Source of the DNA: Geomonas silvestris
Lineage (GTDB): Bacteria; Desulfobacterota; Desulfuromonadia; Geobacterales; Geobacteraceae
Assembly: GCF_014193515.1 (NCBI RefSeq)
Contig: NZ_BLXX01000001.1
Location: 620,001-684,000, forward strand
Direction of reading: 5' to 3'
Length of the DNA: 64,000 nucleotides
Part shown: in pieces, positions 1 to 64,000 of the stretch
Position numbering within the stretch: the first letter of the stretch is position 1
How the letters are laid out: every line of letters starts with the position of its first letter
The notes under the pieces: generated by a model
Seen by the model: only the letters and a program-made list of their open reading frames with translations
The model's database searches: none
What the model was told of the DNA's origin: nothing
Program-made: the position numbers and the translations under genes

Positions 1-1
1 C

Positions 2-2143
2 GTCGCCGATGCCGACGGCAGGGTCATCGCCACCGGGCTCAAGCAACCGCTCCCCATCAAGTACCGCGTCGGCGACCGCAAGTACTTCCGCGATGCGCTG
101 AGGACCGGCACGTTCACCGCAGGCGAGTACACCGTGAGCCGCGCCGCGCTGAAAAAGCCAACCCCGACCCTGCACTTCGCCCTCCCGGTCGCAGGGCCTA
201 AGGGGACGCCGGACCTGGTACTCTACGCGGCCTACGACCTGAACAGTTTCGGCAGGATCTTCGACGCCCAGGGACTCCCCCCCGGCGCCATCATCAACCT
301 GACCGACCACCGGGGGACCGTGCTCTACCGCTATTCGCGCCTGGGGGTAAGCGATCTGGTGGGGACAACGGACCACCCGGACCTGCGCCAGCATATGACC
401 GGCCGGGCCGAAGAGGGGGTCCTGTCCGGGGTCGGCCTCGATGGCGCCAAGCGGCATTTCGGCTTCAAGCGGCTGCGCCTGAACCCCAACGAGCCCCCCT
501 ACCTCTACATCCGGGTCTCCATCCCCGAGCAGGTTGCCACCTCCAACACCAGGAAAGCATTCGCGATCTCCCTGGCGCTCTTCGCGATCGCGGCGGTGGT
601 CACCTACTTCCTGACCCGGGTCATCGCCGGCCACTACATCGTGGGCCCGGTCCGGCGCCTGGTGAGCGCTTCCAGGTCGGTGCAGGAGGGGGATCTCACC
701 GCCCGCAGCGGCCTCCCCTACTCAAGCGACGAACTGGGACAGCTGGCCCGCTCGTTCGACGACATGGCAGCCTCACTGGACCAACGCATCCGGCAGATCA
801 GCCGCGCCGAATCCGAGAAGCATCGCCTGGCCTTCTACGACCCCCTCACCGAGCTGCCGAACCGGCGCCTGTTGCGCGACCGGCTGCAGATCGCCATGGT
901 GCGCAGCCGGCGCCAGAACACCGGCTTCGCCCTGGCCTACCTGGACATCGACAACTTCAAGCACATAAACGACAGCCTCGGGCACCAGGCGGGCGACCAG
1001 CTCCTGAAGATCGTGGCGGCGCGCTACCTGGCCGCGCTGCGCGAGGACGACTTCGTCTGCCGCCTGGGAGGCGACGAGTTCGCCGTGATCCTGCACGACA
1101 TCCAGCAGGAGAGCGCGGCAAGCAGCGTGATCCAGAAGCTGCTGGAGGCGAGTTCCGCCCCGATGGAGATCGAGGGGCGCGAACTGTTGATCACTGCCAG
1201 CATCGGCGTCGCCTTCTATCCCAAAGACGCCGAGGACACCGCAACCCTCGAGAAGGACGCCGACATCGCCCTCTACCACGCGAAGGACGAGGGGAAGAAC
1301 ACCTTCCGGATGTTCTGCGAGGAGCTCACCCGGTCCTCGCGCGAGCGGATCAACCTGATCCACGCCCTGCAGCACGCCCAGGACCGCAACGAACTTTTCC
1401 TGCACTATCAGCCCAAGATCGACAACAGCACCGGCAGGGTGACCGGCGTCGAGGCGCTTTTGCGCTGGAACAGCGCCGACCTGGGGAGCATCCCACCGGA
1501 CCGCTTCATCCCGCTGGCAGAGGAGAGCCGGCTGATCATCCCGATCGGCGAGTGGGTGATCCGGACCGCCTGTAGCCAGCAGGTAGCCTGGAAGCGGGTC
1601 GGCTGCGACCTGTCGATGGCGGTGAACATCTCGGCGGTGCAGCTCAAATCGCCGGGGCTGATTGAGACCATAGCGAGCGCCATCGAGGAGACCGGCATCG
1701 AAGCTGAGCAGCTTGAGCTGGAGCTGACCGAGAGCTGCCTGGTCGACCGCCCCGACGAGGTGATCAAGATCCTGGAGAAACTGCGCGAGCTGCGCTGCAA
1801 CATCGCCATCGACGACTTCGGCACCGGCTACTCCTCGCTGAGCTACCTGAAGAATTTCCCGGTGACGGTACTGAAGATCGACCGCTCGTTCGTGAAAGAC
1901 CTGACCAGCAACTCCAGTGACCGGGCCATCGCGCAGTCGGTGGTGAACCTGGCCAACAACCTGGACATGGTGACGGTGGCCGAGGGGGTGGAGCACCAGC
2001 ACCAGCAAACCGTGCTGGAGGAAATCGGCTGCAACTTCGTGCAGGGGTACCTGCACTGCGAACCGGTCCCGCCCGAGGAGATCCCGGCAATCGTGCGGGC
2101 CAGAAACCAGGGAAGCGATGAACCATTGATGATGAACAACTGA
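2..2143 (+). CDS. Cache-HAMP-GGDEF-EAL signalling protein (5' truncated by window edge)
   Basis: Membrane-bound cyclic dinucleotide enzyme. The reading frame is open to the first bases of the window, so the start lies upstream; the GTG at 134 is only an internal codon. About 180 residues of periplasmic Cache/PDC-like sensor come first, then one membrane helix (about 559-620), a HAMP segment, a GGDEF domain and an EAL domain. The GGDEF motif (about 1066-1080) is intact and is preceded five residues upstream by an RxxD inhibitory site. The EAL motif (in GVEALLRW) and DDFGTGYSS are also intact, so both synthesis and hydrolysis of c-di-GMP look possible. The Asp of the GHxxGD motif is present, as in ordinary diguanylate cyclases and unlike Hypr cGAMP synthases. 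It has no partner gene here. The family call is firm; the net activity cannot be read from sequence. Confidence 0.93.
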   Translation, partial: VADADGRVIATGLKQPLPIKYRVGDRKYFRDALRTGTFTAGEYTVSRAALKKPTPTLHFALPVAGPKGTPDLVLYAAYDLNSFGRIFDAQGLPPGAIINLTDHRGTVLYRYSRLGVSDLVGTTDHPDLRQHMTGRAEEGVLSGVGLDGAKRHFGFKRLRLNPNEPPYLYIRVSIPEQVATSNTRKAFAISLALFAIAAVVTYFLTRVIAGHYIVGPVRRLVSASRSVQEGDLTARSGLPYSSDELGQLARSFDDMAASLDQRIRQISRAESEKHRLAFYDPLTELPNRRLLRDRLQIAMVRSRRQNTGFALAYLDIDNFKHINDSLGHQAGDQLLKIVAARYLAALREDDFVCRLGGDEFAVILHDIQQESAASSVIQKLLEASSAPMEIEGRELLITASIGVAFYPKDAEDTATLEKDADIALYHAKDEGKNTFRMFCEELTRSSRERINLIHALQHAQDRNELFLHYQPKIDNSTGRVTGVEALLRWNSADLGSIPPDRFIPLAEESRLIIPIGEWVIRTACSQQVAWKRVGCDLSMAVNISAVQLKSPGLIETIASAIEETGIEAEQLELELTESCLVDRPDEVIKILEKLRELRCNIAIDDFGTGYSSLSYLKNFPVTVLKIDRSFVKDLTSNSSDRAIAQSVVNLANNLDMVTVAEGVEHQHQQTVLEEIGCNFVQGYLHCEPVPPEEIPAIVRARNQGSDEPLMMNN

Positions 2144-2149
2144 AAGCAA

Positions 2150-2242
2150 CAATGAACCAATGAACCAATGGACGATTGACAATTGAGGATTGAAAATTGA
2201 CAGTTGACCGTTGACGATTGACGACATTGTCGATTGACAATG
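2150..2242. repeat. degenerate RTTGACN heptamer repeat tract
   Basis: About 12 tandem 7-nt units of the type attgaca/gttgacc/attgacg, preceded by two copies of atgaacca. It is AT-rich against a GC-rich background. The same repeat family recurs near 30.7 kb and 30.9 kb. Comparable heptamer tracts are known from several bacterial phyla; no function is established. Confidence 0.8.
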
Positions 2243-2312
2243 TACGGGCAGGCGGGGCAGGACTGAGAGGACTGGGCACACCGGCCCTGACCAACACGCG
2301 GTGGCAGTTACC

Positions 2313-2345
2313 AGGGGAGATGCCGGAACGAACGGCATCTCCCCT
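2313..2345. terminator. perfect 13-bp hairpin, candidate terminator
   Basis: Arms aggggagatgccg and cggcatctcccct pair perfectly around a 7-nt loop. The following gtttcgtcc is only a weak T tract, so it may be an inefficient terminator of the GGDEF-EAL gene or another structural element. Confidence 0.5.
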
Positions 2346-2731
2346 GTTTCGTCCTAAACGCTTTCCCGTACGGAGGGCTTCAGCCGGCCCGGCCCAGAAG
2401 CGGGCACTGTGTCGGAACTGACACGCAGCGTTGCAAATCTGCAAATCGTTCTTTGCAGCTCAGCGAAATTGTCGCTCCACACCTCTGCGGCCCGTGCGGG
2501 CGCGACCGGTGCGGCGGCAGCGCCCCCGGCTCGCTGCGAGCGCAAAAAGTGGCGCAAAAGTAACCATCTGCGCGGTACCTGAGCACTTTTGACCAAGTTC
2601 CCCTCCCCCCTCGCTGCAGTAACTTCGGGGAGTTGGAGATCACTCCGGAGCTGGTACGAATTCTGCTAGGTAACCGGCATTGCACAAAAACGAGACCTGT
2701 CCCAGGTGAAATTTGACAAGGAAGTGACACC

Positions 2732-3160
2732 ATGGATACCTTCACTATCGACGTTGAACTCGAACACTACTATGACGACCGCATGGAGATGTCCAGCAGG
2801 GAGGCCGGCCGACGCTTCTACCTGCGCGCGGTGGCACGCTGGAGCGGTACGGAACTGGAGCGGTACCTGGACCGGGTAAAGGCGCACGCGGCCGCTTACT
2901 CGAGCCTGAACCACGTCCTGAGGTCCCCGGTGATGCACATCGAGACCCCCCTGTTTCTGTCCGGGCTGGTGCTGCTCCTGGCGAGCTTCGCGATGCTCTT
3001 CAGCGGCGAGTTGGGGACGCTGGTGGCGCTGGGCGCCTCGGCGGGTATGGTGGGAATGCTGCAGTGCCTGAAGAAACTCTCCCAGTACTGGCAGGAGTAC
3101 TCGGTACGCGAAGCGGTGTTCCGGGAACTTACCGAACTGTTGGATGAGCCGACGCTGTAA
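2732..3160 (+). CDS. two-helix membrane protein of unknown function
   Basis: 142 residues. The first 75 residues are charged and probably cytoplasmic (rich in Glu, Arg and Tyr). Two adjacent hydrophobic helices follow (roughly residues 78-97 and 99-112) with a short Gly-rich turn, then a charged C-terminal helix. The ATG follows an aaggaag ribosome site. The gene stands alone between the repeat-bearing gap and a convergent terminator. I do not recognise the family; a role at the inner membrane is all the sequence supports. Confidence 0.7.
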   Translation: MDTFTIDVELEHYYDDRMEMSSREAGRRFYLRAVARWSGTELERYLDRVKAHAAAYSSLNHVLRSPVMHIETPLFLSGLVLLLASFAMLFSGELGTLVALGASAGMVGMLQCLKKLSQYWQEYSVREAVFRELTELLDEPTL

Positions 3161-3194
3161 GGAGCAGGCGCTCCGTTAGGGTCGCAGAGGGAAA

Positions 3195-3229
3195 AGAAAA
3201 AGGCCACGTCGTTTGACGCGGCCTTTTCT
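3195..3229. terminator. bidirectional rho-independent terminator
   Basis: A GC-rich stem (ggccacgtcg against gacgcggcc with one mismatch) is flanked by A-rich sequence on the left and T-rich sequence on the right. It lies exactly between two convergent genes and can serve both. Confidence 0.8.
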
Positions 3230-3251
3230 TTTTGTGCTGGTCGCCGGTTCC

Positions 3252-3668
3252 TCAGGCGCACTCTTTGAGGTTGTTGCCGGCACTGAAACGGACGTAGTCG
3301 GCGTCGGCGATGGTGATGTCGTAGGTGAGCCAGTTCTGCAGGAAGCTCAGCATCTCCATGGGGAGGTTCCTCCAGACCTGGGTGAGGTCGTGCTCCATAG
3401 CGGCCACCTGCCCGGAGAAGTTCCTGTGGTATTCCAGGTGCTCCGCGTACCCCGCGTAGCCGATCTCCTCCATGTACTGCTCCTCGATCTTGAAGTGGTA
3501 CATGGCGTAGTCGAAGAACTCGTGCAGGGTGGCGGTAAGCCTCACCACGTCGGCGTCGGCAAGATAGTCGTCGTGAGCGCGGTTCAGCAGGTCCACCAGG
3601 TGCCGATGATGATTGTCGAACTGCTCAATTCCCAGGGTGAAGCACTCTTTCCATTCCAGTATCGGCAT
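3252..3668 (-). CDS. bacteriohemerythrin with one altered iron ligand
   Basis: 138-residue four-helix O2-binding protein of the hemerythrin family. The usual ligand motifs are visible in order: FDNHHRHL near the N-terminus, HFKIEEQYM, and EHLEYH. In the last helix the expected WLxxHIxxxD reads WLTYDITIAD, so the ligand His is Asp (codon 3318-3320, residue 117) while the bridging Asp is kept. The start at 3668 was chosen because aggagg lies five bases upstream; a GTG or ATG seven codons earlier would place the ribosome site inside the gene. It could still bind a di-iron centre with different chemistry, or have lost oxygen binding. It is monocistronic and shares the bidirectional terminator. 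Confidence 0.9.
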   Translation of the reverse strand: MPILEWKECFTLGIEQFDNHHRHLVDLLNRAHDDYLADADVVRLTATLHEFFDYAMYHFKIEEQYMEEIGYAGYAEHLEYHRNFSGQVAAMEHDLTQVWRNLPMEMLSFLQNWLTYDITIADADYVRFSAGNNLKECA

Positions 3669-4144
3669 GTCATCCTCCTGTTGCGGCACAAGTGATCAGG
3701 TTTTTCCAGGGTTATTGCTGCTTGGAGTATGCCAACGCTAAGTACGGTAAAACACAGCAGTCGAGGCCCGGGAAAGAGCCCTCGTGCTCAGACTCAGTAC
3801 GCAACTGTTCAAACTGTGCCACCCACTGTTACAACCTTTGAAACAAGGAAAGCTTCCGTCCGCACCACCTCCCCGAGACAGAGCTAATACAAAAGTTGTT
3901 CCAATGCCGATTCAGATTCATAAGTCAGGGGGCACGACAATAATGCCGCAGATTCGGACAGTTACGACCCAGAATAACCGGTAATGATTGGCGGGGAGGC
4001 GTCTTACCCAAAACGGGTGTCGGCTATCCTTACAGGTAAGCGTCGGCACTCTTGACAGTACCGCCTCTTCTTGAAACGGGCAGGAAAAAAGCGGGCCCGG
4101 AATGGAGTACCGGGTCCCGCTTTAGAGGCAATCGGCGCCGGCCT
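3669..4144. other. 476-nt gene-free gap
   Basis: Upstream region of the hemerythrin gene and downstream region of the PH-domain gene. Apart from the terminator near 4087-4123 I see no gene, repeat or clear promoter. The one open frame on the plus strand has no ribosome site and is rejected. Confidence 0.5.
4087..4123 (-). terminator. rho-independent terminator of the riboswitch unit
   Basis: Read on the minus strand, aaagcgggacccgg pairs with ccgggcccgctttt and is followed by a run of six T. It lies about 20 nt after the PH-domain gene. Confidence 0.8.
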
Positions 4145-4522
4145 TTACTTCAGCACCCGGCTTGCCAGTACCTTCTGTACTTCGTAGACGTTCACCTCCT
4201 TGGTGAACTTCTTCTCAATGGGGATGCTGTCGCTGCCGATCCAGATGCGCAGCTCCGCCTCCGGTTCGAAGGCGCCGCCGGTGCGCACGCCAAACTTGGT
4301 GATCTTACTGTAGGGGATGGAGAGGTACTCCAGCTGCCGCCCCGAGATCCCCTGGACGTCCACCAGAATCAGGCGCTTGTTGGTGAACAGGAACGTGTCC
4401 CGAAACACCACAAAGCCGACCTCGATGATCTCCCCGTCTGCCAACAGCGGTCCATAGGTGTTGTGAAACTTCTTGGTTTCCGCTGATCCCGTATTCTTGT
4501 CCACCCCTGAAAAAATTCCCAT
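4145..4522 (-). CDS. bacterial PH-domain protein (bPH_1 type)
   Basis: 125 residues, no signal peptide or membrane helix. The segment FRDTFLFTNKRLILVDVQG followed by SIPYSKITKFGV is the characteristic core of bacterial pleckstrin-homology domains of the PF08000 type. In such proteins the partly buried Thr-Asn-Lys-Arg strand is conserved. Bacterial PH proteins form rings or bind membranes and partners; no specific ligand can be named. It lies 90 nt downstream of the riboswitch-controlled membrane protein on the same strand, with no terminator between them. The two are therefore probably co-transcribed and regulated by cGAMP. The ribosome site (gggag, 11-12 bases upstream) is weak, which may mean translation depends on the upstream gene. 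Confidence 0.8.
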   Translation of the reverse strand: MGIFSGVDKNTGSAETKKFHNTYGPLLADGEIIEVGFVVFRDTFLFTNKRLILVDVQGISGRQLEYLSIPYSKITKFGVRTGGAFEPEAELRIWIGSDSIPIEKKFTKEVNVYEVQKVLASRVLK

Positions 4523-4612
4523 ACGGCTCGTGCTCCCGACCTCAAGATGACGTGCTGTCGAGCGTATCGGCGCGCGGCCCGGAAAACTTTAGCCCCGGTC
4601 CTCGGCGCGGGT

Positions 4613-5473
4613 TCACGAGGCGAGCGCCACCGCCTGTACCTCGCTTGCCAGCACGATCCGTTCGTTCTCCAGGGCCACCGGGTGCGCGCTGTGTTCCAGG
4701 CGCTCGTAGAGGTGCAAGTACTTGGCGACCTCGCCGGCCTGCCCGGTTTTGCGGCCGTGGTACTTGCCGGTCTGGACGAAGACGGCGGTGACGGCGCGCT
4801 CGTCGTAGATGGCAAAATCGAAGGAGCTGTTTACCTCGGAGCCACCGATGTCGATGGTGGAGGGGAGTTCGTCGCGGAAGGCGAGCCGGACGTCGATGTT
4901 GTCCCGGTACTGGGCCAGCAGCACCTTTTGGACCTCGGGATCGCCCAGGTCTTCGCGGCTGGTGATGAAAATGCGGGTGATTTCGATGCCGCGGGTCACG
5001 GCACGCAGGTTGGCCTGGTAGAAGTTGATGAGCGAGCCGCGGCTGAGCCACCCCGGGGAGAGCGGGTCCACCGCCTTGATCCGGTGCAGGGCCTGGTCGG
5101 CGAGCCGCGCCCCCTCGAGGTAGAAGTCCATCTCGTCCAGCGGGATGAAGCCCTGCTGCAACAGCGCAATATTTTTCAGCGTCCCGGCGACCAGCTCTTG
5201 GGCCTTAGCCTGGCACTCCGGATCGCTTATCTGGGCCAGCGCAAAGGGGATGGCGTGCACCTGCTGGTACTGGGTGAAGAGTTCCGCCTTGGTCTTACCG
5301 ATGTCCTCGCGCACCAGGTAGGTCACCAGGGAGAGCAGGATCCCGATCCCGAAGGTGAGGTAGGCTGCCATCTCGTTGTGCAGCACCATGTGGAAGAAGA
5401 TGGCCAGGCCGGAGCCCGCCAAAAACTCGATGAATACCGCCATATCGTGAATCTTTTTATTCATGTTGGTCAT
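4613..5473 (-). CDS. membrane protein of unknown function controlled by a cGAMP riboswitch
   Basis: 286 residues. Two hydrophobic helices near the N-terminus (about residues 11-28 and 35-53) are followed by a helical, probably cytoplasmic region. A C-terminal alpha/beta-looking domain (about 160-286) has strands such as GIEITRIFIT and FDFAIYDERAV. That domain resembles degenerate phospholipase D-fold regions lacking HKD motifs, but this is only an impression. The start at 5473 is fixed by aggaggtttc directly before the ATG; the frame continues upstream without coding character. It is the first gene behind the riboswitch and promoter, and its leader is about 350 nt. I do not recognise a function; its regulation suggests a cGAMP-linked surface or membrane role. 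Confidence 0.75.
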   Translation of the reverse strand: MTNMNKKIHDMAVFIEFLAGSGLAIFFHMVLHNEMAAYLTFGIGILLSLVTYLVREDIGKTKAELFTQYQQVHAIPFALAQISDPECQAKAQELVAGTLKNIALLQQGFIPLDEMDFYLEGARLADQALHRIKAVDPLSPGWLSRGSLINFYQANLRAVTRGIEITRIFITSREDLGDPEVQKVLLAQYRDNIDVRLAFRDELPSTIDIGGSEVNSSFDFAIYDERAVTAVFVQTGKYHGRKTGQAGEVAKYLHLYERLEHSAHPVALENERIVLASEVQAVALAS

Positions 5474-5682
5474 GAAACCTCCTCTTGTGGGCAACTGCAT
5501 GTCCGGCCGCCGCCAGCGGCGCGACCGGAAAAATTTGACGTTGGGAATCGGTGCTTGGCGCACCAGTTGGGAATTGCGAGATGGACAACCTTGGCTGCGG
5601 CATCGGTGCGACTCTCCCGGGCTTGCCGAGGGCCGGGGAAAGTGCGTTGCGGCGTAGTTGCCGGAAGATGATCTACACCAGG

Positions 5683-5735
5683 AAAAAAAATAGCCGGGTC
5701 CCGAAATGAATGTGGACATTTCGGCGACCCGGCTA
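5683..5735 (-). terminator. riboswitch expression-platform terminator
   Basis: On the minus strand agccgggtcgccgaaatg pairs with catttcgggacccggct (one bulge) and is followed by a run of eight T. The 5' arm is the 3' part of the riboswitch aptamer, so aptamer and terminator are mutually exclusive. Ligand binding should prevent termination, making it an ON switch. Confidence 0.85.
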
Positions 5736-5800
5736 TCTCGAAGAGACCCTTAGGCTTTCCGTCCCACCCTCGCGGATGGTTTAGTATTGTCGTCTATCGT
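5716..5800 (-). promoter_or_regulatory. GEMM-Ib riboswitch aptamer (3',3'-cGAMP class)
   Basis: Minus-strand RNA contains the GEMM-I core: acaatactaaacc, a ccatccgcgagggtgg hairpin, gacggaaagcc, and the second helix aagggtctc...gagatagccggg followed by tcgcc. The base three positions before aaacc, equivalent to G20 in the c-di-GMP aptamer, is A, the hallmark of the cGAMP-preferring GEMM-Ib subclass known from Geobacter. As I remember it, the sequence is almost the same as the crystallised Geobacter cGAMP aptamer. It sits between a consensus promoter and a terminator whose stem it overlaps. Confidence 0.93.
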
Positions 5801-5828
5801 GCTGCGCTTTTGTTGCGTTGTTCCGGGA

Positions 5829-5857
5829 AAAATAGCGGAAACCAATCTAGCTGTCAA
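5829..5857 (-). promoter_or_regulatory. sigma-70 promoter for the riboswitch transcript
   Basis: On the minus strand TTGACA, a 17-nt spacer and TATTTT. Transcription would start near 5822, about 20 nt before the aptamer, leaving room for the whole aptamer and terminator. Confidence 0.8.
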
Positions 5858-6057
5858 GTTAAATGTACGTTACACACACTGCAACTAAGTGTAATCACAA
5901 CAGTTTACCCTATCTTTCTCTGAGAAGCGTCATTAACTCCCATGCTGCCTGCCGGGGCGGCCGGAACAGACCCGCAGCGGGTCTCCCTCCAATGATTCCG
6001 GCCCCCGGCAGCTCCCGGAAAGGAGCGCAGGCTCCCCTTCCGGGGTCTATGTGAAGC
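5858..6057. other. 200-nt gap with a long hairpin after the DUF5666 gene
   Basis: Contains an imperfect 14-bp stem (gctcccggaaaggagc against gctccccttccgggg, about 6011-6045). It could end minus-strand transcripts of the lipoprotein gene although no T run follows. A second stem (ggccggaat with gttccggcc) encloses a short cccgctgcggg hairpin. No coding potential seen. Confidence 0.45.
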
Positions 6058-7437
6058 CTATTTGCCCAGTTCTATCTCCACCTGTTGGGCAGCGGCTAAG
6101 GTGTTGCTCGAGTTCCAGCGCGCCTTCACGATGGTGACCCCCAGGGTAACCTGCGCGAAGAAGGCGCTCTGGCCGACGGCCTGCTCGGCCGAGTCGGTGC
6201 TGATCCTGAACTCGGTCCCTGAAGTGGTCAGCACGGAGAGACCGAGGATGCTCAAGGTTCCGGCTGCGGCATCCTTCGCGCTCACCGGTCCCTGGATGAA
6301 GGTCTGCGAGCTGGCGCCCTTGACCACGATGCGCCGGGCGACCAGGTTGCCGTCGCGATCGGCGATGGCGCGAACCTCAACGTGCTGGCCGTTAGCGAGC
6401 GGCCCGCCGTCGATCCGGGTGAATGCGTTGATGGTGACGGTTTTCCCCACCACCGAGAAGCTGGTGGAGCTCAAAGCGGAGAGATCCGCCTCGATTTTGA
6501 TGTTGCTGCGGAACGAGATTTTGCTGGTGACCAGGGCCCCGCTGCCGTTGAGCGTCCCTTCGGCCTCCAGCTGCACGCCGACGGCGAAGTCGGTCTTGAG
6601 CCCCCCTTCAAAGATGGTGGAGCTGCTGGTCAGTACCTCTTGACCGTTGATGACGAAGTCGTCGACGCTGCCGGAGGTGACGATACCTTCCACCTCGACC
6701 TTTTCGCCGGCACCGGCCAACCTGTCTTCCAGTTTCACCAGGGTGGCGGTGAGGGCGCCGGCGACCGGCGCCGCGTTGGAGCGCACCTCGACCAGCGATC
6801 CGATGCCGGCGCCGGCGGGAAGAGACCCGGTAACGGTCAGGATGGCGGCACCTCCCGGAGTGAGGCTGAGGCCGAAGCTGCCGCTCCCGAGAGCCAGCAC
6901 GTACCCCTTGATCTCGAAGTCGTTGCTGGAGGTGATTTTAGCGACCCTGGTCGCCCTGAGGCCCCCCTGGTCGTCCGGGAAGCCGTGCACCTCGACCCGG
7001 TCCCCGATCTGGAAATTGGCGGCGGAGAAGACCTTGACGGTGTTGTCGTCGTTGAGCCTTGTGACGTTGTCCTCGATGTGCACGGTCTGCCCCATGACGG
7101 TGATGGTGTTGGCACCAAGGGCGCTTATGTTACCTTCAAGCACGTCGTGCGCCTCGACCTCACGCGCCACGCCGAGGCGGGTGCTGTTATCGGCGCTGCC
7201 GCGCACCTTCACCACCATGCCGACCTTGAGCTGGCTTGGGGTACCCGGGTTGTCGTCGATCTTGATGGCCGCATTGTCTATGTTGTACTCGATACCGTTG
7301 ACTATGACGCTGCCAAGGGCGGTGATCACCCCCTTGCTGACCCCTTGGGCGGGTGCACTGGAGCCGGACCCACCACCGCAGGCTGAGACCAACAGGACAG
7401 AACTTAAGAGAAGCGACAGGCGAACGAGAGTATTCAT
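6058..7437 (-). CDS. DUF5666 repeat lipoprotein
   Basis: 459 residues. The N-terminus is a lipoprotein signal: basic MNTLVR, a hydrophobic core, and LVSAC as lipobox, followed by a GGGSGSS linker. The mature part is made of about five or six repeated all-beta units of the DUF5666 type (VxGxIxALGxxxxxVxGxxV with VGMxVxVxG). It is therefore probably an outer-membrane-anchored beta-rich protein of unknown function. The start at 7437 is supported by aaggaga six bases before the ATG. It lies alone on its transcript, upstream of the riboswitch unit on the same strand but separated by a hairpin. Such proteins are common in Geobacterales; no enzymatic motif is visible. Confidence 0.85.
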   Translation of the reverse strand: MNTLVRLSLLLSSVLLVSACGGGSGSSAPAQGVSKGVITALGSVIVNGIEYNIDNAAIKIDDNPGTPSQLKVGMVVKVRGSADNSTRLGVAREVEAHDVLEGNISALGANTITVMGQTVHIEDNVTRLNDDNTVKVFSAANFQIGDRVEVHGFPDDQGGLRATRVAKITSSNDFEIKGYVLALGSGSFGLSLTPGGAAILTVTGSLPAGAGIGSLVEVRSNAAPVAGALTATLVKLEDRLAGAGEKVEVEGIVTSGSVDDFVINGQEVLTSSSTIFEGGLKTDFAVGVQLEAEGTLNGSGALVTSKISFRSNIKIEADLSALSSTSFSVVGKTVTINAFTRIDGGPLANGQHVEVRAIADRDGNLVARRIVVKGASSQTFIQGPVSAKDAAAGTLSILGLSVLTTSGTEFRISTDSAEQAVGQSAFFAQVTLGVTIVKARWNSSNTLAAAQQVEIELGK

Positions 7438-7938
7438 GACGTGTCTCCTTTTTCCCATGGAATTGTAGTTTTCGCTGAAATCAAGTTTGCTGGCCGACGG
7501 GGTTACCGAATCGGCCGGCGAAATCCGTTCGCGGGGTAACGTCACTTACTCCCAAGGTAATGGATTTCACACCGGGAGTTCCGGTAGCTGTCGAACCTAG
7601 AGCAACCGGCGCGCCAAATGTAAACGATCCGCAAAGTTTTTGTATTCTCGGGTAGTTACTGAAGAGGAGGATATTTCATGAGGGGGTAGGAGGCTGCCAA
7701 GAAATCGAGGGAGGTTCCAAGATTTTGGCTTTTTAAAAGGTTCTTCAGGGGATTTGCCAGGGATGAAAAGGAGTTCAGCAGCACTGCTGGTGGCATGACG
7801 TCCTCACCTTTGCGAAGGGGAGACAGAGGGGATTTTAAACTCTTCCCGCTTTTGATGGCCAAGGCGTACGTGCGAAGGACAAAGTCGAATCCCGCCTGGT
7901 GGCGGCTGACCCGTAAGAGATCAGCCGCCCCCGGGGAA
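7438..7938. other. 501-nt gap with dispersed repeat-like sequence and a hairpin
   Basis: The region 7640-7860 has lower GC and contains a cctttgcgaagggg block followed by gacagaggggatttt, a common intergenic repeat type. A related block (ctttgcaaaagggggg) lies near 9810. Near 7901-7929 a 9-bp stem (ggcggctga/tcagccgcc) just downstream of the thioredoxin gene may act as its terminator. A 68-codon minus-strand frame crossing the repeat is judged non-coding. Confidence 0.5.
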
Positions 7939-8385
7939 TCAGTGCTCGCCCGTCATGTCACGGAACCAGGCGACTACCGCTTCGGCCGAGCGGGAACCGG
8001 CGAGCTGGGCTTCGGACTTGCCGTGCTGCAAAAGGTGCAAGACCGGGATGCCGCGCACCGCGAAGCGGGAGGCAAGTCCGGGACTGGTATCGGTATTTAT
8101 TTGCAGGACCGCAGCCTTGCCGGCCAGCAGTTCGGCAGCTTTTCGCACCGCCGGTGCGAATGAGGTGCAGTGCGGTCACCAAGGGGCCCAGAACTCGGCG
8201 ATGATGGGACCGCTGTAACCGGCGAGGAAGGCATCGAAGTTTTCGTCGTTTACCTGCTGCGGCTCGAAATAAAGCGGCGGGAGCGTGGCGCGGCAGTTGC
8301 CGCAGTGCCCGGCAATCCCCTGTTTCTCGCCGGGGACCCGGTTCGCGCTGCCGCAGGACCTGCAGGTGATCAGATAGCTGGACAT
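7939..8385 (-). CDS. trxC: thioredoxin-2 (TrxC type), probable selenoprotein with in-frame UGA
   Basis: 148 residues if the UGA at 8176-8178 is read as selenocysteine. The N-terminal 35 residues form the TrxC zinc ribbon (CRSCG and GHCGNC). The thioredoxin fold follows: IIAEFWAPW, then UGA, then PHCTSFAP, aligning with WAPWCGPCRNFAP of E. coli TrxC. The UGA thus sits exactly at the first redox cysteine, giving U-P-H-C. The frame continues in the same phase to FDVR-like elements and the cis-Pro loop (RGIPVLHLL), ending at a normal stop. A perfect 8-bp hairpin begins 15 nt after the UGA. The start at 8385 has aaggag seven bases upstream. Alternatives are a nonsense mutation or a sequencing error, less likely given position and hairpin. 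Conventional annotation would split it into two fragments. Confidence 0.85.
8142..8160 (-). promoter_or_regulatory. bacterial SECIS-like hairpin
   Basis: Minus-strand ttcgcacc-ggc-ggtgcgaa, a perfect 8-bp stem with a three-base loop starting with G. The apical loop is 23 nt after the UGA codon, within the usual window for bacterial SECIS elements, and a G at the loop start is the main conserved feature. Confidence 0.75.
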
Positions 8386-8606
8386 GGCATATCTCCTTGT
8401 CAAAGGGTTTCGGACCCTGGGCTGTCAGCCATTGTACCAGTTTTCCGGGAACCGCACGAGCAGCGCTCCCATCCCTTTCCGGCAGGGCCGGCACTTTACC
8501 TTGGCAAGGGCGATTCGGCGTTTCACATTTTTTGCTTTTCTGTTATGGTAGGAAATTGCTTCGCCCGGCGAGGCTAATTAACGGAAAGTCCGGAGGTTTT
8601 CAATCA

Positions 8607-9431
8607 ATGTTTAGATGCCGAACCCTGCTCCTTGTACTCTGCGCGTTCCTGCTGGCGCTCACCTGCGCCCAGGCTGCCCCCACCCCCGCCAAAGCCGGCG
8701 CTCCTGCGGCCAGCCAGGAGGTGAGCGTTCCGATACTGCTGTACCATCGTTTCGGCCCCACCGTCGCCGACGGCATGACCATCAAGACCTCCGTCTTCGA
8801 GGAGCACCTGAAGTACCTCAGGGACAATGGCTACAAGGTGATTCCGCTGCGCACCCTGGTGGATTACTACCTGAAGAAGGGCCCGGCGCCGGCACCGAAA
8901 TCGGTTGTGATCGTCGAGGACGACGCGCACAAATCGGTCTACAGCGACATGCTCCCGCTGGCGAAGAAGTACAACGTGCCGGTCACCGTTTTCGTGTACC
9001 CGTCCGCGATCTCCAACGCGAAGTACGCCATGACCTACGACCAGTTGCGCACCCTGAAGAAAAACGGCTTCGACATCCAGTCGCACACCTTCTGGCACCC
9101 CAACTTCAAGCGCGACAAGAAGAAGATGACCCCGGCCGAGTACGAGAAGTCCGTCACCACGCAGCTGAAGAAATCCAAGGAGCGCCTGGAGAAGGAACTG
9201 GGCGGTACGGTGGATCTTTTGGCCTGGCCGTTCGGGATCTACGACGACTACCTCTTGAAGCGCGCCGGCGAGGTAGGCTACAAGGCGACCTTCACCATCG
9301 AGGCACACCACGCCTCGCCGCGCGACAACGTGATGAAGCTGCCGCGCTACCTGTTGATCAACGCCGACCAGGGGAAAAACTTCGCACGCATCCTGGAAGG
9401 GTCCGCGCCCAAACGCAACGTGGTCTACTAA
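8607..9431 (+). CDS. secreted polysaccharide deacetylase (NodB family)
   Basis: 274 residues. A clear Sec signal peptide (basic MFRCR, hydrophobic core, cut after AQA) is followed by a carbohydrate esterase 4 domain. Recognisable elements are PILLYHRF, the Asp-containing motif 1 in the variant form VIVEDDAH (usually TFDDG), the metal-binding SHTFWHP, and LAWPFGIYDD. It probably removes N-acetyl groups from an exported or cell-wall polysaccharide in the periplasm. The start at 8607 gives the signal peptide and has cggagg about ten bases upstream. An upstream in-frame extension to about 8397 has no signal character. The Gly-to-Ala change in motif 1 is unusual but occurs in some family members. 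Confidence 0.87.
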   Translation: MFRCRTLLLVLCAFLLALTCAQAAPTPAKAGAPAASQEVSVPILLYHRFGPTVADGMTIKTSVFEEHLKYLRDNGYKVIPLRTLVDYYLKKGPAPAPKSVVIVEDDAHKSVYSDMLPLAKKYNVPVTVFVYPSAISNAKYAMTYDQLRTLKKNGFDIQSHTFWHPNFKRDKKKMTPAEYEKSVTTQLKKSKERLEKELGGTVDLLAWPFGIYDDYLLKRAGEVGYKATFTIEAHHASPRDNVMKLPRYLLINADQGKNFARILEGSAPKRNVVY

Positions 9432-9496
9432 GAGAGACGGGTTGAGGTTAAGGTTAAGAAAGGCAGAACCTGTAGAACCGGTGGAGAGCTTCTGAG

Positions 9497-9679
9497 ATGG
9501 CAAGCGAGCTGCACGAGAACAAGAAGTACCCTTGCCCTGACTGCACCTTCTGCCAGTGGTGCTCGGACGACCGCTGCAGGAAGTGCCGCAGCGGGGCCAA
9601 GTGCCCCCGCAAGCTCTCTCAGGCCGAACAGATTGAGCTGTACGAGAAGCTGAACCAGCCGCAAAAGCCCAAAGAGTAA
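9497..9679 (+). CDS. small cysteine-rich protein, unknown
   Basis: 60 residues with eight cysteines between residues 13 and 36, spaced CPDC-FCQWC-RCRKC-C, followed by a charged, Pro-rich tail. The pattern suggests two zinc sites or a zinc-ribbon-like fold. Family unknown to me. A ggagag ribosome site precedes the ATG. The gene lies 65 nt after the deacetylase on the same strand and is followed by a strong terminator, so the two may be co-transcribed. Confidence 0.75.
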   Translation: MASELHENKKYPCPDCTFCQWCSDDRCRKCRSGAKCPRKLSQAEQIELYEKLNQPQKPKE

Positions 9680-9694
9680 GATAATCGCAGGAAC

Positions 9695-9737
9695 GAAAAA
9701 AGGAGACGCCCGGCACCGCCGGCGTCTCCTTTTTTTA
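9695..9737. terminator. bidirectional rho-independent terminator
   Basis: Six A, then ggagacgcc paired with ggcgtctcc around a ccg-rich loop, then seven T. Ends the small Cys-rich gene and could also stop minus-strand transcripts. Confidence 0.88.
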
Positions 9738-9915
9738 TTGGCCTCGCATGAGTTTGAACGTGGAAAGTAGTTCCACGAAGCGCAGCAGCAGAACTCGCGT
9801 CCCCCACTTTGCAAAAGGGGGGAGCGAGAGAACAGCCCCTTCGCCGACTAAAGTCACTCCTCAGTGATTGCAAAGGAACCTTTACGCGAAGCATTCCTTT
9901 CAGGCAACGCCCTTC

Positions 9916-10512
9916 TTAAGTCTCCTTCCCCTGTCGCACCCGCACCTTCTGCACCTTGAGGCGCACCTTTTCTCCGGTCAGCTCCCGGTACAGCTCGGCC
10001 AGGTAGCGCACGGTGACGATCTTGTGCAGATAGGCCTGGGTGAGCCGGTAGAGTTGCCGGCGCAACAGCGAGGGGCGCGCACTTCCCAATAGCAGCGGAC
10101 AGTAGTCGGAAAGCTGCACGACGACCCGCACGCCACCCGGCTCGGGCTCGGCGAAGAGCGAGAAGAGGCCGCGATCGCACTCCTTGGGCTGCACCAGGAT
10201 CCCGCCGTTGATGCGCAAGTGCACCTCACCCACCCCTTCCCCCTTCGGGTACTCGGGGGGCTGGAAACTCAGGAGCGCAATCCTGCTCCCGAAGAGCCGG
10301 AACTGGACGCCCTCCTCGTTCTGCGCCGGTCGGATCAGCGAGAAGGTCCAGTCCTGCACCAGGCGCAGATAGCGTTCGAACAGCAAGCGGGGGGTCACCG
10401 GACACAGCAGGGGATCCGGCAGCACCAGCCACTGCACCGAATAGACCGAGGCATCCGGCTCGAGGATCTGCTGGCAGGCCACTTCCCGCGCGGTATCCCG
10501 TTTTCCCCACAT
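9916..10512 (-). CDS. conserved-looking cytoplasmic protein, unknown
   Basis: 198 residues, no signal peptide or membrane helix. It is rich in beta-like segments (VQFRLFGSRIALLSF, VRVVVQLSDYCPLLL) and ends with a basic tail. Its ATG (aggggga four bases upstream) is nine nucleotides after the stop of the rRNA methyltransferase, so the two form an operon. I do not recognise a family. Context hints at an RNA or translation-linked role, but nothing in the sequence demonstrates it. Confidence 0.75.
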   Translation of the reverse strand: MWGKRDTAREVACQQILEPDASVYSVQWLVLPDPLLCPVTPRLLFERYLRLVQDWTFSLIRPAQNEEGVQFRLFGSRIALLSFQPPEYPKGEGVGEVHLRINGGILVQPKECDRGLFSLFAEPEPGGVRVVVQLSDYCPLLLGSARPSLLRRQLYRLTQAYLHKIVTVRYLAELYRELTGEKVRLKVQKVRVRQGKET

Positions 10513-10521
10513 CGCGTCCCC

Positions 10522-11727
10522 CTACAGCGTCCCTTTCACCGAGATCGCGTATTTCAGGTAGCGCCCCTCCGGGAAGGTCACCGGATAGGGGAAATCTTCC
10601 GGCTGTCCGAAGAGCTGGACCACCTGAAGTGAGTGCCCCGCCTGGAGTGCGCCGCGGCGCAGTTCCTTAAGGTAGTCAGCCAGGTCGACCTTCTGGTGAT
10701 TGGAGCAGGTGATCAGCAGCCCGCCCTCCTTGAGCAGTTTCAGCGCTGCCGCCACCAGGTCCGAGGTGCCGCCGCGGGTCGTGAAGCGGCTCTTCGAGGT
10801 GGTGGAAAACGAAGGAGGGTCCATGACGATGACGTCGAAGACCCGCTTGGTGCGCCCAAGCTCCTCGAGCACCGCCAGGCAGTCCCCCTGCAGGAACTCG
10901 TGGCGCTTGGGGTTCATGTGGTTCACGCTGAAGTTGCTGCGGGCTATATCGAGATAGCTCGGGGAGGCGTCGACGCTGGTCACCTGGCTCGCACCGGCGG
11001 ACGCGGCGGCCACCGAAAAGGCGCCGGTGTAGCAGAAGAGGTTCAAGACCCGCTTCCCCGCCACGCGCGCCATCAGGTCGCGACGGTTGTTGCGCTGGTC
11101 CAGAAAAAGCCCCGTGTTCAGGCCGCGTTCCAGGCTCACCTGGAAGTTCAGGCCGTTTTCCTTTACCGTGAGCGGCTCGGGCGCGGCGCTCCCCGCCAAG
11201 AGGCGCCCGTACTTCTTGGAATCGCTCTCCGCCTCCAGTTCCCGGGTCTTCTGGGGCCGGGCCTTCTCGTAGATCCCCGCCGGGTCGAGAAGCTCCTGGA
11301 GCGCCTGGGTGATGAGCTTCAGGTGCCTGCGCCAGGCGCCGCAGTAAAGCTGCACCATGAGGTACTCGCCGTAGCGGTCCACGGTGAACCCCGGGAGCCC
11401 GTCACCTTCGGCATTGACGAGGCGGTAGGCCGTGGTTTCCTCGAGCTGGGCGTGGTTCAGGCGCAGGGCGATGGCCGCCTGCAGCCGCGTCTTGATCCAG
11501 CCGCGGTCGAGGGTCATGCGCTGGCGCGCCAGGACCCGCGCCACGATCCGCTCGCCGGGATCAAGGAGCGCCGTGGCCAGAAAACGCCCGGAGGGGTCGG
11601 TCAGCTCGATCAGGTCACCCGCCTGCCCTGCCGGCCATTTCTTGGTGTAGGCGTCGGCGATGATCCAGGGGTGGCCGAGTTCCAGCATCCGGACCGATTC
11701 GGAGCCGACGACGAAGCTTGGTGCCAT
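10522..11727 (-). CDS. RlmI-like class I SAM-dependent rRNA methyltransferase with PUA domain
   Basis: 401 residues. The N-terminal PUA RNA-binding domain (about 1-85, including GHPWIIADAY) is followed by a central beta domain and a Rossmann methyltransferase domain. SAM-binding motif I is NLFCYTGAFSVAAA, the acidic loop is SVDAS, and the catalytic MDPPSF motif is intact. This arrangement matches the RlmI/YccW family, which methylates C5 of a 23S rRNA cytosine. The exact target base cannot be read from sequence. The start at 11727 (aagga nine bases upstream) removes a short non-homologous extension. It is the first gene of a two-gene operon. Confidence 0.88.
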   Translation of the reverse strand: MAPSFVVGSESVRMLELGHPWIIADAYTKKWPAGQAGDLIELTDPSGRFLATALLDPGERIVARVLARQRMTLDRGWIKTRLQAAIALRLNHAQLEETTAYRLVNAEGDGLPGFTVDRYGEYLMVQLYCGAWRRHLKLITQALQELLDPAGIYEKARPQKTRELEAESDSKKYGRLLAGSAAPEPLTVKENGLNFQVSLERGLNTGLFLDQRNNRRDLMARVAGKRVLNLFCYTGAFSVAAASAGASQVTSVDASPSYLDIARSNFSVNHMNPKRHEFLQGDCLAVLEELGRTKRVFDVIVMDPPSFSTTSKSRFTTRGGTSDLVAAALKLLKEGGLLITCSNHQKVDLADYLKELRRGALQAGHSLQVVQLFGQPEDFPYPVTFPEGRYLKYAISVKGTL

Positions 11728-11821
11728 AAAACCAGTTCCTTTTATCGTTGCGTTGCAGTTCACCCGCCCGAAGGGGTGATGATCGTGTGTTTCGCCTGTT
11801 GCGTCCTAAGTCCATAAATAA

Positions 11822-11878
11822 AGGGGCGGCGGCTTTGGGTACTCCGGGATGTCCCGAAGAGCCGAAAACCCCGCCCCC
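11822..11878 (-). terminator. long hairpin between two minus-strand genes
   Basis: On the minus strand ggggcggggttttcggct pairs imperfectly with agccgccgcccct, enclosing a small cggga/tcccg hairpin, and is followed by ttattt. Probably terminates transcription of the 127-residue protein gene upstream. Confidence 0.5.
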
Positions 11879-11899
11879 GTGTCTTTGCTGCTCGGGTGC

Positions 11900-12283
11900 C
11901 TAGTGGGTGGCCTGCGACTTGCCGCCCTGCTCCGCCGCCAGCTCCTGACGGGCCTGATCCATCGCTTCCATCTGCTTGAGCTGCTCGCCCAGCCAGTAGT
12001 GCAGCTCGCGTGCGGTCTGGTAGTTGAGCACGACGCCGGTGGTGACGTGACGCACCAGGCTGCGGCCCAGATCTTCCGGCTCAACCTCGGTCTCCGGACC
12101 GATGGTGCCGGCCGGGGTGATCTGGTGCGAGATGGAATTGGGGAGCGGCTGGCGCTCGAGGTAGAAGTTCATCACCAGTTCGCCGCGCGGCGAAAGACCA
12201 CCGTGGGCCCCGTTGACGTAGGTCGGACTGTAGTCGTAGGTGAAGACGTATTTAAAGGTCATCTCCGGCTTGTTGTTCGACAT
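11900..12283 (-). CDS. small cytoplasmic protein, unknown (DUF3467-like appearance)
   Basis: 127 residues. An N-terminal beta-rich region (FKYVFTYDYSPTYVNGAHGGL, LVMNFYLER) is followed by a helical C-terminus (ARELHYWLGEQLKQMEAMDQ). The strand-strand-helix layout and the YVNG segment resemble DUF3467 proteins, but the match is by eye only. The start at 12283 has aaggaga eight bases upstream. It appears monocistronic with its own hairpin terminator. Function unknown. Confidence 0.72.
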   Translation of the reverse strand: MSNNKPEMTFKYVFTYDYSPTYVNGAHGGLSPRGELVMNFYLERQPLPNSISHQITPAGTIGPETEVEPEDLGRSLVRHVTTGVVLNYQTARELHYWLGEQLKQMEAMDQARQELAAEQGGKSQATH

Positions 12284-12396
12284 GGTTCGCTCTCCTTTTC
12301 CATAAACGTAAATTCGCAACCCATGCCTTATAGCATGGAGGCGGGTTCAAGGCAAACGGGGATTTATATAAATGTTAGTGAAAGCTTGATCAAAAA

Positions 12397-14025
12397 TCAG
12401 TGCACCGTGTGATGGGTCTTGGAGAGGTAGTAGTCGTAGTTCCCCTCGTAGAGCCGCATCTCGCCGTGGTCCACCTCGATGACCCGATCGACCAAAAGGC
12501 GCAGGAAGTGCCGGTCGTGGCTCACCAGGATGACGGTTCCCGAGAAGTTGGCCAGGGCGTCCAGGAGGATCTCGCGGCTGCGGATATCCAGGTGGTTGGT
12601 CGGCTCGTCCAGCACCAGGAAGTTGACCGGCCGGGCCAAAAGGGTCGCCAGGACCACGCGGCTTTTCTCCCCGCCGGAGAGCATCTCGACCCGCTTGTCC
12701 ACGTCGTCGCCCTGGAACAGGAAGGATCCCAGCAAGTTGCGGATCACCCCGATGGTCGCAGTGGGCATCACGTCCTGCAGGGTCTCGAAGATGGTCTTCT
12801 TCGGGTCGAGAACTTCCATGGCGTGCTGGCTGAAGTAGCCGAGCTCCACGTTGGCGCCCAAGGTGACGTTCCCCGCGGTCGGCTCGGTCTGCCCGGCCAG
12901 TACCTTGAGGAAGGTGGACTTGCCCGCACCGTTCACCCCGACCACGGCGATCTTGCTCAGGCGCTTGATGACGCCGGTTACCCCCGAGAAGATCGGGTGC
13001 TCGCTACCGTCCGGGTTCTGCCAGCTCTTGGCCAGCTTATCCATGGCCACCACGTCGTCGCCGCTTCGGGGCGGCTCGTTGAAGACGAAGCGGACCACCT
13101 TCTCTTCGGGCGGGATCTCGATGCGCTCGATCTTGTCGATCTTCTTCACCCGGGACTGCACCTGGGCCGCGTGCGAGGCGCGGGCGGCGAAACGGGCGAT
13201 GAAATCCTCTTCCTTGGCAAGCATCTCCTGCTGGCGCTTGTAGCTCGCCAAAAGCTGCTCGCGGCGGATGTCGCGCTCCTTCTCGTAGAAGTCGTAGTTC
13301 CCGCCGTAGGTGGTGATGGTCTTGTTGGCCACCTCGATGATGCGCCCGACGACCCGGTTCATGAAATCGCGGTCATGGCTGGTCATCAGGAGCGCCCCCT
13401 TGAACTCGCTGGCGATCCACTCCTCGAGCCAGATGATCGACTCCACGTCCAGGTGGTTGGTCGGCTCGTCCAAGAGGAGCACGTCGGGACAGAGGGTGAG
13501 GATCCCGGCTAGGGCTATCCTCATGCGCCAGCCGCCCGAGAAGGATTCCACCGGGTTGTGGAAGCGGTCCGGGCCGATCCCCAGGCCGGTCAGCACTTCT
13601 TGGGCGCGCGAGTCGAGGTCGTAGCCGCCGCGGTGCTCGAACTCCTCCATGGCGACGCCGTAGCGCTCCAAAAGCGCAGCCATGTCGTCGTCGGACATCG
13701 GCTCGCCCATCTGCTCCTCCATCTTCTTCAGCTCGCCGGCCAGGCGCACCGTCTCGGCCGATACCGCCATCACCTCCTCGAGCGCCGAACGCCCCTTCAT
13801 CTCCCCAACGGTCTGGGAGAAGTAGCCGACGCTGGTCTTCTTGGCGAGGGTGATATCACCGGCATCGACCTCCTCCTCGCCGGTGATGATGCGGAACAGC
13901 GAGGTCTTCCCCGCGCCGTTGGGGCCGACCAGCCCGGTGCGGGTGCCGGGAAGAATCTGGAAGCTGGCTTCGCGGAACAGGACCTGCGAGCCGTACTGCT
14001 TGGTGATGTTGGACAGATGAATCAT
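12397..14025 (-). CDS. ABC-F family ATPase (ribosome-associated)
   Basis: 542 residues, two ABC ATPase domains in one chain and no membrane domain, as in the Uup/EttA/YbiT group. Walker A motifs are GPNGAGKT and GVNGAGKS. Signatures are FSGGW and LSGGE. Both Walker B boxes read LDEPTNHLD. The inter-domain linker (about residues 235-320) is long, helical and rich in charged residues, as expected for the arm that reaches the ribosomal P-site tRNA. Such proteins relieve stalled ribosomes or protect against antibiotics; which applies here is not evident. The start at 14025 has aggaga eight bases upstream. The leader contains a structured inverted repeat that may regulate it. Confidence 0.92.
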   Translation of the reverse strand: MIHLSNITKQYGSQVLFREASFQILPGTRTGLVGPNGAGKTSLFRIITGEEEVDAGDITLAKKTSVGYFSQTVGEMKGRSALEEVMAVSAETVRLAGELKKMEEQMGEPMSDDDMAALLERYGVAMEEFEHRGGYDLDSRAQEVLTGLGIGPDRFHNPVESFSGGWRMRIALAGILTLCPDVLLLDEPTNHLDVESIIWLEEWIASEFKGALLMTSHDRDFMNRVVGRIIEVANKTITTYGGNYDFYEKERDIRREQLLASYKRQQEMLAKEEDFIARFAARASHAAQVQSRVKKIDKIERIEIPPEEKVVRFVFNEPPRSGDDVVAMDKLAKSWQNPDGSEHPIFSGVTGVIKRLSKIAVVGVNGAGKSTFLKVLAGQTEPTAGNVTLGANVELGYFSQHAMEVLDPKKTIFETLQDVMPTATIGVIRNLLGSFLFQGDDVDKRVEMLSGGEKSRVVLATLLARPVNFLVLDEPTNHLDIRSREILLDALANFSGTVILVSHDRHFLRLLVDRVIEVDHGEMRLYEGNYDYYLSKTHHTVH

Positions 14026-14381
14026 GAACGGGTCTCCTACCTTGGCTAAGTCACAAGCGTTCAGCGTTAGCATGAACCGCCCGAAGCTTACAACTTAATT
14101 TTTGCACAGGGTTTTACGAGCTACGGGCGGGGCGAAGACTGGGAGAACTTCGCCCTATCAGGGAGAAGGTGCGAACGGCACACAGCGCCCTGTGCAAGAG
14201 TTGTGCAGCCGCCGCTGAGCGGTTAGCTGGCAGCGTGCCGGCGGGGCAACCGGTCGCGCCATAACCTATTGAATTCAGTACAGGAAACTATTGACGTGAA
14301 ATAATCTTGTAGGAGAGATGTTTCGGCGTTCTTTATGCTGGGGAAGTTCTCGCAGGCAACTGTCTCATGAGGAGGGCTGTC
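14026..14381. other. 356-nt divergent intergenic region
   Basis: Separates the ABC-F gene (minus) from a small membrane protein gene (plus). It holds the inverted-repeat structure described separately. The rest has no gene that I can support. Confidence 0.5.
14102..14197 (-). promoter_or_regulatory. structured leader upstream of the ABC-F gene
   Basis: A perfect 10-bp inverted repeat (ttgcacaggg at 14102-14111, ccctgtgcaa at 14188-14197) encloses a second stem (gggcgaag 14130-14137 with cttcgccc 14148-14155). On the minus strand the outer 3' arm is followed by aaaatt. It lies 77 nt before the ABC-F start. Attenuator-like leaders are known for some ABC-F genes, but the regulatory role here is inferred. 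Confidence 0.45.
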
Positions 14382-14759
14382 ATGACAAACGTGTTCGAGG
14401 GCTTCATGCTGACTATCATCCTGATGCTGGCGCTGACCATCCTGCCGCGCATCATCTGGGCCTATCTCAAGGTGGAGGAATCCTGGCAGCATCACGACCT
14501 GGAGGCCCTGCACGAGCTGCAGCACGAGCGCAACTCCTGGCTGCTGCGCCACTTCAGCTGCGGTACGGCCGCCGTCATTCTGCTCTGGATCGTGGAAGCG
14601 AGACCGGCCCTGGAAATTTCGCACCGGGTGACCGTCGCCGTCGGCGTCTACGCCGGGTGCTGCCTGGTCTTCGCGGCGCTCGAGTGTCTGATCTGGTTCA
14701 GGATCCACCGGTACCTGTCCCTGGTCCCGGTAAAAGTGTCCAAGCGCGATCAGCGCTGA
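14382..14759 (+). CDS. small three-helix membrane protein, unknown
   Basis: 125 residues with three hydrophobic helices (about residues 8-25, 57-73 and 86-106) separated by a charged His/Glu-rich loop. The start at 14382 follows aggagg six bases upstream; an in-frame ATG five codons earlier overlaps that ribosome site and is rejected. Its last 10 bases overlap the 3' end of a convergent small membrane-protein gene. No family recognised. Confidence 0.7.
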   Translation: MTNVFEGFMLTIILMLALTILPRIIWAYLKVEESWQHHDLEALHELQHERNSWLLRHFSCGTAAVILLWIVEARPALEISHRVTVAVGVYAGCCLVFAALECLIWFRIHRYLSLVPVKVSKRDQR

Positions 14760-14992
14760 GCCTTCCTCTTGAGCAGGAACTCGACCAGGCGCCGCAAGAG
14801 GTTCGCCAGGTAGATGGAGACGAACATGATGAGGGCGACGTTGACGAACCGGGTCCAGATGGGATCCGGCACCAGCGTCGTCCTCTTCAGGTTCGCGACC
14901 AGGTACCAGACGCTCAGGGCTACCCCCACCAGCCCGCCCGCCGCTACAAAAGGCCGCCTGAGCGGGGATATCGGTTTCTTGTCATTCTGCAT
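14750..14992 (-). CDS. small two-helix membrane protein, unknown
   Basis: 80 residues: a basic N-terminus, a helix at about 15-33, a short loop, a second helix at about 45-63, then a very basic tail (LLRRLVEFLLKRKAQR), suggesting cytoplasmic ends. Convergent with and overlapping the preceding plus-strand gene by 10 bases. The start is not well supported by a ribosome site. Function unknown. Confidence 0.55.
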   Translation of the reverse strand: MQNDKKPISPLRRPFVAAGGLVGVALSVWYLVANLKRTTLVPDPIWTRFVNVALIMFVSIYLANLLRRLVEFLLKRKAQR

Positions 14993-15027
14993 TGTGCGAT
15001 TACCAGCCTGCCCGCTCAGGGCTAATC

Positions 15028-15098
15028 CCTGAACGAATCCGCAGGTCCCTGTTCCCTATTCCCCGGTCCCTAGCCTCTAGCCCCTAGTCCCCAGACCC
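15028..15098. repeat. CCCTAGT/TCCCTGT-type heptamer repeat tract
   Basis: Imperfect tandem units such as gtccctg, ttcccta, gtcccta, gccccta and gtcccca. Shorter tracts of cagtccc-like units occur near 56.1 kb and 57.05 kb. It resembles dispersed intergenic heptamer repeats of other bacteria. Confidence 0.65.
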
Positions 15099-15103
15099 TG
15101 CCT

Positions 15104-15793
15104 TTATCCTCTTGAGCCGAAGAGTGCCGAGCCGACCCGGACCAGGGTGGCCCCTTCGGCGATGGCGGCCTCGAAATCCCCGGACATCCCCATGGAGAGT
15201 TCCTGCATTGCCACTCCCGGGATGGCGGCTCCCTCGATCTCCCCGGCGAGTTCCTTCAGACGGCGGAAGTAAGGGCGCGCCGCCTCGGGGTCGTCGAAGA
15301 ACGGCGGCATGGTCATGAGCCCCTTGATGCGCAGGTTGGGGAGTTGGGCGATCTCCCGCACCAGGTCGATGAGCTCCTCGCAGCTCGTGCCGCTCTTGGT
15401 GGCCTCCTGCGCGATGTTCACCTGGACCAGGATGTCGCAGACCTTGCCGATTTCGCCCCACTGCCGGTCGATCTCGCGCGCGAGCGAGATGCGGTCCACC
15501 GAATGGATCAGATCCACCATCCCGGCGATCTGGCGCACCTTGTTGCTCTGCAGGCTGCCGATGAAGTGCCAGGAGATGTCAGAGGAAAGTTCCTTCACCT
15601 TGGGGACCAGTTCCTGGACGTAGTTTTCGCCGAAGATGAGCTGCCCGCAGGCGTCCCTGGCTTCGGCGATGGCTGAGGCCGGCTTGGTCTTGCTGACCGC
15701 AACCAGGCGCACCGAATCGGGGTCGCGGCCGGCACGACGGGCGGCTTCGGCGATGCGCCTGCGGATCTCCTCGAAGTTCTCTGCTATCGTCAC
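15104..15793 (-). CDS. yggS: YggS/PLPBP family pyridoxal-phosphate homeostasis protein
   Basis: 229 residues, single PLP-binding TIM-barrel domain of the alanine racemase N-terminal type. The PLP lysine lies in AVSKTKP (residue about 36). [19 protein letters not shown] and the phosphate-binding [12 protein letters not shown] motif are all present. The family binds PLP without catalysing a known reaction and keeps free PLP and amino-acid pools balanced. It is the last gene of a minus-strand run (small membrane protein, maf, this gene) with a 21-nt gap from maf. Confidence 0.93.
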
Positions 15794-15814
15794 AGTCCCC
15801 TCCTCAAAAACCTG

Positions 15815-16393
15815 CTAATCGAGCGCGCCCATGGTGCGCAGCGTTTCTACGACCTCGCACAAGGGCAGACCGACCACGTTGCTGTAGGATCCGTCGATCT
15901 TCTGCACCATGTGGGCCGCGCCCCCCTGGATGGCGTAGGCACCCGCCTTGTCGAACGGGCAGCCGGTGGCGATGTAGGCGTCGATCTCCTCTTGCCGCAG
16001 ACTTTTGAAGAAAACCTTGGTGCGCACCGCCTGGCTCAGCGCAGCATCGCGCTCCCGGTCGTACACGGCATAGCCGGTCACCACCTCGTGGGGGACTCCC
16101 GAAAGTTTCTTGAGCATCCGGTCGGCATCGGCGGCATCCTTGGGTTTCCCCATGATCTCTCCGTCGCACAAAACGATGGTATCGGCACCGACGAAGAAAC
16201 GCCCCTCGGTGCGGGAGGCCGCGGCGCGGGCCTTTTCTTCGGCCAAACGCAAGACGTGGTCCACCGGTTCCTCACCGGGAAGCGGGGTCTCGTCAATGTC
16301 GGCTGGGGCCACCACGAACGTGATGCCCGCGGATTCCAGAAGCTCGCTGCGGCGGGGCGATGCCGAGGCGAGCACAATCGGTCTACTGTTCAT
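15815..16393 (-). CDS. maf: Maf family nucleotide pyrophosphatase (dTTP/UTP type)
   Basis: 192 residues. The N-terminal [11 protein letters not shown] motif and the central KAGAYAIQG motif define the Maf fold. The latter, with the preceding FKSLRQEEI region, fits the dTTP/UTP pyrophosphatase (YhdE) branch, which hydrolyses non-canonical and excess pyrimidine nucleotides. The ATG at 16393 has aaaggag six bases upstream. It lies 11 nt after a small membrane protein gene and 21 nt before yggS, in one operon. Confidence 0.9.
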
Positions 16394-16404
16394 TACCAAC
16401 TCCT

Positions 16405-16611
16405 TTACTGCTGTTTTGCCTGGTTGCGGCGACACCAGCGCGCCAGGACCCAGATCGCCGCCAGCACCGCCGCTCCAATGATGACGCTAATCACCTTACC
16501 CGTTGCCAAGCCGTAAATCAGCGACACCACTCCCATGATAACAACGAGCGCCTCCAATGAAAAGAGTCGCCCCACCACGCAGATCTCCTGATGTTCCTTG
16601 TTGCCCGGCAT
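16405..16611 (-). CDS. small two-helix membrane protein, unknown
   Basis: 68 residues with two hydrophobic helices (about 15-34 and 36-56) and a basic, Gln-rich C-terminus. The start at 16611 has ggagg six bases upstream. It is the first gene of the maf-yggS transcript. No family recognised. The 246 nt before it contain G/C-run-rich blocks (ccctcccttgacgggaggg and similar) that look like dispersed repeats. Confidence 0.65.
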   Translation of the reverse strand: MPGNKEHQEICVVGRLFSLEALVVIMGVVSLIYGLATGKVISVIIGAAVLAAIWVLARWCRRNQAKQQ

Positions 16612-16857
16612 AGGACACCTCCAGAGAGACAGGTTGAGGTTGAGCAAAACCTGCGACCAAATCGGCTACCGCACCCCCCTCCCTTGACGGGAGGGGGCGG
16701 GGGGGTGGGTGAAGCTGCCATCGGCAATGATGTGTGACCTGTCTTCCCCCTCACCCTGTCCCGCAAGGGGAGAGGGGACCTAATTGGACGGCTTTCCCCA
16801 AATTTCCGGATAAACCTCCCACAAGGGGCGGGGAGCTTCAGGGTTTGTATCTCGCCG

Positions 16858-18177
16858 CTACTTAACCTTAACCTCAACCTGCAGTTTCCACGGTTCCAGG
16901 GCTTCCAGGCCGCGCTGGGCCAAGAGTCCTCGTTTTTCCTTCTTCTTCACCCGGCCGGGGAGCGGCGGGAAGAGGCCGTAGTTCACGTTCATCGGCTGGA
17001 AGTGGGCCGCCTCGGCGTTGGTGATGTGCACCGCCAGGGCGCCGATTGCGGTCTCGGCCGGCGGTACGGTAAGCGGCTCGCCCAGGGCTTGCCGGGCGGC
17101 GTTGACGCCGGCCACGAAGCCGCTCGAGGCGGACTCGACGTACCCCTCGACGCCGGTGATCTGGCCGGCGAAGAAGAGGCGCGGATCGCTCTTCAGGCGG
17201 CAGGTCGGCTCCAGAAGCGTCGGGGCGTTGATGAAGGTGTTGCGGTGCATGGAACCAAGGCGCACGAACTCGGCGTTCTCAAGCCCGGGGATCATCCGGA
17301 AGATGCGCTTTTGTTCGGGCCAGGTGAGCTTGGTCTGGAAGCCGACCAGGTTGTACATGCTCGCCTCGCGATTTTCCTGGCGCAACTGGATCACGGCGTG
17401 CGGTTCGACCCCCACCCGCGGATCTACGAGCCCCACCGGCTTCATGGGACCAAAGCGCAGGGTCTCCGGGCCGCGGCTCGCCATCTCCTCGATCGGCATG
17501 CACCCTTCGAAGTGCACCACCTTCTCGAAGCTCTTGGGCTCCACCTTCTCGGCGTTCAGTAACTCGGTCACGAAATTCTGGTACTGCTCCTGGTCCATGG
17601 GGCAGTTCAGGTAGTCGTCGCCGTCCCCCTTGCCGTAGCGCGAGGCGCGGAAGGCCTTTTCGTAGTCGATCGATTCGGCCGAGACGATCGGCGCAATGGC
17701 GTCGTAAAAGTAGAGGTAGTTCCCGGCCAGCCGGCCGATCTCCTCTGCCAGCGCGCCGGAGGTGAGCGGCCCGGAGGCGACCACCACGATCCCCTCGGCC
17801 GGGATCTCGCTGACCTCTTCGCGCACCACGGTGATGAGCGGGTGCCCCTCGATCTTTTCGGTGAGGTACGCCGAGAAGAGCTCGCGGTCCACGGCGAGCG
17901 CGCCGCCGGCCGGCACCTTGGTCGCCTCGGCCGCTTCCATGAAGAGCGAGCCCAGGCGGCGCAGCTCCTCCTTCAAAAGCCCCACCGCGTTCTCCAGCGA
18001 GTCGCCGCGCAGCGAGTTGGAGCAGACCAGTTCGCCCAGCCCGGGAAGCTCGTGTGCCGGGCTGAACTGCACCGGTTTCATTTCGTACAGGGTCACCGGC
18101 ACCCCGCGGGAAGCGAGCTGCCAGGCGGCTTCGCAGCCTGCCAGGCCACCGCCGATTACGGTTACGTTTTGCGTCAT
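16858..18177 (-). CDS. trmFO: TrmFO, folate/FAD-dependent tRNA U54 methyltransferase
   Basis: 439 residues. The FAD dinucleotide-binding motif [13 protein letters not shown] is at the N-terminus, followed by LYEMKP and the characteristic [10 protein letters not shown] and [10 protein letters not shown] segments of TrmFO. It forms 5-methyluridine-54 in tRNA using methylenetetrahydrofolate and FADH2. The start at 18177 (aaggag five bases upstream) is preferred to a longer frame reaching 18477, whose extra residues have no family character. It is probably the last gene of the lysM-dprA-topA-trmFO run, although a hairpin separates it from topA. The last residues are basic. Confidence 0.95.
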
Positions 18178-18265
18178 TAATGCTCCTTGCTGATAATCGC
18201 TGTCATCGGACCGATCAGTCGAATCGGACTGGTCGGTCCCATGAAATAAATTGCAGGTGAAACGA

Positions 18266-18293
18266 CAAGCGGGGCCGCAAAGGCCCCGCCGTA
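18266..18293 (-). terminator. GC-rich hairpin between topA and trmFO
   Basis: On the minus strand ggcggggcc pairs with ggccccgcc-like sequence (gcggggccTTTGcggccccgc). No T run follows, so it may attenuate rather than terminate. Confidence 0.5.
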
Positions 18294-18332
18294 AAAGCGC
18301 AGTAAGCGCCGTACTGTGCCGCTGGCGCGCCC

Positions 18333-20705
18333 CTAGTCGGTGCTCTTCCAGTCGCACCCCTCTTTGGGGCACTTCAAGAACTCGCCCTGGCGCTTGTACA
18401 CCTTCTTCACCAAAAGCGGGAAACCGCACTTGGGACAGGGCTGCTGCACCGGCTGGTCCCAGACGGCGAACTTGCACTCGGGGTAGCGGTTGCAGGAGTA
18501 GAAGAGCTTGCCGAAGCGGGACTTCTTCTCGATCAGCTCACCTTTGCCGCACTCGACACAGGTGATCCCGGTCCCCTTGGGCTTCACCAGGGGCTGGATG
18601 TTCTTGCAGTTGGGGTACGCCGAGCAGGCCAGGTACTTGCCGAAACGCCCGTCCTTGATGAGCATCTGGCTGCCGCACTTGTCACAGACCTCCTCGGACA
18701 AGACCGGCTCGACCACCTCACCGGTCTCCTTGTCGAGAGCCCTGATGTAGCGGCACTCGGGATACCCGGAGCAGGCGTAGAACTTACCGAACTTGCCGAG
18801 CTTCACCACCAGGGGCTTGCCGCACTCGGGGCAGACCTCGTCGGTCGCCTCGGTGGTGAGATCCGACTTGCTGAGCTCGGACTCCTTGTGCTTCAGGAGG
18901 TCGATAAAGGGTCCCCAGAACTGGTGCAACAGCGGCCGCCACTGCTTCTCGCCGCGCGAGACCATGTCGAGCTCTTCCTCGAGGTTCGCCGTGAAGTTGT
19001 AGTCCACGTACTGGGTGAAGTGGTTGGTCAAAAGGTCCGACACCACCATGCCGACGTCTTCGGGGAAGAAGCGCTTTTTGTCCAGGCGGGCGTACTTCCT
19101 CTCGGTGAGCGTGTTCATGATGGAGGCGTAGGTGGACGGACGGCCGATACCGTACTCCTCCAGGGTCTTCACCAGGCTCGCCTCGGTGTAGCGCGGCGGC
19201 GGCTGGGTGAAGTGCCGCTCGGGGAGGAGCTCTTTCAGGTCGAGCACTTCGCCCTCGGTCAAGGGCGGGAGCATCCCCTCCTTCTCTTCGACCTCGTCGT
19301 CGACCCCTTCGATGTAGAGCTTCATGAATCCGGCGAAGCGGATCACGGTGCCGGCGGTCCGGAAGCGGAAGCCCTCCCCTGCGGAGATCTCCACCGAGGT
19401 CTGGTCCAAAAGCGCCTCGGCCATCTGGCAGGCCACAGTGCGCTTCCAGATCAGGTCGTAGAGCTTGAACTGGTCCGAGGTGAGGTACTTCTTGAGCTCG
19501 ATCGGGGTCTTGGAGATGTAGGTCGGCCGCACCGCCTCGTGCGCCTCCTGGGCGTTTTTCGACTTGTTCTTGAAGACGCGCGGCTTGGCGAGCGCGTAAT
19601 CCTTGCCGTAGAGCGAGGTGATAAGCGCCTTCGCGTCGTCGAGCGCCACCTGGGAGAGCGCCACCGAGTCGGTACGCATGTAGGTGATGAGACCGACGGC
19701 CCCTTCCCCGATGTCGATACCCTCGTAGAGTTTCTGCGCGGTGGACATGGTCTTCTTGGCGGAGAAACCGAGCTTTCTGGCCGCCTCCTGCTGCAGCGTC
19801 GAGGTGGTGAACGGCGGCGAAGGCTGGCGCTTGCGCTCGCTCTTGGTGATCTTCTCGACCCGGTAGACCGGATTGACCGGCTTCTCGACCAGGCGGGGCT
19901 CGCCGGCGCTGCCGAGCGCCTTCGCCTCGCCTGCGCTCCCTTCCTCACCCTCGCGTGCGTTCACCGGCTGGAACTTCCGCCCACCCAACTGGCCGAAGAG
20001 CCGGAAGGCCGCCTCCTGGTCCGGGATGTCGAACTTGCCGAGCTTCTTGCCTTCGGCCTCGATGAGTGAAGCGCTCAGGTCCTTCTTCTTGCCGGTCTCG
20101 AGTTTTGCCGAGATGGACCAGTACTCGCGCTCCTTGAAGGCCTGGATCTCCTTCTCGCGCTCGCAGATCAGCCTGAGCGCCACCGACTGAACGCGCCCGG
20201 CGGAGAGCCCGTAGCGGATCTTCTTCCAGAGAAACGGCGACAGCGTGAAGCCGACCAGGTAGTCCAGGATGGAACGGGCCTGCTGGGCGTGCACCAGGTC
20301 GAGCGCGATGTTGCGCGGGTTTTGCACCGCGTTGACGATGGCATCCTTGGTGATCTCGTGGAACACCACTCGCTTGATGTCGAAGGGCGGCTTCTTGCCG
20401 TTATCGAGCCCAAGCGCTGCCAGAAGGTGCCAGGAGATCGCCTCCCCTTCGCGGTCGGGGTCAGTCGCGAGCAAAAGCGAGTTGATCCCCTTCAGTTCCT
20501 TCTTGATGGCGTCGATGTGCTTCTTGCTCTCCGGCAGCACCGCGTACTTAGGCTCGAATTCGTGGTCGATGTCCACCGAACCCTGCTTGCTGGGGAGCGC
20601 GCGCACGTGGCCGAAGGAGGCCAGCACCTTGTAGTCGGGCCCGAGAAATTTTTCTATGGTCTTCGCCTTGGCGGGAGACTCTACGATGACGAGATGCTGA
20701 GACAT
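18333..20705 (-). CDS. topA: DNA topoisomerase I
   Basis: 790 residues, type IA enzyme that relaxes negative supercoils. The Toprim domain starts with [12 protein letters not shown] and carries the acidic triad region [10 protein letters not shown]. The active-site tyrosine is in [10 protein letters not shown]. The C-terminus has four Cys4 zinc ribbons of the CPxCG...C(S/P)x(Y/G)PxC type (last about 200 residues); the fourth is CPKCG...CPKEGC. An Ala/Gly/Glu-rich insertion (about residues 245-270) separates two core subdomains. It lies 82 nt downstream of dprA on the same strand, a common arrangement. Confidence 0.97.
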
Positions 20706-20787
20706 GTGACCACCTGGGTTATCGGATTGATCTGGTTCAAGCCCCTAGTGTAATGACCATTCGGGGAAAAGGCAAAAAAGCTTTTAT

Positions 20788-21861
20788 TCAGGTGACGCTG
20801 AAGTGCTTGCCGGGGAGCTGCACGATGGCCCCTTTCAATTCGAGGCTCAAAAGCGTGGCGGATACCTCGCCGGGGGTGAGCGCGCTCTGGACGATGATCT
20901 CGTCGATCTGCAGCGCCCCGCGGCAAAGGAGCACGTAGAGCTCGGCCTCCCGGGGGGTAAGCGAGAACTCGGGCGGCCTCTCCGGATCGGCATCCGGACA
21001 GGGGAGCCGCAGCTCCTCCAGGATGTCCTCCACCCGCTCCACGAGCTTGGCCCCTTCCTTGATGAGGCCGTTTGCGCCCCGGCTGCCGCTCAGGGTGACG
21101 TTGCCGGGGACCGCGAAAACCTCGCGCCCCTGTTCCAGGGCGAACCGGGCGGTGATGAGCGAGCCGCTCTTCTCGCCCGCCTCCACCACCACGCCGCGCG
21201 AGATGGCGGAGATGATCCGGTTGCGCCGCGGGAAGTTTTCGGCCAGCGGCTCGGTCCCCAGGGGAAACTCGGAGATGAGCGCCCCCGTTGCTGCCACCGC
21301 TTCAAAGAGCGCCTGGTTCTCGGGCGGGTAGACCACGTCGATGCCGCAGCCAAGGACCGCGATGCTGCGCCCGCCCCCTTTCACCGCACCCCAGTGCGCC
21401 GCGGTGTCGATGCCGCGCGCCATCCCCGAGACCACGGCGACCTGGCAGCGGGAAAGGTCCCTGGCGAGTCTGGTGGCGGTGCACAGGCCGTACTGCGTGG
21501 CGCGCCGGGAGCCAACCAGGGCGACCGCCGGCTCGCTCCCCTTCAGTTCCCCCGTAACGAAGAGAAACGGAGGGGGGTCCGGGATCTCCATGAGGGGCTT
21601 CGGGTAGCGCTCCGAGAGGATGTCGACCACGCCGGCCCCGCAGGCCGCGAGACGTTCACATTCCCTGTCGGCAGCCGGGCGCCAGTTAAAGGCGCTAAGC
21701 GACTCCCGCGCCGCGGGACCGAGCCCCTTCACCTGAGCAAGCTCCGCGGCCGTTGCCTTCAGTGCGCGCTCCGGGGAACCGAAGTGCGCCAAAAGCCGCA
21801 GGAAGGTGACGTTGCCCACCTGGGGCACCGACTTCAGGGCGAACCAGTAGTAGTGATCCAT
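20788..21861 (-). CDS. dprA: DNA processing protein DprA
   Basis: 357 residues. An N-terminal SAM/HhH-like domain (FLRLLAHFGSPERAL, VKGLGPAARESL) precedes the Rossmann-like DprA core. The core has ALVGSRRATQYG, VSGMARGIDTAAH, LGCGIDVVYPPEN and NFPRRNRIISAIS motifs. The C-terminal winged helix (about 295-357) completes the family layout. DprA loads RecA on incoming single-stranded DNA during transformation and recombination. The start at 21861 has gggggga before the ATG. It lies 20 nt after the LysM gene and shares its transcript. Confidence 0.95.
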   Translation of the reverse strand: MDHYYWFALKSVPQVGNVTFLRLLAHFGSPERALKATAAELAQVKGLGPAARESLSAFNWRPAADRECERLAACGAGVVDILSERYPKPLMEIPDPPPFLFVTGELKGSEPAVALVGSRRATQYGLCTATRLARDLSRCQVAVVSGMARGIDTAAHWGAVKGGGRSIAVLGCGIDVVYPPENQALFEAVAATGALISEFPLGTEPLAENFPRRNRIISAISRGVVVEAGEKSGSLITARFALEQGREVFAVPGNVTLSGSRGANGLIKEGAKLVERVEDILEELRLPCPDADPERPPEFSLTPREAELYVLLCRGALQIDEIIVQSALTPGEVSATLLSLELKGAIVQLPGKHFSVT

Positions 21862-21881
21862 GGGGTTCCCCCCGGAGGCGG

Positions 21882-22904
21882 CTACCTGGCCTTCTTGAGC
21901 TCCACGCGGTCGCCGCGGTAGACGGTGTCGACGCACTTGACGATGAGGGCGGTCGAGGTGTTGACGCCGGTCCGCACCACCACCAGGGCGCCGATCACCT
22001 CGACGGGGAGCTGCTCGATCTTCGCCAGGGTGTAGCGCTGGTCCGGCTTCACGTCGCGCACGATGTAGAGCAGGTTCCCGGCCTTGAGGCCGTGGGCGGT
22101 ACCCAGGTCGAGGTAGACGGCATCCCCTACCGCGAGGGCCTGGTTGCCGGTCTGGCTCTCCACGATGTAACCCACCAGGTCGCGGTCCGCAGCCTTGAGC
22201 GGGACGTGCACCCGGCGCTCCTGGTAGGGGAGCAAGAAGGCACCGGCGCTGATTTCCTGGTAGGACTTGGTGATGATCGCCTTGGAAACCTTCGGGTCGA
22301 CCTCGGAGAGCTGCAATTCGCCGAGCGGCAGGACGCGTTCGCCCAGGATCTCGTTGGTGACCGGGTGGCTCACCGCCCCCATTTTCTGATAGACGGTGAA
22401 GCGGTCGCCGACGTTGGCACCGTTCGCCCGGCCCACATCGGTATAGACGATGTCGTCGGTGCCGACGATGGCGCGGTTTTGGTGGGTCGAGACGATCACC
22501 CCGGCCGGAACGATCTGGCGCTCCATCAGGAAGCCTTCCGAACCGGTGATCTTGAACTCGCGCGCTGCGGCCGGCTCCTCAGCTGCCGCGACCGGGGCCT
22601 TCCCGGCGGGAGGCTGCGCCGCTTGCGGCCGGTTAGGGCGCGGCGCCTCCTCGATCTCGATCCGGTCGCTGTAAACCTTGATGCGCTGGCCGGGGTAGAT
22701 GAAGTGGGGGTTGCCGACCGTGGGGTTCGCCGCCCAGAGATTGGGCCAGTAGTAGGGGTCGTTCAGAAAACGCTTGGACAGTCCCCACATCGTGTCGCCC
22801 GGCGCCACCGTGTAAATGGTAGGTTCTTCCTTAGTGGTCTGTGCCAGCGCCAGGGTCCCCGTCAGACAGAAAAAGAGCAGTGCTAAACAGACAGGCTTCT
22901 TCAT
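21882..22904 (-). CDS. secreted LysM-domain protein
   Basis: 340 residues. Sec signal peptide (MKKPVCLALLFFCLTGTLALAQ), then a LysM peptidoglycan-binding motif (YTVAPGDTMWGLSKRF to YPGQRIKVY, about residues 31-80). An Ala/Pro-rich linker and a beta-rich C-terminal region with two or three repeated segments (VGDRFTVYQK, VGDAVYLDLG, AGNLLYIVRD) follow. Probably a periplasmic cell-wall-binding protein; no catalytic motif seen. It heads the dprA-topA run, and a sigma-70-like promoter lies about 225 nt upstream. Confidence 0.88.
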   Translation of the reverse strand: MKKPVCLALLFFCLTGTLALAQTTKEEPTIYTVAPGDTMWGLSKRFLNDPYYWPNLWAANPTVGNPHFIYPGQRIKVYSDRIEIEEAPRPNRPQAAQPPAGKAPVAAAEEPAAAREFKITGSEGFLMERQIVPAGVIVSTHQNRAIVGTDDIVYTDVGRANGANVGDRFTVYQKMGAVSHPVTNEILGERVLPLGELQLSEVDPKVSKAIITKSYQEISAGAFLLPYQERRVHVPLKAADRDLVGYIVESQTGNQALAVGDAVYLDLGTAHGLKAGNLLYIVRDVKPDQRYTLAKIEQLPVEVIGALVVVRTGVNTSTALIVKCVDTVYRGDRVELKKAR

Positions 22905-23282
22905 ACGCTCCTCGTAGGGCTTAGGGCGCCCCGGCCTCTCCCCTCATCCTGATGGACGAGGTCATTCAATAGACGCAGTTTTCAGTCCGAGCGGTTACCC
23001 GGTTTTCAGCCATCGGCTCATGAAGCAGCTGTTGAGCGGTGCGTCAATCGGCCGAAACCGAGCCTTCCACACCGACAAAAACCCAGTAAAAACGGGCCTT
23101 GAGCGCCTCCCCCGGGCAAAAATTTAACATAATTAAAGCTTTTTGGATGGCAATGTCAAGGAGAAAGCGCCCTTTTGGGGGTTCATTATAAGGGCCATCT
23201 GTGCTAGGATCGCGCTCCGGTTTGCAGGGCTTGCCCTCAGGTTTCCGGCGCTTATTTGAACTATTGAAAGGTCGTACCCTTC
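22905..23282. other. 378-nt divergent intergenic region
   Basis: Separates the LysM-dprA-topA operon from the U32-arn run. It contains the minus-strand promoter listed separately and an AT-rich patch near 23120-23145. Nothing else recognised. Confidence 0.5.
23130..23159 (-). promoter_or_regulatory. candidate sigma-70 promoter for lysM-dprA-topA
   Basis: Minus-strand TTGACA with an 18-nt spacer and TAATTA in an otherwise GC-rich region. Confidence 0.45.
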
Positions 23283-24506
23283 GTGAAAAAACCCGAACTC
23301 CTGGCACCGGCCGGGAACATGGAGAAACTCAAGGTCGCCATCCGCTACGGCGCCGACGCCGTCTACCTGGGCGGCAAGGCCTTCGGACTGCGCAACCTGG
23401 CCGACAACTTCACCATCCCCGAGCTTGACGAGGCCGTCGCCTACGCGCACCGGCACGGCGTCAAGGTCTACCTCACCCTCAACGCCTATCCCGGCAATGA
23501 AGGCATCGACCAATTGGGCGATTACTTGAGGGATATCGCGCACCTCCCGCTGGACGCCTACATCGCCGCAGACCCCGGGGTCATCGAACTGATCCAGGAG
23601 ATCTCCCCCGGACGCGACATCCACCTCTCCACCCAGGCCAACACCACCAACTGGCGCAGCGTCCGTTTCTGGGAGAAACAGGGGATCCGACGGGTCAACC
23701 TGGCCCGCGAGATGCCGCTCGAGGAGATCCGCGAGACCCGCGAGCGCTCATCGATGGAGCTCGAGGCGTTCATACACGGCGCGATGTGCATCTCCTACTC
23801 GGGGCGCTGCCTGCTCTCAAGCGCGATGACCGGCCGCGACGCCAACAAGGGTGAGTGCACCCAGCCCTGCCGCTGGAACTACGCCATCGTCGAGGAGACC
23901 CGCCCCGGCGAGTATTTCCCGATCCACGAGGACGAGAGCGGCAGCTACATCTTCAACTCGAAGGACCTCTGCCTCATCGAACAGCTCCCCGAGCTGGTGC
24001 GAAGCGGGGTCGACTCGCTGAAGATCGAGGGGCGCATGAAGGGGATCTACTACGCGGCCAGCGTGATCCGGATCTACCGCGCCGCCCTTGACAGCTACTG
24101 CGCCGACCCGGAGCGCTACGAACTGAAGCGCGAGTGGCTCGCCGAGCTGAACAAGGTAAGCCACCGCGGCTACACCACCGGGTTCCTGCTCGGCAAGCCG
24201 CGCGACGTGGACCACGAGTACTGGTCGGACTACGTGCGCACCTACCAGTTCGTGGCGACGGTCGAGGAGCAGGCCGAGGCGGGGACCCTGCTCGGGGTGC
24301 GCAACCGGCTCGAGGTCGGCGACCGGCTGGAGCTCATAGGCCAGGGTGCCAGTTTCACCACCTTCACCCTCACCGCGATGCACAACGAGGCCGGGGAGCC
24401 GCTGCAGGTGGCCCACGCCAACCAGCGCATCGTCGTCCCCGGGATCCCCGAAGCCTGCCAGTTCGACCTGATCAGGCGCGAGAAAAAAGCCGAGGTTGCC
24501 TCATGA
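23283..24506 (+). CDS. peptidase U32 family protein (TrhP/RlhA-like RNA hydroxylation family)
   Basis: 407 residues. The N-terminal PELLAPAGNMEKLKVAIRYGADAVYLGG is the U32 hallmark. The Cys cluster CISYSGRCLLS ... NKGECTQPCRW corresponds to the four conserved cysteines of the family. The C-terminal beta-barrel (about 320-400) is present. Characterised members such as TrhP and RlhA act with prephenate in tRNA or rRNA hydroxylation rather than as peptidases. The start is GTG at 23283. The stop overlaps the arnT start (ATGA), so the two are translationally coupled. Confidence 0.88.
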   Translation: MKKPELLAPAGNMEKLKVAIRYGADAVYLGGKAFGLRNLADNFTIPELDEAVAYAHRHGVKVYLTLNAYPGNEGIDQLGDYLRDIAHLPLDAYIAADPGVIELIQEISPGRDIHLSTQANTTNWRSVRFWEKQGIRRVNLAREMPLEEIRETRERSSMELEAFIHGAMCISYSGRCLLSSAMTGRDANKGECTQPCRWNYAIVEETRPGEYFPIHEDESGSYIFNSKDLCLIEQLPELVRSGVDSLKIEGRMKGIYYAASVIRIYRAALDSYCADPERYELKREWLAELNKVSHRGYTTGFLLGKPRDVDHEYWSDYVRTYQFVATVEEQAEAGTLLGVRNRLEVGDRLELIGQGASFTTFTLTAMHNEAGEPLQVAHANQRIVVPGIPEACQFDLIRREKKAEVAS

Positions 24507-26200
24507 TTTCACCCTTCAACGGATTGATGCGCTACCTGCGCCAGGAAAACGAAAGCCTCATGCGCGACCTGGGACTTTTGGCCATCGTCTTCGGCACGCT
24601 GTTCTTCCAGGGACTGGGGGCGCTGCCGCTCATCGACCCCGACGAGGGGCGTTACATCGAGATCCCGCGCGAGATGCTCTTGCGCCACGACTTCGTGACC
24701 CCGATGCTGAACGGGGTGAAGTACTTCGAGAAGCCCCCGCTGCACTACTGGCTGAACGCGCTCTCGCTGACCCTTTTCGGCGAGAACGAGTTCGCCGCGC
24801 GCTTCGCCGGCACCCTGTGCGGGCTTTTGACCGTGCTGGTCACCTACTACCTGGGGCGCCGGCTCATGGGGCGCCGTGTCGGGCTCTACGCCGCGCTCAT
24901 CCTGGGGAGCACCGGCGGCTTCCTGGTGCAGGCCCGCATCAACTTCACCGACATGACCCTCAGCTTCCTTTTGACCTGCGCCTTTGGCTGCTTCGCCCTG
25001 GCCCAGCGCGAGGAGGAGCGCCAGAAGGGGCTTTGGTACTACCTCTTCTATATAAGTATGGGGCTTGCGGTGCTGGCCAAGGGACTCATCGGCATCGTGC
25101 TCCCCGGCGCCGTGATCTTCCTGTACCTGCTCTTCACCAAGAGGTGGCGCCTGCTCGCCGAGATGCGCCTTTTTACCGGCGGGTTACTCTTCTTCGCCGT
25201 CTGCGCCCCTTGGTTCGTGCTGGTGTCCTTGAGAAACCCGGAGTTCCCGCAGTTCTTCTTCATCCACGAGCATTTCCAGCGCTTCCTGACCAAGGTGCAC
25301 CACCGCTACCAGCCGATTTGGTTCTTCGTCCCGGTGCTCCTGGCGACCCTGCTCCCCTGGTCCCCGCTCATCCCGGCAGCCTTGAAACGTGGCTGGACCG
25401 AGCGCCGCGGCACCGGAGCCACCCTCTTCCTGGTGCTCTGGGCCGTGGTGATCTTTGCCTTTTTCTCCAAGTCGAGTTCGAAGCTGATCCCGTACATCCT
25501 GCCGGTGTTCCCGCCGCTTGCGCTGCTCATCGGCGCCTGGCTCGAGCGCGGCAGCTCGCCCAGGAGCATGCGCTGGCACGCGGTCGGCGTCGGGACCCTG
25601 CTCCTCGCGCTGGGAACTGCGGCCATCGCCTACCCGCTTACCTTCCCGAAGCCCGAGATCGGGCTTCCCGAAGGGGTGCTGGTGGGCGGTCTCTTCCTGT
25701 GCCAGGGGGTGGCGGCGCTCATCTCAGGTTTTAGGGGAGAGCCGGTCCGTTTCCTCGCCACCATGGCCATCACGGCGTACTTCTTCTGCCTGATCGCCCC
25801 TCCGGTGATCTACGCCCGTGTGGTCCCCGACGTCGCCAACAAGGAGTTCTCCCAGGCCATCAACCAGAAGGCCGGCAAGGAGGTGCGTATCGCCTGCTAC
25901 AGCGGCTACGAGCAGGGAATCGCCTTCTACACCCACCGCCGGGTGATCGTGGTGGGGGATCCTGACGAACTGACCTTCGGGCGGGACCAGGGGGGGCATG
26001 CGGAGTGGTTCCTGGACTTCGACGCCTTCCACAAGCTTTGGGACTCCGGCACGCCGCTTTTCACCACCATAAAGCAGCGCGACCTCCCGAAGCTTGAGGC
26101 TAACGTGAAGACTCCGATAACGGTCGTGACCAAGGTGGGGAGAAGGCTTTTGGTGAGCAACCGGCCGGTGGAAACCGGGCAGGTGCCGGCAAACCAGTAG
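24503..26200 (+). CDS. arnT: ArnT-type Ara4N transferase to lipid A (PMT family)
   Basis: 565 residues. An integral membrane glycosyltransferase with about 12 hydrophobic helices and a periplasmic C-terminal domain (about 440-565). The first periplasmic loop has the catalytic acidic motif IDPDEGRYIEIPREM, then FEKPPLHYWLNALS, both typical of ArnT. It transfers 4-amino-4-deoxy-L-arabinose from undecaprenyl phosphate to lipid A, lowering its negative charge. The ATG overlaps the U32 stop by four bases. The following arnB, arnC, arnA and arnD genes support the assignment over a generic mannosyltransferase. Confidence 0.88.
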   Translation: MISPFNGLMRYLRQENESLMRDLGLLAIVFGTLFFQGLGALPLIDPDEGRYIEIPREMLLRHDFVTPMLNGVKYFEKPPLHYWLNALSLTLFGENEFAARFAGTLCGLLTVLVTYYLGRRLMGRRVGLYAALILGSTGGFLVQARINFTDMTLSFLLTCAFGCFALAQREEERQKGLWYYLFYISMGLAVLAKGLIGIVLPGAVIFLYLLFTKRWRLLAEMRLFTGGLLFFAVCAPWFVLVSLRNPEFPQFFFIHEHFQRFLTKVHHRYQPIWFFVPVLLATLLPWSPLIPAALKRGWTERRGTGATLFLVLWAVVIFAFFSKSSSKLIPYILPVFPPLALLIGAWLERGSSPRSMRWHAVGVGTLLLALGTAAIAYPLTFPKPEIGLPEGVLVGGLFLCQGVAALISGFRGEPVRFLATMAITAYFFCLIAPPVIYARVVPDVANKEFSQAINQKAGKEVRIACYSGYEQGIAFYTHRRVIVVGDPDELTFGRDQGGHAEWFLDFDAFHKLWDSGTPLFTTIKQRDLPKLEANVKTPITVVTKVGRRLLVSNRPVETGQVPANQ

Positions 26201-26312
26201 GGCCGCTTTTATATACCGTATTCATTACGGCACGTTGCCCGAAATTGTTTGACCACCCGAACCGTTCGTGCAATATTGGCAGGTTGAAATTCCAGTGATC
26301 CGGAGGATCCCC

Positions 26313-27476
26313 ATGCGCGAGAAATTTCTCCCGTTTTCCATACCGACCATCGGCGAAGAAGAGATCAACGAAGTCGTCGACTCCCTTAAAAGCGGCTGGA
26401 TCACCACCGGTCCCAAGGTGAAGCGCTTCGAGGAGGCCTTCAAGGCCTACGTCGGCGCTCCCTACGCGGTGCCCCTCGCCTCGGCGACCGCCGGCCTGCA
26501 CCTGGCCATCCTGGCGCTGAGCCTGAAGCCGGGGGACGAGGTGATCACCACCCCGATGACCTTCGCCGCCACGGTGAGCATGATCGTCCAGGGGGGCGGC
26601 ACGCCGATCCTCGCCGACATCGAGCCGGGGACGCTCAACGTCGACGTGAAGGCGATGCGCGCCAAGATCACCCCGCGCACCCGGGCACTCATCCCGGTGC
26701 ACTTCGCCGGCCAGCCCTGCGACATGGACGAGATTTTCGCCCTGGCCCGCGAGTTCAACCTGACCGTCATCGAAGACGCCGCCCACGCCGTCGGCACCGA
26801 GTACAAGGGCGCCCGGATCGGCTCGCTGGACAGCATCTCGATCTTCTCGTTCCACCCGATCAAGAACATCACCACCGGCGAAGGGGGGATGGTCGTCACC
26901 CGCGACGAGCGCCTGGCCGAAGAAATCTCCCTCATGAAGTTCCACGGGATGAACCGCGAAGCCTGGAAGCGCTACGAGGCGAGCGGCACCCCCAACTACG
27001 ACATCATGATGCCGGGCTTCAAGTACAACATGATGGACCTGCAGGCGGCGCTCGGGCTGCACCAGCTGGAGAAGCTGGACCGCTTCATCGAGATGCGCAC
27101 GATCATCGCGAACCTCTACAACGAGGCCTTCGCCGAGGTCCCCGAGATCGTGACGCCCAAGGAAGTCCCCTACGAGCACCGCCACGCCTGGCACCTGTAC
27201 ACCCCGCTCGTCAAGATCGAGGACCTGACCATCGACCGCGACGCCTTCATGGCGCAGCTCAAAGGCGAAAACATCGGCACCGGCCTGCACTTCAAGGCGA
27301 TCCACCACCACCCCTACTACCGCGATCTCTTGAAGATCCAGCCGGGCGAGCTCCCCAACGCCGACTACGCCTCGGAGCGCATCCTCTCCCTGCCGCTCTT
27401 CCCGCTCATGACGCTGGAAGACGCCAAGGACGTGGTCGCCGCGGTGAAGACGGTGATCGCCCGCAACAGACGCTGA
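26313..27476 (+). CDS. arnB: ArnB, UDP-Ara4O aminotransferase
   Basis: 387 residues, DegT/DnrJ/EryC1 fold-type I PLP aminotransferase. The PLP lysine is in SFHPIKNITTGEGG. IEDAAHAVG carries the cofactor-contacting Asp. The sequence FLPFSIPTIGEEEINEV and RHAWHLY match ArnB. It converts UDP-4-keto-arabinose to UDP-Ara4N. The ATG at 26313 has cggagg six bases upstream. The 112-nt gap after arnT is AT-richer and may hold a weak internal promoter. Confidence 0.93.
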   Translation: MREKFLPFSIPTIGEEEINEVVDSLKSGWITTGPKVKRFEEAFKAYVGAPYAVPLASATAGLHLAILALSLKPGDEVITTPMTFAATVSMIVQGGGTPILADIEPGTLNVDVKAMRAKITPRTRALIPVHFAGQPCDMDEIFALAREFNLTVIEDAAHAVGTEYKGARIGSLDSISIFSFHPIKNITTGEGGMVVTRDERLAEEISLMKFHGMNREAWKRYEASGTPNYDIMMPGFKYNMMDLQAALGLHQLEKLDRFIEMRTIIANLYNEAFAEVPEIVTPKEVPYEHRHAWHLYTPLVKIEDLTIDRDAFMAQLKGENIGTGLHFKAIHHHPYYRDLLKIQPGELPNADYASERILSLPLFPLMTLEDAKDVVAAVKTVIARNRR

Positions 27477-27524
27477 CCCAGAGCCAGCGCCGAATCCTAC
27501 TGCTCGGAGAATCTGGAATCAGTC

Positions 27525-28457
27525 ATGGATAAACCGTACGTTTCTATCGTCGTTCCCGCCTACAATGAGGAAGGGAACCTCAACCCGCTCATGGAGCGCC
27601 TGCTTCCGGTCATGCGCGGTCTCGGCAAGCCGTTCGAGATCATCTTCACCGACGACGGCTCCCGCGACCGCACCCTGAGCATCCTGAAGGGGATGCTGCC
27701 GAGCGTCCCGGAACTGAGGCTCATCGAGTTCAACGGCAACTTCGGGCAGCACATGGCCATCCTGGCCGCCTTCGAGAAGAGCTCGGGCGAGATCGTGATC
27801 ACCCTCGACGCCGACCTGCAGAACCCGCCCGAGGAGATCCCGCGCCTGATCGCCGAGATCGAGAAGGGGCACGACGTGGTCGGGACCATCCGGCTCAAGC
27901 GTCAGGACACCTTCTTCCGGAAGGCGGCCTCGCGCGTCGTCAACATCACCACCAACAAGATGACCGGCATGAAGATGAGCGACTACGGCTGCATGCTGCG
28001 CGCCTACCACCGCGACGTCGTCGACAACATCAACCACTGCCAGGAGACCACCACCTTCATCCCGGCGCTGGCGCAGACCTTTGCCGCCAACCCGACCGAG
28101 ATCGAGGTGGGGCACGCCGAGCGCGGCGAAGGTGAGAGCAAGTACTCCCTGTACCGGCTGATCCGGCTCAACTTCGACCTGATGACCGGCTTCTCGGTGG
28201 TGCCGCTGCAGCTCTTCGCGCTGATGGGGATCCTGACCTCGGTGGCCTCGGTCGGTTTCGCAGTGTTCCTGATGATCCGCCGCTTCATCATCGGCGCCGA
28301 GGTGGAGGGGGTCTTCACCCTGTTCGCCATCCTGTTCTTCTTCATCGGGATCGTCATCTTCGGCATCGGCCTGGTGGGCGAGTACGTGGGGAGGATCTAC
28401 CAGGAGGTCCGCAAGCGTCCGCGCTACGTGGTGCGCCGGGTGCACGGCTTCCAGTAG
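27525..28457 (+). CDS. arnC: ArnC, undecaprenyl-phosphate Ara4FN transferase
   Basis: 310 residues. An N-terminal GT2 domain (SIVVPAYNEEGNL, FTDDGSRDRT, TLDADLQNPPEE) is followed by two C-terminal membrane helices (about 230-255 and 265-290). This is the ArnC/DPM1 layout. It transfers formylated Ara4N from UDP to undecaprenyl phosphate at the inner membrane. It lies 48 nt after arnB. The family also includes dolichyl-phosphate-type transferases; the gene order decides. Confidence 0.93.
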   Translation: MDKPYVSIVVPAYNEEGNLNPLMERLLPVMRGLGKPFEIIFTDDGSRDRTLSILKGMLPSVPELRLIEFNGNFGQHMAILAAFEKSSGEIVITLDADLQNPPEEIPRLIAEIEKGHDVVGTIRLKRQDTFFRKAASRVVNITTNKMTGMKMSDYGCMLRAYHRDVVDNINHCQETTTFIPALAQTFAANPTEIEVGHAERGEGESKYSLYRLIRLNFDLMTGFSVVPLQLFALMGILTSVASVGFAVFLMIRRFIIGAEVEGVFTLFAILFFFIGIVIFGIGLVGEYVGRIYQEVRKRPRYVVRRVHGFQ

Positions 28458-28486
28458 CCGCGGGAGATCGGAAAAGCTAAGGACTT

Positions 28487-28507
28487 GCCACGGAGACACG
28501 GAGAAAA
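28487..28507 (+). repeat. dispersed GCCACGGAGACACGGAG repeat copy
   Basis: Copy of a dispersed repeat also found at 44.7, 48.8, 59.2 and 59.4 kb. Here it lies in the arnC-arnA gap and is followed by a degenerate inverted segment (cttctccgcatttctcc, near 28549). Confidence 0.75.
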
Positions 28508-28598
28508 TCGGAGGAAAGGCTTTTAAGCTGGAAACCCGAAGGCTTTTACTTCTCCGCATTTCTCCCAGATTTTGCTCCGGGGCTCAAGAGGTGTACTG

Positions 28599-29525
28599 GT
28601 GGAAAAGAAGAAGACGCTCGTCGTCTGTGCCTATCATAACGTCGGCTACCGCTGTCTCGAGGAGCTCTTGCGCCAGGACGCGGACGTCGCCATGGTGTTC
28701 ACCCACGACGACTCTCCCAGCGAGGAGATCTGGTTCGCCTCGGTGCGCGAGCTCGCCGAGCGCCACGGCATCCCGGTGATGACCTCGGACATCAACCTGA
28801 AGGAGAACATCGAGCTGCTCAAAGAGCTCGCGCCGGACCTTTTGCTCTCCTTCTACTACCGGAACATGATCCGCGAGGAAGTGCTGGAGACCCCCCGGCT
28901 GGGCGCGCTCAACCTGCACGGCTCCTACCTCCCCAAGTACCGCGGCAGGGTCCCGGTGAACTGGGCGGTGATCAACGGCGAGAGCGAGACCGGCGCCACG
29001 CTGCACTACATGGTCGCCAAACCGGACGCCGGCGACATCGTGGACCAGGAGAAGGTCGCTATCGACTTCACCGACACCGCGTTCGACGTCTTCAACAAGG
29101 TGACCGAGGCCGCGGTCAAGGTGCTGGCCCGCTCCTACCAGCCGCTCATCGAAGGGCGCGCACGGCGCATCCCGATGGACCTGGCAGCGGGAAGCTACTT
29201 CGGCGGCCGCAAGCCCGCCGACGGCAGGATCGACTGGCAAAAAAGCGCGGTGGAGATCTACAACCTGATCCGCGGGGTGACGCACCCCTACCCCGGCGCC
29301 TTCACCTGCCTGAACGGCAAGAAGGTCCTGATCTGGAGCGCACGCCCCACCGAGGGCCAGGGCGAACCGGGCAGGATCGTGAGCAGCACCCCGCTCCTGG
29401 TCGGTACCGGGTCCGGGCTTTTGGAGATCGAGCGTTTGCAGGAAGAGGAGAGCGGCGAGCTCGACGCGACCGCCTTCGCCGTCCAGACCGACCTCACCGG
29501 AAGCAGTTTCGGCAGCGCGAGCTGA
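28599..29525 (+). CDS. arnA: ArnA formyltransferase half, separate polypeptide
   Basis: 308 residues, equal to the N-terminal half of E. coli ArnA. The formyl-THF-dependent transferase core shows LNLHGSYLPKYRGRVP (catalytic Asn and His) and KPDAGDIVDQ (catalytic Asp). An OB-like C-terminal subdomain (about 205-300) follows. It formylates UDP-Ara4N. The start chosen is GTG at 28599 with agagg seven bases upstream; a longer TTG-started frame has no family support. In enterobacteria this domain is fused to the decarboxylase; here the two are separate genes 122 nt apart. Confidence 0.92.
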   Translation: MEKKKTLVVCAYHNVGYRCLEELLRQDADVAMVFTHDDSPSEEIWFASVRELAERHGIPVMTSDINLKENIELLKELAPDLLLSFYYRNMIREEVLETPRLGALNLHGSYLPKYRGRVPVNWAVINGESETGATLHYMVAKPDAGDIVDQEKVAIDFTDTAFDVFNKVTEAAVKVLARSYQPLIEGRARRIPMDLAAGSYFGGRKPADGRIDWQKSAVEIYNLIRGVTHPYPGAFTCLNGKKVLIWSARPTEGQGEPGRIVSSTPLLVGTGSGLLEIERLQEEESGELDATAFAVQTDLTGSSFGSAS

Positions 29526-29647
29526 TTCTCTGCGCTGCACCAAAGTCGCACTACCCGTGTTCCGGCAGGACCTGCCTTGGGCACGCCACCTGCCCCGGCC
29601 TCAGGTCAACCGGCAGATATCAATCACGTTTTTAGATTGGAGACCAC

Positions 29648-30688
29648 ATGAAAGTTCTTATCCTCGGCGTCAACGGCTTCATCGGCAACGCGCTAACCAG
29701 AAGGATCCTCGATACCACCGACTGGGAAGTCTACGGCCTGGACATGAGCTGCGACAAGCTCGAGCACTCCATGGGACATCCCCGCTTCAACTTCCTCGAG
29801 GGTGACATCACCATCAACAAGGAATGGATCGAGTACAACATCAAGAAGTGCGACGTGGTGCTCCCGCTGGTGGCCATCGCCACCCCGGTTACCTACGTGA
29901 AGGATCCGCTGCGCGTCTTCGAACTGGACTTCGAGGAGAACCTGAAGATCATCCGCCAGTGCGTGAAATACAAGAAGCGGGTCATCTTCCCCTCCACCTC
30001 GGAAGTCTACGGCATGAGCCCGGACGCCGAGTTCGACGAGGAGAACTCCCCGCTCATGCTGGGTCCGATCAACAAGGAGCGCTGGATCTACTCCTGCGCC
30101 AAGCAGATGCTGGACCGCGTCATCTACGCGTACGGCGAGCACGAAGGGCTGCGCTACACCCTGTTCCGCCCCTTCAACTGGATCGGCCCCAAGCTCGACT
30201 CCATCTCCACCGCCAAGGAAGGGAGCTCGCGCGTCCTCACCCAGTTCCTCTACAACATCCTGGCCGGCGAGCCGATCTCCCTGGTGGACGGCGGCAACCA
30301 GCGCCGCTCCTTCACCTTCATCGAGGACGGCATCGACTGCCTCATGAAGATCATCGAGAACCGCGACGGCTGCGCCGACGGGAGCATCTTCAACATCGGC
30401 AACCCGACCAACGACCTGTCGGTGAAAGAGCTGGCCTTGAAACTGCGCGACATGGTGAAGCAGTACCCGGACTACGCCGAGAAGGCGGAGAACTGCAGCA
30501 TCGTCGAGACCACCTCGGACAGCTTCTACGGCAAGGGGTACCAGGACATGCTGACCCGCGTGCCGTCCGTGAAGAACGCCAAGAACAAGCTGGGCTGGGA
30601 GCCCAAGACCAGCATCGACGACGCTCTGAAGCAGACCCTCGACTTCTACCTCATCGAGCAGAGGGAGAAGATCGAGCATCTGCTGTAA
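29648..30688 (+). CDS. arnA: ArnA decarboxylase half (UDP-glucuronate oxidative decarboxylase), separate polypeptide
   Basis: 346 residues, extended short-chain dehydrogenase. The NAD-binding motif GVNGFIGN is at the N-terminus. PSTSEVYGM provides the Ser/Glu region, and YSCAKQMLDR carries the catalytic Tyr and Lys. FRPFNWIGP and RRSFTFIEDGI match the C-terminal half of ArnA. It oxidises and decarboxylates UDP-glucuronate to UDP-4-keto-arabinose, the ArnB substrate. The ATG has ttggaga five bases upstream. No UDP-glucose dehydrogenase lies in the window, so UDP-glucuronate must come from elsewhere. Confidence 0.93.
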   Translation: MKVLILGVNGFIGNALTRRILDTTDWEVYGLDMSCDKLEHSMGHPRFNFLEGDITINKEWIEYNIKKCDVVLPLVAIATPVTYVKDPLRVFELDFEENLKIIRQCVKYKKRVIFPSTSEVYGMSPDAEFDEENSPLMLGPINKERWIYSCAKQMLDRVIYAYGEHEGLRYTLFRPFNWIGPKLDSISTAKEGSSRVLTQFLYNILAGEPISLVDGGNQRRSFTFIEDGIDCLMKIIENRDGCADGSIFNIGNPTNDLSVKELALKLRDMVKQYPDYAEKAENCSIVETTSDSFYGKGYQDMLTRVPSVKNAKNKLGWEPKTSIDDALKQTLDFYLIEQREKIEHLL

Positions 30689-30689
30689 T

Positions 30690-30766
30690 CAATTGACGGT
30701 TGACAATGGACAATGGCAATTAACACCTGAATCAATTCACAATTGACGATGGACAATTGACAATTA
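30690..30766. repeat. heptamer repeat tract between arnA and arnD
   Basis: Units such as attgacg, gttgaca, atggaca and attgaca, same family and orientation as the tract at 2150-2242, starting at the arnA stop codon. It is inverted relative to the tract inside arnD. Confidence 0.8.
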
Positions 30767-30781
30767 GGCAGCATGACACAG

Positions 30782-30817
30782 AAAAGGGGACAGGCACCAG
30801 TGGAGCCCGTCCCCTTT
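30782..30817. repeat. REP-like hairpin, GGGGACAGGCACC family
   Basis: Arms aaaggggac and gtcccctttt-like sequence around an imperfect centre (aggcaccagtggagcc). Other copies are at 31869-31905 and, as a half site, at 57027-57043. Lies 23 nt before the arnD start codon. Confidence 0.7.
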
Positions 30818-30839
30818 AACTTGCAGCAGGTAAAATACC

Positions 30840-31862
30840 GTGAGCGAAACCAACAACGAAGTATCCAAGGACCAGAAAGCAGGAAGCTCAACCGACTCAT
30901 CGTCAATTATCAATCGTCAATCGTCAACTGATTCCCAATCGTCAACTGATTCCCAATCGTCAATTGTCAATTGTCCATTGTCCATTGCTTTTAAAGTTGA
31001 CGTCGACACCTACGCCGGCACCCGCGACGGGGTCCCGCGCCTGCTGGAGATCATGGAGCGCGCCGGGATCAAGGCGACCTTCTACTTCTCGATGGGACCG
31101 GATAACTCTGGAAAGGCGATCCGGCGCATCTTCACCCGCAAAGGGTTTTTGCAAAAGATGCTGCGCACCGGCGCCCCCAGTGCCTACGGCCTGCGCACCA
31201 TGCTCTACGGCACGCTCCTGCCGGCTCCCGATATCGCCGCCTCTTTCCCGGAGATACTCAAGCAGACCGCCGCCCGGGGACACGAAACCGGCGTGCACTG
31301 CTGGGACCACGTCTACTGGCACGACTACCTCCCCCGTTTGAGCCGCGATAAGGTCTCCTCCGAGCTCAGGCGCGCTGCGGATCTCTTCCAACGCATCATC
31401 GGCAGCGCACCACGTTCGACCGCCGCCCCGGGCTGGACCGTCTCCGCGACCTCGCTGGAGTTGCAGGATTCCATGAACCTCGAGTACTGCAGCGACGGCC
31501 GAGGCTACGCCCCGTTCTATCCCGTTTTCGACGGCAAGCGCTTCTACACCCTGCAGATCCCCAGCACCTGGCCCACGCTCGACGAGATCCTGGGCGCCAA
31601 CGGCATCGACGCCGACAATGTGAACGACTTCTACCTCTCGCAGATGAAAAGCGGCCTGAACGTCCACACCATCCATGCCGAGATGGAAGGCGGCGTCATG
31701 GCCGACTCGTTCATCGAACTGGTCGAACGCCTCAAGCTCATGGGGGCACGTTTCGTCACCTTGGGCGAGGTCGCCCGCGCCTGCCGCGACAGCGCCCCCG
31801 ACGCCCCGCTCTCCATGGGAGAAATCCCGGGGCGCGCCGGCCTGGTCGCCATCCAGGGATAA
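30840..31862 (+). CDS. arnD: ArnD, deformylase for undecaprenyl-phosphate Ara4FN
   Basis: 340 residues as written from the GTG at 30840. The conserved protein begins only at about residue 53 (FKVDVDTYAGTRDGVPRLLE) and matches ArnD, a NodB-fold deacetylase. Visible are KVDVD (catalytic Asp region), GPDNSGKA, VHCWDHVYW (metal His), AAPGW and YTIHAE-equivalent HTIHAE. It removes the formyl group in the periplasm before ArnT acts. The first 50 residues are Ser/Asp/Gln-rich (repeated STDSQS) and are encoded by a heptamer repeat tract. A TTG codon just before SIAFKVDVD would give a normal-length protein, but no good ribosome site precedes it. A weak agcagg precedes the GTG. Confidence 0.85.
   Translation: MSETNNEVSKDQKAGSSTDSSSIINRQSSTDSQSSTDSQSSIVNCPLSIAFKVDVDTYAGTRDGVPRLLEIMERAGIKATFYFSMGPDNSGKAIRRIFTRKGFLQKMLRTGAPSAYGLRTMLYGTLLPAPDIAASFPEILKQTAARGHETGVHCWDHVYWHDYLPRLSRDKVSSELRRAADLFQRIIGSAPRSTAAPGWTVSATSLELQDSMNLEYCSDGRGYAPFYPVFDGKRFYTLQIPSTWPTLDEILGANGIDADNVNDFYLSQMKSGLNVHTIHAEMEGGVMADSFIELVERLKLMGARFVTLGEVARACRDSAPDAPLSMGEIPGRAGLVAIQG
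30897..30988. repeat. heptamer repeat tract inside the 5' part of arnD
   Basis: Units cgtcaat, tatcaat, cgtcaac and tgtcaat, including two copies of the 17-nt cgtcaactgattcccaat. This is the reverse complement of the family at 2150 and 30690. It is in the arnD reading frame and encodes the low-complexity segment. Confidence 0.85.
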
Positions 31863-31868
31863 ACGCTA

Positions 31869-31905
31869 AAAGGGACAGGCACCGCCAGGTGCCTGTCCCC
31901 TTTTC
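31869..31905. terminator. REP-like perfect hairpin acting as convergent terminator
   Basis: aaaagggacaggcacc and ggtgcctgtcccctttt form a 16-bp stem around gcca, flanked by A on one side and T on the other. It lies between the convergent arnD and GGDEF regulator genes and belongs to the GGGGACAGGCACC repeat family. Confidence 0.75.
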
Positions 31906-31945
31906 CCTTCCGTCCCTCTTTTCCTCTTTTTCCTTCCCCCCTCCC

Positions 31946-32890
31946 CTACTCCGCAACCACCCTGTTCCTACCGCCGTGTTTGGCCTGGTAGAGCCGCTGG
32001 TCCGCGCAGGCGAGGATAGCCTTGGCATCGGGACCGTCGCCCGGGTAGCTGGCGACCCCGACGCTGATGGTCACCCGCCCCAGCGGCTGCCGCTCCCGCC
32101 CCGGGAAGCGCTCCTGCTCCACCTTGACCCTCAACGCCTCGGCGATCCTGACCGCCGCCTGCTTGGGGGTGTCCGGCAGCAAGAGCACGAACTCCTCACC
32201 TCCGTAGCGCGCCGCCAGGTCCGAGCTGCGCAGGTGCGACACCAAAAGCTCGGAAAGCCTGCGCAAAAGCTTGTCCCCGTCGGGATGCCCGTGCGTGTCG
32301 TTGTAGGCCTTGAAGTTGTCGACGTCCATGAAGGCGATGGAGCAGGGCCTGCCGGAGCGGTTCGTGCGGGCGATCTCCAGGGCCAGCGCCTCCTGGAAGT
32401 GCCGGTGGTTGTACAGGGCGGTAAGCCCGTCGCGCACCGCCATCTCCTTGAGGACGCTGTTCACCTCCTGCAGCTCGCTGTTGGCACGCTGCAGCTGGTT
32501 CAGAAGTTCCCGGTTCTGCGCCACCAGCCTGGCCTTCTCCGCCGCCCTCCCGGCCACTGCGGAGATGAGGTCCAGGCTCTCAAACGGCTTCACCAGGTAG
32601 TCGTAGGCACCGTTGCGCATCGCCGAAAGGGCCGTGTCGAGCGAGGCGTGACTGGTCATGATCACCACCTGGGTGTCCGGGTTGTGGCGCTTGATCTCCT
32701 CTAGGAGCTCGATGCCGCTCATCCCCCCCATCCGGATGTCGGTGATCACCAGCGGGTGCGATTTCTCCCTGAAGACCGCCAAGGCCTCTTCGCCGCTGGC
32801 AGCCTCCGCCACTTCGAACCCGTCGGCACTAAGCACCTGTGAAACGACACTTCTCAAGGTTTCCTCGTCATCTACCACTAACAGTTCCAT
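31946..32890 (-). CDS. response regulator with GGDEF output (diguanylate cyclase)
   Basis: 314 residues. Receiver domain (about 1-120): acidic pocket VVDDEE, phospho-acceptor Asp in VITDIRM, Thr in IMTSHAS, and Lys in YLVKPFE. A coiled-coil linker (about 125-155) leads to a GGDEF domain with the GGEEF signature (RYGGEEF), preceded by an RxxD inhibitory site. GHPDGD keeps the Asp typical of c-di-GMP synthesis, unlike Hypr cGAMP synthases. Resembles WspR/PleD-type cyclases. Its start overlaps the kinase gene by 13 bases, so the two are a cognate pair. The start at 32890 has ggagga before the ATG. Confidence 0.94.
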   Translation of the reverse strand: MELLVVDDEETLRSVVSQVLSADGFEVAEAASGEEALAVFREKSHPLVITDIRMGGMSGIELLEEIKRHNPDTQVVIMTSHASLDTALSAMRNGAYDYLVKPFESLDLISAVAGRAAEKARLVAQNRELLNQLQRANSELQEVNSVLKEMAVRDGLTALYNHRHFQEALALEIARTNRSGRPCSIAFMDVDNFKAYNDTHGHPDGDKLLRRLSELLVSHLRSSDLAARYGGEEFVLLLPDTPKQAAVRIAEALRVKVEQERFPGRERQPLGRVTISVGVASYPGDGPDAKAILACADQRLYQAKHGGRNRVVAE

Positions 32891-34695
32891 AGATCCTCCC
32901 CGACCGTAGCCGTGACTAAAACCGCCCCCGTTGCTGCGGGAAGCGTGATGATGAAGGTGGTTCCCGCTCCGATTGCACTCTCCAGCCTGATCTCTCCGCC
33001 ATGGTCCTTGACGATGCCGTAGCTCACCGAAAGCCCGAGCCCGGTCCCCTGCCCCACCGGTTTGGTGGTGAAGAAGGGCTCGAAGATCCTCGCCTGGATC
33101 TCCTCCGGGATGCCGGGGCCGGTGTCCGCCACCCGCAGTTCCACCCCGCCCCGGTCCGTTCTCCGTGCCGCCAGGCGCACCGTCCCGCTGCTCCCGGCCA
33201 TCGCCTGCTGGGCGTTGATCATCAGGTTCATGAGCACCTGCTGCAGCTGGTTCGCGTTCCCCCGGCAGACCGGGAGGTCGCAGCCGAGTTCCTGTTCCAC
33301 CTTGATGCTGTGGATGCCGAGCTGGTGGTCCACGATGGCGACGGCATCGGCGACCACCTGCGGGATGTCCACGTCGTCGAAGACCACCTGTTCCTGCCGG
33401 GCGAACTTGAGCAGGTTCTCGATGATGGTCTTGCAGCGCTTGGTCTCCTTCTCGATGATCAGGAGGTTCTTCTGCAGGGGATGCCCCTGTTCCACCCCGC
33501 GCAACGAGAGCTGGGTGATCCCGAGGATCCCGGCGAGCGGGTTCTTCACCTCGTGGGCGATACCCGCACCCAGCGAGCCGAAGGCGGCCATCTTCTCGGA
33601 CTGCACCAGCTGCCCGTAGAGGTCCTTGAGCGCCCGCTCGCGGGTGTGCAGCTCGGACGCCATGCGGGTGAACGACTCGGCCAGGGCGCCGATCTCGTCG
33701 CCTGTGTCGGCCTTGACCTCGATGTCGAAGCGCCCCTGCCCCACCATGCGGGTCGCCTTGGAGAGCTCCTCGATGGGGCGGGTCAGCCGGTGCGACCAGT
33801 AGAGGCTCAATAACGCCGCCGCCCCGAGAAGGGAGAGCGACAGGAGTAAGAGATCCCCCAGAAGCTCGCGCGAGGTGAGGTAGGCCGCGCTCTTGCGGAT
33901 CTGCACCCCGGCGGTCAGCCCGCCGCAGCGCACCGGAGAGAAGCCCCCCACCATGCCGTTGCCGTGTTCCTGGTACTCCATGGTCATCCCGGGGGTGCGC
34001 AACCCCCTGACCCGCCCCCACCAGGCGCCCGGCGCCGGGGTGCCGATGCGCGAGCGCTCCGAGTGGGCGAGAAAGCGCCCCTCAGCGTCCAGCAGGAAGG
34101 TCTCGAAGACCCGGGAGTGGCGCGCCAGCCCCTGAAGCTTGTCGAAGCGGATCACCGCGGAGGTGGTCACGTTCAGCGCGCCGTCCGGGGTGGGCTCGGT
34201 GACGGTCAGGGTGAGCGTGGGGAGCTTCGCCGAGACGGTGGAGTTCTCCAGGTAGGGTTCCCCCACCTTGAGCCCGGCGGGGAGCGGGTGCGCGGCCCGG
34301 TACCCCAAAAGCGCGTCCTTGGAAAGCCCCGCCGCGGCAAGTGCCGCCTGGTCGAAGACGGTCTCCTCGCCGTTTAAGTCGCTTCTGGTTACCATGAGGA
34401 ACTCGCCGAACTCCTGGAACAGCCCGTTTAAGACCTCCTGGCGCCCCTGCAGGTCGTCGCGTCCCACGACCCGCGCAAAGAGCCGCAGGCGCTCCCGGTA
34501 GACGACCATCAGGGCGTTGGCCTCCTGGGCGGTGTGCAGCACCACCGTGGAGGTGAGGTCGTGGATATAGGCGGTCTTGTCGACGTGGAACAGCCGCGCC
34601 ATGGTGAAGGTGATCAGGCTCAGTACCACGGTGACCCCGAGCAGCTGGGCCAACAGCACCTTGAACCTGAGCGGGAACTTGAGTTTGCCGTGCAT
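32878..34695 (-). CDS. membrane sensor histidine kinase
   Basis: 605 residues. Helix 1 (about 13-33), a large periplasmic sensor region (about 34-275, Cache-like in layout), helix 2 (about 276-298), HAMP (to about 350), and a coiled coil. The HisKA H-box is GAGIAHEVKNPL with its His intact, followed by HATPase_c with NLMINAQQAM, ADTGPGIP and TGLGLSVSYG. It should phosphorylate the overlapping GGDEF response regulator. It lies 30 nt after the FecR-like gene and belongs to the five-gene minus-strand unit, suggesting it senses the state of the surface proteins encoded upstream. The ATG has aaggag seven bases upstream. Confidence 0.93.
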   Translation of the reverse strand: MHGKLKFPLRFKVLLAQLLGVTVVLSLITFTMARLFHVDKTAYIHDLTSTVVLHTAQEANALMVVYRERLRLFARVVGRDDLQGRQEVLNGLFQEFGEFLMVTRSDLNGEETVFDQAALAAAGLSKDALLGYRAAHPLPAGLKVGEPYLENSTVSAKLPTLTLTVTEPTPDGALNVTTSAVIRFDKLQGLARHSRVFETFLLDAEGRFLAHSERSRIGTPAPGAWWGRVRGLRTPGMTMEYQEHGNGMVGGFSPVRCGGLTAGVQIRKSAAYLTSRELLGDLLLLSLSLLGAAALLSLYWSHRLTRPIEELSKATRMVGQGRFDIEVKADTGDEIGALAESFTRMASELHTRERALKDLYGQLVQSEKMAAFGSLGAGIAHEVKNPLAGILGITQLSLRGVEQGHPLQKNLLIIEKETKRCKTIIENLLKFARQEQVVFDDVDIPQVVADAVAIVDHQLGIHSIKVEQELGCDLPVCRGNANQLQQVLMNLMINAQQAMAGSSGTVRLAARRTDRGGVELRVADTGPGIPEEIQARIFEPFFTTKPVGQGTGLGLSVSYGIVKDHGGEIRLESAIGAGTTFIITLPAATGAVLVTATVGEDLWNC

Positions 34696-34725
34696 GGCGG
34701 GTCTCCTTGCTGCTTTTTGAGCGAG

Positions 34726-35931
34726 CTACATCCTGCCGAAGACGATGCGGGAGGCGTAGCTCGCGTTGCCGGCGGGGTCGAGCGCCTCGACCCGGATCAG
34801 GTTGACCCCGGCCTTCAGCACCCCCAGGTAGCTGAAGCTGCCGCGCCGGTTCACGGCCACCTCGGCCCCGTCCACGAAGATCCGGGAGCCTGGCTGTGCC
34901 GCGCCGGAAAGGGTATAGGGCCCGGGGACCGAGCTCTCGGGGGGGAAACTTACGCTCAGCCCCGGTGCTCTATCGAGTTGGGTGAGCTCCAGGCGCCCGG
35001 TCGAGCTGAAAGGCCCCTCGTGCCCGAGCTCCACGCGGCAGACCCGCCAGTAGTAAGCGCCGCGCTCCAGCTTGCTGCTGCGGTACTCGGTGCCGGTAAG
35101 CCTCTGGTCCACCAGCGGTTTCTCGAAGTGCGGGGTGCGGTCCAGCTGGAAACGGTACTCGCCGGGACCGCCGCTCCAGGCGAGCCGGATGCGCGGCGGC
35201 AGGACCCGGTACTGGTAGCGCACCGGCTGCGGCCCGATAAGCTGCGGCGCCGGCGGCAAGGGGCGCGCCGGCCCCACCGGCACCCCCTGGCGCAGCAACA
35301 GCGCGTGGTTCGCCGGGACGTGCAGTTCGCTGCCGTCCACGGCGTCCACCTCCCCGGACAAGACGGTGAGGCTTGCCGAGTTGTCGTCGTGGTGCACCAC
35401 CTTGAAGCGCGCCGCTCCCGGCTTGAGCCGCGCCACGTGCCCGGCCGCCGCCAGCTCCAGGCTCAGTCTTCGGGCGACGGAGAGGTGCCCGCGCACCTCC
35501 CCTTCCACCTGGACCCGGTAGCTGCGCGGCCCCGCCTCGTCCTGGGCGTTCAGCCGGGTCACCACCACGAGCGAGTTGCTCCCCACGGCGATCCGGTCCC
35601 GATCCCCGAAGGAGATCACGGCACCCGAGTGGTCCAGGGTCTGCACCGCGTCCTGGCTGTAGAGTTTGAGCCCTTCGCTCGCGCCGGCCCAGGCGATCGA
35701 GTTGCCGCGCCGGAAGCGGACGTCGCGCTTAAGCTGGGCCAGGGTCGCCTCGACGCTGCGCCCGGGAGCCTCGGCCGACGGGTCGGGAGAACCCTCGAAG
35801 AGCTCGCGCAGCGGGGTACCGGTAGGAAAGAGCGCGTAGAGGAGCACGATGAAGAGGCAGAACAGGGCAAGCACCATGGCAAGCGCCCCTCCCGCCTCGA
35901 AAACCACCAGCCGCAGCTTCTTGATCCTCAT
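34726..35931 (-). CDS. FecR-like membrane-anchored protein
   Basis: 401 residues. One N-terminal membrane helix (about 12-33) follows a short basic cytoplasmic tail. A periplasmic FecR-type domain (about 60-195: VRFRRGNSIAWA, SGAVISFGDRDRIAVGSNSLVVV, ARFKVVHHDDNSASLTVLSGEV) comes next. Two Ig/fibronectin-like beta domains then follow, including a last one (about 315-401) with FVDGAEVAVNRRGSF and VNLIRVEALDPAGN, typical of extracellular carbohydrate-binding modules. There is no anti-sigma cytoplasmic domain. It lies 8 nt after the giant outer-membrane protein gene. Likely a periplasmic scaffold or receptor for that protein; function not established. Confidence 0.82.
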   Translation of the reverse strand: MRIKKLRLVVFEAGGALAMVLALFCLFIVLLYALFPTGTPLRELFEGSPDPSAEAPGRSVEATLAQLKRDVRFRRGNSIAWAGASEGLKLYSQDAVQTLDHSGAVISFGDRDRIAVGSNSLVVVTRLNAQDEAGPRSYRVQVEGEVRGHLSVARRLSLELAAAGHVARLKPGAARFKVVHHDDNSASLTVLSGEVDAVDGSELHVPANHALLLRQGVPVGPARPLPPAPQLIGPQPVRYQYRVLPPRIRLAWSGGPGEYRFQLDRTPHFEKPLVDQRLTGTEYRSSKLERGAYYWRVCRVELGHEGPFSSTGRLELTQLDRAPGLSVSFPPESSVPGPYTLSGAAQPGSRIFVDGAEVAVNRRGSFSYLGVLKAGVNLIRVEALDPAGNASYASRIVFGRM

Positions 35932-35939
35932 CCGGAGCC

Positions 35940-38900
35940 TCACGGTTCGCCTCCCGGCACAAAGGTCAGCGTGTTGTCCAGCCGCAGGTTCAAAAGCCTG
36001 GCCCACCCTGGACCGCGCAGCACCAGGCCGAGCACCTGGCGGTTCCCCTCGAGCGGCACCTCCACCGCAAAGCGCCCCTCGGGGTCGAGCGGTACCGGCT
36101 TGCCGTCGAACTCCAGGAGATGCCCCGGCGGGCACCGCCCCGAGACCCGGCAGCGGCCGCTGCCGTCCGGCGCGAGTCTGACCCCGCCCAGTTCGCTCCC
36201 GAAGCGGACCAGCTGTGAGCCGGCCGGCTCGGCTATGACCAGCTGGGGCACCGCGATCTCGGTTGCCAGGAAGCGCCCCGAGGAGTCCCCCATCTGGACG
36301 GCGAGCCGCCCCACCTCCGCGAGGAACGAGGTCTCGAAGCGCCCCTGGGGGTCCACCGGCACGGTCGACTCGTTCACCGTGAGGAAGGGGGCGCCGCGGT
36401 AGCGCTCCTTCTGCGCCGCCGCGATCGACTGCTGGAAATCGGCCTTCAGCTCCACCCGGCGGTTTTTCTCGCGCCCCTCGGCGCTGCGGTTGTGGGCGAT
36501 GGGGCGCGACTTGCCGTACCAGCGCCGCGTCAGCCGTCCCGCGGGGATCTTCTCCTCGCGTACCAGGAAGTCGGCGGCCGCGTCGCAGCGGCGCTTGGAG
36601 AGCCCCATGTTGTACGGCACCGAGCCAACCCAGTCGGTATGCCCTTCGAGGACCACCTTGTCCTCGGGGTGCCGGCGCAGCTCCTGGGCGGCCTGGCGCA
36701 AAAGCCGCTTGGCCTCCGGGGTGAGCTGGGCGGAGTCGAAGATGAAGGCACCGCCGGAGAGGGTTAGGAGCACCACCTCCTTGCGGCTCACCCCAAAGAG
36801 CTCCGGCCCGGTGGCAAAGCGCGAGCCGTCGCGGTAGCTGACCTCGAGCCGGTACTGGTAGACCCCGCCCGGGACGAGCCCCTTGCCGCCGCTGCCGGCG
36901 CTGCCGTCCCAGTTAAGCCGCGGCTGCGGCGCCCCGCTCCCCTTCAGGGACGCGACCTTCACGCCGGCCTCGTTCACGATGCTGAGCGTCCAGGCGCTCA
37001 CCAGTTCGGGGTGCTCCACCTTGGTGGCGAAGGCGAGCGGCTGGGTGAACTTGCCCCGGCTCAGCTCCAGCGAACCGAGCCGCTCCCGGTTCACCGTCAC
37101 CGAGGTGGAGGGGAGCTTGGCGCGCTCGCCGTTGATGAGCAGGGTGAAGAGCTCGGCGCTCCCGGAAAGCCTCAGCGGCTCATCCTGACGCGTCGCTGCC
37201 ACCAGGAGCGCCGGAACCGGAGGGGCGGCCTTACGCTTGGGGGGGGCGACCGGCGGCGCTGCCGCCTCTACCGGTGCCGGCGCCGGCGGCGGCGCTGCCG
37301 GGAGCGCGGCGACCTCGCGTTTCTCGACTTCGAACATATCCTCGTCGAACTTGACCTTCACCCCCACGAAGGGTCCCTGCCCCTGGAACGTCTCGCCCGA
37401 GAGGTCGCGGTCGTCGAGCCGGGCGTAGTTGTAGCCGGCGGAGAGCACCACGTTGCGGTAGACCCGGTACCCGGCACGCAGCACCCCTCCAACGCTGCGC
37501 TGGTCGGTGTCGTACTGGTTCAGGAGCTTGAGGTAGCCGGCAAGCTCCCAGCGCTCGGTCAGGTCGTAGCTCACCCCGGCCAACACCAGGTCGCTGTACC
37601 CCTCGAAGCTGCGCCCCGTCGGATCGTCTGCCCAGCTCTTCTTGCCGGCGTATTTCCCCATGAGCGTCCAGGTGCTCACCAGCCGGTAGGTCGGCTCCAG
37701 GGCGAGGATCAGGCTGCGGCTTTTGTCCGTGCCGGGGAGGCTGTCGCGGTGCTCCACCTTGTAGCGGACCAGGGACAAAAGCTGCAGCGGGTTGCCGGCC
37801 AGAGGGCGCCAGGAGCTTCCCAGGTAGCCGTCGAAGATGAGGTCGTGCCCGGCGTCCAGGTCCCGGTCCCAGAGGGTGAACTTGCCGAGCAGGGTGAGCG
37901 CCGGGTTCAGCTTGTAGCCCCCCCCCGCACCGTAGAGCGCCGCGGTCTCTCCCGGCCCGGTGCGGATCTCGTAGCGCCCGCTGAGCTTCAGGTCCTTCTG
38001 GCGCAGGTATTCGGCGGCCAGGGTGAACGCCGTGCGGGTTCCGGCATTCCCCTGCACCGTTTCCACCCGTTCGAGGCTCGAGTCGAAAAAGAGCCCCGGC
38101 GCCGCCTGCAGCCGCGAGTTGAGCCCGAGGATCGCCTGCCCGCGCGACCCCGCGAGGGAGTTTTCCAATTGGTAGCCGCTTCGGGAGCTTAAGGTGAAGC
38201 GCTCCTGCTCCAAGAGCTTGGTGTTCAGGTCGACGCTGCTTTGCTGGGTGGAGCCTGCGGCGCCGTTTGAGAGCGCGTAGCCGGTAGTAAGCCGCATCCG
38301 GTCGTTCAAGCGGCTCTCCAGCCCGAAGCGGGTCGACTGGCGCAGGTCGGGGTGCCCCTCCTGGTACTCCTCGGTGACAAAGGCGCGGGTGGCGTCGCTT
38401 ACCCGGTAGTCGAGCTTCAGGAAACTGCGCGACTGGTACTCGGCGACGCTTGAGGTGCCGAGGAGCTGGTCGCGCCGCAGAGTGAGGTCGAGCCTGGGGG
38501 TGAGCGGTGCCTGGATCCCGGCATAGAGAAGGTTCGAGGTGTCCTCCACCCCGGCCCCCTCCTGGTCGATCCGCTTGAACCCCGCCTCACCCTCGAAGAG
38601 CGAGAACCTGCGCAGCACCCCCGCCTGGTTGCCGAAGATCCGCCTCCCCACGAGCGTCTCCTTCTGCACGAAGCTCTCGGCAAAGAGCCGGGTCACGGTG
38701 AGGCCGCGGTAGTCGAGGCGGCCGCCGTACTTCTCGGTCCCGAGCTCGGTGCCCGTCATCGACGGGTTGTAGAAGTCGCCCTCCACCTTCCGGTAGTAAC
38801 CGCTTGCCTCCAGCGCCTCGGTCGCCCGGCCGTTCACACCGATCTTCCAGGCGCTCCCCCTGCCGTGTTCCAGGTTCTCGCTCACCGCCCCCTCCCCTTT

Positions 38901-41522
38901 CAGGGTGATCCGGTCCCCGAGCTGCCAGCCGCCGTCCAGGCCGAAGAGGGTGGAGTTTCGAAGCAGGGCCTCCTCGACCACCGCGGTCCCCCCCAGATAG
39001 GAGCCGTTCTCGGCACGCAACACGCCGCGCCCGCCGTAGACGTAGCGTTCCACCCCGCCGGCGGGACTTTGGTAGACGACCACGATGGTCACCGGGTTGA
39101 GGTTCTGGTCGAGCGAGTGGACCGGTTCCTTGAAGAGGATGCCGCCGGCTGCGTAGTCGATGGAATAGTCCGCGTAGCGCAGCTTCTGGACCACCGAGAG
39201 CACCCGCTCCAAATGGTAGCGGTCCCGCACCTCGATGCGGATCCGCTCGCTGTTCTCGAAGACCGGTTTCCTGGAGAGGAAGTAGTAGCCCGAGGTGCCG
39301 TTGCCGGGGAACTCGTCCCGGGTGAGCTGCTCCTCGCTGCGGCTTTCGAAGCCGACCAGGCTGCCGCGCTCGCCGTTCACCTCGAGCCTCACCCCGTTCA
39401 AGGCCCGGTCGTAGCGCGAGAACTCGTTCTCGGAGAGGTCGGTGCGGTAATCGCCTGCCAAAAGGTGGGAGCGCCCCGCCTCCAGCTTCAGGTAGATCTT
39501 GCCGCGCGACTGCGCCTCGTAGCCGATCTCCGAGGCGTCGCCGTAGACCGGGTAGTACTTCTCCGGGTCGAGGTACTGAAACACCCCCTCGCGGCGCTCC
39601 TTGTCGGAGTCGTAGGCGGCGGTCAACAGGTACTTGCCGAGGATCTTGCCGCGGGCGAAGAAGGCGAGCCGCTCCTCGTGGAAGAACCCCTCCTCGAAGC
39701 GGTCCTCCTTGTCGATCTTCTCGAGGTGCCCCTGGACGGCGCGCGCCCCCAGGTCGAGGCTCCCCAGACCCACCACGATCCAGTCGCGCAATTGGGCGCT
39801 GTAGTAGAGGTCGACCCGGGCCTGGGTCCCCTGCTCGCCGGTCACCCTAATCGGATCCGGACCCGGCTGCTTTGCCGCCCGCACCCTGAAGACCCCGATC
39901 CCGTCCTTCGTCCGCACCTGGTGCCCCGGAGTCTTTGGATCCTGGTCCTCCTCCAGGATCACCCCGCGCGCGAGGATGACCGTCACCATCCGCTCACCCG
40001 CCACCCGGCGCCCCTGGGCGTTCAGCACCTCGACGGTGACCGGGAGGACGCTCGTGCCGTCGGCGGGGAGATCCACCCGCTCCGGGCTCACCCTGAGGCG
40101 CGCCACCTCAACGGGTACGCTCCCTTCCGGGGGGCGGGGAGCCGGCGGTGGAACGGGGGCCGACACCGCAGGATCCGGCACCGGGAGTGACACCTTGCTA
40201 TCGGGGAGCCCGGACTCGGCCAGCGCGAAGTCGGCGCGGGCCGGGCCGCCGAAAGGGACCGTGACAAACTGGGACCACCCGACCCCGGCGAAGGCGGTGT
40301 TGAAGGGGACCGGCTTGAGCCTCAGTGAGAGCGTGGCCCGGTCGATCTTCACCACGTGGTTCCCTGCCGAGACCCCGGTGAAGGAGTACTGGCCGTCGGG
40401 GTCGCTGAAGGTGAAGGAGCCGTCCTCGAGGTAGATGCGCACCCCCGGCACCCCCGGCTCGCCCGGGTCGGGGATCCCGTTGCCGTTTTTGTCCTCGAAG
40501 AGCCGCCCGAGGATGAGGGCCCGGTCCGCCAGCAGCGAGGAGCGCACCCGGACCGAGGCGGTCGCGGTCGAGAGGCTCGCGGAGCCGCCAGGTGCCGTGG
40601 CGCTGCCGCTCACCCGGTTCAGCGCCGTCCCCACCGGGGCGTCCGCGGAGACGGTGCAGCGGTAACTCAAGGTGCGCACCCTTCCCGCCTCCAGGTTCCC
40701 CAGGTTCCAGACCAGCTGCTGGCCGCCGCCGGTGGGATCCGGATAGGTCGAGCCGTCCAGGAGGGTCGATCCCTTCAGGTAGCGAAAGCCGCGCGGCAGC
40801 AGGTCGACGAGGGTTGCGTGCTCCAGGGTCGCCACTCCACGGTTCTCCACCCGGACCGTGAACGGCACGATATCCCCCGCCTCGACGAGCTGGGTGCCGG
40901 CCAGCTTGGTCACCACGAGCTGCGGGGACTGCTGGAGTTCCTGGGCCAGCACCACCAGTTGGTCGTTGAGGCTCGCCTCCCGTCCGGGACCCCCCTGCGA
41001 GACGGCGCTGACCACCAGGGTCGCGACCCGCCCGGCGGAGCCGCTTGGCGGGGTCACCTGCAGCTGGAAATCGAAGGAGGCGCCCGGTGCAAGGAGTGGG
41101 GTGATCTGACTGCCGGAGGGATCGCTCGGCAAAGGGGTCACGCCGTCGGCGGCAAAGAAGCGCAACTCGGGGGGGCTCCCGCCGTCGGGGAGCAGGGGCT
41201 GCAAGAGAGACGCCTTGAGCAGGAAACGGTCGGAAGCATTGCCGCGGTTGCTGACAGTGTGCTGGAAGCCGGCCGGCCGGCCGGCCTGGGTGGCACAGTC
41301 GCGCACCGGCCCCAGGGTGGGGTCGCTCAGGTCCTTCACGGTGACCAGGCTCTGGTTGGAGCCGACGCTGCGCTCGCTCCCCTGGACCGAGTAGCTCACC
41401 GTGAAGTCGTGCCGGATCACGCTGCCCGACGGGGTGAGCGCCAGCCCCCCCGCAGGGGCCAGGAACACCAGCAACGCGAGGCAGAGCGCCACGCTGGCCG
41501 CCATGTCTTTGCCTGAAGCCAT
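35940..41522 (-). CDS. giant surface protein: DUF11, SdrD-B, beta-barrel and OmpA domains
   Basis: 1860 residues. Signal peptide (about 1-29). Two beta regions follow, including a DUF11 domain (about 195-325) with VEAGDIVPFTVRVENRG. An SdrD B-like calcium-binding domain comes next (about 335-430, DKNGNGIPDPGEPG). After a Pro-rich linker is an invasin-like Big-1 domain (about 470-565). A long stretch of alternating, Tyr/Arg-rich beta strands (about 575-1390) looks like an outer-membrane barrel. A second Pro/Ala-rich linker, a FlgD-like segment, an OmpA peptidoglycan-binding domain (about 1580-1695, LEGHTDWVGSVPYN and NRRVELKA) and a final beta domain end the protein. Such an order suggests an outer-membrane-spanning anchor exposing adhesive domains. 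It is flanked by a related secreted protein and a FecR-like protein. Confidence 0.85.
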   Translation of the reverse strand: MASGKDMAASVALCLALLVFLAPAGGLALTPSGSVIRHDFTVSYSVQGSERSVGSNQSLVTVKDLSDPTLGPVRDCATQAGRPAGFQHTVSNRGNASDRFLLKASLLQPLLPDGGSPPELRFFAADGVTPLPSDPSGSQITPLLAPGASFDFQLQVTPPSGSAGRVATLVVSAVSQGGPGREASLNDQLVVLAQELQQSPQLVVTKLAGTQLVEAGDIVPFTVRVENRGVATLEHATLVDLLPRGFRYLKGSTLLDGSTYPDPTGGGQQLVWNLGNLEAGRVRTLSYRCTVSADAPVGTALNRVSGSATAPGGSASLSTATASVRVRSSLLADRALILGRLFEDKNGNGIPDPGEPGVPGVRIYLEDGSFTFSDPDGQYSFTGVSAGNHVVKIDRATLSLRLKPVPFNTAFAGVGWSQFVTVPFGGPARADFALAESGLPDSKVSLPVPDPAVSAPVPPPAPRPPEGSVPVEVARLRVSPERVDLPADGTSVLPVTVEVLNAQGRRVAGERMVTVILARGVILEEDQDPKTPGHQVRTKDGIGVFRVRAAKQPGPDPIRVTGEQGTQARVDLYYSAQLRDWIVVGLGSLDLGARAVQGHLEKIDKEDRFEEGFFHEERLAFFARGKILGKYLLTAAYDSDKERREGVFQYLDPEKYYPVYGDASEIGYEAQSRGKIYLKLEAGRSHLLAGDYRTDLSENEFSRYDRALNGVRLEVNGERGSLVGFESRSEEQLTRDEFPGNGTSGYYFLSRKPVFENSERIRIEVRDRYHLERVLSVVQKLRYADYSIDYAAGGILFKEPVHSLDQNLNPVTIVVVYQSPAGGVERYVYGGRGVLRAENGSYLGGTAVVEEALLRNSTLFGLDGGWQLGDRITLKGEGAVSENLEHGRGSAWKIGVNGRATEALEASGYYRKVEGDFYNPSMTGTELGTEKYGGRLDYRGLTVTRLFAESFVQKETLVGRRIFGNQAGVLRRFSLFEGEAGFKRIDQEGAGVEDTSNLLYAGIQAPLTPRLDLTLRRDQLLGTSSVAEYQSRSFLKLDYRVSDATRAFVTEEYQEGHPDLRQSTRFGLESRLNDRMRLTTGYALSNGAAGSTQQSSVDLNTKLLEQERFTLSSRSGYQLENSLAGSRGQAILGLNSRLQAAPGLFFDSSLERVETVQGNAGTRTAFTLAAEYLRQKDLKLSGRYEIRTGPGETAALYGAGGGYKLNPALTLLGKFTLWDRDLDAGHDLIFDGYLGSSWRPLAGNPLQLLSLVRYKVEHRDSLPGTDKSRSLILALEPTYRLVSTWTLMGKYAGKKSWADDPTGRSFEGYSDLVLAGVSYDLTERWELAGYLKLLNQYDTDQRSVGGVLRAGYRVYRNVVLSAGYNYARLDDRDLSGETFQGQGPFVGVKVKFDEDMFEVEKREVAALPAAPPPAPAPVEAAAPPVAPPKRKAAPPVPALLVAATRQDEPLRLSGSAELFTLLINGERAKLPSTSVTVNRERLGSLELSRGKFTQPLAFATKVEHPELVSAWTLSIVNEAGVKVASLKGSGAPQPRLNWDGSAGSGGKGLVPGGVYQYRLEVSYRDGSRFATGPELFGVSRKEVVLLTLSGGAFIFDSAQLTPEAKRLLRQAAQELRRHPEDKVVLEGHTDWVGSVPYNMGLSKRRCDAAADFLVREEKIPAGRLTRRWYGKSRPIAHNRSAEGREKNRRVELKADFQQSIAAAQKERYRGAPFLTVNESTVPVDPQGRFETSFLAEVGRLAVQMGDSSGRFLATEIAVPQLVIAEPAGSQLVRFGSELGGVRLAPDGSGRCRVSGRCPPGHLLEFDGKPVPLDPEGRFAVEVPLEGNRQVLGLVLRGPGWARLLNLRLDNTLTFVPGGEP

Positions 41523-41546
41523 AGCGCGCTTTCTCCGTCCCGCGTG

Positions 41547-42843
41547 TCACTCCACCTTAACTCTGAAAAATACGTAGAGGGTCTTGCCGGGCTGCAGCGT
41601 TCCGCCGCTTGACTCCGTCGCGCCTGAGCCGAGCCGGGCCACCAGGTTCCCCGCCGCTCCCTGCAAGGTGCCGCAGAGCGCCGCGGCGCAGGGGGGGCCG
41701 TCGCCGGAGGGGGACGTGGAGATGCGGAGGGTGCTAGGGACCGTGCTACTGTTGCCGGGGAGGGGGCTGGTGAGTGTTACCGAGGAGGCGGGAAGGGTCC
41801 CCGCGTTGGTGACGGACATGCGGTACTCGAGGAGCTCACCGGGGAGGACGCTGGCGCTCGTGGCGAAGACGCCCCCCTTGGTGAGGTTGCGCACCGCCTC
41901 GCTCACCAGGATGGCGGCATTCACCGCGCTGGTGGTGACCTGATCCGCCGCGCCGGCGCCGACCCCTGCGGCCAAGAGCTGGATGTCGCCGTGGGCGCCG
42001 TCGCTGCTTCCCGGGGGGATGGTTACCGCGAGGAAAAATCGGAAGGAGGCACCGGGGGAGAGGGTTCTGGTAGCTGCGACGGGTGTGGTTTCGCCTGACT
42101 GGCGCACCGCGTCCGCGGCCACGCCCCCCCCCCGCACCGTCGTCGGCGTAGAGGGCGCCGCTCCAGCCCGAGGGGGCACTGAGGGAGAGGGCGAAGCTGT
42201 TCGCCGTGTTGCCGACGTTGGTGAGGGTGTAGGGGTAGTTGACCACCGTTCCCGGAGGGCCGAAGCCGTCGGGGGGGGCGGAGAGGATGACTGCGGCCGT
42301 GCTGCTGCAGGCGACCGTCTCGGTCTTCACCTGGTCGAGCTTCGTTGCGTCACCCAGCGAAGTCCCCTGCACGGAGACCCGGAAGCTCGCGCCGAGCTGG
42401 AAGAGGGTCGGGGTCACCTGCACCAGGTAGCTCGCCGACTCCCCAGGCGCGAGCTGCGGCGTGGCAAAGCCGGCACCCAGCTGGGCGGTGCGGTCCACCC
42501 CGTCGGGGTCGATGAGGCGGATCTCGGTACCGCTGAGCAGGCCGGTCCCCTGCAATAGGATGCTGTCCGGCTGGTCGCCGGCATTCTTCACCAGCACCCT
42601 GTAGAGTGCCGGAGTTCCCGGGAAGGCGGGCTGCGACGTGGACTGCAGCTGGGCCGTCGATTCGAAGACGCCGGTGCCCAAGTAGGCGCTGTCGGGCTCG
42701 GAAGCCAACTTCACCATAAGGTCGGGCTGGAACCCCGCCCAGGCGGCCGAGGCTGCACTCAAAAGCACCAGCAAGCTCAGTGCGCAAAGCCACTTAAGAG
42801 ATTCTCGGTGTGACAGACTAGCATTAGTTTTCGCTAATTTCAT
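41547..42843 (-). pseudogene. secreted repeat-domain (DUF11-like) protein, frameshifted at a G10 tract
   Basis: Two frames join into one 431-residue protein if one base is removed from the run of ten G (coding strand) at 42124-42133; with one base less the length is exactly divisible by three. The upstream part has a signal peptide (KWLCALSLLVLLSAASAAWA) and beta-rich domains (VVNYPYTLTNVGNTANSFALSL). The downstream part continues the same kind of domain (LEYRMSVTNAGTLPASSVTL). As read, translation runs into an Arg/Gly-rich tail and stops at 41836. Either a sequencing error or a phase-variable tract is possible. It is the first gene of the surface operon, 24 nt before the giant protein gene. 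No strong ribosome site is seen before the ATG at 42843. Confidence 0.8.
42124..42133. repeat. C10/G10 homopolymer tract
   Basis: Ten consecutive C on the plus strand at the frameshift point of the surface-protein gene. No other homopolymer of this length was noticed in coding sequence of the window. Confidence 0.9.
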
Positions 42844-42985
42844 AACGGAAAAAATAACAGATGATTGGTGAGAGGCAAGGCCTAAAGAAAATTTGTCTTT
42901 TGACAACGGGAATGGTATGTACTTCCGAGGAGCGTGGCCACAGAGTCACGTTGTGAGACTTGCACTGATAACCAAGGAGCCCGCC

Positions 42986-43249
42986 GTGGCACAACTGATA
43001 GACAAAGCGCTTGAAACTGAAGACCGGTACTTCCAGCTGGCCAGCAAGGACCTGGTGTACCTGAAGTTCGTTCTCGAGGCCTACGAGGGGCTCTGCACCA
43101 TGAGCACGGTCGACGGCAAGCGCGGCATCGTCAAGGTGAACTATCCACTCCCCTTCGCCGAGGACGTCCACGACCTGCTCGAAGCGCTCTGCGGCGAGAT
43201 CGCGCTCATCGAAGTCGGTGCCGGAGGGGAACCATGCTGCAGGAGCTAG
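42986..43249 (+). CDS. DUF4911 domain protein
   Basis: 87 residues from a GTG at 42986 with aaggag six bases upstream. DRYFQLASKDLVYLKFVLEAYEGLCTMSTVDGKRGIVKVNYP is the DUF4911 core in one block (quoted segments: YLKFVLEAYEGL, STVDGKRGIV). Small cytoplasmic alpha/beta protein of unknown function, often next to tldD in this group. Its last 16 bases overlap the tldD start, so the two are coupled. Confidence 0.85.
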   Translation: MAQLIDKALETEDRYFQLASKDLVYLKFVLEAYEGLCTMSTVDGKRGIVKVNYPLPFAEDVHDLLEALCGEIALIEVGAGGEPCCRS

Positions 43250-44631
43250 ACGTCGCCGCCATCCTGAGCCGCGCCCTCGCCCAGGGGGGGGACTTCGCCG
43301 ACATCTACTACGAGGACGGCTCCTTCACCGCGGTGGTCTGCGAGGACGGCAAGGTCGAGCGGGTGCTCGCGGCGCTCGACCGCGGGGTGGGGATCCGGGT
43401 CATCTCAGGCTTCTCCACCGCCTACGCCTACACCAATGAGGTCACAGCGGCGTCGCTCATGCGGCTGGCCGAGGCGGTAAGCCGCGGGGTGCGCGAGGGG
43501 AGCGCCTTCGAGCGCGCGATCAACCTGACCGAGCGCAAGGTGGGGGCAGGTTTCCCGATCCGGATCCAGCCCGACCAGATCCCGCTCGCCGACAAGGTGC
43601 AGCTGGTGCAGCGGGCCGACCGCGCCGCACGCGGGTTTGATCCCCGGGTGCGCCAGGTGATGGCGGTCTACCGCGACGCCCGGGTGGTCACCCAGGTTGC
43701 CAACTCGCTCGGGGAATTCAGCGAGGCCCACAGCACGGCCACGGTCTTCATGGCCCAGGTGGTGGCGCAGGACGGTTCGGTCACCCAGACGGGGTACGAG
43801 CCCCTGGGGGCGCAGTACGGCTACGAGGTGTTCGACCAGGCCTCCCCCGAGGAGGTGGCACTCACCGCGGCGCGGCGCGCCGTCCTCATGCTGGGCGCCC
43901 GCCCTTCGCCGGCCGGCGTGATGCCGGTGGTGCTCTCCTCCGAGGCGGGGGGGACCATGGTGCACGAGGCGATCGGCCACGGGCTCGAGGCGGACCTGGT
44001 CCAGGCGGGGAGTTCCGTCTACCGGGGGAAGATCGGCGAGCAGGTCGCCTCCGAACTCGTCACGGTGCGCGACGATGCCACCATCCCCAACGCGCGCGGT
44101 TCCTTCTCCTTCGACGGCGAGGGGACGCCGGCCCAGAACACGGTGCTGGTGGAAAAGGGGATCCTGAAGGGGTACCTCTACGACCGGCTGAGCGCGCTGA
44201 AAGACGGCTGCGTCTCCACCGGTAACGGCCGGCGCGAGTCCTACCGGATGCGCCCCATCGTGCGGATGACCAACACCCTGATAGCACCGGGCGAGAGCGA
44301 CCCGCAGGCGGTCGTCAGGGCCGCCGGGAGCGGCCTCTTCGTCAGGAAGATGGGGGGCGGCCAGGTAAATACCGTGAACGGGGATTTCGTCTTCGAGGTG
44401 ACCGAGGGGTACCTGATCGAGAACGGCGAGGTGGGAGAGCCGGTGCGCGGGGCGACCCTGACCGGCAACGGACCGGAGGTCTTGAAGAACATCACCATGG
44501 TCGGCAGCGACCTGGGTTTCGGGATCGGGACCTGCGGCAAGGACGGCCAGGGGGTGCCGGTAGCCGACGCCCAGCCGACCCTGCTCATTTCGGGGATCAC
44601 CGTGGGTGGGAAGGCGCAGAAAACGGGTTAA
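43234..44631 (+). CDS. tldD: TldD metalloprotease
   Basis: 465 residues, TldD/PmbA family. The zinc motif HEAIGH (followed by GLEADLVQ) is intact, which marks the catalytic TldD rather than the TldE/PmbA partner. TGNGRRESYRMRPIVRMTNT and the C-terminal VGSDLGFGIGTCGKDGQ are family blocks. TldD/TldE together degrade unfolded peptides and mature some modified peptides. No tldE lies in the window. It overlaps the DUF4911 gene by 16 bases. Confidence 0.94.
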   Translation: MLQELDVAAILSRALAQGGDFADIYYEDGSFTAVVCEDGKVERVLAALDRGVGIRVISGFSTAYAYTNEVTAASLMRLAEAVSRGVREGSAFERAINLTERKVGAGFPIRIQPDQIPLADKVQLVQRADRAARGFDPRVRQVMAVYRDARVVTQVANSLGEFSEAHSTATVFMAQVVAQDGSVTQTGYEPLGAQYGYEVFDQASPEEVALTAARRAVLMLGARPSPAGVMPVVLSSEAGGTMVHEAIGHGLEADLVQAGSSVYRGKIGEQVASELVTVRDDATIPNARGSFSFDGEGTPAQNTVLVEKGILKGYLYDRLSALKDGCVSTGNGRRESYRMRPIVRMTNTLIAPGESDPQAVVRAAGSGLFVRKMGGGQVNTVNGDFVFEVTEGYLIENGEVGEPVRGATLTGNGPEVLKNITMVGSDLGFGIGTCGKDGQGVPVADAQPTLLISGITVGGKAQKTG

Positions 44632-44695
44632 GGTTTACCTGCGCTGCGCTCACAGGTCGAGGTTGAGGGAAAAAAAACGCTTTTGCCGTTTTAGT

Positions 44696-44719
44696 CCGTG
44701 TTCTCCGGGCCTCCGTGGC
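44696..44719 (-). repeat. dispersed CCACGGAG...ACACGG repeat copy (diverged)
   Basis: ccgtgttctccgggcctccgtggc, a diverged copy of the GCCACGGAGACACGGAG family, between the convergent tldD and C13 peptidase genes. Confidence 0.6.
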
Positions 44720-44733
44720 CAGCCCTGAAGTTT

Positions 44734-46254
44734 CTAAGGAAGTTGTTTCTTCTGCGTTTTCCCAGCCAGCTCCGGCTCCAGCTGTCTCAATTTCCTCCCT
44801 ATCTCCCGCCCTACCCAGATCTGCGGGTTGGACGGCGTTTCGCCCTGTTCCTCTTCCCACTTGCGGATGATCGCCCGCGCCTTCACGAAGGCATCGCTGA
44901 AGGAGTGGGTCGATTTCAGAGCGCGGTCCAAAAACGCCTCCCCGAACCAGGTGAACTTCTCGCCGAAACCGCAGCCGAAGGACTCGCTCTTCGCGTCGGC
45001 CGCCGTGATGACCAGGGTGTCCTCCCCCTTCAAGGGATCGATGAAGCCCCCCGAGAAGCAGGCGGAGACCACCACCACCTTCCAGCGGATCCCCGATTTC
45101 GCGAGCATGGTGCGCACCATCTCGGGAGTCACCTGGTCCAGGTCGAGCGGGGGGTTGCTCACCTCAAGCTCGTGGTCCCTTGAACCGTGCGAGGTGAGAA
45201 AGAGCACCAGGACGTCGCTATCGCGGTTCATCACCTCCCCCAGCCGCACCAGGGCCTTTTCCAGGTTGCTCGCACTGGCAAAGGGGAGCGTAGTCGCCGT
45301 CTGCGGGTTGTTGGCGAGGATCAGGCTGCGTCCCGCGGTCCGGAAACGCCTGTCGAAGACCTGCTGCGCCGTCAGCACCTCCTTCAAGAAGACGTCCTGG
45401 GTGGCGTCACCCGCAAAGCCCACGAAGTAGAGGTGCGGCCGGCCGCGCTCCCCGGGGAGCAGGCTGGCAAGCTCGCTGTCCAAGAGCCTCCCCTGCGCCG
45501 CCAAGACCCGCTCGTTGAGTTGCAATTCGCCGCTCTCGCTCCCCCCCTGCCCGGCACTCACCCACAGGTCGGCCCGCGAGAAGAACCACAGCGGCACCAA
45601 CACCACGAGCAAAAGCAAAAGGGCGCTCTGCACGCGTCGGGCAAGCGGTGCGCCGGAAACGCGCAGCAAAAAGAGCAGGCCGCAAAAACACCACCATCCG
45701 TAGAACCGGTAGTAGTGCGGCGCGTCGAGGTAGGGCTGCAGCCACTCGAGCCACCTGAAAAGCGCCAGGCGCTCGAGGAGTGCGTGGGTGAGCTCGATGG
45801 GGATGCTGAGCGCCACCAGGGCCACCGCGAGCCCGCACCCGAGAACCGGGCGGGAGAGCAGCCGGGCGGCCAGGTAGCCGGCGAAAAGCACCAGCGGCAG
45901 GTGGAAGAAGAACCCCGGGACAGCCGCCGCGGCGAAGCTGCCGGAGCGCCCCACCAGGAGGTAGGAGACCCCGAGGTTGCAGAGGAAGTCGAGCAGCGCC
46001 AAAAGCGCGAGCGCACCCGGGGTGACGCAGAGCCGTTGCGGCGCCACCGGGAGAAGCAGGGAAAGCCGAAGCCCGGCCTTCAGGTTGCAGAGCAGGTTCC
46101 CGAGCGGGCCGCGCGAGACCGGGATTTCGGCCGTTTCGGCCGGGCCGGCAGGCAAAGCCCCGCCCTCTTCGGCGGGTGTGCCGGATGGCTGCACAGCGTC
46201 GGGCGCGCTGTCATTGGGAGTTGAAGTGGTGGGATCGTGCGGGTCGGTACTCAT
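44734..46254 (-). CDS. membrane-bound C13 (legumain-like) cysteine peptidase
   Basis: 506 residues. A Pro/Ala-rich cytoplasmic N-terminus (about 1-60) is followed by a membrane domain of about five to six helices (about 70-240). A C-terminal peptidase domain (about 290-490) follows. The catalytic dyad of clan CD is visible: His in LFLTSHGSRD and Cys in VVVSACFSGGF. The family includes legumain and GPI transamidase; bacterial members process unknown targets. It is convergent with tldD and stands alone. The start at 46254 is uncertain because no good ribosome site is present; a GTG eight codons upstream is possible. Confidence 0.85.
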   Translation of the reverse strand: MSTDPHDPTTSTPNDSAPDAVQPSGTPAEEGGALPAGPAETAEIPVSRGPLGNLLCNLKAGLRLSLLLPVAPQRLCVTPGALALLALLDFLCNLGVSYLLVGRSGSFAAAAVPGFFFHLPLVLFAGYLAARLLSRPVLGCGLAVALVALSIPIELTHALLERLALFRWLEWLQPYLDAPHYYRFYGWWCFCGLLFLLRVSGAPLARRVQSALLLLLVVLVPLWFFSRADLWVSAGQGGSESGELQLNERVLAAQGRLLDSELASLLPGERGRPHLYFVGFAGDATQDVFLKEVLTAQQVFDRRFRTAGRSLILANNPQTATTLPFASASNLEKALVRLGEVMNRDSDVLVLFLTSHGSRDHELEVSNPPLDLDQVTPEMVRTMLAKSGIRWKVVVVSACFSGGFIDPLKGEDTLVITAADAKSESFGCGFGEKFTWFGEAFLDRALKSTHSFSDAFVKARAIIRKWEEEQGETPSNPQIWVGREIGRKLRQLEPELAGKTQKKQLP

Positions 46255-46484
46255 GATTGATGGATAATACCACGGCACTCGCTGTTTGGGGAGACGGCAT
46301 TATTCTTTTTCTCTGGATTCATTGATGTTTTTGTTCGATTCTGCTATTAGCTTCCTGTCATCATCTCGCGCGCAATGCCTGTCAGCCCCGCAACCGTTGA
46401 GTTTGAACGTATTTCGCTTTTTCAATCGGGGCCATTCCTGATACCATGGCGAAGTTGCCGACACCGTTTTAGAGAGGTAGCACC

Positions 46485-47837
<1,353 letters not shown>

Positions 47838-47864
47838 AAGGGATACACGGGATAAAACCAAACG

Positions 47865-48056
47865 AACAGGGATGAATGGGATAAACGGGATAACGTCCCG
47901 GACCAAAACGGCTGAAGGGGGTAACCTAAAGGCGTGGCTTTTGCCTTTACGTTCATCAGGTCTTAAGGTTATATCCCCTTTATCCCATTCATCCCTGTTC
48001 TCTATGTTCATCAGGTTTCAAAATTTTATCCGGTTAATCCTATTCATCCCTGTTAG
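47865..48056. repeat. inverted GATGAATGGGATAAA repeats in an intergenic gap
   Basis: A perfect 21-nt inverted repeat (47865-47885 and 47979-47999, core acagggatgaatgggat). A third, diverged inverted copy (tcctattcatccctgtt) is at 48038-48054, and gttcatcaggt occurs twice (47951, 48006). The region is AT-rich compared with its neighbours and carries no gene. Confidence 0.8.
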
Positions 48057-48089
48057 TTTAGTCTTTGTCCATGTTGAACCGGAGGAGAG

Positions 48090-48659
48090 ATGAAGATCGT
48101 CAGTCTGCTGGGGAGTCCCCGGCCCAACAGCAACAGTTCCGCCATTGCCAACCGGTTCCTGAAGACCGCACAGGAGCTCGGCGCCGAGACCACCTGTTTC
48201 ACCCTGAACCGCCTGAACTACCGGGGGTGCCAGGGGTGCTACGTCTGCAAGACCACCCTGGACCACTGCGTGCTGCGGGACGACCTGGCCCAGGTGCTCG
48301 ACGCGGTGGCCGAAGCCGACCTCGTGGTACTCGCCTCGCCGGTCTACTACGGGGAGGTCACCAGCCAGCTCAAGGGTTTTTTGGACCGGACCTTCTCCTA
48401 CCTGGTCCCTGACTACCGGACCAGTGCCACCCCCACCCGGCTCTCGCCGAAGAAGCTCGTCTTCGTGCAGACCCAGGGGCATCCCGACGAGGAGATGTTC
48501 GCTGACATCTTCCAGCGGTACGAGCACTTCCTGAAGTGGACGGGGTTTACCGAAGCGACCCTGATCCGCGCCTGCGGCATCGGGCCGGGGAGCGTCGACG
48601 CCCCCCCCGAAGAGGCGCTGCGCGAGGCCGAAGCAGTGGCCCGCCGCCTGGTTTCCTGA
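48090..48659 (+). CDS. flavodoxin-fold NAD(P)H-dependent FMN reductase
   Basis: 189 residues. The phosphate-binding loop LGSPRPNSNSSAIA for FMN is followed by the Cys pair GCQGCYVCK, then SPVYYGEVTSQLKGFLDRTFS, as in iron-sulfur or NADPH-dependent flavin reductases (NfnB/WrbA-like superfamily). Cytoplasmic electron carrier or oxidoreductase; substrate unknown. The ATG has ggaggag three bases upstream. It stands alone between a repeat gap and a hairpin element. Confidence 0.88.
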   Translation: MKIVSLLGSPRPNSNSSAIANRFLKTAQELGAETTCFTLNRLNYRGCQGCYVCKTTLDHCVLRDDLAQVLDAVAEADLVVLASPVYYGEVTSQLKGFLDRTFSYLVPDYRTSATPTRLSPKKLVFVQTQGHPDEEMFADIFQRYEHFLKWTGFTEATLIRACGIGPGSVDAPPEEALREAEAVARRLVS

Positions 48660-48719
48660 TCCCCAGCGCAAGGCGGCACAGCTTCTCCCCACAAGACACA
48701 AAAGAGTTTCTTCAAACAG

Positions 48720-48831
48720 GTTCGGCCTCCCGCGTTGACGCAGGAGGCCGAACATTTTAGAGCTTTGATTTTCTCAGGTTTTCCCCAGATTTTCCCGGTT
48801 TTACGGTTTTCTCCGTGTCTCCGTGGCTAAC
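48720..48831. repeat. hairpin plus CCACGGAG repeat element, copy 1
   Basis: An 11-bp stem gttcggcctcc/ggaggccgaac with loop cgcgttgacgca (48720-48753) is followed 53 nt later by an inverted copy of the GCCACGGAGACACGGAG repeat (48807-48831). The hairpin with following attttag may also terminate the reductase gene. Confidence 0.75.
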
Positions 48832-48839
48832 CCCGTTTA

Positions 48840-50708
48840 TCAGAATTCGATGCTGAACTCGGCCCCCGCGTCGTTATTGCGCACCGACAAAAGCCCCCCC
48901 ATGTGCTTCTCGACCATCGTCTTCGACATGAAGAGCCCCACGCCGGTCCCGGACTTCGGTTCCTTGGTGGTGAAATACGGATCGAAGATCTTCCCCATGA
49001 TCTCCTCGGGAATCCCCCCCGCGTTGTCCGCGATGGTCACCACGGTCCTGCCGTTTTCTCCCCCCATGGTGATCAGCACCCGCGGGTCCGGGACCGTCTT
49101 CTTGGCGAACTCTTCCTGTGCGTTCATCAGGATGTTGAGCAGCACCTGGGAAAACTCCGCCGGGTACCCGTAGATGTAGGGATCGTCCCCGCCCTGTACC
49201 TCGACCCCGATCCGGTGCTTGGCAAAACTCCCCTCCAAAAGCAGAAGGGTCCGCTGCACCTCCGCATTGACCCGGAACTTCACCTTCTCCTTGTCGGTCC
49301 TGAAGAAGTTGCGGAACTCGTCCAAGGTGCAGGACATCTGGTTGATGAGGCTCCCCGCCTTGCGCGCCACCTCGTCCAGATACTTCTTGGTGAGATCCCC
49401 CTTGGTGAAGGTGACCGGCACCTGCTGGATCAGCTGCCCCAGATCGTTCAGGGGCTTGCGCCACTGGTTGGCGATGTTCCCGATCATCTCCCCCATCGCC
49501 GCCTGGCGCCCCTGCTGCACCAGTAACTGCTCCTTCTCGCTCAGCTTCTCCAGGGCGTCCAGACGCTCGCGGGTCTGCTTCTCGAGGTCGGCGATGGTAT
49601 GCAGAAGTTCGCGCTCCGCCTGATCGCGCTGCGCGGCACGGGTCTGCAGCAACCGGTAGGCCTGCTCCAGCGCCGCAGCCACCTCCGCGGTCTCCTTCAC
49701 CGCGAAGCTCCCCGCTGCCGGGACCATCTCGGCCCGCCCCAGGGAGAGCGCGGGCTCCACCAGCGACTGGATGGCGTGGGCGATCTTGCGGGCGTACCCG
49801 AAGATGAGCGCCAGCACCAACCCGGTCACCACCAGCGCAGCCAGGATGGTCCAGCCGGTCCAGCGGTACAGCGCAGCCAGCACCGCCCCCTTGGGCACCT
49901 CGATCAGCACCGACCAGTTGGAGAGCGCCGAGCGACACAGGGTAGCCAGCACCGGTGCCCCCTCCAGGTTGGTGCTCTCGACGGTCCCCTCCCGGGCCGC
50001 CTCCCCCAACGCTGCGGGTATCTTGCTCCCGATACTCCGCTCCGAGTTCGGGGTCCGGGCCACCAGGATCTGGTCGCTATCCAGGATGAGTCCGTACCAG
50101 TCGGGGCGCAGGGTCGCCTGACGCAAGACCTCCGCCATCGGTTCGGAGCGCAGGGTAAGCGCCAGGTCGTACTTGACCGTGCCGTTCACGAAGACCGGGA
50201 CGTCGACGCTCACCTGGGACTGCTGGCTGACCGCCCCCATGTAGAGCCCCGACACCGTCGGTCTGGCGGTCTGGAAGATGAGGCGCACGGCATCCAGGTT
50301 GTTGCGGCGCGGCAGGGTCGATCCGAACGGACGCGCGGTGTGCAACAGCTCCTGACCGTAGCGGTCCGCCAACAGGATGTCAGCGGACGGGTAGGATTTC
50401 AGCACCTGCTGGGCCTGCCGGTGAACCGCCGCCAGGTCGCCAGCCGCAAAGCTCGGCGAGGTGGACAGGGTGGAGAGGGAAGCCTCGATGCTGACGATCT
50501 CGCGGTCCACCACCCGGGTCAGCGAGCGTGCGGTGTCAAGCATGCTCCGGTTCAACTCGTCGCGCTTGGTCAAGAAGGCGTGGTACACCAGGAGGCTCGC
50601 GATGAGCCAGACCGGTGCCACGGCGGCGATTACCAGGCGGATCAGGTGAAAGCGGATGCTGCAGGGATTGGGCGAAGTGGCAGGTTTCATTGCAGCGGTT
50701 TCCGGCAT
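48840..50708 (-). CDS. Cache-domain histidine kinase lacking the phospho-acceptor His
   Basis: 622 residues. Helix 1 (about 27-47), a double-Cache-like periplasmic sensor (about 50-280), helix 2 (about 290-312), a long coiled coil (about 345-405), then the kinase region. The H-box reads GEMIGNIANQWRKPLN, where the family has NIAHQWRQPLN; the His is Asn414 (codon 49467-49469). The ATP-binding domain looks intact (NILMNAQEEF, DNAGGIPEE, GTGVGLFMSK). It may be a pseudokinase, act through another kinase, or have lost function. No response regulator is adjacent. The start at 50708 has gggggaa before the ATG; the longer frame upstream is not supported. Confidence 0.9.
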   Translation of the reverse strand: MPETAAMKPATSPNPCSIRFHLIRLVIAAVAPVWLIASLLVYHAFLTKRDELNRSMLDTARSLTRVVDREIVSIEASLSTLSTSPSFAAGDLAAVHRQAQQVLKSYPSADILLADRYGQELLHTARPFGSTLPRRNNLDAVRLIFQTARPTVSGLYMGAVSQQSQVSVDVPVFVNGTVKYDLALTLRSEPMAEVLRQATLRPDWYGLILDSDQILVARTPNSERSIGSKIPAALGEAAREGTVESTNLEGAPVLATLCRSALSNWSVLIEVPKGAVLAALYRWTGWTILAALVVTGLVLALIFGYARKIAHAIQSLVEPALSLGRAEMVPAAGSFAVKETAEVAAALEQAYRLLQTRAAQRDQAERELLHTIADLEKQTRERLDALEKLSEKEQLLVQQGRQAAMGEMIGNIANQWRKPLNDLGQLIQQVPVTFTKGDLTKKYLDEVARKAGSLINQMSCTLDEFRNFFRTDKEKVKFRVNAEVQRTLLLLEGSFAKHRIGVEVQGGDDPYIYGYPAEFSQVLLNILMNAQEEFAKKTVPDPRVLITMGGENGRTVVTIADNAGGIPEEIMGKIFDPYFTTKEPKSGTGVGLFMSKTMVEKHMGGLLSVRNNDAGAEFSIEF

Positions 50709-50996
50709 GGTTTCCCCCAGGGATGCGTTATACTGGGCGAGGCCCGATACGGACCGCCCCGGCGGTACGGCGAGCTTCCGGGCGCACCGGGAAACTCTAC
50801 CATCCGGCACCGCCCAGACAAGACGCTGCGGTCAATTAAATTACAACTCCTTAATACCCATTTCTCCCCGTTCTCCCTACAGGCCGCCCCACCCTTGCCG
50901 GGCGCGGCAGGGAGATCCGAAAACGCGATGGACGGAACCGGCACTTGCCGTTATAGTAAGTCTAATGAATCAACCTACCTCACCCGGGAGGCTCCC

Positions 50997-52475
50997 ATGA
51001 GAATAGCTGTCAGTTCCGAAAATCCCCTGCAACTCAGCTGCGCGGCATTGGTGGTCGGCGTCTTCGAGGACGCCCAGACCGAACTCAGCCGCGAGGTAAA
51101 CACCGCACTCGACGGCTGGCTGGACCGGCTGACCGAAAACCGCGAGTTCACCGGCAAACCCGGCAGCTCGCGCCTCCTGCACAGCTTCGGCCGGCTCCCC
51201 GCCGAGCGGCTCGTGCTGGTGGGGCTCGGCAAACGGGCAGAGCTTACCCCGGAGAAGCTGCGCCAGGCCGCGGGGAACGCGATGCAGGCGCTGAAGGGGG
51301 CGCGGGTCGCCAGCTTCGCCAGCGCCCTTTCCAGCGCCGCCGGCTTCCCGGAGGCACTGGAGGCCGTTGCGAGCGGCACCCTATTGGGGAGCTACAGCTT
51401 CGACGAGTACAAGACCAAGAACCAGGAGGAGCGCTTCAGCTTCGAGGCGGCGACCTTGTTGCTCCCGGCGGATGCCGACCAAGACGCGGCGGGCGAGCGG
51501 CTGCGGCACAGCGAGGCCCTCTGCGGCGGCGTGCGCCTCGCGAGGGACCTGGTATCCCAGCCGGGAAACGTGGTCAACACCGGCTACCTGGCCGACACCG
51601 CCCGCAAGCTTGCCGAGCGGCACGGCCTCAGCTGCCGGGTCTACGAGCTTGACGAGTTGGCCCAGATGGGGCTCAACGCGCTCATCGCGGTCGGCAAGGG
51701 GTCGGTGGAGCCGCCGCGCCTCATCGTGGTCGAGTACCAGGGGGCACCGCAACCGGGGAACCCGGTGGTGCTGGTCGGCAAGGGGATCACCTTCGACTCG
51801 GGCGGCATCTCGCTGAAGCCGGGCGCGGGGATGGAGGAGATGAAGACCGACATGGCCGGGAGCGCCGCGGTGCTCGGGACCCTGGAGGCGGTGGCCGGGC
51901 TCAGGCTGCCGGTGAACCTGGTCGGCATCATCCCGACCGCCGAGAACATGCCGGACGGCAAGTCGTTTCGCCCCGGCGACGTTCTGACCTCCTATTCCGG
52001 GCTTACCATCGAGATCACCAACACCGATGCCGAAGGGCGCCTCATCCTCTGCGACGCGCTACACTTCGCCCAGCAGTACCGGCCGGCCGCCCTCATCGAC
52101 CTGGCGACCCTGACCGGCGCCTGCGTGGTGGCGCTGGGGCACGAGGCAACCGGCCTCATCGCCAACGACGACCAGCTCGCCGAGGCGCTGAAGAGCTCGG
52201 GGGCGCGGACCGGTGAGCGGCTCTGGCAGCTACCGGTTTTCGAGGAGTACGGCGAGAACATGAAGAGCGACATCGCCGACCTGAAGAACGCGGGCAGCCG
52301 GGACGCCGGAGCCAGCAAGGCGGGGTGGTTCCTGAAGCAGTTCGTGGGCGAGTCCCCCTGGGCCCACCTGGACATAGCAGGCACCGCCTGGAGCGACAAA
52401 GCGCGCCCCTACTGCCCCAAGGGCGCCACCGGCGTCGGCGTGAGGCTCCTTATCGACTACCTGCAAAGCCGCTAA
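50997..52475 (+). CDS. pepA: leucyl aminopeptidase (M17)
   Basis: 492 residues. The N-terminal macro-like domain (about 1-170) is followed by the M17 catalytic domain. GKGITFDSGGISLKP carries metal ligands, and MKTDMAGSAA and NTDAEGRLILCDAL contain the catalytic Arg and metal Asp/Glu. It removes N-terminal residues from peptides in the cytoplasm and forms hexamers in known members. The ATG at 50997 has gggagg five bases upstream. A strong bidirectional terminator follows. Confidence 0.96.
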   Translation: MRIAVSSENPLQLSCAALVVGVFEDAQTELSREVNTALDGWLDRLTENREFTGKPGSSRLLHSFGRLPAERLVLVGLGKRAELTPEKLRQAAGNAMQALKGARVASFASALSSAAGFPEALEAVASGTLLGSYSFDEYKTKNQEERFSFEAATLLLPADADQDAAGERLRHSEALCGGVRLARDLVSQPGNVVNTGYLADTARKLAERHGLSCRVYELDELAQMGLNALIAVGKGSVEPPRLIVVEYQGAPQPGNPVVLVGKGITFDSGGISLKPGAGMEEMKTDMAGSAAVLGTLEAVAGLRLPVNLVGIIPTAENMPDGKSFRPGDVLTSYSGLTIEITNTDAEGRLILCDALHFAQQYRPAALIDLATLTGACVVALGHEATGLIANDDQLAEALKSSGARTGERLWQLPVFEEYGENMKSDIADLKNAGSRDAGASKAGWFLKQFVGESPWAHLDIAGTAWSDKARPYCPKGATGVGVRLLIDYLQSR

Positions 52476-52499
52476 CCCAGCTTTCACCCAAAGCCACCT

Positions 52500-52556
52500 A
52501 AAGATCCGGCAGTTCCGGCCCGCAGCTCTCCCGGAACTGCCGGATCTTATTTTTTC
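52500..52556. terminator. strong bidirectional terminator after pepA
   Basis: An 18-bp stem aagatccggcagttccgg/ccggaactgccggatctt is followed by attttttc. It reaches the last bases of the convergent VTT gene. Confidence 0.9.
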
Positions 52557-53215
52557 AGGAAGTGGTGGCGCAGCACCGGCGCCAGGGCCAAGAGCGCCAG
52601 CATCCCGAGCCCCGCGAGGATCCGCCCGGATACCAGGTCCCGCACCTCGTTCACCCGCCTCAGCTGGGTCCCCAGGTAGGTGTAGATGCAGGAACCCGGC
52701 AGGATCCCCAACGAGGTGGTCCAGATGAAGGTGCGCAGCGGGATCCTGCTGATGCCGGCGCAGTAGTTCACCGCGAAAAACGGCAGGACCGGCAGGATGC
52801 GCAGGGTGAGCAGGTAGCTCCCGCCGCGCTCTGCCAGCTCGCGGTTCAACCGGGCGAGCGGTTCGCGGAAGCGGCGCTGCACCCAGTCCCTCACCAGGTA
52901 CCGCGCCGCGAGAAAGGCGAGCACCGCACCCGAGGTGGCGCCCAGGTTCACGTACAAAACGGCAGGGAGCCCGAACAACATCCCGCCAGTCAAGGTCAGT
53001 ACCAGGGCGCCCGGCAGGAAGAGGGCCGTCGCCAGGTAGAGCCCCACGAAGCAGAGCACGGCCTCCAGGTAGTTCTCCTCGATGAACCCCAGCAGCAGTT
53101 CCCGATGTTCCTTAAGCGCCGCCAGGCTCAGGGCCTCGCGTAGCAGAAAGGCGGCAAGGCACGCCACTACCAGCAGCACCAGTGCCACGAGCAGTCTCAG
53201 GTTGTGCGCCGTCAT
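52547..53215 (-). CDS. TVP38/TMEM64 (VTT/DedA-like) membrane protein
   Basis: 222 residues with about five to six hydrophobic segments. The conserved VTT core shows FLPGALVLTLTGGMLFG, GATSGAVLAFLAARYL, RILPVLPFFAVNYCAG and LGILPGSCIYTYLG. This superfamily includes flippases and scramblases of undecaprenyl phosphate and phospholipids. It is divergent from an EEP/PLD gene pair; PLD, EEP and VTT modules are found fused or adjacent in other bacteria. The start at 53215 has gaggg eight bases upstream. Confidence 0.9.
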   Translation of the reverse strand: MTAHNLRLLVALVLLVVACLAAFLLREALSLAALKEHRELLLGFIEENYLEAVLCFVGLYLATALFLPGALVLTLTGGMLFGLPAVLYVNLGATSGAVLAFLAARYLVRDWVQRRFREPLARLNRELAERGGSYLLTLRILPVLPFFAVNYCAGISRIPLRTFIWTTSLGILPGSCIYTYLGTQLRRVNEVRDLVSGRILAGLGMLALLALAPVLRHHFLKK

Positions 53216-53404
53216 AATGAAGACCCTCGCCCTTTGCCTTGCCCCCCTGCCGCGCGGCATCCGCCCCAGTGAGGTTATGCCGCACCGCAGCGGCCTTCGC
53301 AGCCACTCCCCTTCATTGACAACCGCCTCGCTTTATGTACCATCTCTAATAAACCTTGCAAGGACGCCGTTTAATTTTTCCAGCCACGCCCACCTCCACC
53401 CCAC

Positions 53405-54142
53405 ATGACCACAACGATCTCCATCATGACCTACAACGTGCACAGCAGCATCGGCATGGACGGCAAGATCTCGCCGCTGCGCATCGCCGGGGTAATCGAG
53501 CGCTGCGCTCCGGACGTGGTCGCGCTGCAGGAGCTGGACAGCGGCCTGACACGCACCTCGCTGGTGGACCAGGCGCACGTGATCGCCCACCAGTTGGAGA
53601 TGACCTACCATTTCCACCCCTCGTTTCGGGTCGAAGAGGGCGGGTACGGCAACGCCGTCCTGAGCCGGTTGCCGCTGCGCCTGGTGAAGGCCGGTCCGCT
53701 CCCCTCGCACCCAAGCCGCAGCTTTGAGCGGCGCGGCGCCCTGTGGGTGGAGGTGGAACAGGGAGGGAGGGGACTGCAGATCATCGCGACCCACTTCGGC
53801 CTGAACCGGCGGGAGAGGATCTGCCAGGCGGAGGCCCTTCTCGGCCCGGAGTGGCTGGAACACCCCGAGTGCCGTGGCCCGGTGGTGGTCTGCGGCGATT
53901 TCAATGCCCTCCCCCGCTCCGCAGCCTACCGCTGCCTGACCCGACGCCTGAGGGACGCCCAGTGCGCGCTGAAGGGGAGCCGCCCCCAGGGAACCTTCCC
54001 GGTCCGGCTCCCCCTGATGCGCATCGATCACCTGTTTATCTCCCCGGGAGTGCAGGTCAGTAAGGTCGCCGTGCCGCGCACCCCCCTCACCCGCCTCGCC
54101 TCCGACCACCTCCCCCTGGTGGTCACCCTGGAGCTGCCATGA
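53405..54142 (+). CDS. endonuclease/exonuclease/phosphatase (EEP) family hydrolase
   Basis: 245 residues. EEP fold motifs: MTYNVHSSIG, ALQELDS (metal Glu), THFGL, VVCGDFNALP (catalytic Asp and Asn), IDHLFIS and ASDHLPLVV (catalytic His). No signal peptide, so probably cytoplasmic. Members hydrolyse phosphodiesters in nucleic acids, inositol phosphates or lipids; the neighbourhood (PLD enzyme overlapping by four bases, VTT protein divergent) favours a lipid-linked substrate, but this is inference. Confidence 0.9.
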   Translation: MTTTISIMTYNVHSSIGMDGKISPLRIAGVIERCAPDVVALQELDSGLTRTSLVDQAHVIAHQLEMTYHFHPSFRVEEGGYGNAVLSRLPLRLVKAGPLPSHPSRSFERRGALWVEVEQGGRGLQIIATHFGLNRRERICQAEALLGPEWLEHPECRGPVVVCGDFNALPRSAAYRCLTRRLRDAQCALKGSRPQGTFPVRLPLMRIDHLFISPGVQVSKVAVPRTPLTRLASDHLPLVVTLELP

Positions 54143-55665
54143 GCGTACTGAAACCGGGAACTAACTGCCTGGGGATCTTCGCGGCGCAGCAGACCGGGCT
54201 GCTCATCGACGCCAGCGATTACTACCGGGCCTTCTACCAGCAGGCCCTGACGGCGCGCCGCTACATCCTCATGGCGGGGTGGCAGTTCGATTCCGAGGTG
54301 GCACTCGTGCGGGGGGGCGAAGCGGAACAGGCCGGAGGCGAGGTGCTTTTGCTCAACTTCCTGGACCAGCTCTGCGCCAGCAACCCCGACCTGGAGATCT
54401 ACATCCTCGCCTGGGATTTCAGCGCCTTTTTCGCCCTCGAGCGCGAATGGTTCCAGGACGTGCTCTTCGACTGGACCACCAACGACCGTCTCCATTTCCG
54501 CTTCGACAACCAGCACGCGGCGGGAGCCACCCACCACCAGAAGTTCGTGATCATCGACGGGAGCATCGCCTTCGTGGGGGGGATGGACATCTGCGCCTCG
54601 CGCTGGGACGACCGTCGCCATCTCAACGAGAACCCGCTGCGGGTCGACGACAGCGGCAAGCCCTACGGCTCCTACCACGACATCCAGTCCTACCACACCG
54701 GCCCCGTGGTCCGGGAACTGCTCGCCCTCTTCGTCGAACGCTGGACCGACTCCGGTGCGGATCCTTTGAAGCTCCCGGTCCTCGAACCGGCCCAAGTTCC
54801 CGAGATCCCCGGCGGGGTGCCTCTCCCCACCAGCCGGGTGGCCGTGAGCCGCACCCTGGCCCGAGTCTCCGAGACGCGTCCCAAGCAGGCATTCGAGATC
54901 CGCAACCTCTTCGTCGACGCCATTCTCTCCGCCGAGCGCCTCATCTACCTCGAGAACCAGTACTTCAGCTCCCAGGCCATCTACTGGTCGCTGGTCTCCC
55001 GCATGGCCCTCCCGGACCGGGGGCGGATCCAGATCGTGCTGATGCTGCCGGACCGCCTGCCGCTCACCGAGCAGCTTTTCCTGGGACTCCCCCAGATGAA
55101 GATGCTCTCCTCCCTTGCACAGGTGGCGGTGAAGACGGGGCACGAGTTCGCCGTCTACTGCACCGCCTGCGTGGACGGCGGCCAGCGCAAGCTCACCTTC
55201 ATCCACTCGAAGCTCCTCCTGGTTGACGACCGTTTCTTGAGTGTCGGCTCCGCCAACGCCACCAATCGCAGCATGGGTCTCGACACCGAACTGAACGTGA
55301 GCTGGGAGGCGGGCCCGGGCGAGCCCGAACTGGGCCGGGCCCTGCAGGCGGTGCGGGCCTCGCTTTTGGCCGAGCACGCGGGGCTCTTCGGGCAGGGGGC
55401 CGAGGAGCGTTTCGCCCCGGTGGAGAACCTGGTCCAGCACCTGAACGAGCTGGCCGACGATCCACTCTCGCGCATCTGCCGCTACCTCGCCGATCCCACC
55501 CATGAAAACGTCGAACTCCTGAAGACCCTGGAGCCGATCGCGCGCCTGATCGATCCCCAGCAACCGGTGGACGGCGAGTACATCTTCGAGAGCCTCACCA
55601 ACTACGAGACCAGCTCGTTTGCCAAAGGTATCCGCCGCCTGAGCCAGATCTTGATCAGCCTGTAG
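54139..55665 (+). CDS. phospholipase D family protein (cardiolipin synthase-like)
   Basis: 508 residues with two HKD half-sites: HHQKFVIIDGSIAFVGGMD and HSKLLLVDDRFLSVGSAN, each His-x-Lys-x4-Asp. YHDIQSYHTGPVV and RNLFVDAILSAERLIYLENQYF are typical of bacterial proteins close to eukaryotic-type PLD. No N-terminal membrane helices, unlike ClsA. It could hydrolyse or transfer phosphatidyl groups. The ATG overlaps the EEP stop (ATGA), so the two are translationally coupled. The C-terminal 100 residues are helical and unassigned. Confidence 0.92.
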   Translation: MSVLKPGTNCLGIFAAQQTGLLIDASDYYRAFYQQALTARRYILMAGWQFDSEVALVRGGEAEQAGGEVLLLNFLDQLCASNPDLEIYILAWDFSAFFALEREWFQDVLFDWTTNDRLHFRFDNQHAAGATHHQKFVIIDGSIAFVGGMDICASRWDDRRHLNENPLRVDDSGKPYGSYHDIQSYHTGPVVRELLALFVERWTDSGADPLKLPVLEPAQVPEIPGGVPLPTSRVAVSRTLARVSETRPKQAFEIRNLFVDAILSAERLIYLENQYFSSQAIYWSLVSRMALPDRGRIQIVLMLPDRLPLTEQLFLGLPQMKMLSSLAQVAVKTGHEFAVYCTACVDGGQRKLTFIHSKLLLVDDRFLSVGSANATNRSMGLDTELNVSWEAGPGEPELGRALQAVRASLLAEHAGLFGQGAEERFAPVENLVQHLNELADDPLSRICRYLADPTHENVELLKTLEPIARLIDPQQPVDGEYIFESLTNYETSSFAKGIRRLSQILISL

Positions 55666-55796
55666 CCGGCGCCCGCGGGTGGAGCGTCCACGGCCGCTTG
55701 CGAAGAGCCCAGGACCCTGGCGCACCGAGACCTATTCCAGGGAACACCCGTAAGAGCGCACATGCTATAATGGGTTGTCACCAAGGAGGTAAGGCC

Positions 55797-56009
55797 ATGG
55801 AATTCAACAAGGAAAGTAACGAGAGGCCAGCCGAAGAACCGCGTTGCGACACCAAGATCTGGAGTCCCACCTGCGAACGTCATGACTACCGGGCCCAGGG
55901 CGACAAGTATCTCTGCGTGAGCTGCGGCAAGATTTCGGAACTGACCCACGAGATCGGCCACGACCACTTCCCGCACCTCAAGGCAGAGGACGAATCGAAT
56001 CTGTACTGA
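55797..56009 (+). CDS. small zinc-ribbon-like protein, unknown
   Basis: 70 residues with four or five Cys (RCDTK, PTCERHD, LCVSCGK) and a His-rich segment (HEIGHDHFPH). An aaggaggt ribosome site lies six bases before the ATG. Followed by its own terminator. The second CVSC pair with the upstream C/H residues could bind one zinc ion. Function unknown. Confidence 0.75.
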   Translation: MEFNKESNERPAEEPRCDTKIWSPTCERHDYRAQGDKYLCVSCGKISELTHEIGHDHFPHLKAEDESNLY

Positions 56010-56029
56010 CACCAGCCCGGTGCAACGAG

Positions 56030-56064
56030 AAAGGGAGAACAGCCTAAAGCTGCTCTCCCTTTTG
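56030..56064 (+). terminator. rho-independent terminator
   Basis: aaagggag-aacagc pairs with gctgctctccctttt around a ctaaa loop, ending the small zinc-ribbon gene. Confidence 0.82.
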
Positions 56065-56144
56065 TGTGTCAACGGGGCTGATTGTCGCCCCGCAGTTGCC
56101 GGTCCAGTCCCAGTTTCAGTTTAGTACCAGTCCCGGTCCCTGCC

Positions 56145-56924
56145 TCACTCATACAGCACCTGTTCCTCCGTGTAATAGGTCTTCTTCTGTCCCACCATCT
56201 CGTTTTTGATGGGGGCGCCGGTCGGTGCCTGCCGCGCCTTGGGCTTGTGTACCGCGAGATGCTCTCTGAACTCGCCGGCGATCATGCCGGGATGCTCTCG
56301 GCGCAGGTACTCGGTCGCCTCGTTCAGAACCTTCGGAATCGCCTGGGCCAGCTGGGCGATCGCGTGGCCGGGGAGCCGGCCGGCGAGCGACCTGGGGGCC
56401 ACCCGGGCCTGCCAGAGGACCTCGTCCGAGTAGGCGTTGCCGATTCCCGCGATCAGGCTCTGGTCGATCAGGCACTCCTTCACCGTCAGTTTCGGCTTGC
56501 TCAGCAGGATCTCCCGCAGGGACTCCTCGGTCAGTTGCAGCGCATCGGGCACCGGCTTTCCTGCCTTGGGGTTGAGGGTCACCGTAGCGAGGCCGCGCGG
56601 ATCGAAGAGCACCAGCGACTGGCCGTGGTCAAACAAGAGGGTGAGGACGGCGAAGGCGACCTCCTCTCCCGGCTGGGCACGCTGGAAGCCGCCCGAGAGC
56701 ATCAGGTGCACGAAGAGCCGGTCGCCCCGGTCCAGGACGAACAACAGCCCTTTCGCCTCGCGGCGCACCTCCTCGACCCGCTGCCCGACCAGCGTCTCGC
56801 GCAGCTGGGCGGGTTCGACGTTGAGACGCGACCGGCGATGGTAGCGAGCGTCGGTCAGCTTCTTGCCCCCCACCAGCTGCGTCAGCGATTCGGCAAACAC
56901 TGTCAGATCAGGCAACTCAGGCAT
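56145..56924 (-). CDS. Fpg/Nei family DNA glycosylase with a cysteine-free finger
   Basis: 259 residues. The N-terminus MPELPDL supplies the catalytic Pro and Glu. EAKGLLFVL carries the Lys of the beta-sheet domain, and the H2TH domain contains LIDQSLIAGIGNAYSDEVLW. The C-terminal region, normally a Cys4 zinc finger, reads APTGAPIKNEMVGQKKTYY with no cysteine at all, so it would be a zincless finger as in NEIL1-type enzymes. It probably removes oxidised bases, with specificity unknown. The ATG at 56924 has gggagg six bases upstream. It is monocistronic. Confidence 0.9.
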   Translation of the reverse strand: MPELPDLTVFAESLTQLVGGKKLTDARYHRRSRLNVEPAQLRETLVGQRVEEVRREAKGLLFVLDRGDRLFVHLMLSGGFQRAQPGEEVAFAVLTLLFDHGQSLVLFDPRGLATVTLNPKAGKPVPDALQLTEESLREILLSKPKLTVKECLIDQSLIAGIGNAYSDEVLWQARVAPRSLAGRLPGHAIAQLAQAIPKVLNEATEYLRREHPGMIAGEFREHLAVHKPKARQAPTGAPIKNEMVGQKKTYYTEEQVLYE

Positions 56925-57026
56925 GATCCGCCTCCCTTTCATGAACTCATCAACACCAACGATGGCAGCAGCTGCTGCCCTAGTGCCAGCCCAGCCCTCT
57001 CGTCCCCCGACTTTAGCAGCACCAGC

Positions 57027-57043
57027 AAAGGGGGACAGGCACC
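57027..57043. repeat. GGGGACAGGCACC repeat, half copy
   Basis: aaagggggacaggcacc followed by a short cagtccc heptamer tract; lacks the second arm seen at 31869-31905. Confidence 0.55.
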
Positions 57044-57077
57044 TACGCAGCCAGTCCCAAGTTCCCAGTCCCTGCCC

Positions 57078-57251
57078 TTACCGCCGGTCTTCCCTCATCC
57101 TCTGTTGCACCCGCCAGGTGTGGCCGGTCTGTTTTTCATGGTTGTGGCAGACCGCGTGGGCCGCCTCGTTGCTCGGCATCCAATCGTGGAGTGCTCCGCA
57201 GCCGTCCTTGCATTCCGGCAGATACTCATAATCGGTGTAGTCTGCGTCCAT
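57078..57251 (-). CDS. small Cys/His-rich protein, unknown
   Basis: 57 residues from the ATG at 57251 (aaagggggccgac upstream). Acidic N-terminus, then LPECKDGCGALHDWM and HAVCHNHEKQTGH: three Cys and several His that could bind a metal. The C-terminus is basic. The frame is open further upstream but without a ribosome site. Function unknown. Confidence 0.6.
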   Translation of the reverse strand: MDADYTDYEYLPECKDGCGALHDWMPSNEAAHAVCHNHEKQTGHTWRVQQRMREDRR

Positions 57252-57339
57252 GTCGGCCCCCTTTCGCTGAAAATTCCCTAACATCATTACCGGGGGCTCC
57301 CGCAATGTCAAGAAAGGCACTGGTTCTTCTCCCATCCGG

Positions 57340-57367
57340 TTGACAATGCGGACGCGGCTCTTACACT
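57340..57367 (+). promoter_or_regulatory. sigma-70 promoter of the ThDP enzyme gene
   Basis: TTGACA, 16-nt spacer, TACACT. About 40 nt before the ATG, which has aaaggaga upstream. Confidence 0.65.
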
Positions 57368-57407
57368 TCTCCAGGATTAACACTTTCACATCTAAAGGAG
57401 AGAGCCA

Positions 57408-59210
57408 ATGGCTACCAACACGAGTGACTTTCTGGTCCAGCGTCTCCATGACTGGGGCGTGCGCAGGGTATATGGCTATCCCGGTGACGGCATCAACGGT
57501 GTGATGGGAGCGCTCAACCGCAGCAAGGAGCAGATCACCTTCATCCAGACCCGGCACGAGGAAGAAGCCGCTTTCATGGCCTGCGCCCACGCGAAGTTCA
57601 CCGGCGAGGTCGGCGTCTGCATCGCCACCTCCGGCCCCGGTGCCATCCACCTCTTAAACGGACTCTACGACGCCAAGCTGGACCACCAGCCGGTGGTAGC
57701 CATCGTCGGCCAGCAGGCCACCACCGCACTGGGAACCGATTACCAGCAGGAGGTCGACCTCATCTCGCTCTTCAAGGACGTAGCCGGCCAGTACGTGCAC
57801 ATGGCGACCTCGGCAAGCCAGATCCGTCACCTGGTGGACCGGGCCATCCGGATCGCGCTGGCCGAGCGGACCGTGACCTGCATCATCCTCCCCAACGACG
57901 TGCAGGAGCTGGACGCGGTCGCCTCTCCCGAGCGCAAGCACGGCACCACGTACACCGGTCTCGGCTTCAGCCGCCCCGAGGTGATTCCGGCCCGGGACGA
58001 CCTGCGCCGGGCGGCAGAGGTGCTGAACGCCGGGAGCAAGGTGGCCATCCTGGTCGGAGCCGGAGCCCTCGGAGCCGGCGAAGAGGTCGCCGAGGCCGCC
58101 GAGCGGCTGGGGGCCGGCGTGGCCAAGGCGCTGCTCGGCAAGGCGGTCCTCCCCGACCACCTCCCCTTCGTCACCGGGAGCATCGGACTCTTGGGGACCA
58201 AGCCGAGTTGGGAGCTCATGATGAACTGCGACACCTTCCTGATGATCGGCAGCGGCTTTCCCTATGCCGAGTTCCTCCCCAAGGAAGGGTCGGCCCGCGG
58301 CGTGCAGATCGACCTCAACCCGCGCATGCTCGGACTGCGCTACCCGATGGAGGTGAACCTGCAGGGGGATGCGGCGCTGACCCTGCGGGCCTTGATCCCG
58401 CTCCTGGAGAAGAAGGGAGAACGGGAGTGGCGCGAGACCATCGAGAAGGAGGTGCGCGAGTGGTGGCAGGTCATGGAGGCACGCGCCATGATCTCGGCCA
58501 AGCCGATCAACCCGCAGCGCCTGTTCTGGGAGCTTTCGCCACGTCTTCCCGAGAACTGCATCATCACCTGCGACTCCGGTTCCGCCGCCAACTGGTTTGC
58601 GCGGGACCTGAAGGTCCGCCCCGGGATGATGGCCTCGCTTTCCGGGACCCTGGCCACCATGTGCCCCGGTGTGCCGTATGCCGTCGCCGCCAAATTCTGC
58701 CATCCTAACCGGAGCGTTCTGGCGCTGGTCGGTGACGGGGCCATGCAGATGCTGGGGAACGCGGGACTCATCACCATCTCCAAGTACTGGAAGACCTGGA
58801 GCAACCCGAACCTGGTCATCCTGGTGCTCAACAACCGGGACCTGAACCAGGTGACCTGGGAGCAGCGGGTGATGAACGGCGATCCCAAGTTCGACGCGTC
58901 CCAGGACCTTCCGGCGTTTTCCTATGCCGGATATGCCGAGCAGCTGGGGCTCATGGGGATCGAGGTGAGCGATCCCAAGCAGATCGCCGGTGCCTGGGAG
59001 CGGGCCCTGAACGCCGACCGGCCCGCGGTGATCGATGCCCATTGCGACCCCGACGTGCCGCCCTTACCCCCGCACATCACCTTCGAGCAGGCCAAAGGGT
59101 ATCTCTCCTCCATCTTCAAGGGAGACCCCAACCTGGGCGGCATGGTGCGCCAGTCCGCGCGCCAGATGATGTCCTCCTTCCTGACCCGCAGCGAAAAGCA
59201 CGAAAAGTAA
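57408..59210 (+). CDS. thiamine-diphosphate enzyme, pyruvate oxidase/acetolactate synthase-like
   Basis: 600 residues with the three-domain Pyr-FAD-PP layout. The Glu that activates thiamine is in TRHEEEAAFMA. The GDG...NN motif (VGDGAMQMLG to LVLNNRD) binds ThDP-Mg. SGPGAIHLLNGLYDAKLDHQPV is typical of pyruvate oxidases and PoxB-like quinone enzymes. Likely converts pyruvate or a related 2-oxo acid; acceptor unknown. It lacks the acetolactate synthase small subunit next to it. The C-terminus is basic and helical and might contact the membrane. It stands among general stress-type genes and has a good promoter. Confidence 0.88.
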   Translation: MATNTSDFLVQRLHDWGVRRVYGYPGDGINGVMGALNRSKEQITFIQTRHEEEAAFMACAHAKFTGEVGVCIATSGPGAIHLLNGLYDAKLDHQPVVAIVGQQATTALGTDYQQEVDLISLFKDVAGQYVHMATSASQIRHLVDRAIRIALAERTVTCIILPNDVQELDAVASPERKHGTTYTGLGFSRPEVIPARDDLRRAAEVLNAGSKVAILVGAGALGAGEEVAEAAERLGAGVAKALLGKAVLPDHLPFVTGSIGLLGTKPSWELMMNCDTFLMIGSGFPYAEFLPKEGSARGVQIDLNPRMLGLRYPMEVNLQGDAALTLRALIPLLEKKGEREWRETIEKEVREWWQVMEARAMISAKPINPQRLFWELSPRLPENCIITCDSGSAANWFARDLKVRPGMMASLSGTLATMCPGVPYAVAAKFCHPNRSVLALVGDGAMQMLGNAGLITISKYWKTWSNPNLVILVLNNRDLNQVTWEQRVMNGDPKFDASQDLPAFSYAGYAEQLGLMGIEVSDPKQIAGAWERALNADRPAVIDAHCDPDVPPLPPHITFEQAKGYLSSIFKGDPNLGGMVRQSARQMMSSFLTRSEKHEK

Positions 59211-59218
59211 CAGACGGG

Positions 59219-59403
59219 TTAGCCACGGAGACACGGAGAACACGGAGAAAGACAACCTTGAAGCGAGTACGGCCTCCCGCGCTAACGTAGGAGGCCGTAC
59301 CAGTTTTGGGCTGCTGTTTTCATGACTTCGTGAGGTTAAGTGACTTACCGTTTCCGTTTTCCCCAAGTTCAGATTTTCTCCGTGTCCTCCGTGGCTCCGT
59401 GGC
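59219..59403. repeat. 185-nt element: inverted CCACGGAG repeats around a hairpin, copy 2
   Basis: Left end (59219-59250) has the GCCACGGAGACACGGAG motif; right end (59374-59403) has its inverse. The central 11-bp hairpin gtacggcctcc/ggaggccgtac (59267-59300) has the same sequence as the one at 48720 except for one pair that changes from T-A to A-T on both arms. No gene inside. Looks like a small non-autonomous dispersed element. Confidence 0.75.
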
Positions 59404-59489
59404 GAAAAAGATTTTGCTTCGCCTTTCTGCCCAAAAAAAGGGGCGGCCCACACTCCGCCCCACCCGGAATACTCAGCGTGATGCGATGG

Positions 59490-59939
59490 TTACCGTTTCT
59501 TCGCCGTAATCGTCTGCACCGCCTCGCGCACGTACGAGAGATGGCGCTGCTCGTCGGCCAGGTTCGCCTGGATGATCGAGGAGATGTCCGTCGGCCAGAC
59601 CATCTTCACGGCATCCTGATACTTGGAGGTGGTCAGCTTCTCGTTGGTCTCCATAGCCTCCAGGGCACCTTTGGTACCGGTCAGGCTGCGCAGTGCGGTG
59701 AAGCCGGAGATGAAGAAGCCTTTGAAGTCCGAGGTCAGTTCCGGCGGGGTGCCGCCCATTTCCAGCACCTTCGCGGAGAGCAGGTCGATGTGCCTGCGGT
59801 GGTCCCCCTGGAACTGGATCAGTTTGTCCTTGATCAGTTGATCGTCCACGTTCTTGATCGCCTGATCGTAGGCATGGGTGGCATCGACATCGAGTTGGAT
59901 CAGTTTCTCCAGTTGGTTCAGGATCTCATCACGGGTCAT
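59490..59939 (-). CDS. DUF2383 ferritin-like protein
   Basis: 149 residues, all-helical. DVDATHAYDQAI, FQGDHRRHIDLL and ADEQRHLSYV give the Glu/His pattern of a ferritin-like four-helix bundle with a possible di-iron site. Such proteins are often induced by stress. The ATG has aaaggaggt seven bases upstream. Monocistronic; iron binding is inferred. Confidence 0.85.
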   Translation of the reverse strand: MTRDEILNQLEKLIQLDVDATHAYDQAIKNVDDQLIKDKLIQFQGDHRRHIDLLSAKVLEMGGTPPELTSDFKGFFISGFTALRSLTGTKGALEAMETNEKLTTSKYQDAVKMVWPTDISSIIQANLADEQRHLSYVREAVQTITAKKR

Positions 59940-60120
59940 GTGCTACCTCCTTTTGGTTAGGTTTCGTTAATACTAGCATGACAGTCGCCGATGGCAATGA
60001 CGTGAATAGATTCTACGAAATCGGCACTTAGCTGGTTATACCTACGACTGAAGGGTCACATCGTAAAGAGACGAGGAAACAAAGCAAAGTCAGTAGCCGC
60101 GAAAGGGACGACCTCCACAT

Positions 60121-60561
60121 TTAGTCCTCCCCCAGTTCCAGGTCGGCATCATCCACCGCAACCAGGTCCACCTCGAAGATCAGGTCCGACCCCGCTGGCG
60201 GTCGCTCGCGTACCGAGCGCATGGGCGCCTCCGGGATGGTGAGGTAGACGTCGTCATCGCCACCCTCTCCGGGACCGAACTCGTAGCCGTAGCCGCCTCC
60301 CGCGCTACCGGCGGGGAAACCTTCGTCAGTCGGCGCCTCGTCCACATCGAACTGGAAATCCTCGACCTCCGCCGCCGGGACCCGGATGGTGCGGGTATCG
60401 CCCGGTTTCATTCCCAGGACACCCATCTCCAGGGTGGGAAGGGTGTTCCCCTGCCCGATGACGAACTCGAGCCGGTCACGGGACGAGAAATCGTAGATCG
60501 TGCCGTCCTCAAGCTTGCAGATGAAACTTATGGTCACCCTCTTCCCCTCTTCCGCTTCCAT
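60121..60561 (-). CDS. FKBP-type peptidyl-prolyl isomerase (SlyD-like)
   Basis: 146 residues. VTISFICKLEDGTIYDFSSRD, FVIGQGNTLPTLEMGVLGM and GDTRTIRVPA correspond to the FKBP domain of SlyD-type isomerases. The insert-in-flap region (about 72-108) is unusually Gly- and acid-rich (PAGSAGGGYGYEFGPGEGG). IFEVDLVAV closes the fold. A cytoplasmic folding helper is likely. The start at 60561 has aaggaggt six bases upstream. The His-rich metal tail of E. coli SlyD is absent. Confidence 0.85.
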   Translation of the reverse strand: MEAEEGKRVTISFICKLEDGTIYDFSSRDRLEFVIGQGNTLPTLEMGVLGMKPGDTRTIRVPAAEVEDFQFDVDEAPTDEGFPAGSAGGGYGYEFGPGEGGDDDVYLTIPEAPMRSVRERPPAGSDLIFEVDLVAVDDADLELGED

Positions 60562-60721
60562 ACGGACCTCCTTGGCAGCTCCAGATGTCGGCAACGACAG
60601 AAAGGATAGACGCTTCGCTGCATGAGTCAACGCTAATTGTCTTTTCGAGGAGCGGCACGAGTTCTACCCGCCGGATCCGTTCCTGGTTGTGCTGAATCCA
60701 CCTTCCGCTCGCAAAGAATCC

Positions 60722-60750
60722 TTGCAAAGCCGTCGGATATTCCATAGCAT
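60722..60750 (+). promoter_or_regulatory. candidate sigma-70 promoter for the holin-X/DUF3618/YtxH operon
   Basis: TTGCAA, 17-nt spacer, TAGCAT, about 54 nt before the first ATG. Confidence 0.4.
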
Positions 60751-60803
60751 TAATATGTACCAATAGTTACAAGCATGAACCAGTGCAGGGCAGGGAGGCA
60801 GAC

Positions 60804-61247
60804 ATGCCAGAGAGAGAACAAAAAACGATCGGCGCACTCTTTACCGAGCTGACCCGGGAAGTGCGGACCCTGTTCCGGCAGGAACTTGAACTGTTCCTGG
60901 CCGAGATGAAGGCAAAGGTGACAGATATCGCAAAAGACACGCTCGCCGTCGGACTCGGTGCTGCGCTTCTCTATTTCGGCGCTTTTGCACTGATCGCGGC
61001 TATCGTGCTCGGTTTGGCAACCGTTATGCCGGCGTGGGGCGCCGCGCTTCTGGTTGCCGTGGCATTCCTGGGTACGGGGGTCGTGCTGGTGCAGAGGGGG
61101 CTCAAGAACTTCGCGCAGCTGGACAAGAAGCCCGAAGAGACAGTTGCCACGCTAAAGGAGACGGTACAATGGGCGAAAACACTAAGGAACTCCAGTCGGC
61201 GGCGGACACGCTTCGCGAACAAATACGACACACGGAAAGCGATATAG
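60804..61247 (+). CDS. phage holin family (holin-X, DUF1469) membrane protein
   Basis: 147 residues. An amphipathic N-terminal region (IGALFTELTREVRTLFRQELELFLAEM) is followed by two hydrophobic helices (about 52-75 and 78-97) and a basic tail. This is the usual pattern of Actinobacterial Holin-X/YqjE-like proteins, which are not proven holins. The ATG has gggagg five bases upstream. Its last 79 bases overlap the next gene in another frame. Confidence 0.85.
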   Translation: MPEREQKTIGALFTELTREVRTLFRQELELFLAEMKAKVTDIAKDTLAVGLGAALLYFGAFALIAAIVLGLATVMPAWGAALLVAVAFLGTGVVLVQRGLKNFAQLDKKPEETVATLKETVQWAKTLRNSSRRRTRFANKYDTRKAI

Positions 61248-61762
61248 CAGAGACGGTGCAGGACCTGGAAGAAAGGCTCTCGCCGCGATTGTTGCGCCGG
61301 CGTGGTCTTCACAAGGCAGGCCGGTTGCTATGGCAAGGGGCCGCACGGATTCTGGCGGTCGCACAACACACCTCCATCCAGGCGTCTCTGGTGGCGGGAA
61401 GCGCGCTTTTGCTCGTGCTGCGAAACCGCAAGCGGCACGCTTCGGGGGACCACAGGCCCCTCTTGGAGCAGCACCCGGGACAGCACGGAAGCGCCACGGT
61501 GGCGAAGATGGCAGGGGCCACCGGAGGCCTCTGGATGCTGCTGCGCAAGGCGGCAGACCGCGCGGTTGTGCCTGTCGGGCCGCCAGTCTCCGGGGTGTTA
61601 CTGGCATTGACCGCGACCAAGGCATTTCTGAGCGGCGCCCGGTCTTCCAAGAAAAAGGGCACCACCCAACCAGGGCGAAAGATGGCATGGCGTGCGCTCG
61701 CAACGGCGCTGGGAGCCGCCTTGGGGAGCTACTGGTACAGCCATCGGGGACAGAGGGTCTAA
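61169..61762 (+). CDS. DUF3618 membrane-associated protein
   Basis: 197 residues. The N-terminal LREQIRHTESDIAETVQDLEERLSP is the DUF3618 signature (usually RxxIExTRxxLxETLDALExRLSP). Weakly hydrophobic helices follow (about 70-84, 118-150 and 170-188). The start at 61169 has aaaggag seven bases upstream and lies inside the holin-X gene. Companion of holin-X (YqjE-like) and YtxH/ElaB-like proteins in many genomes; probably a stress-related envelope protein. Confidence 0.82.
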   Translation: MGENTKELQSAADTLREQIRHTESDIAETVQDLEERLSPRLLRRRGLHKAGRLLWQGAARILAVAQHTSIQASLVAGSALLLVLRNRKRHASGDHRPLLEQHPGQHGSATVAKMAGATGGLWMLLRKAADRAVVPVGPPVSGVLLALTATKAFLSGARSSKKKGTTQPGRKMAWRALATALGAALGSYWYSHRGQRV

Positions 61763-61830
61763 ACGCGGGGCCAGTAGAAACGGAGGGATGGCAAAGGGTA
61801 AGGTAACCGGAGAGTTCAAGGAGGATCATT

Positions 61831-62109
61831 ATGAAAAGACACGCAAGCACTACTGCCGAGCTGGTGAGTTTTTCCGCCGGGGCCATAGTGGGAGCGGGGC
61901 TCGCCCTGTTGTACGCCCCTAAGCCGGGGCACGAAGTAAGAGAGCGGGTCTCCGATGCTACCGACGGGGCCATCACCAAAATGAAAGACCTCACCGCCGA
62001 CGTACAGCAGAAGGTGAACAGCAAGCTGCAGCGGGGACGCCAGTATGCCGAGACAAAGGCTGCGGAATTCGCGGAGACAGCCGAGGAAACCAGGGGCCAA
62101 CTCCACTGA
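61831..62109 (+). CDS. YtxH domain protein
   Basis: 92 residues. SAGAIVGAGLALLYAPKPGHEVRERV is the YtxH hallmark: one glycine-rich helix and APKxGxExR. A Lys/Glu/Ala-rich amphipathic C-terminus follows. aaggagg lies five to eight bases before the ATG. Third gene of the stress-type operon. Confidence 0.9.
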   Translation: MKRHASTTAELVSFSAGAIVGAGLALLYAPKPGHEVRERVSDATDGAITKMKDLTADVQQKVNSKLQRGRQYAETKAAEFAETAEETRGQLH

Positions 62110-62173
62110 GTAGAGTCCCGAACCTGGAAAGGCGGCCGGCCATTCCATAAACCGCTACCGGTGTCGGCCTGTC

Positions 62174-62217
62174 AAAAAGCTCGGAGCGTCGCCTGAACGC
62201 GGCACTTCGGGCTTTTT
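62174..62217. terminator. bidirectional terminator with wobble pairs
   Basis: aaaaagctcggagcg pairs with cacttcgggcttttt (several G-U pairs), between the convergent YtxH and hybrid kinase genes. Confidence 0.65.
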
Positions 62218-62281
62218 CGTGCTCGAAACCTTGGCATGCGGCTTCGGGGAGCGCGAGGTCCTGCTCCGGGTGAACGAACGA

Positions 62282-64000
62282 TCACTCCAAAAGCTCCCGC
62301 AGTTTCTTCAGGAGCAGCGCCGGCGAGACCGGCTTCTCGATGAGGTGCAGCCCCTGGATGGCCAACCCCGACTTGTTGATGACGTCGTAGGTGTACCCGC
62401 TTATGAAGAGCGCCTTCACGTCGCCGCGCAGCTTGCGTATCTCGCTGAAGGCCTCCCAGCCGTTCTTGCGCGGCATAATCACGTCGAGCACCAGGACGTC
62501 GATGGAGACCCCGCGCTCGCGGAACTTCTGGATCCCGTCGGCCCCGTCCACCGCCTCGATGACCTGGTAGCCGTGGTGCGCCAGGACCTCGCGGAACAGC
62601 GATCTCACCTCGGCATCGTCCTCGACCAAAAGGATGGTCTCCCCCCTGCCGTGGTGCAGGTTCTCCTTGGGAGGAGCGGCCTGCTGCGCGGTGCCGCGCA
62701 CCAGCGGGAGGTAGACCCAGAAGGTGGTCCCCACCCCCGGTTCGCTGATCACGTTGACGAACCCGTTGTGCTGCTTCACGATGCCGAACACGATGGAGAG
62801 CCCAAGCCCCGTCCCCTTGCCGACCTCCTTGGTGGTGAAAAACGGCTCGAAAATCTTCTCCAGGGTGGCGGCATCCATCCCGCAACCGCTGTCGGTGACC
62901 GACAGGATGGCGTACTCGCCGCTTTTCCCGTACCCCTGCGCCTGGACGAACTCCTCGCTCACCGACGCCGAACCGGTCGCAATGGTGAGGCGCCCCTCCC
63001 CCGCCATGGCGTCTCGTGCGTTACCCACCAGGTTGAAGATAACCTGCTCCAGTTGCCCATGATCCGCCTGGACCAGGGAGGGGTCCCGCCCCAGCTCGAG
63101 GCGCAGCTCGATGTTTTCCCCGAGGATCGGCGGGAAGAACTTCTGGGCCCCCTTGACCAGCTGGTTCAGGTCGAGCAGCACGGGGTTCAGGTCCTGTTTC
63201 CTGCTGTAGGCCAAAAGCCCCCGGGTCAGATCGGCGGCACGCTCGGCCGAGGTGATCAAGAGGTTCAGGTACCCCCTCATCTGTTCGGAGAGCTGCGCCT
63301 CGGACTTGATCAGGCTGCCGTAGCCAATGATGGCGGTGAGCCGGTTGTTGAAGTCGTGGGCGATCCCGCCGGTGAGGGTGGCGAGCGCCTCTACCTTCTG
63401 GGAGTTACGCAGGTGGTTTTCCACCCTGCGCTGCATGGTGGTGTCCCGGAAGTTCAGCACGATGCCGGCCACCCGGTCGCCGATCAGATGGGGGCAGGCC
63501 ACCCGTTCCACGATCCTGCCGTCAAGAAACTCCATGAGGATGGTGGAGAGCTGTTCCGGGTGCGCCATCTGCTCGTTGAGCTGCTGCTGGAACCCGATCG
63601 GGTCCTTCAACTCCTGGATGACGTGATCCAGCATGGCCTGGTACCCCTGTGCCATGACCGACTCCGGAATCCCGGTCATCTGGGGATACTTCCGGTTGTA
63701 CATCACCACCCGCTTCTCGAGGTCGAGCACCAGGATTCCGTCGACGATCGATTCCAGCGTCGCAGAGAGGATCGAGAGGGTCTGCTGGTTCTTCTCCTCG
63801 AACTGCTTACGCTCCGAGATGTCCCTCACAAACGAGCAGATCCGTCCCGTACCGTGGTACATGAGCAGGCTCGAACTCACCTCGATCGGGACGGGCCTCC
63901 CCTTGCGGTCCAGCGCCAACAGTTCGGTGGACTGGGGCCCCTCGTCCTCGAGGAGGTTCCAGCGCTGTTGCCAGTACTCCGGGGTGTACCCCGGCACCAG
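62282..64000 (-). CDS. PAS-domain hybrid histidine kinase with C-terminal receiver (N-terminus beyond window)
   Basis: At least 573 codons; the frame is open to the window edge. A PAS/S-box end (FVRDISERKQFEEK) is followed by a second PAS (about 75-190 of the visible part). The HisKA box LTGGIAHDFNNRLTAIIG has an intact His. HATPase_c shows NLVGNARDAM, TDSGCGM and GTGLGLSIVFG. A C-terminal receiver has ILLVEDDAEV, the phospho-acceptor Asp in VLVLDVIMP, and Lys in IEKPVS. No membrane helix is visible in this part. Signals are probably passed on by phosphorelay to another protein. Its output partner is not in the window. Confidence 0.93.
   Translation of the reverse strand: MVPGYTPEYWQQRWNLLEDEGPQSTELLALDRKGRPVPIEVSSSLLMYHGTGRICSFVRDISERKQFEEKNQQTLSILSATLESIVDGILVLDLEKRVVMYNRKYPQMTGIPESVMAQGYQAMLDHVIQELKDPIGFQQQLNEQMAHPEQLSTILMEFLDGRIVERVACPHLIGDRVAGIVLNFRDTTMQRRVENHLRNSQKVEALATLTGGIAHDFNNRLTAIIGYGSLIKSEAQLSEQMRGYLNLLITSAERAADLTRGLLAYSRKQDLNPVLLDLNQLVKGAQKFFPPILGENIELRLELGRDPSLVQADHGQLEQVIFNLVGNARDAMAGEGRLTIATGSASVSEEFVQAQGYGKSGEYAILSVTDSGCGMDAATLEKIFEPFFTTKEVGKGTGLGLSIVFGIVKQHNGFVNVISEPGVGTTFWVYLPLVRGTAQQAAPPKENLHHGRGETILLVEDDAEVRSLFREVLAHHGYQVIEAVDGADGIQKFRERGVSIDVLVLDVIMPRKNGWEAFSEIRKLRGDVKALFISGYTYDVINKSGLAIQGLHLIEKPVSPALLLKKLRELLE

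Follow-up and report, generated by a model that had tools for sequence, protein, structure and literature searches.

We analyzed a stretch of 64,000 nucleotides from Geomonas silvestris, hereafter the window, and found on its minus strand a thioredoxin reading frame that runs from 8385 to 7939 and encodes 148 residues if an internal TGA is counted as selenocysteine (Sec). This TGA (8178-8176) is the sole internal stop and occupies the position of the first catalytic Cys (FWAPW-U-PHC), and the frame terminates with a second TGA at 7941-7939. The original prediction of a frame interrupted only at 8176-8178, followed by thioredoxin motifs in the same phase, was borne out, as was the expected product of 148 residues, which we recovered by conceptual translation with Sec at the TGA. 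The strand had been left unstated and is the minus strand; the plus strand at 7939-8385 gives no thioredoxin reading. As had been foreseen for standard gene callers, the list of open reading frames (ORFs) cuts the gene in two, with a 75-aa frame at 8403-8176 and a 69-aa frame at 8148-7939. The features of the locus, all on the minus strand, are as follows.

7939..8385, minus: predicted Sec-thioredoxin gene, TrxC-like (translation; Thioredoxin Pfam, 85.2 bits)
8176..8178, minus: in-frame TGA, residue 70, in WUPHC (89 order-level relatives: 77 TGA, 12 Cys)
8142..8160, minus: SECIS-like hairpin, stem 8160-8153 with 8149-8142, loop GGC at 8152-8150 (pair conservation and covariation)
8167..8169, minus: putative resolving Cys 73 of UPHC (Cys in 94/94 aligned genes)
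8293..8364, minus: N-terminal zinc-ribbon motif, Cys 8, 11, 28, and 31 (Cys in 92, 91, 93, and 93 of 94 genes, respectively)
8044..8046, minus: Pro 114, which we take from family knowledge to be the thioredoxin cis-proline (Pro in 94/94)
8393..8398, minus: AAGGAG, probable ribosome-binding site (sequence inspection)
7901..7929, minus: 9-bp perfect inverted repeat just 3' of the gene, without a T run (sequence; missing from the terminator scan list)

The divergent upstream neighbor is a polysaccharide deacetylase gene (8607-9428), and the downstream neighbor encodes a DUF5666 protein. A PUA-SAM methyltransferase and an ABC-F protein are encoded farther away in the window; methyltransferase-like and ABC-F-like frames, judged by eye, also lie near the gene in a second genome of the genus (G004). 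Membership of the window gene in a stress cluster was ruled out, with no hsp20, dnaJ, cbpM, degP, or z226 match at window positions 1-20000 or in 18 genus loci of ~3.4 kb each. The sole match of a window-wide Rfam scan was a c-di-GMP-I riboswitch aptamer at 5720-5795 on the minus strand (43.5 bits). It is unrelated to the thioredoxin gene and sits directly upstream of a minus-strand 368-aa frame (5719-4613) that has no Pfam match.

Codon 70 and the downstream hairpin among relatives

Within the genus, the gene is found in 18/19 genomes, with the internal TGA in every one; the exception, G015, is 85% complete. All 19 genomes also encode a separate, stop-free thioredoxin with 32-35% identity. 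The gene occurs in 38 of 48 genomes of the family and, at an E value of 1e-20 or better, in 84 of 141 genomes of the order, which yielded 89 genes once 7 that had been fetched twice (identical around codon 70) were dropped from the raw 96. An alignment of homologs, which had been suggested along with the original prediction to see whether others carry UGA or Cys at this position, gave the following distribution: codon 70 is TGA in 77 genes and TGC or TGT in 12, and no other codon is used. The class adds three TGA genes and two distant Cys genes (89/277 class genomes match at 1e-25). UPHC is present in 80/80 aligned TGA genes. Among the clade's 12 Cys genes, 11 read CPHC and one reads CTHC, and the two distant Cys genes have CGYC and CGPC. 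One TGA gene, L065 (G022:C76:5122-5547), contains two extra in-frame stops (TAA at 39 and TGA at 81), adjoins HtrA-like and z226 genes, and looks like a decaying, broken copy.

Downstream of the UGA lies the hairpin TTCGCACC-GGC-GGTGCGAA, with a perfect 8-bp stem and a GGC loop. The hairpin had been predicted correctly, down to its three-base loop with G first, except for its spacing: the 23 nt then given is the distance from the UGA to the loop (8152), whereas the stem begins after 15 nt (8160). When the protein sequence was held fixed, 5205/200000 synonymous redraws (2.6%) had 8/8 pairs at this place, and 1670/20000 (8.4%) had any hairpin with at least 8 pairs within 60 nt. By itself, a single hairpin is thus mildly improbable and constitutes weak evidence. 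RNAfold gave a nonsignificant z score of -0.32 for the 61 nt around the hairpin, with a minimum-energy fold that differs from it, and did not favor the hairpin in longer contexts either. The Rfam model SECIS_1 had no match in the genome, a miss that is uninformative because the model was silent in all 14 control genomes as well.

The strong evidence for a putative SECIS element is comparative and consists of the codon 70 counts, the conservation of pairs, and covariation. All 8 pairs are formed in 70 of the 77 order-level TGA genes, 7 pairs in six, and 6 pairs in one, and the loop starts with G in 77/77; the three class-level TGA genes each have 8/8 pairs. Among the 12 Cys genes, two have 8 pairs, three have 7, and seven have 3 to 5. 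Loss of the hairpin is therefore not uniform among Cys genes, as 5/12 keep 7 or 8 of the 8 pairs. Synonymous constraint across the 77 TGA genes was strongest at codons 77, 81, and 79 (ranks 1 to 3 of the 138 scored), all inside the hairpin, where codons 80 and 78 ranked sixth and seventh; rank four fell on codon 75, just ahead of the stem, and rank five on codon 2. Across 21 distinct hairpins, three pairs showed double-sided changes (C-G to U-A, U-A to C-G, and U-A to A-U), amounting to 7 cells. Out of 500 shuffles, 11 reached three pairs, one reached 7 cells, and none reached the covariation score, and structures slid along the alignment scored much worse than the actual hairpin. The count of further pair types was no better than in shuffles (276/500).

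Selenocysteine machinery and decoding of the UGA

The genome (5.1 Mb, 36 contigs, 99.99% complete) encodes the full set of selA, selB, selC, and selD that the original prediction had proposed to look for. SelA, SelB, SelD, and tRNA-Sec scored 603.6, 382.7, 366.1, and 78.0 bits, respectively, each above its family cutoff, so the absence of selB or selC, named in advance as evidence against Sec decoding, does not apply here. Furthermore, the SelD gene of this genome (L130, G000:C11:84133-85047) has an in-frame TGA of its own near the N terminus (VQAAG-U-AAK); 9 nt past it lies a hairpin of 8 pairs that shares the GGC loop of the thioredoxin gene. Within this genome, the TGA-containing SelD gene serves as an internal positive control for the decoding of Sec.

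Across the order, SelB and tRNA-Sec were both missing from 3/72 genomes with a TGA gene versus 13/69 others (Fisher p 0.007, uncorrected for relatedness or completeness). One of the three, G031, has SelA and is probably just incomplete. In the other two, G081 (96% complete) and G104 (92%), a TGA copy is present, and SelA, SelB, and tRNA-Sec were not found. The TGA gene of G081 is on a 255-kb contig and that of G104 on a 3.5-kb contig, which could be misbinned. These two genomes count against a simple rule by which a TGA gene implies Sec machinery, and their copies (L112/L156 in G081 and L093 in G104) are either stranded selenoprotein genes or the product of incomplete or mixed assemblies. SelA, SelB, and tRNA-Sec were also not found in two of the 12 Cys-gene genomes (G088 and G091), as would be expected once a genome no longer needs Sec. 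In a further genome, a tRNA-Sec gene lies ~44 nt past the Sec-thioredoxin match, on the opposite strand (L138, G076:C1:59750-60315).

Because the machinery is complete, codon 70 is held only by TGA or Cys, and the hairpin is kept in TGA genes (8/8 pairs in 70/77) and mostly lost in Cys genes (8/8 in 2/12), the UGA at codon 70 is almost certainly read as Sec, in agreement with the original prediction. Readthrough by near-cognate suppression, which would place one of the standard amino acids Trp, Cys, or Arg at the UGA, is very improbable, since the sole replacement observed at codon 70 is Cys (12/89, or 14/94 with the outgroup), the genome holds the full Sec machinery, and a structured element lies in register past the UGA. 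We give practically no credence to a pseudogene or a sequencing error, with the TGA as a true stop or a miscalled TGC or TGT: the broken L065 and the copies of G081 and G104 without detectable Sec machinery would fit such a reading, but it is refuted at the family level by 77 independent copies with TGA at the exact codon, just one of which has other stops in its aligned part, and by conservation of the protein on both sides of the TGA. In particular, a miscalled TGC or TGT at 8176-8178 is very unlikely because the same codon is TGA in 77 of the 89 relatives, and the stops elsewhere in homologs that the original prediction had set out as a warning sign were confined to L065 among the 77.

Fold and likely function of the product

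The product matched the Pfam thioredoxin family PF00085 with 85.2 bits against a cutoff of 23.5. Its score with Zn_ribbon_Thio2 was 26.6 bits against a cutoff of 27.1, with the four ribbon Cys kept in 91-93 of 94 genes, and its score with the NCBIfam TrxC equivalog NF008229 was 88.9 against 125 bits. Trp 66, Cys 73, and Pro 114 are present in 94/94 genes. An AlphaFold2 model, built on an 8-sequence alignment with Cys in place of Sec, had a pLDDT of 88.2 and a pTM of 0.81. When this model was used in a fold search of the PDB, ranks 1-8 were Trx2 chains. The full-length rmsd was 7-9 Å, so the placement of the zinc ribbon in the model is unsettled, and the thioredoxin domain alone superimposed at 1.3-1.8 Å on most of the single-domain thioredoxins listed.

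The active site of TrxC is CGPC. The window protein shares with Trx2/TrxC (PDB 2ppt, 7d6l, 3p2a, and 7ysi) a putative N-terminal four-Cys zinc ribbon followed by a thioredoxin domain, and these proteins account for its eight best fold matches. It differs from them in having UPHC rather than CGPC, in an identity of 30-33%, and in falling below the TrxC cutoff. Since the NF008229 cutoff was missed, we call the product TrxC-like, with a putative zinc ribbon and a Trx2-like fold, and short of TrxC proper. The original assignment to a zinc-ribbon TrxC is thus retained for the four-Cys motif and the fold and is not supported at the level of the TrxC equivalog and Pfam zinc-ribbon cutoffs.

We propose that the gene encodes a cytoplasmic zinc-ribbon thioredoxin of the Trx2/TrxC-like type, with U70 of the WUPHC motif as the nucleophile. 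SelB and Sec-tRNA-Sec would bind the hairpin just past the UGA and insert Sec, and a lack of selenium or SelB would end translation after 69 residues. U70 would then attack target disulfides or other oxidized thiols, Cys 73 would resolve the selenenylsulfide, and thioredoxin reductase would recharge the protein. Disulfide reduction is the likely job by analogy, with the partner, substrate, and redox direction drawn from family knowledge.

The redox direction could also be the reverse, with the UPHC protein acting as an oxidant or isomerase. Its site resembles the CPHC of DsbA, which is more oxidizing than CGPC, and the surrounding residues are well kept (Pro 71 and His 72 in 91 and 92 of 94 genes, and Glu 64 in 92/94). 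In addition, protein disulfide-isomerases came first in a PDB sequence search (1.7e-30), in which the Trx2 entry 7ysi was fifth (5.5e-23). We nevertheless consider this role unlikely. No signal peptide is evident and the N terminus is a predicted zinc ribbon, which makes a reducing environment in the cytoplasm the likelier one; moreover, the nearest folds are those of Trx2, and Sec lowers the redox potential, which would offset the effect of the Pro-His dipeptide.

Whichever its direction, the window gene belongs to an already known type, the Sec-thioredoxins of Geobacter-like bacteria. In the Sec-thioredoxin of Kim et al. (2015), reportedly from Treponema denticola, Sec is said to be the attacking residue; likened by description, the window protein would share this feature. 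Thioredoxin is listed as a selenoprotein in Geobacter metallireducens, G. sulfurreducens, and G. 'uraniumreducens', with 7 genes in total, in the table of Zhang et al. 2006 (PMC1794560); this table gives no sequences, and the likeness to the window protein, Sec in a UxxC site, is one of description. The relevant passages of that article mention neither the zinc ribbon nor UPHC (PMC1794560). A 2005 recoding survey places thioredoxin among known selenoproteins and records a thiol-disulfide isomerase/thioredoxin-like match in G. sulfurreducens (PMC1242214). Passages of two reviews, of 2022 and 2026, treat Sec-thioredoxin as a characterized family, citing Kim et al. 2015 (PMC9312934, PMC13188914), and the latter states that UxxC forms fit high substrate concentrations (PMC13188914). 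The original description of a zinc ribbon combined with UPHC as unusual was therefore too strong, given UPHC in 80/80 TGA genes and the Geobacter entries already present in the 2006 table (PMC1794560). A literature search, mostly at the level of titles and abstracts, found no zinc-ribbon UPHC subtype as such, no fossil hairpins, and no heat-shock linkage of the sister subfamily described below; among the listed titles on Sec with TrxC or zinc, or on Sec with heat-shock operons, neither a Sec-TrxC nor a heat-shock cluster with a Sec-thioredoxin is mentioned.

Sec-Cys exchange and a sister subfamily beyond the window

When codon 70 was masked, a quick tree of the 94 proteins over 141 columns needed 4 Sec/Cys changes, compared with a mean of 13.3 after shuffling (0/500 as low); its starred branches alone force 3 changes. 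With the two distant Cys genes as the root, we infer from this tree one gain of Sec followed by three replacements by Cys, a direction that depends on the root and on the 141 columns. The first replacement corresponds to a group of 10 genes (support 93, not starred) that retain at most 7 of the 8 hairpin pairs. The second and third are single genes, L084 (G118) and L089 (G049), in which all 8 pairs are intact; both look like recent changes from Sec to Cys and are candidates for carrying a fossil SECIS. The Sec form would accordingly have been present early in the order-level clade, Cys would have taken over about three times, and the hairpin would have decayed afterwards.

The tree also delineates a sister subfamily (support 93) of 19 genes, 18 with TGA and one with TGC, that have Thr before the Sec position (FWAPT-U-PHC, with FWSPT in one). 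We inspected wide neighborhoods (L147-L161) of 14 of these FWAPT genes and of one W-type gene. In 6/14 FWAPT neighborhoods, the Sec-thioredoxin gene closes the complete order hsp20-hsp20-hsp20-DnaJ-MerR_2 (CbpM-like)-HtrA protease-membrane protein. Three more have hsp20 genes nearby, giving 9/14, and the remaining five (L153, L154, L156, L158, and L160) showed no hsp20, with just 2.7 kb upstream available for L153. Genes for hsp20 also occur near the W-type copy of G054 (L136 = L161), which is adjoined by a KefB-like frame (judged by eye), and near the distant Cys gene L134.

Between G054 (family f3) and G079 (family f4), 14,539 bp are shared at 100% and 1,950 bp at 99.9% identity (~16.5 kb). 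This identity points to a segment that passed recently from one family to the other; contamination between the assemblies is less likely because both genes lie on contigs of >790 kb. A plasmid search covering 857 thioredoxin-bearing records found no close copy, the best place in each having <60% identity. The FWAPT subfamily, unlike the window gene, resembles the transmissible locus of stress tolerance, a mobile island that carries a thioredoxin along with DegP and small heat-shock proteins. The combination that marks this locus, trx and small heat-shock genes sharing a segment that moves horizontally, is matched by hsp20 in 9/14 FWAPT neighborhoods and by the 14.5 kb at 100% between f3 and f4. 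The FWAPT clusters differ in having DnaJ, MerR_2/CbpM-like, and sigma-70 genes; further modules associated with the transmissible locus are ClpK/ClpG, FtsH, YfdX, HdeD, and KefB. The text of the stress-tolerance-island paper contains no word starting with 'selen' or 'Geobacter'.

We tentatively raise the possibility, doubtful as it is, that the FWAPT gene is a mobile Sec-thioredoxin at the end of a moving hsp20-DnaJ-CbpM-HtrA proteostasis cluster. Such a cluster would also enter bacteria that do not decode Sec (G081 and G104). There the gene would be stranded, yielding a truncated zinc ribbon, and only a change of the UGA to a Cys codon could rescue it, as in L089 with its intact SECIS.

For the window gene, our results settle the selenoprotein reading of a gene that the standard ORF list splits in two. 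Its relatives form a clean natural experiment on Sec-Cys exchange, with one protein, one hairpin, and about three apparent replacements, two of which still have the hairpin. If the mobile FWAPT subfamily is real, it would make it possible to test if the movement of stress genes from one bacterium to another is limited by recoding; if the proposed course of events is true, the ability to decode Sec would act on a spreading stress island both as a barrier and as a selective filter.
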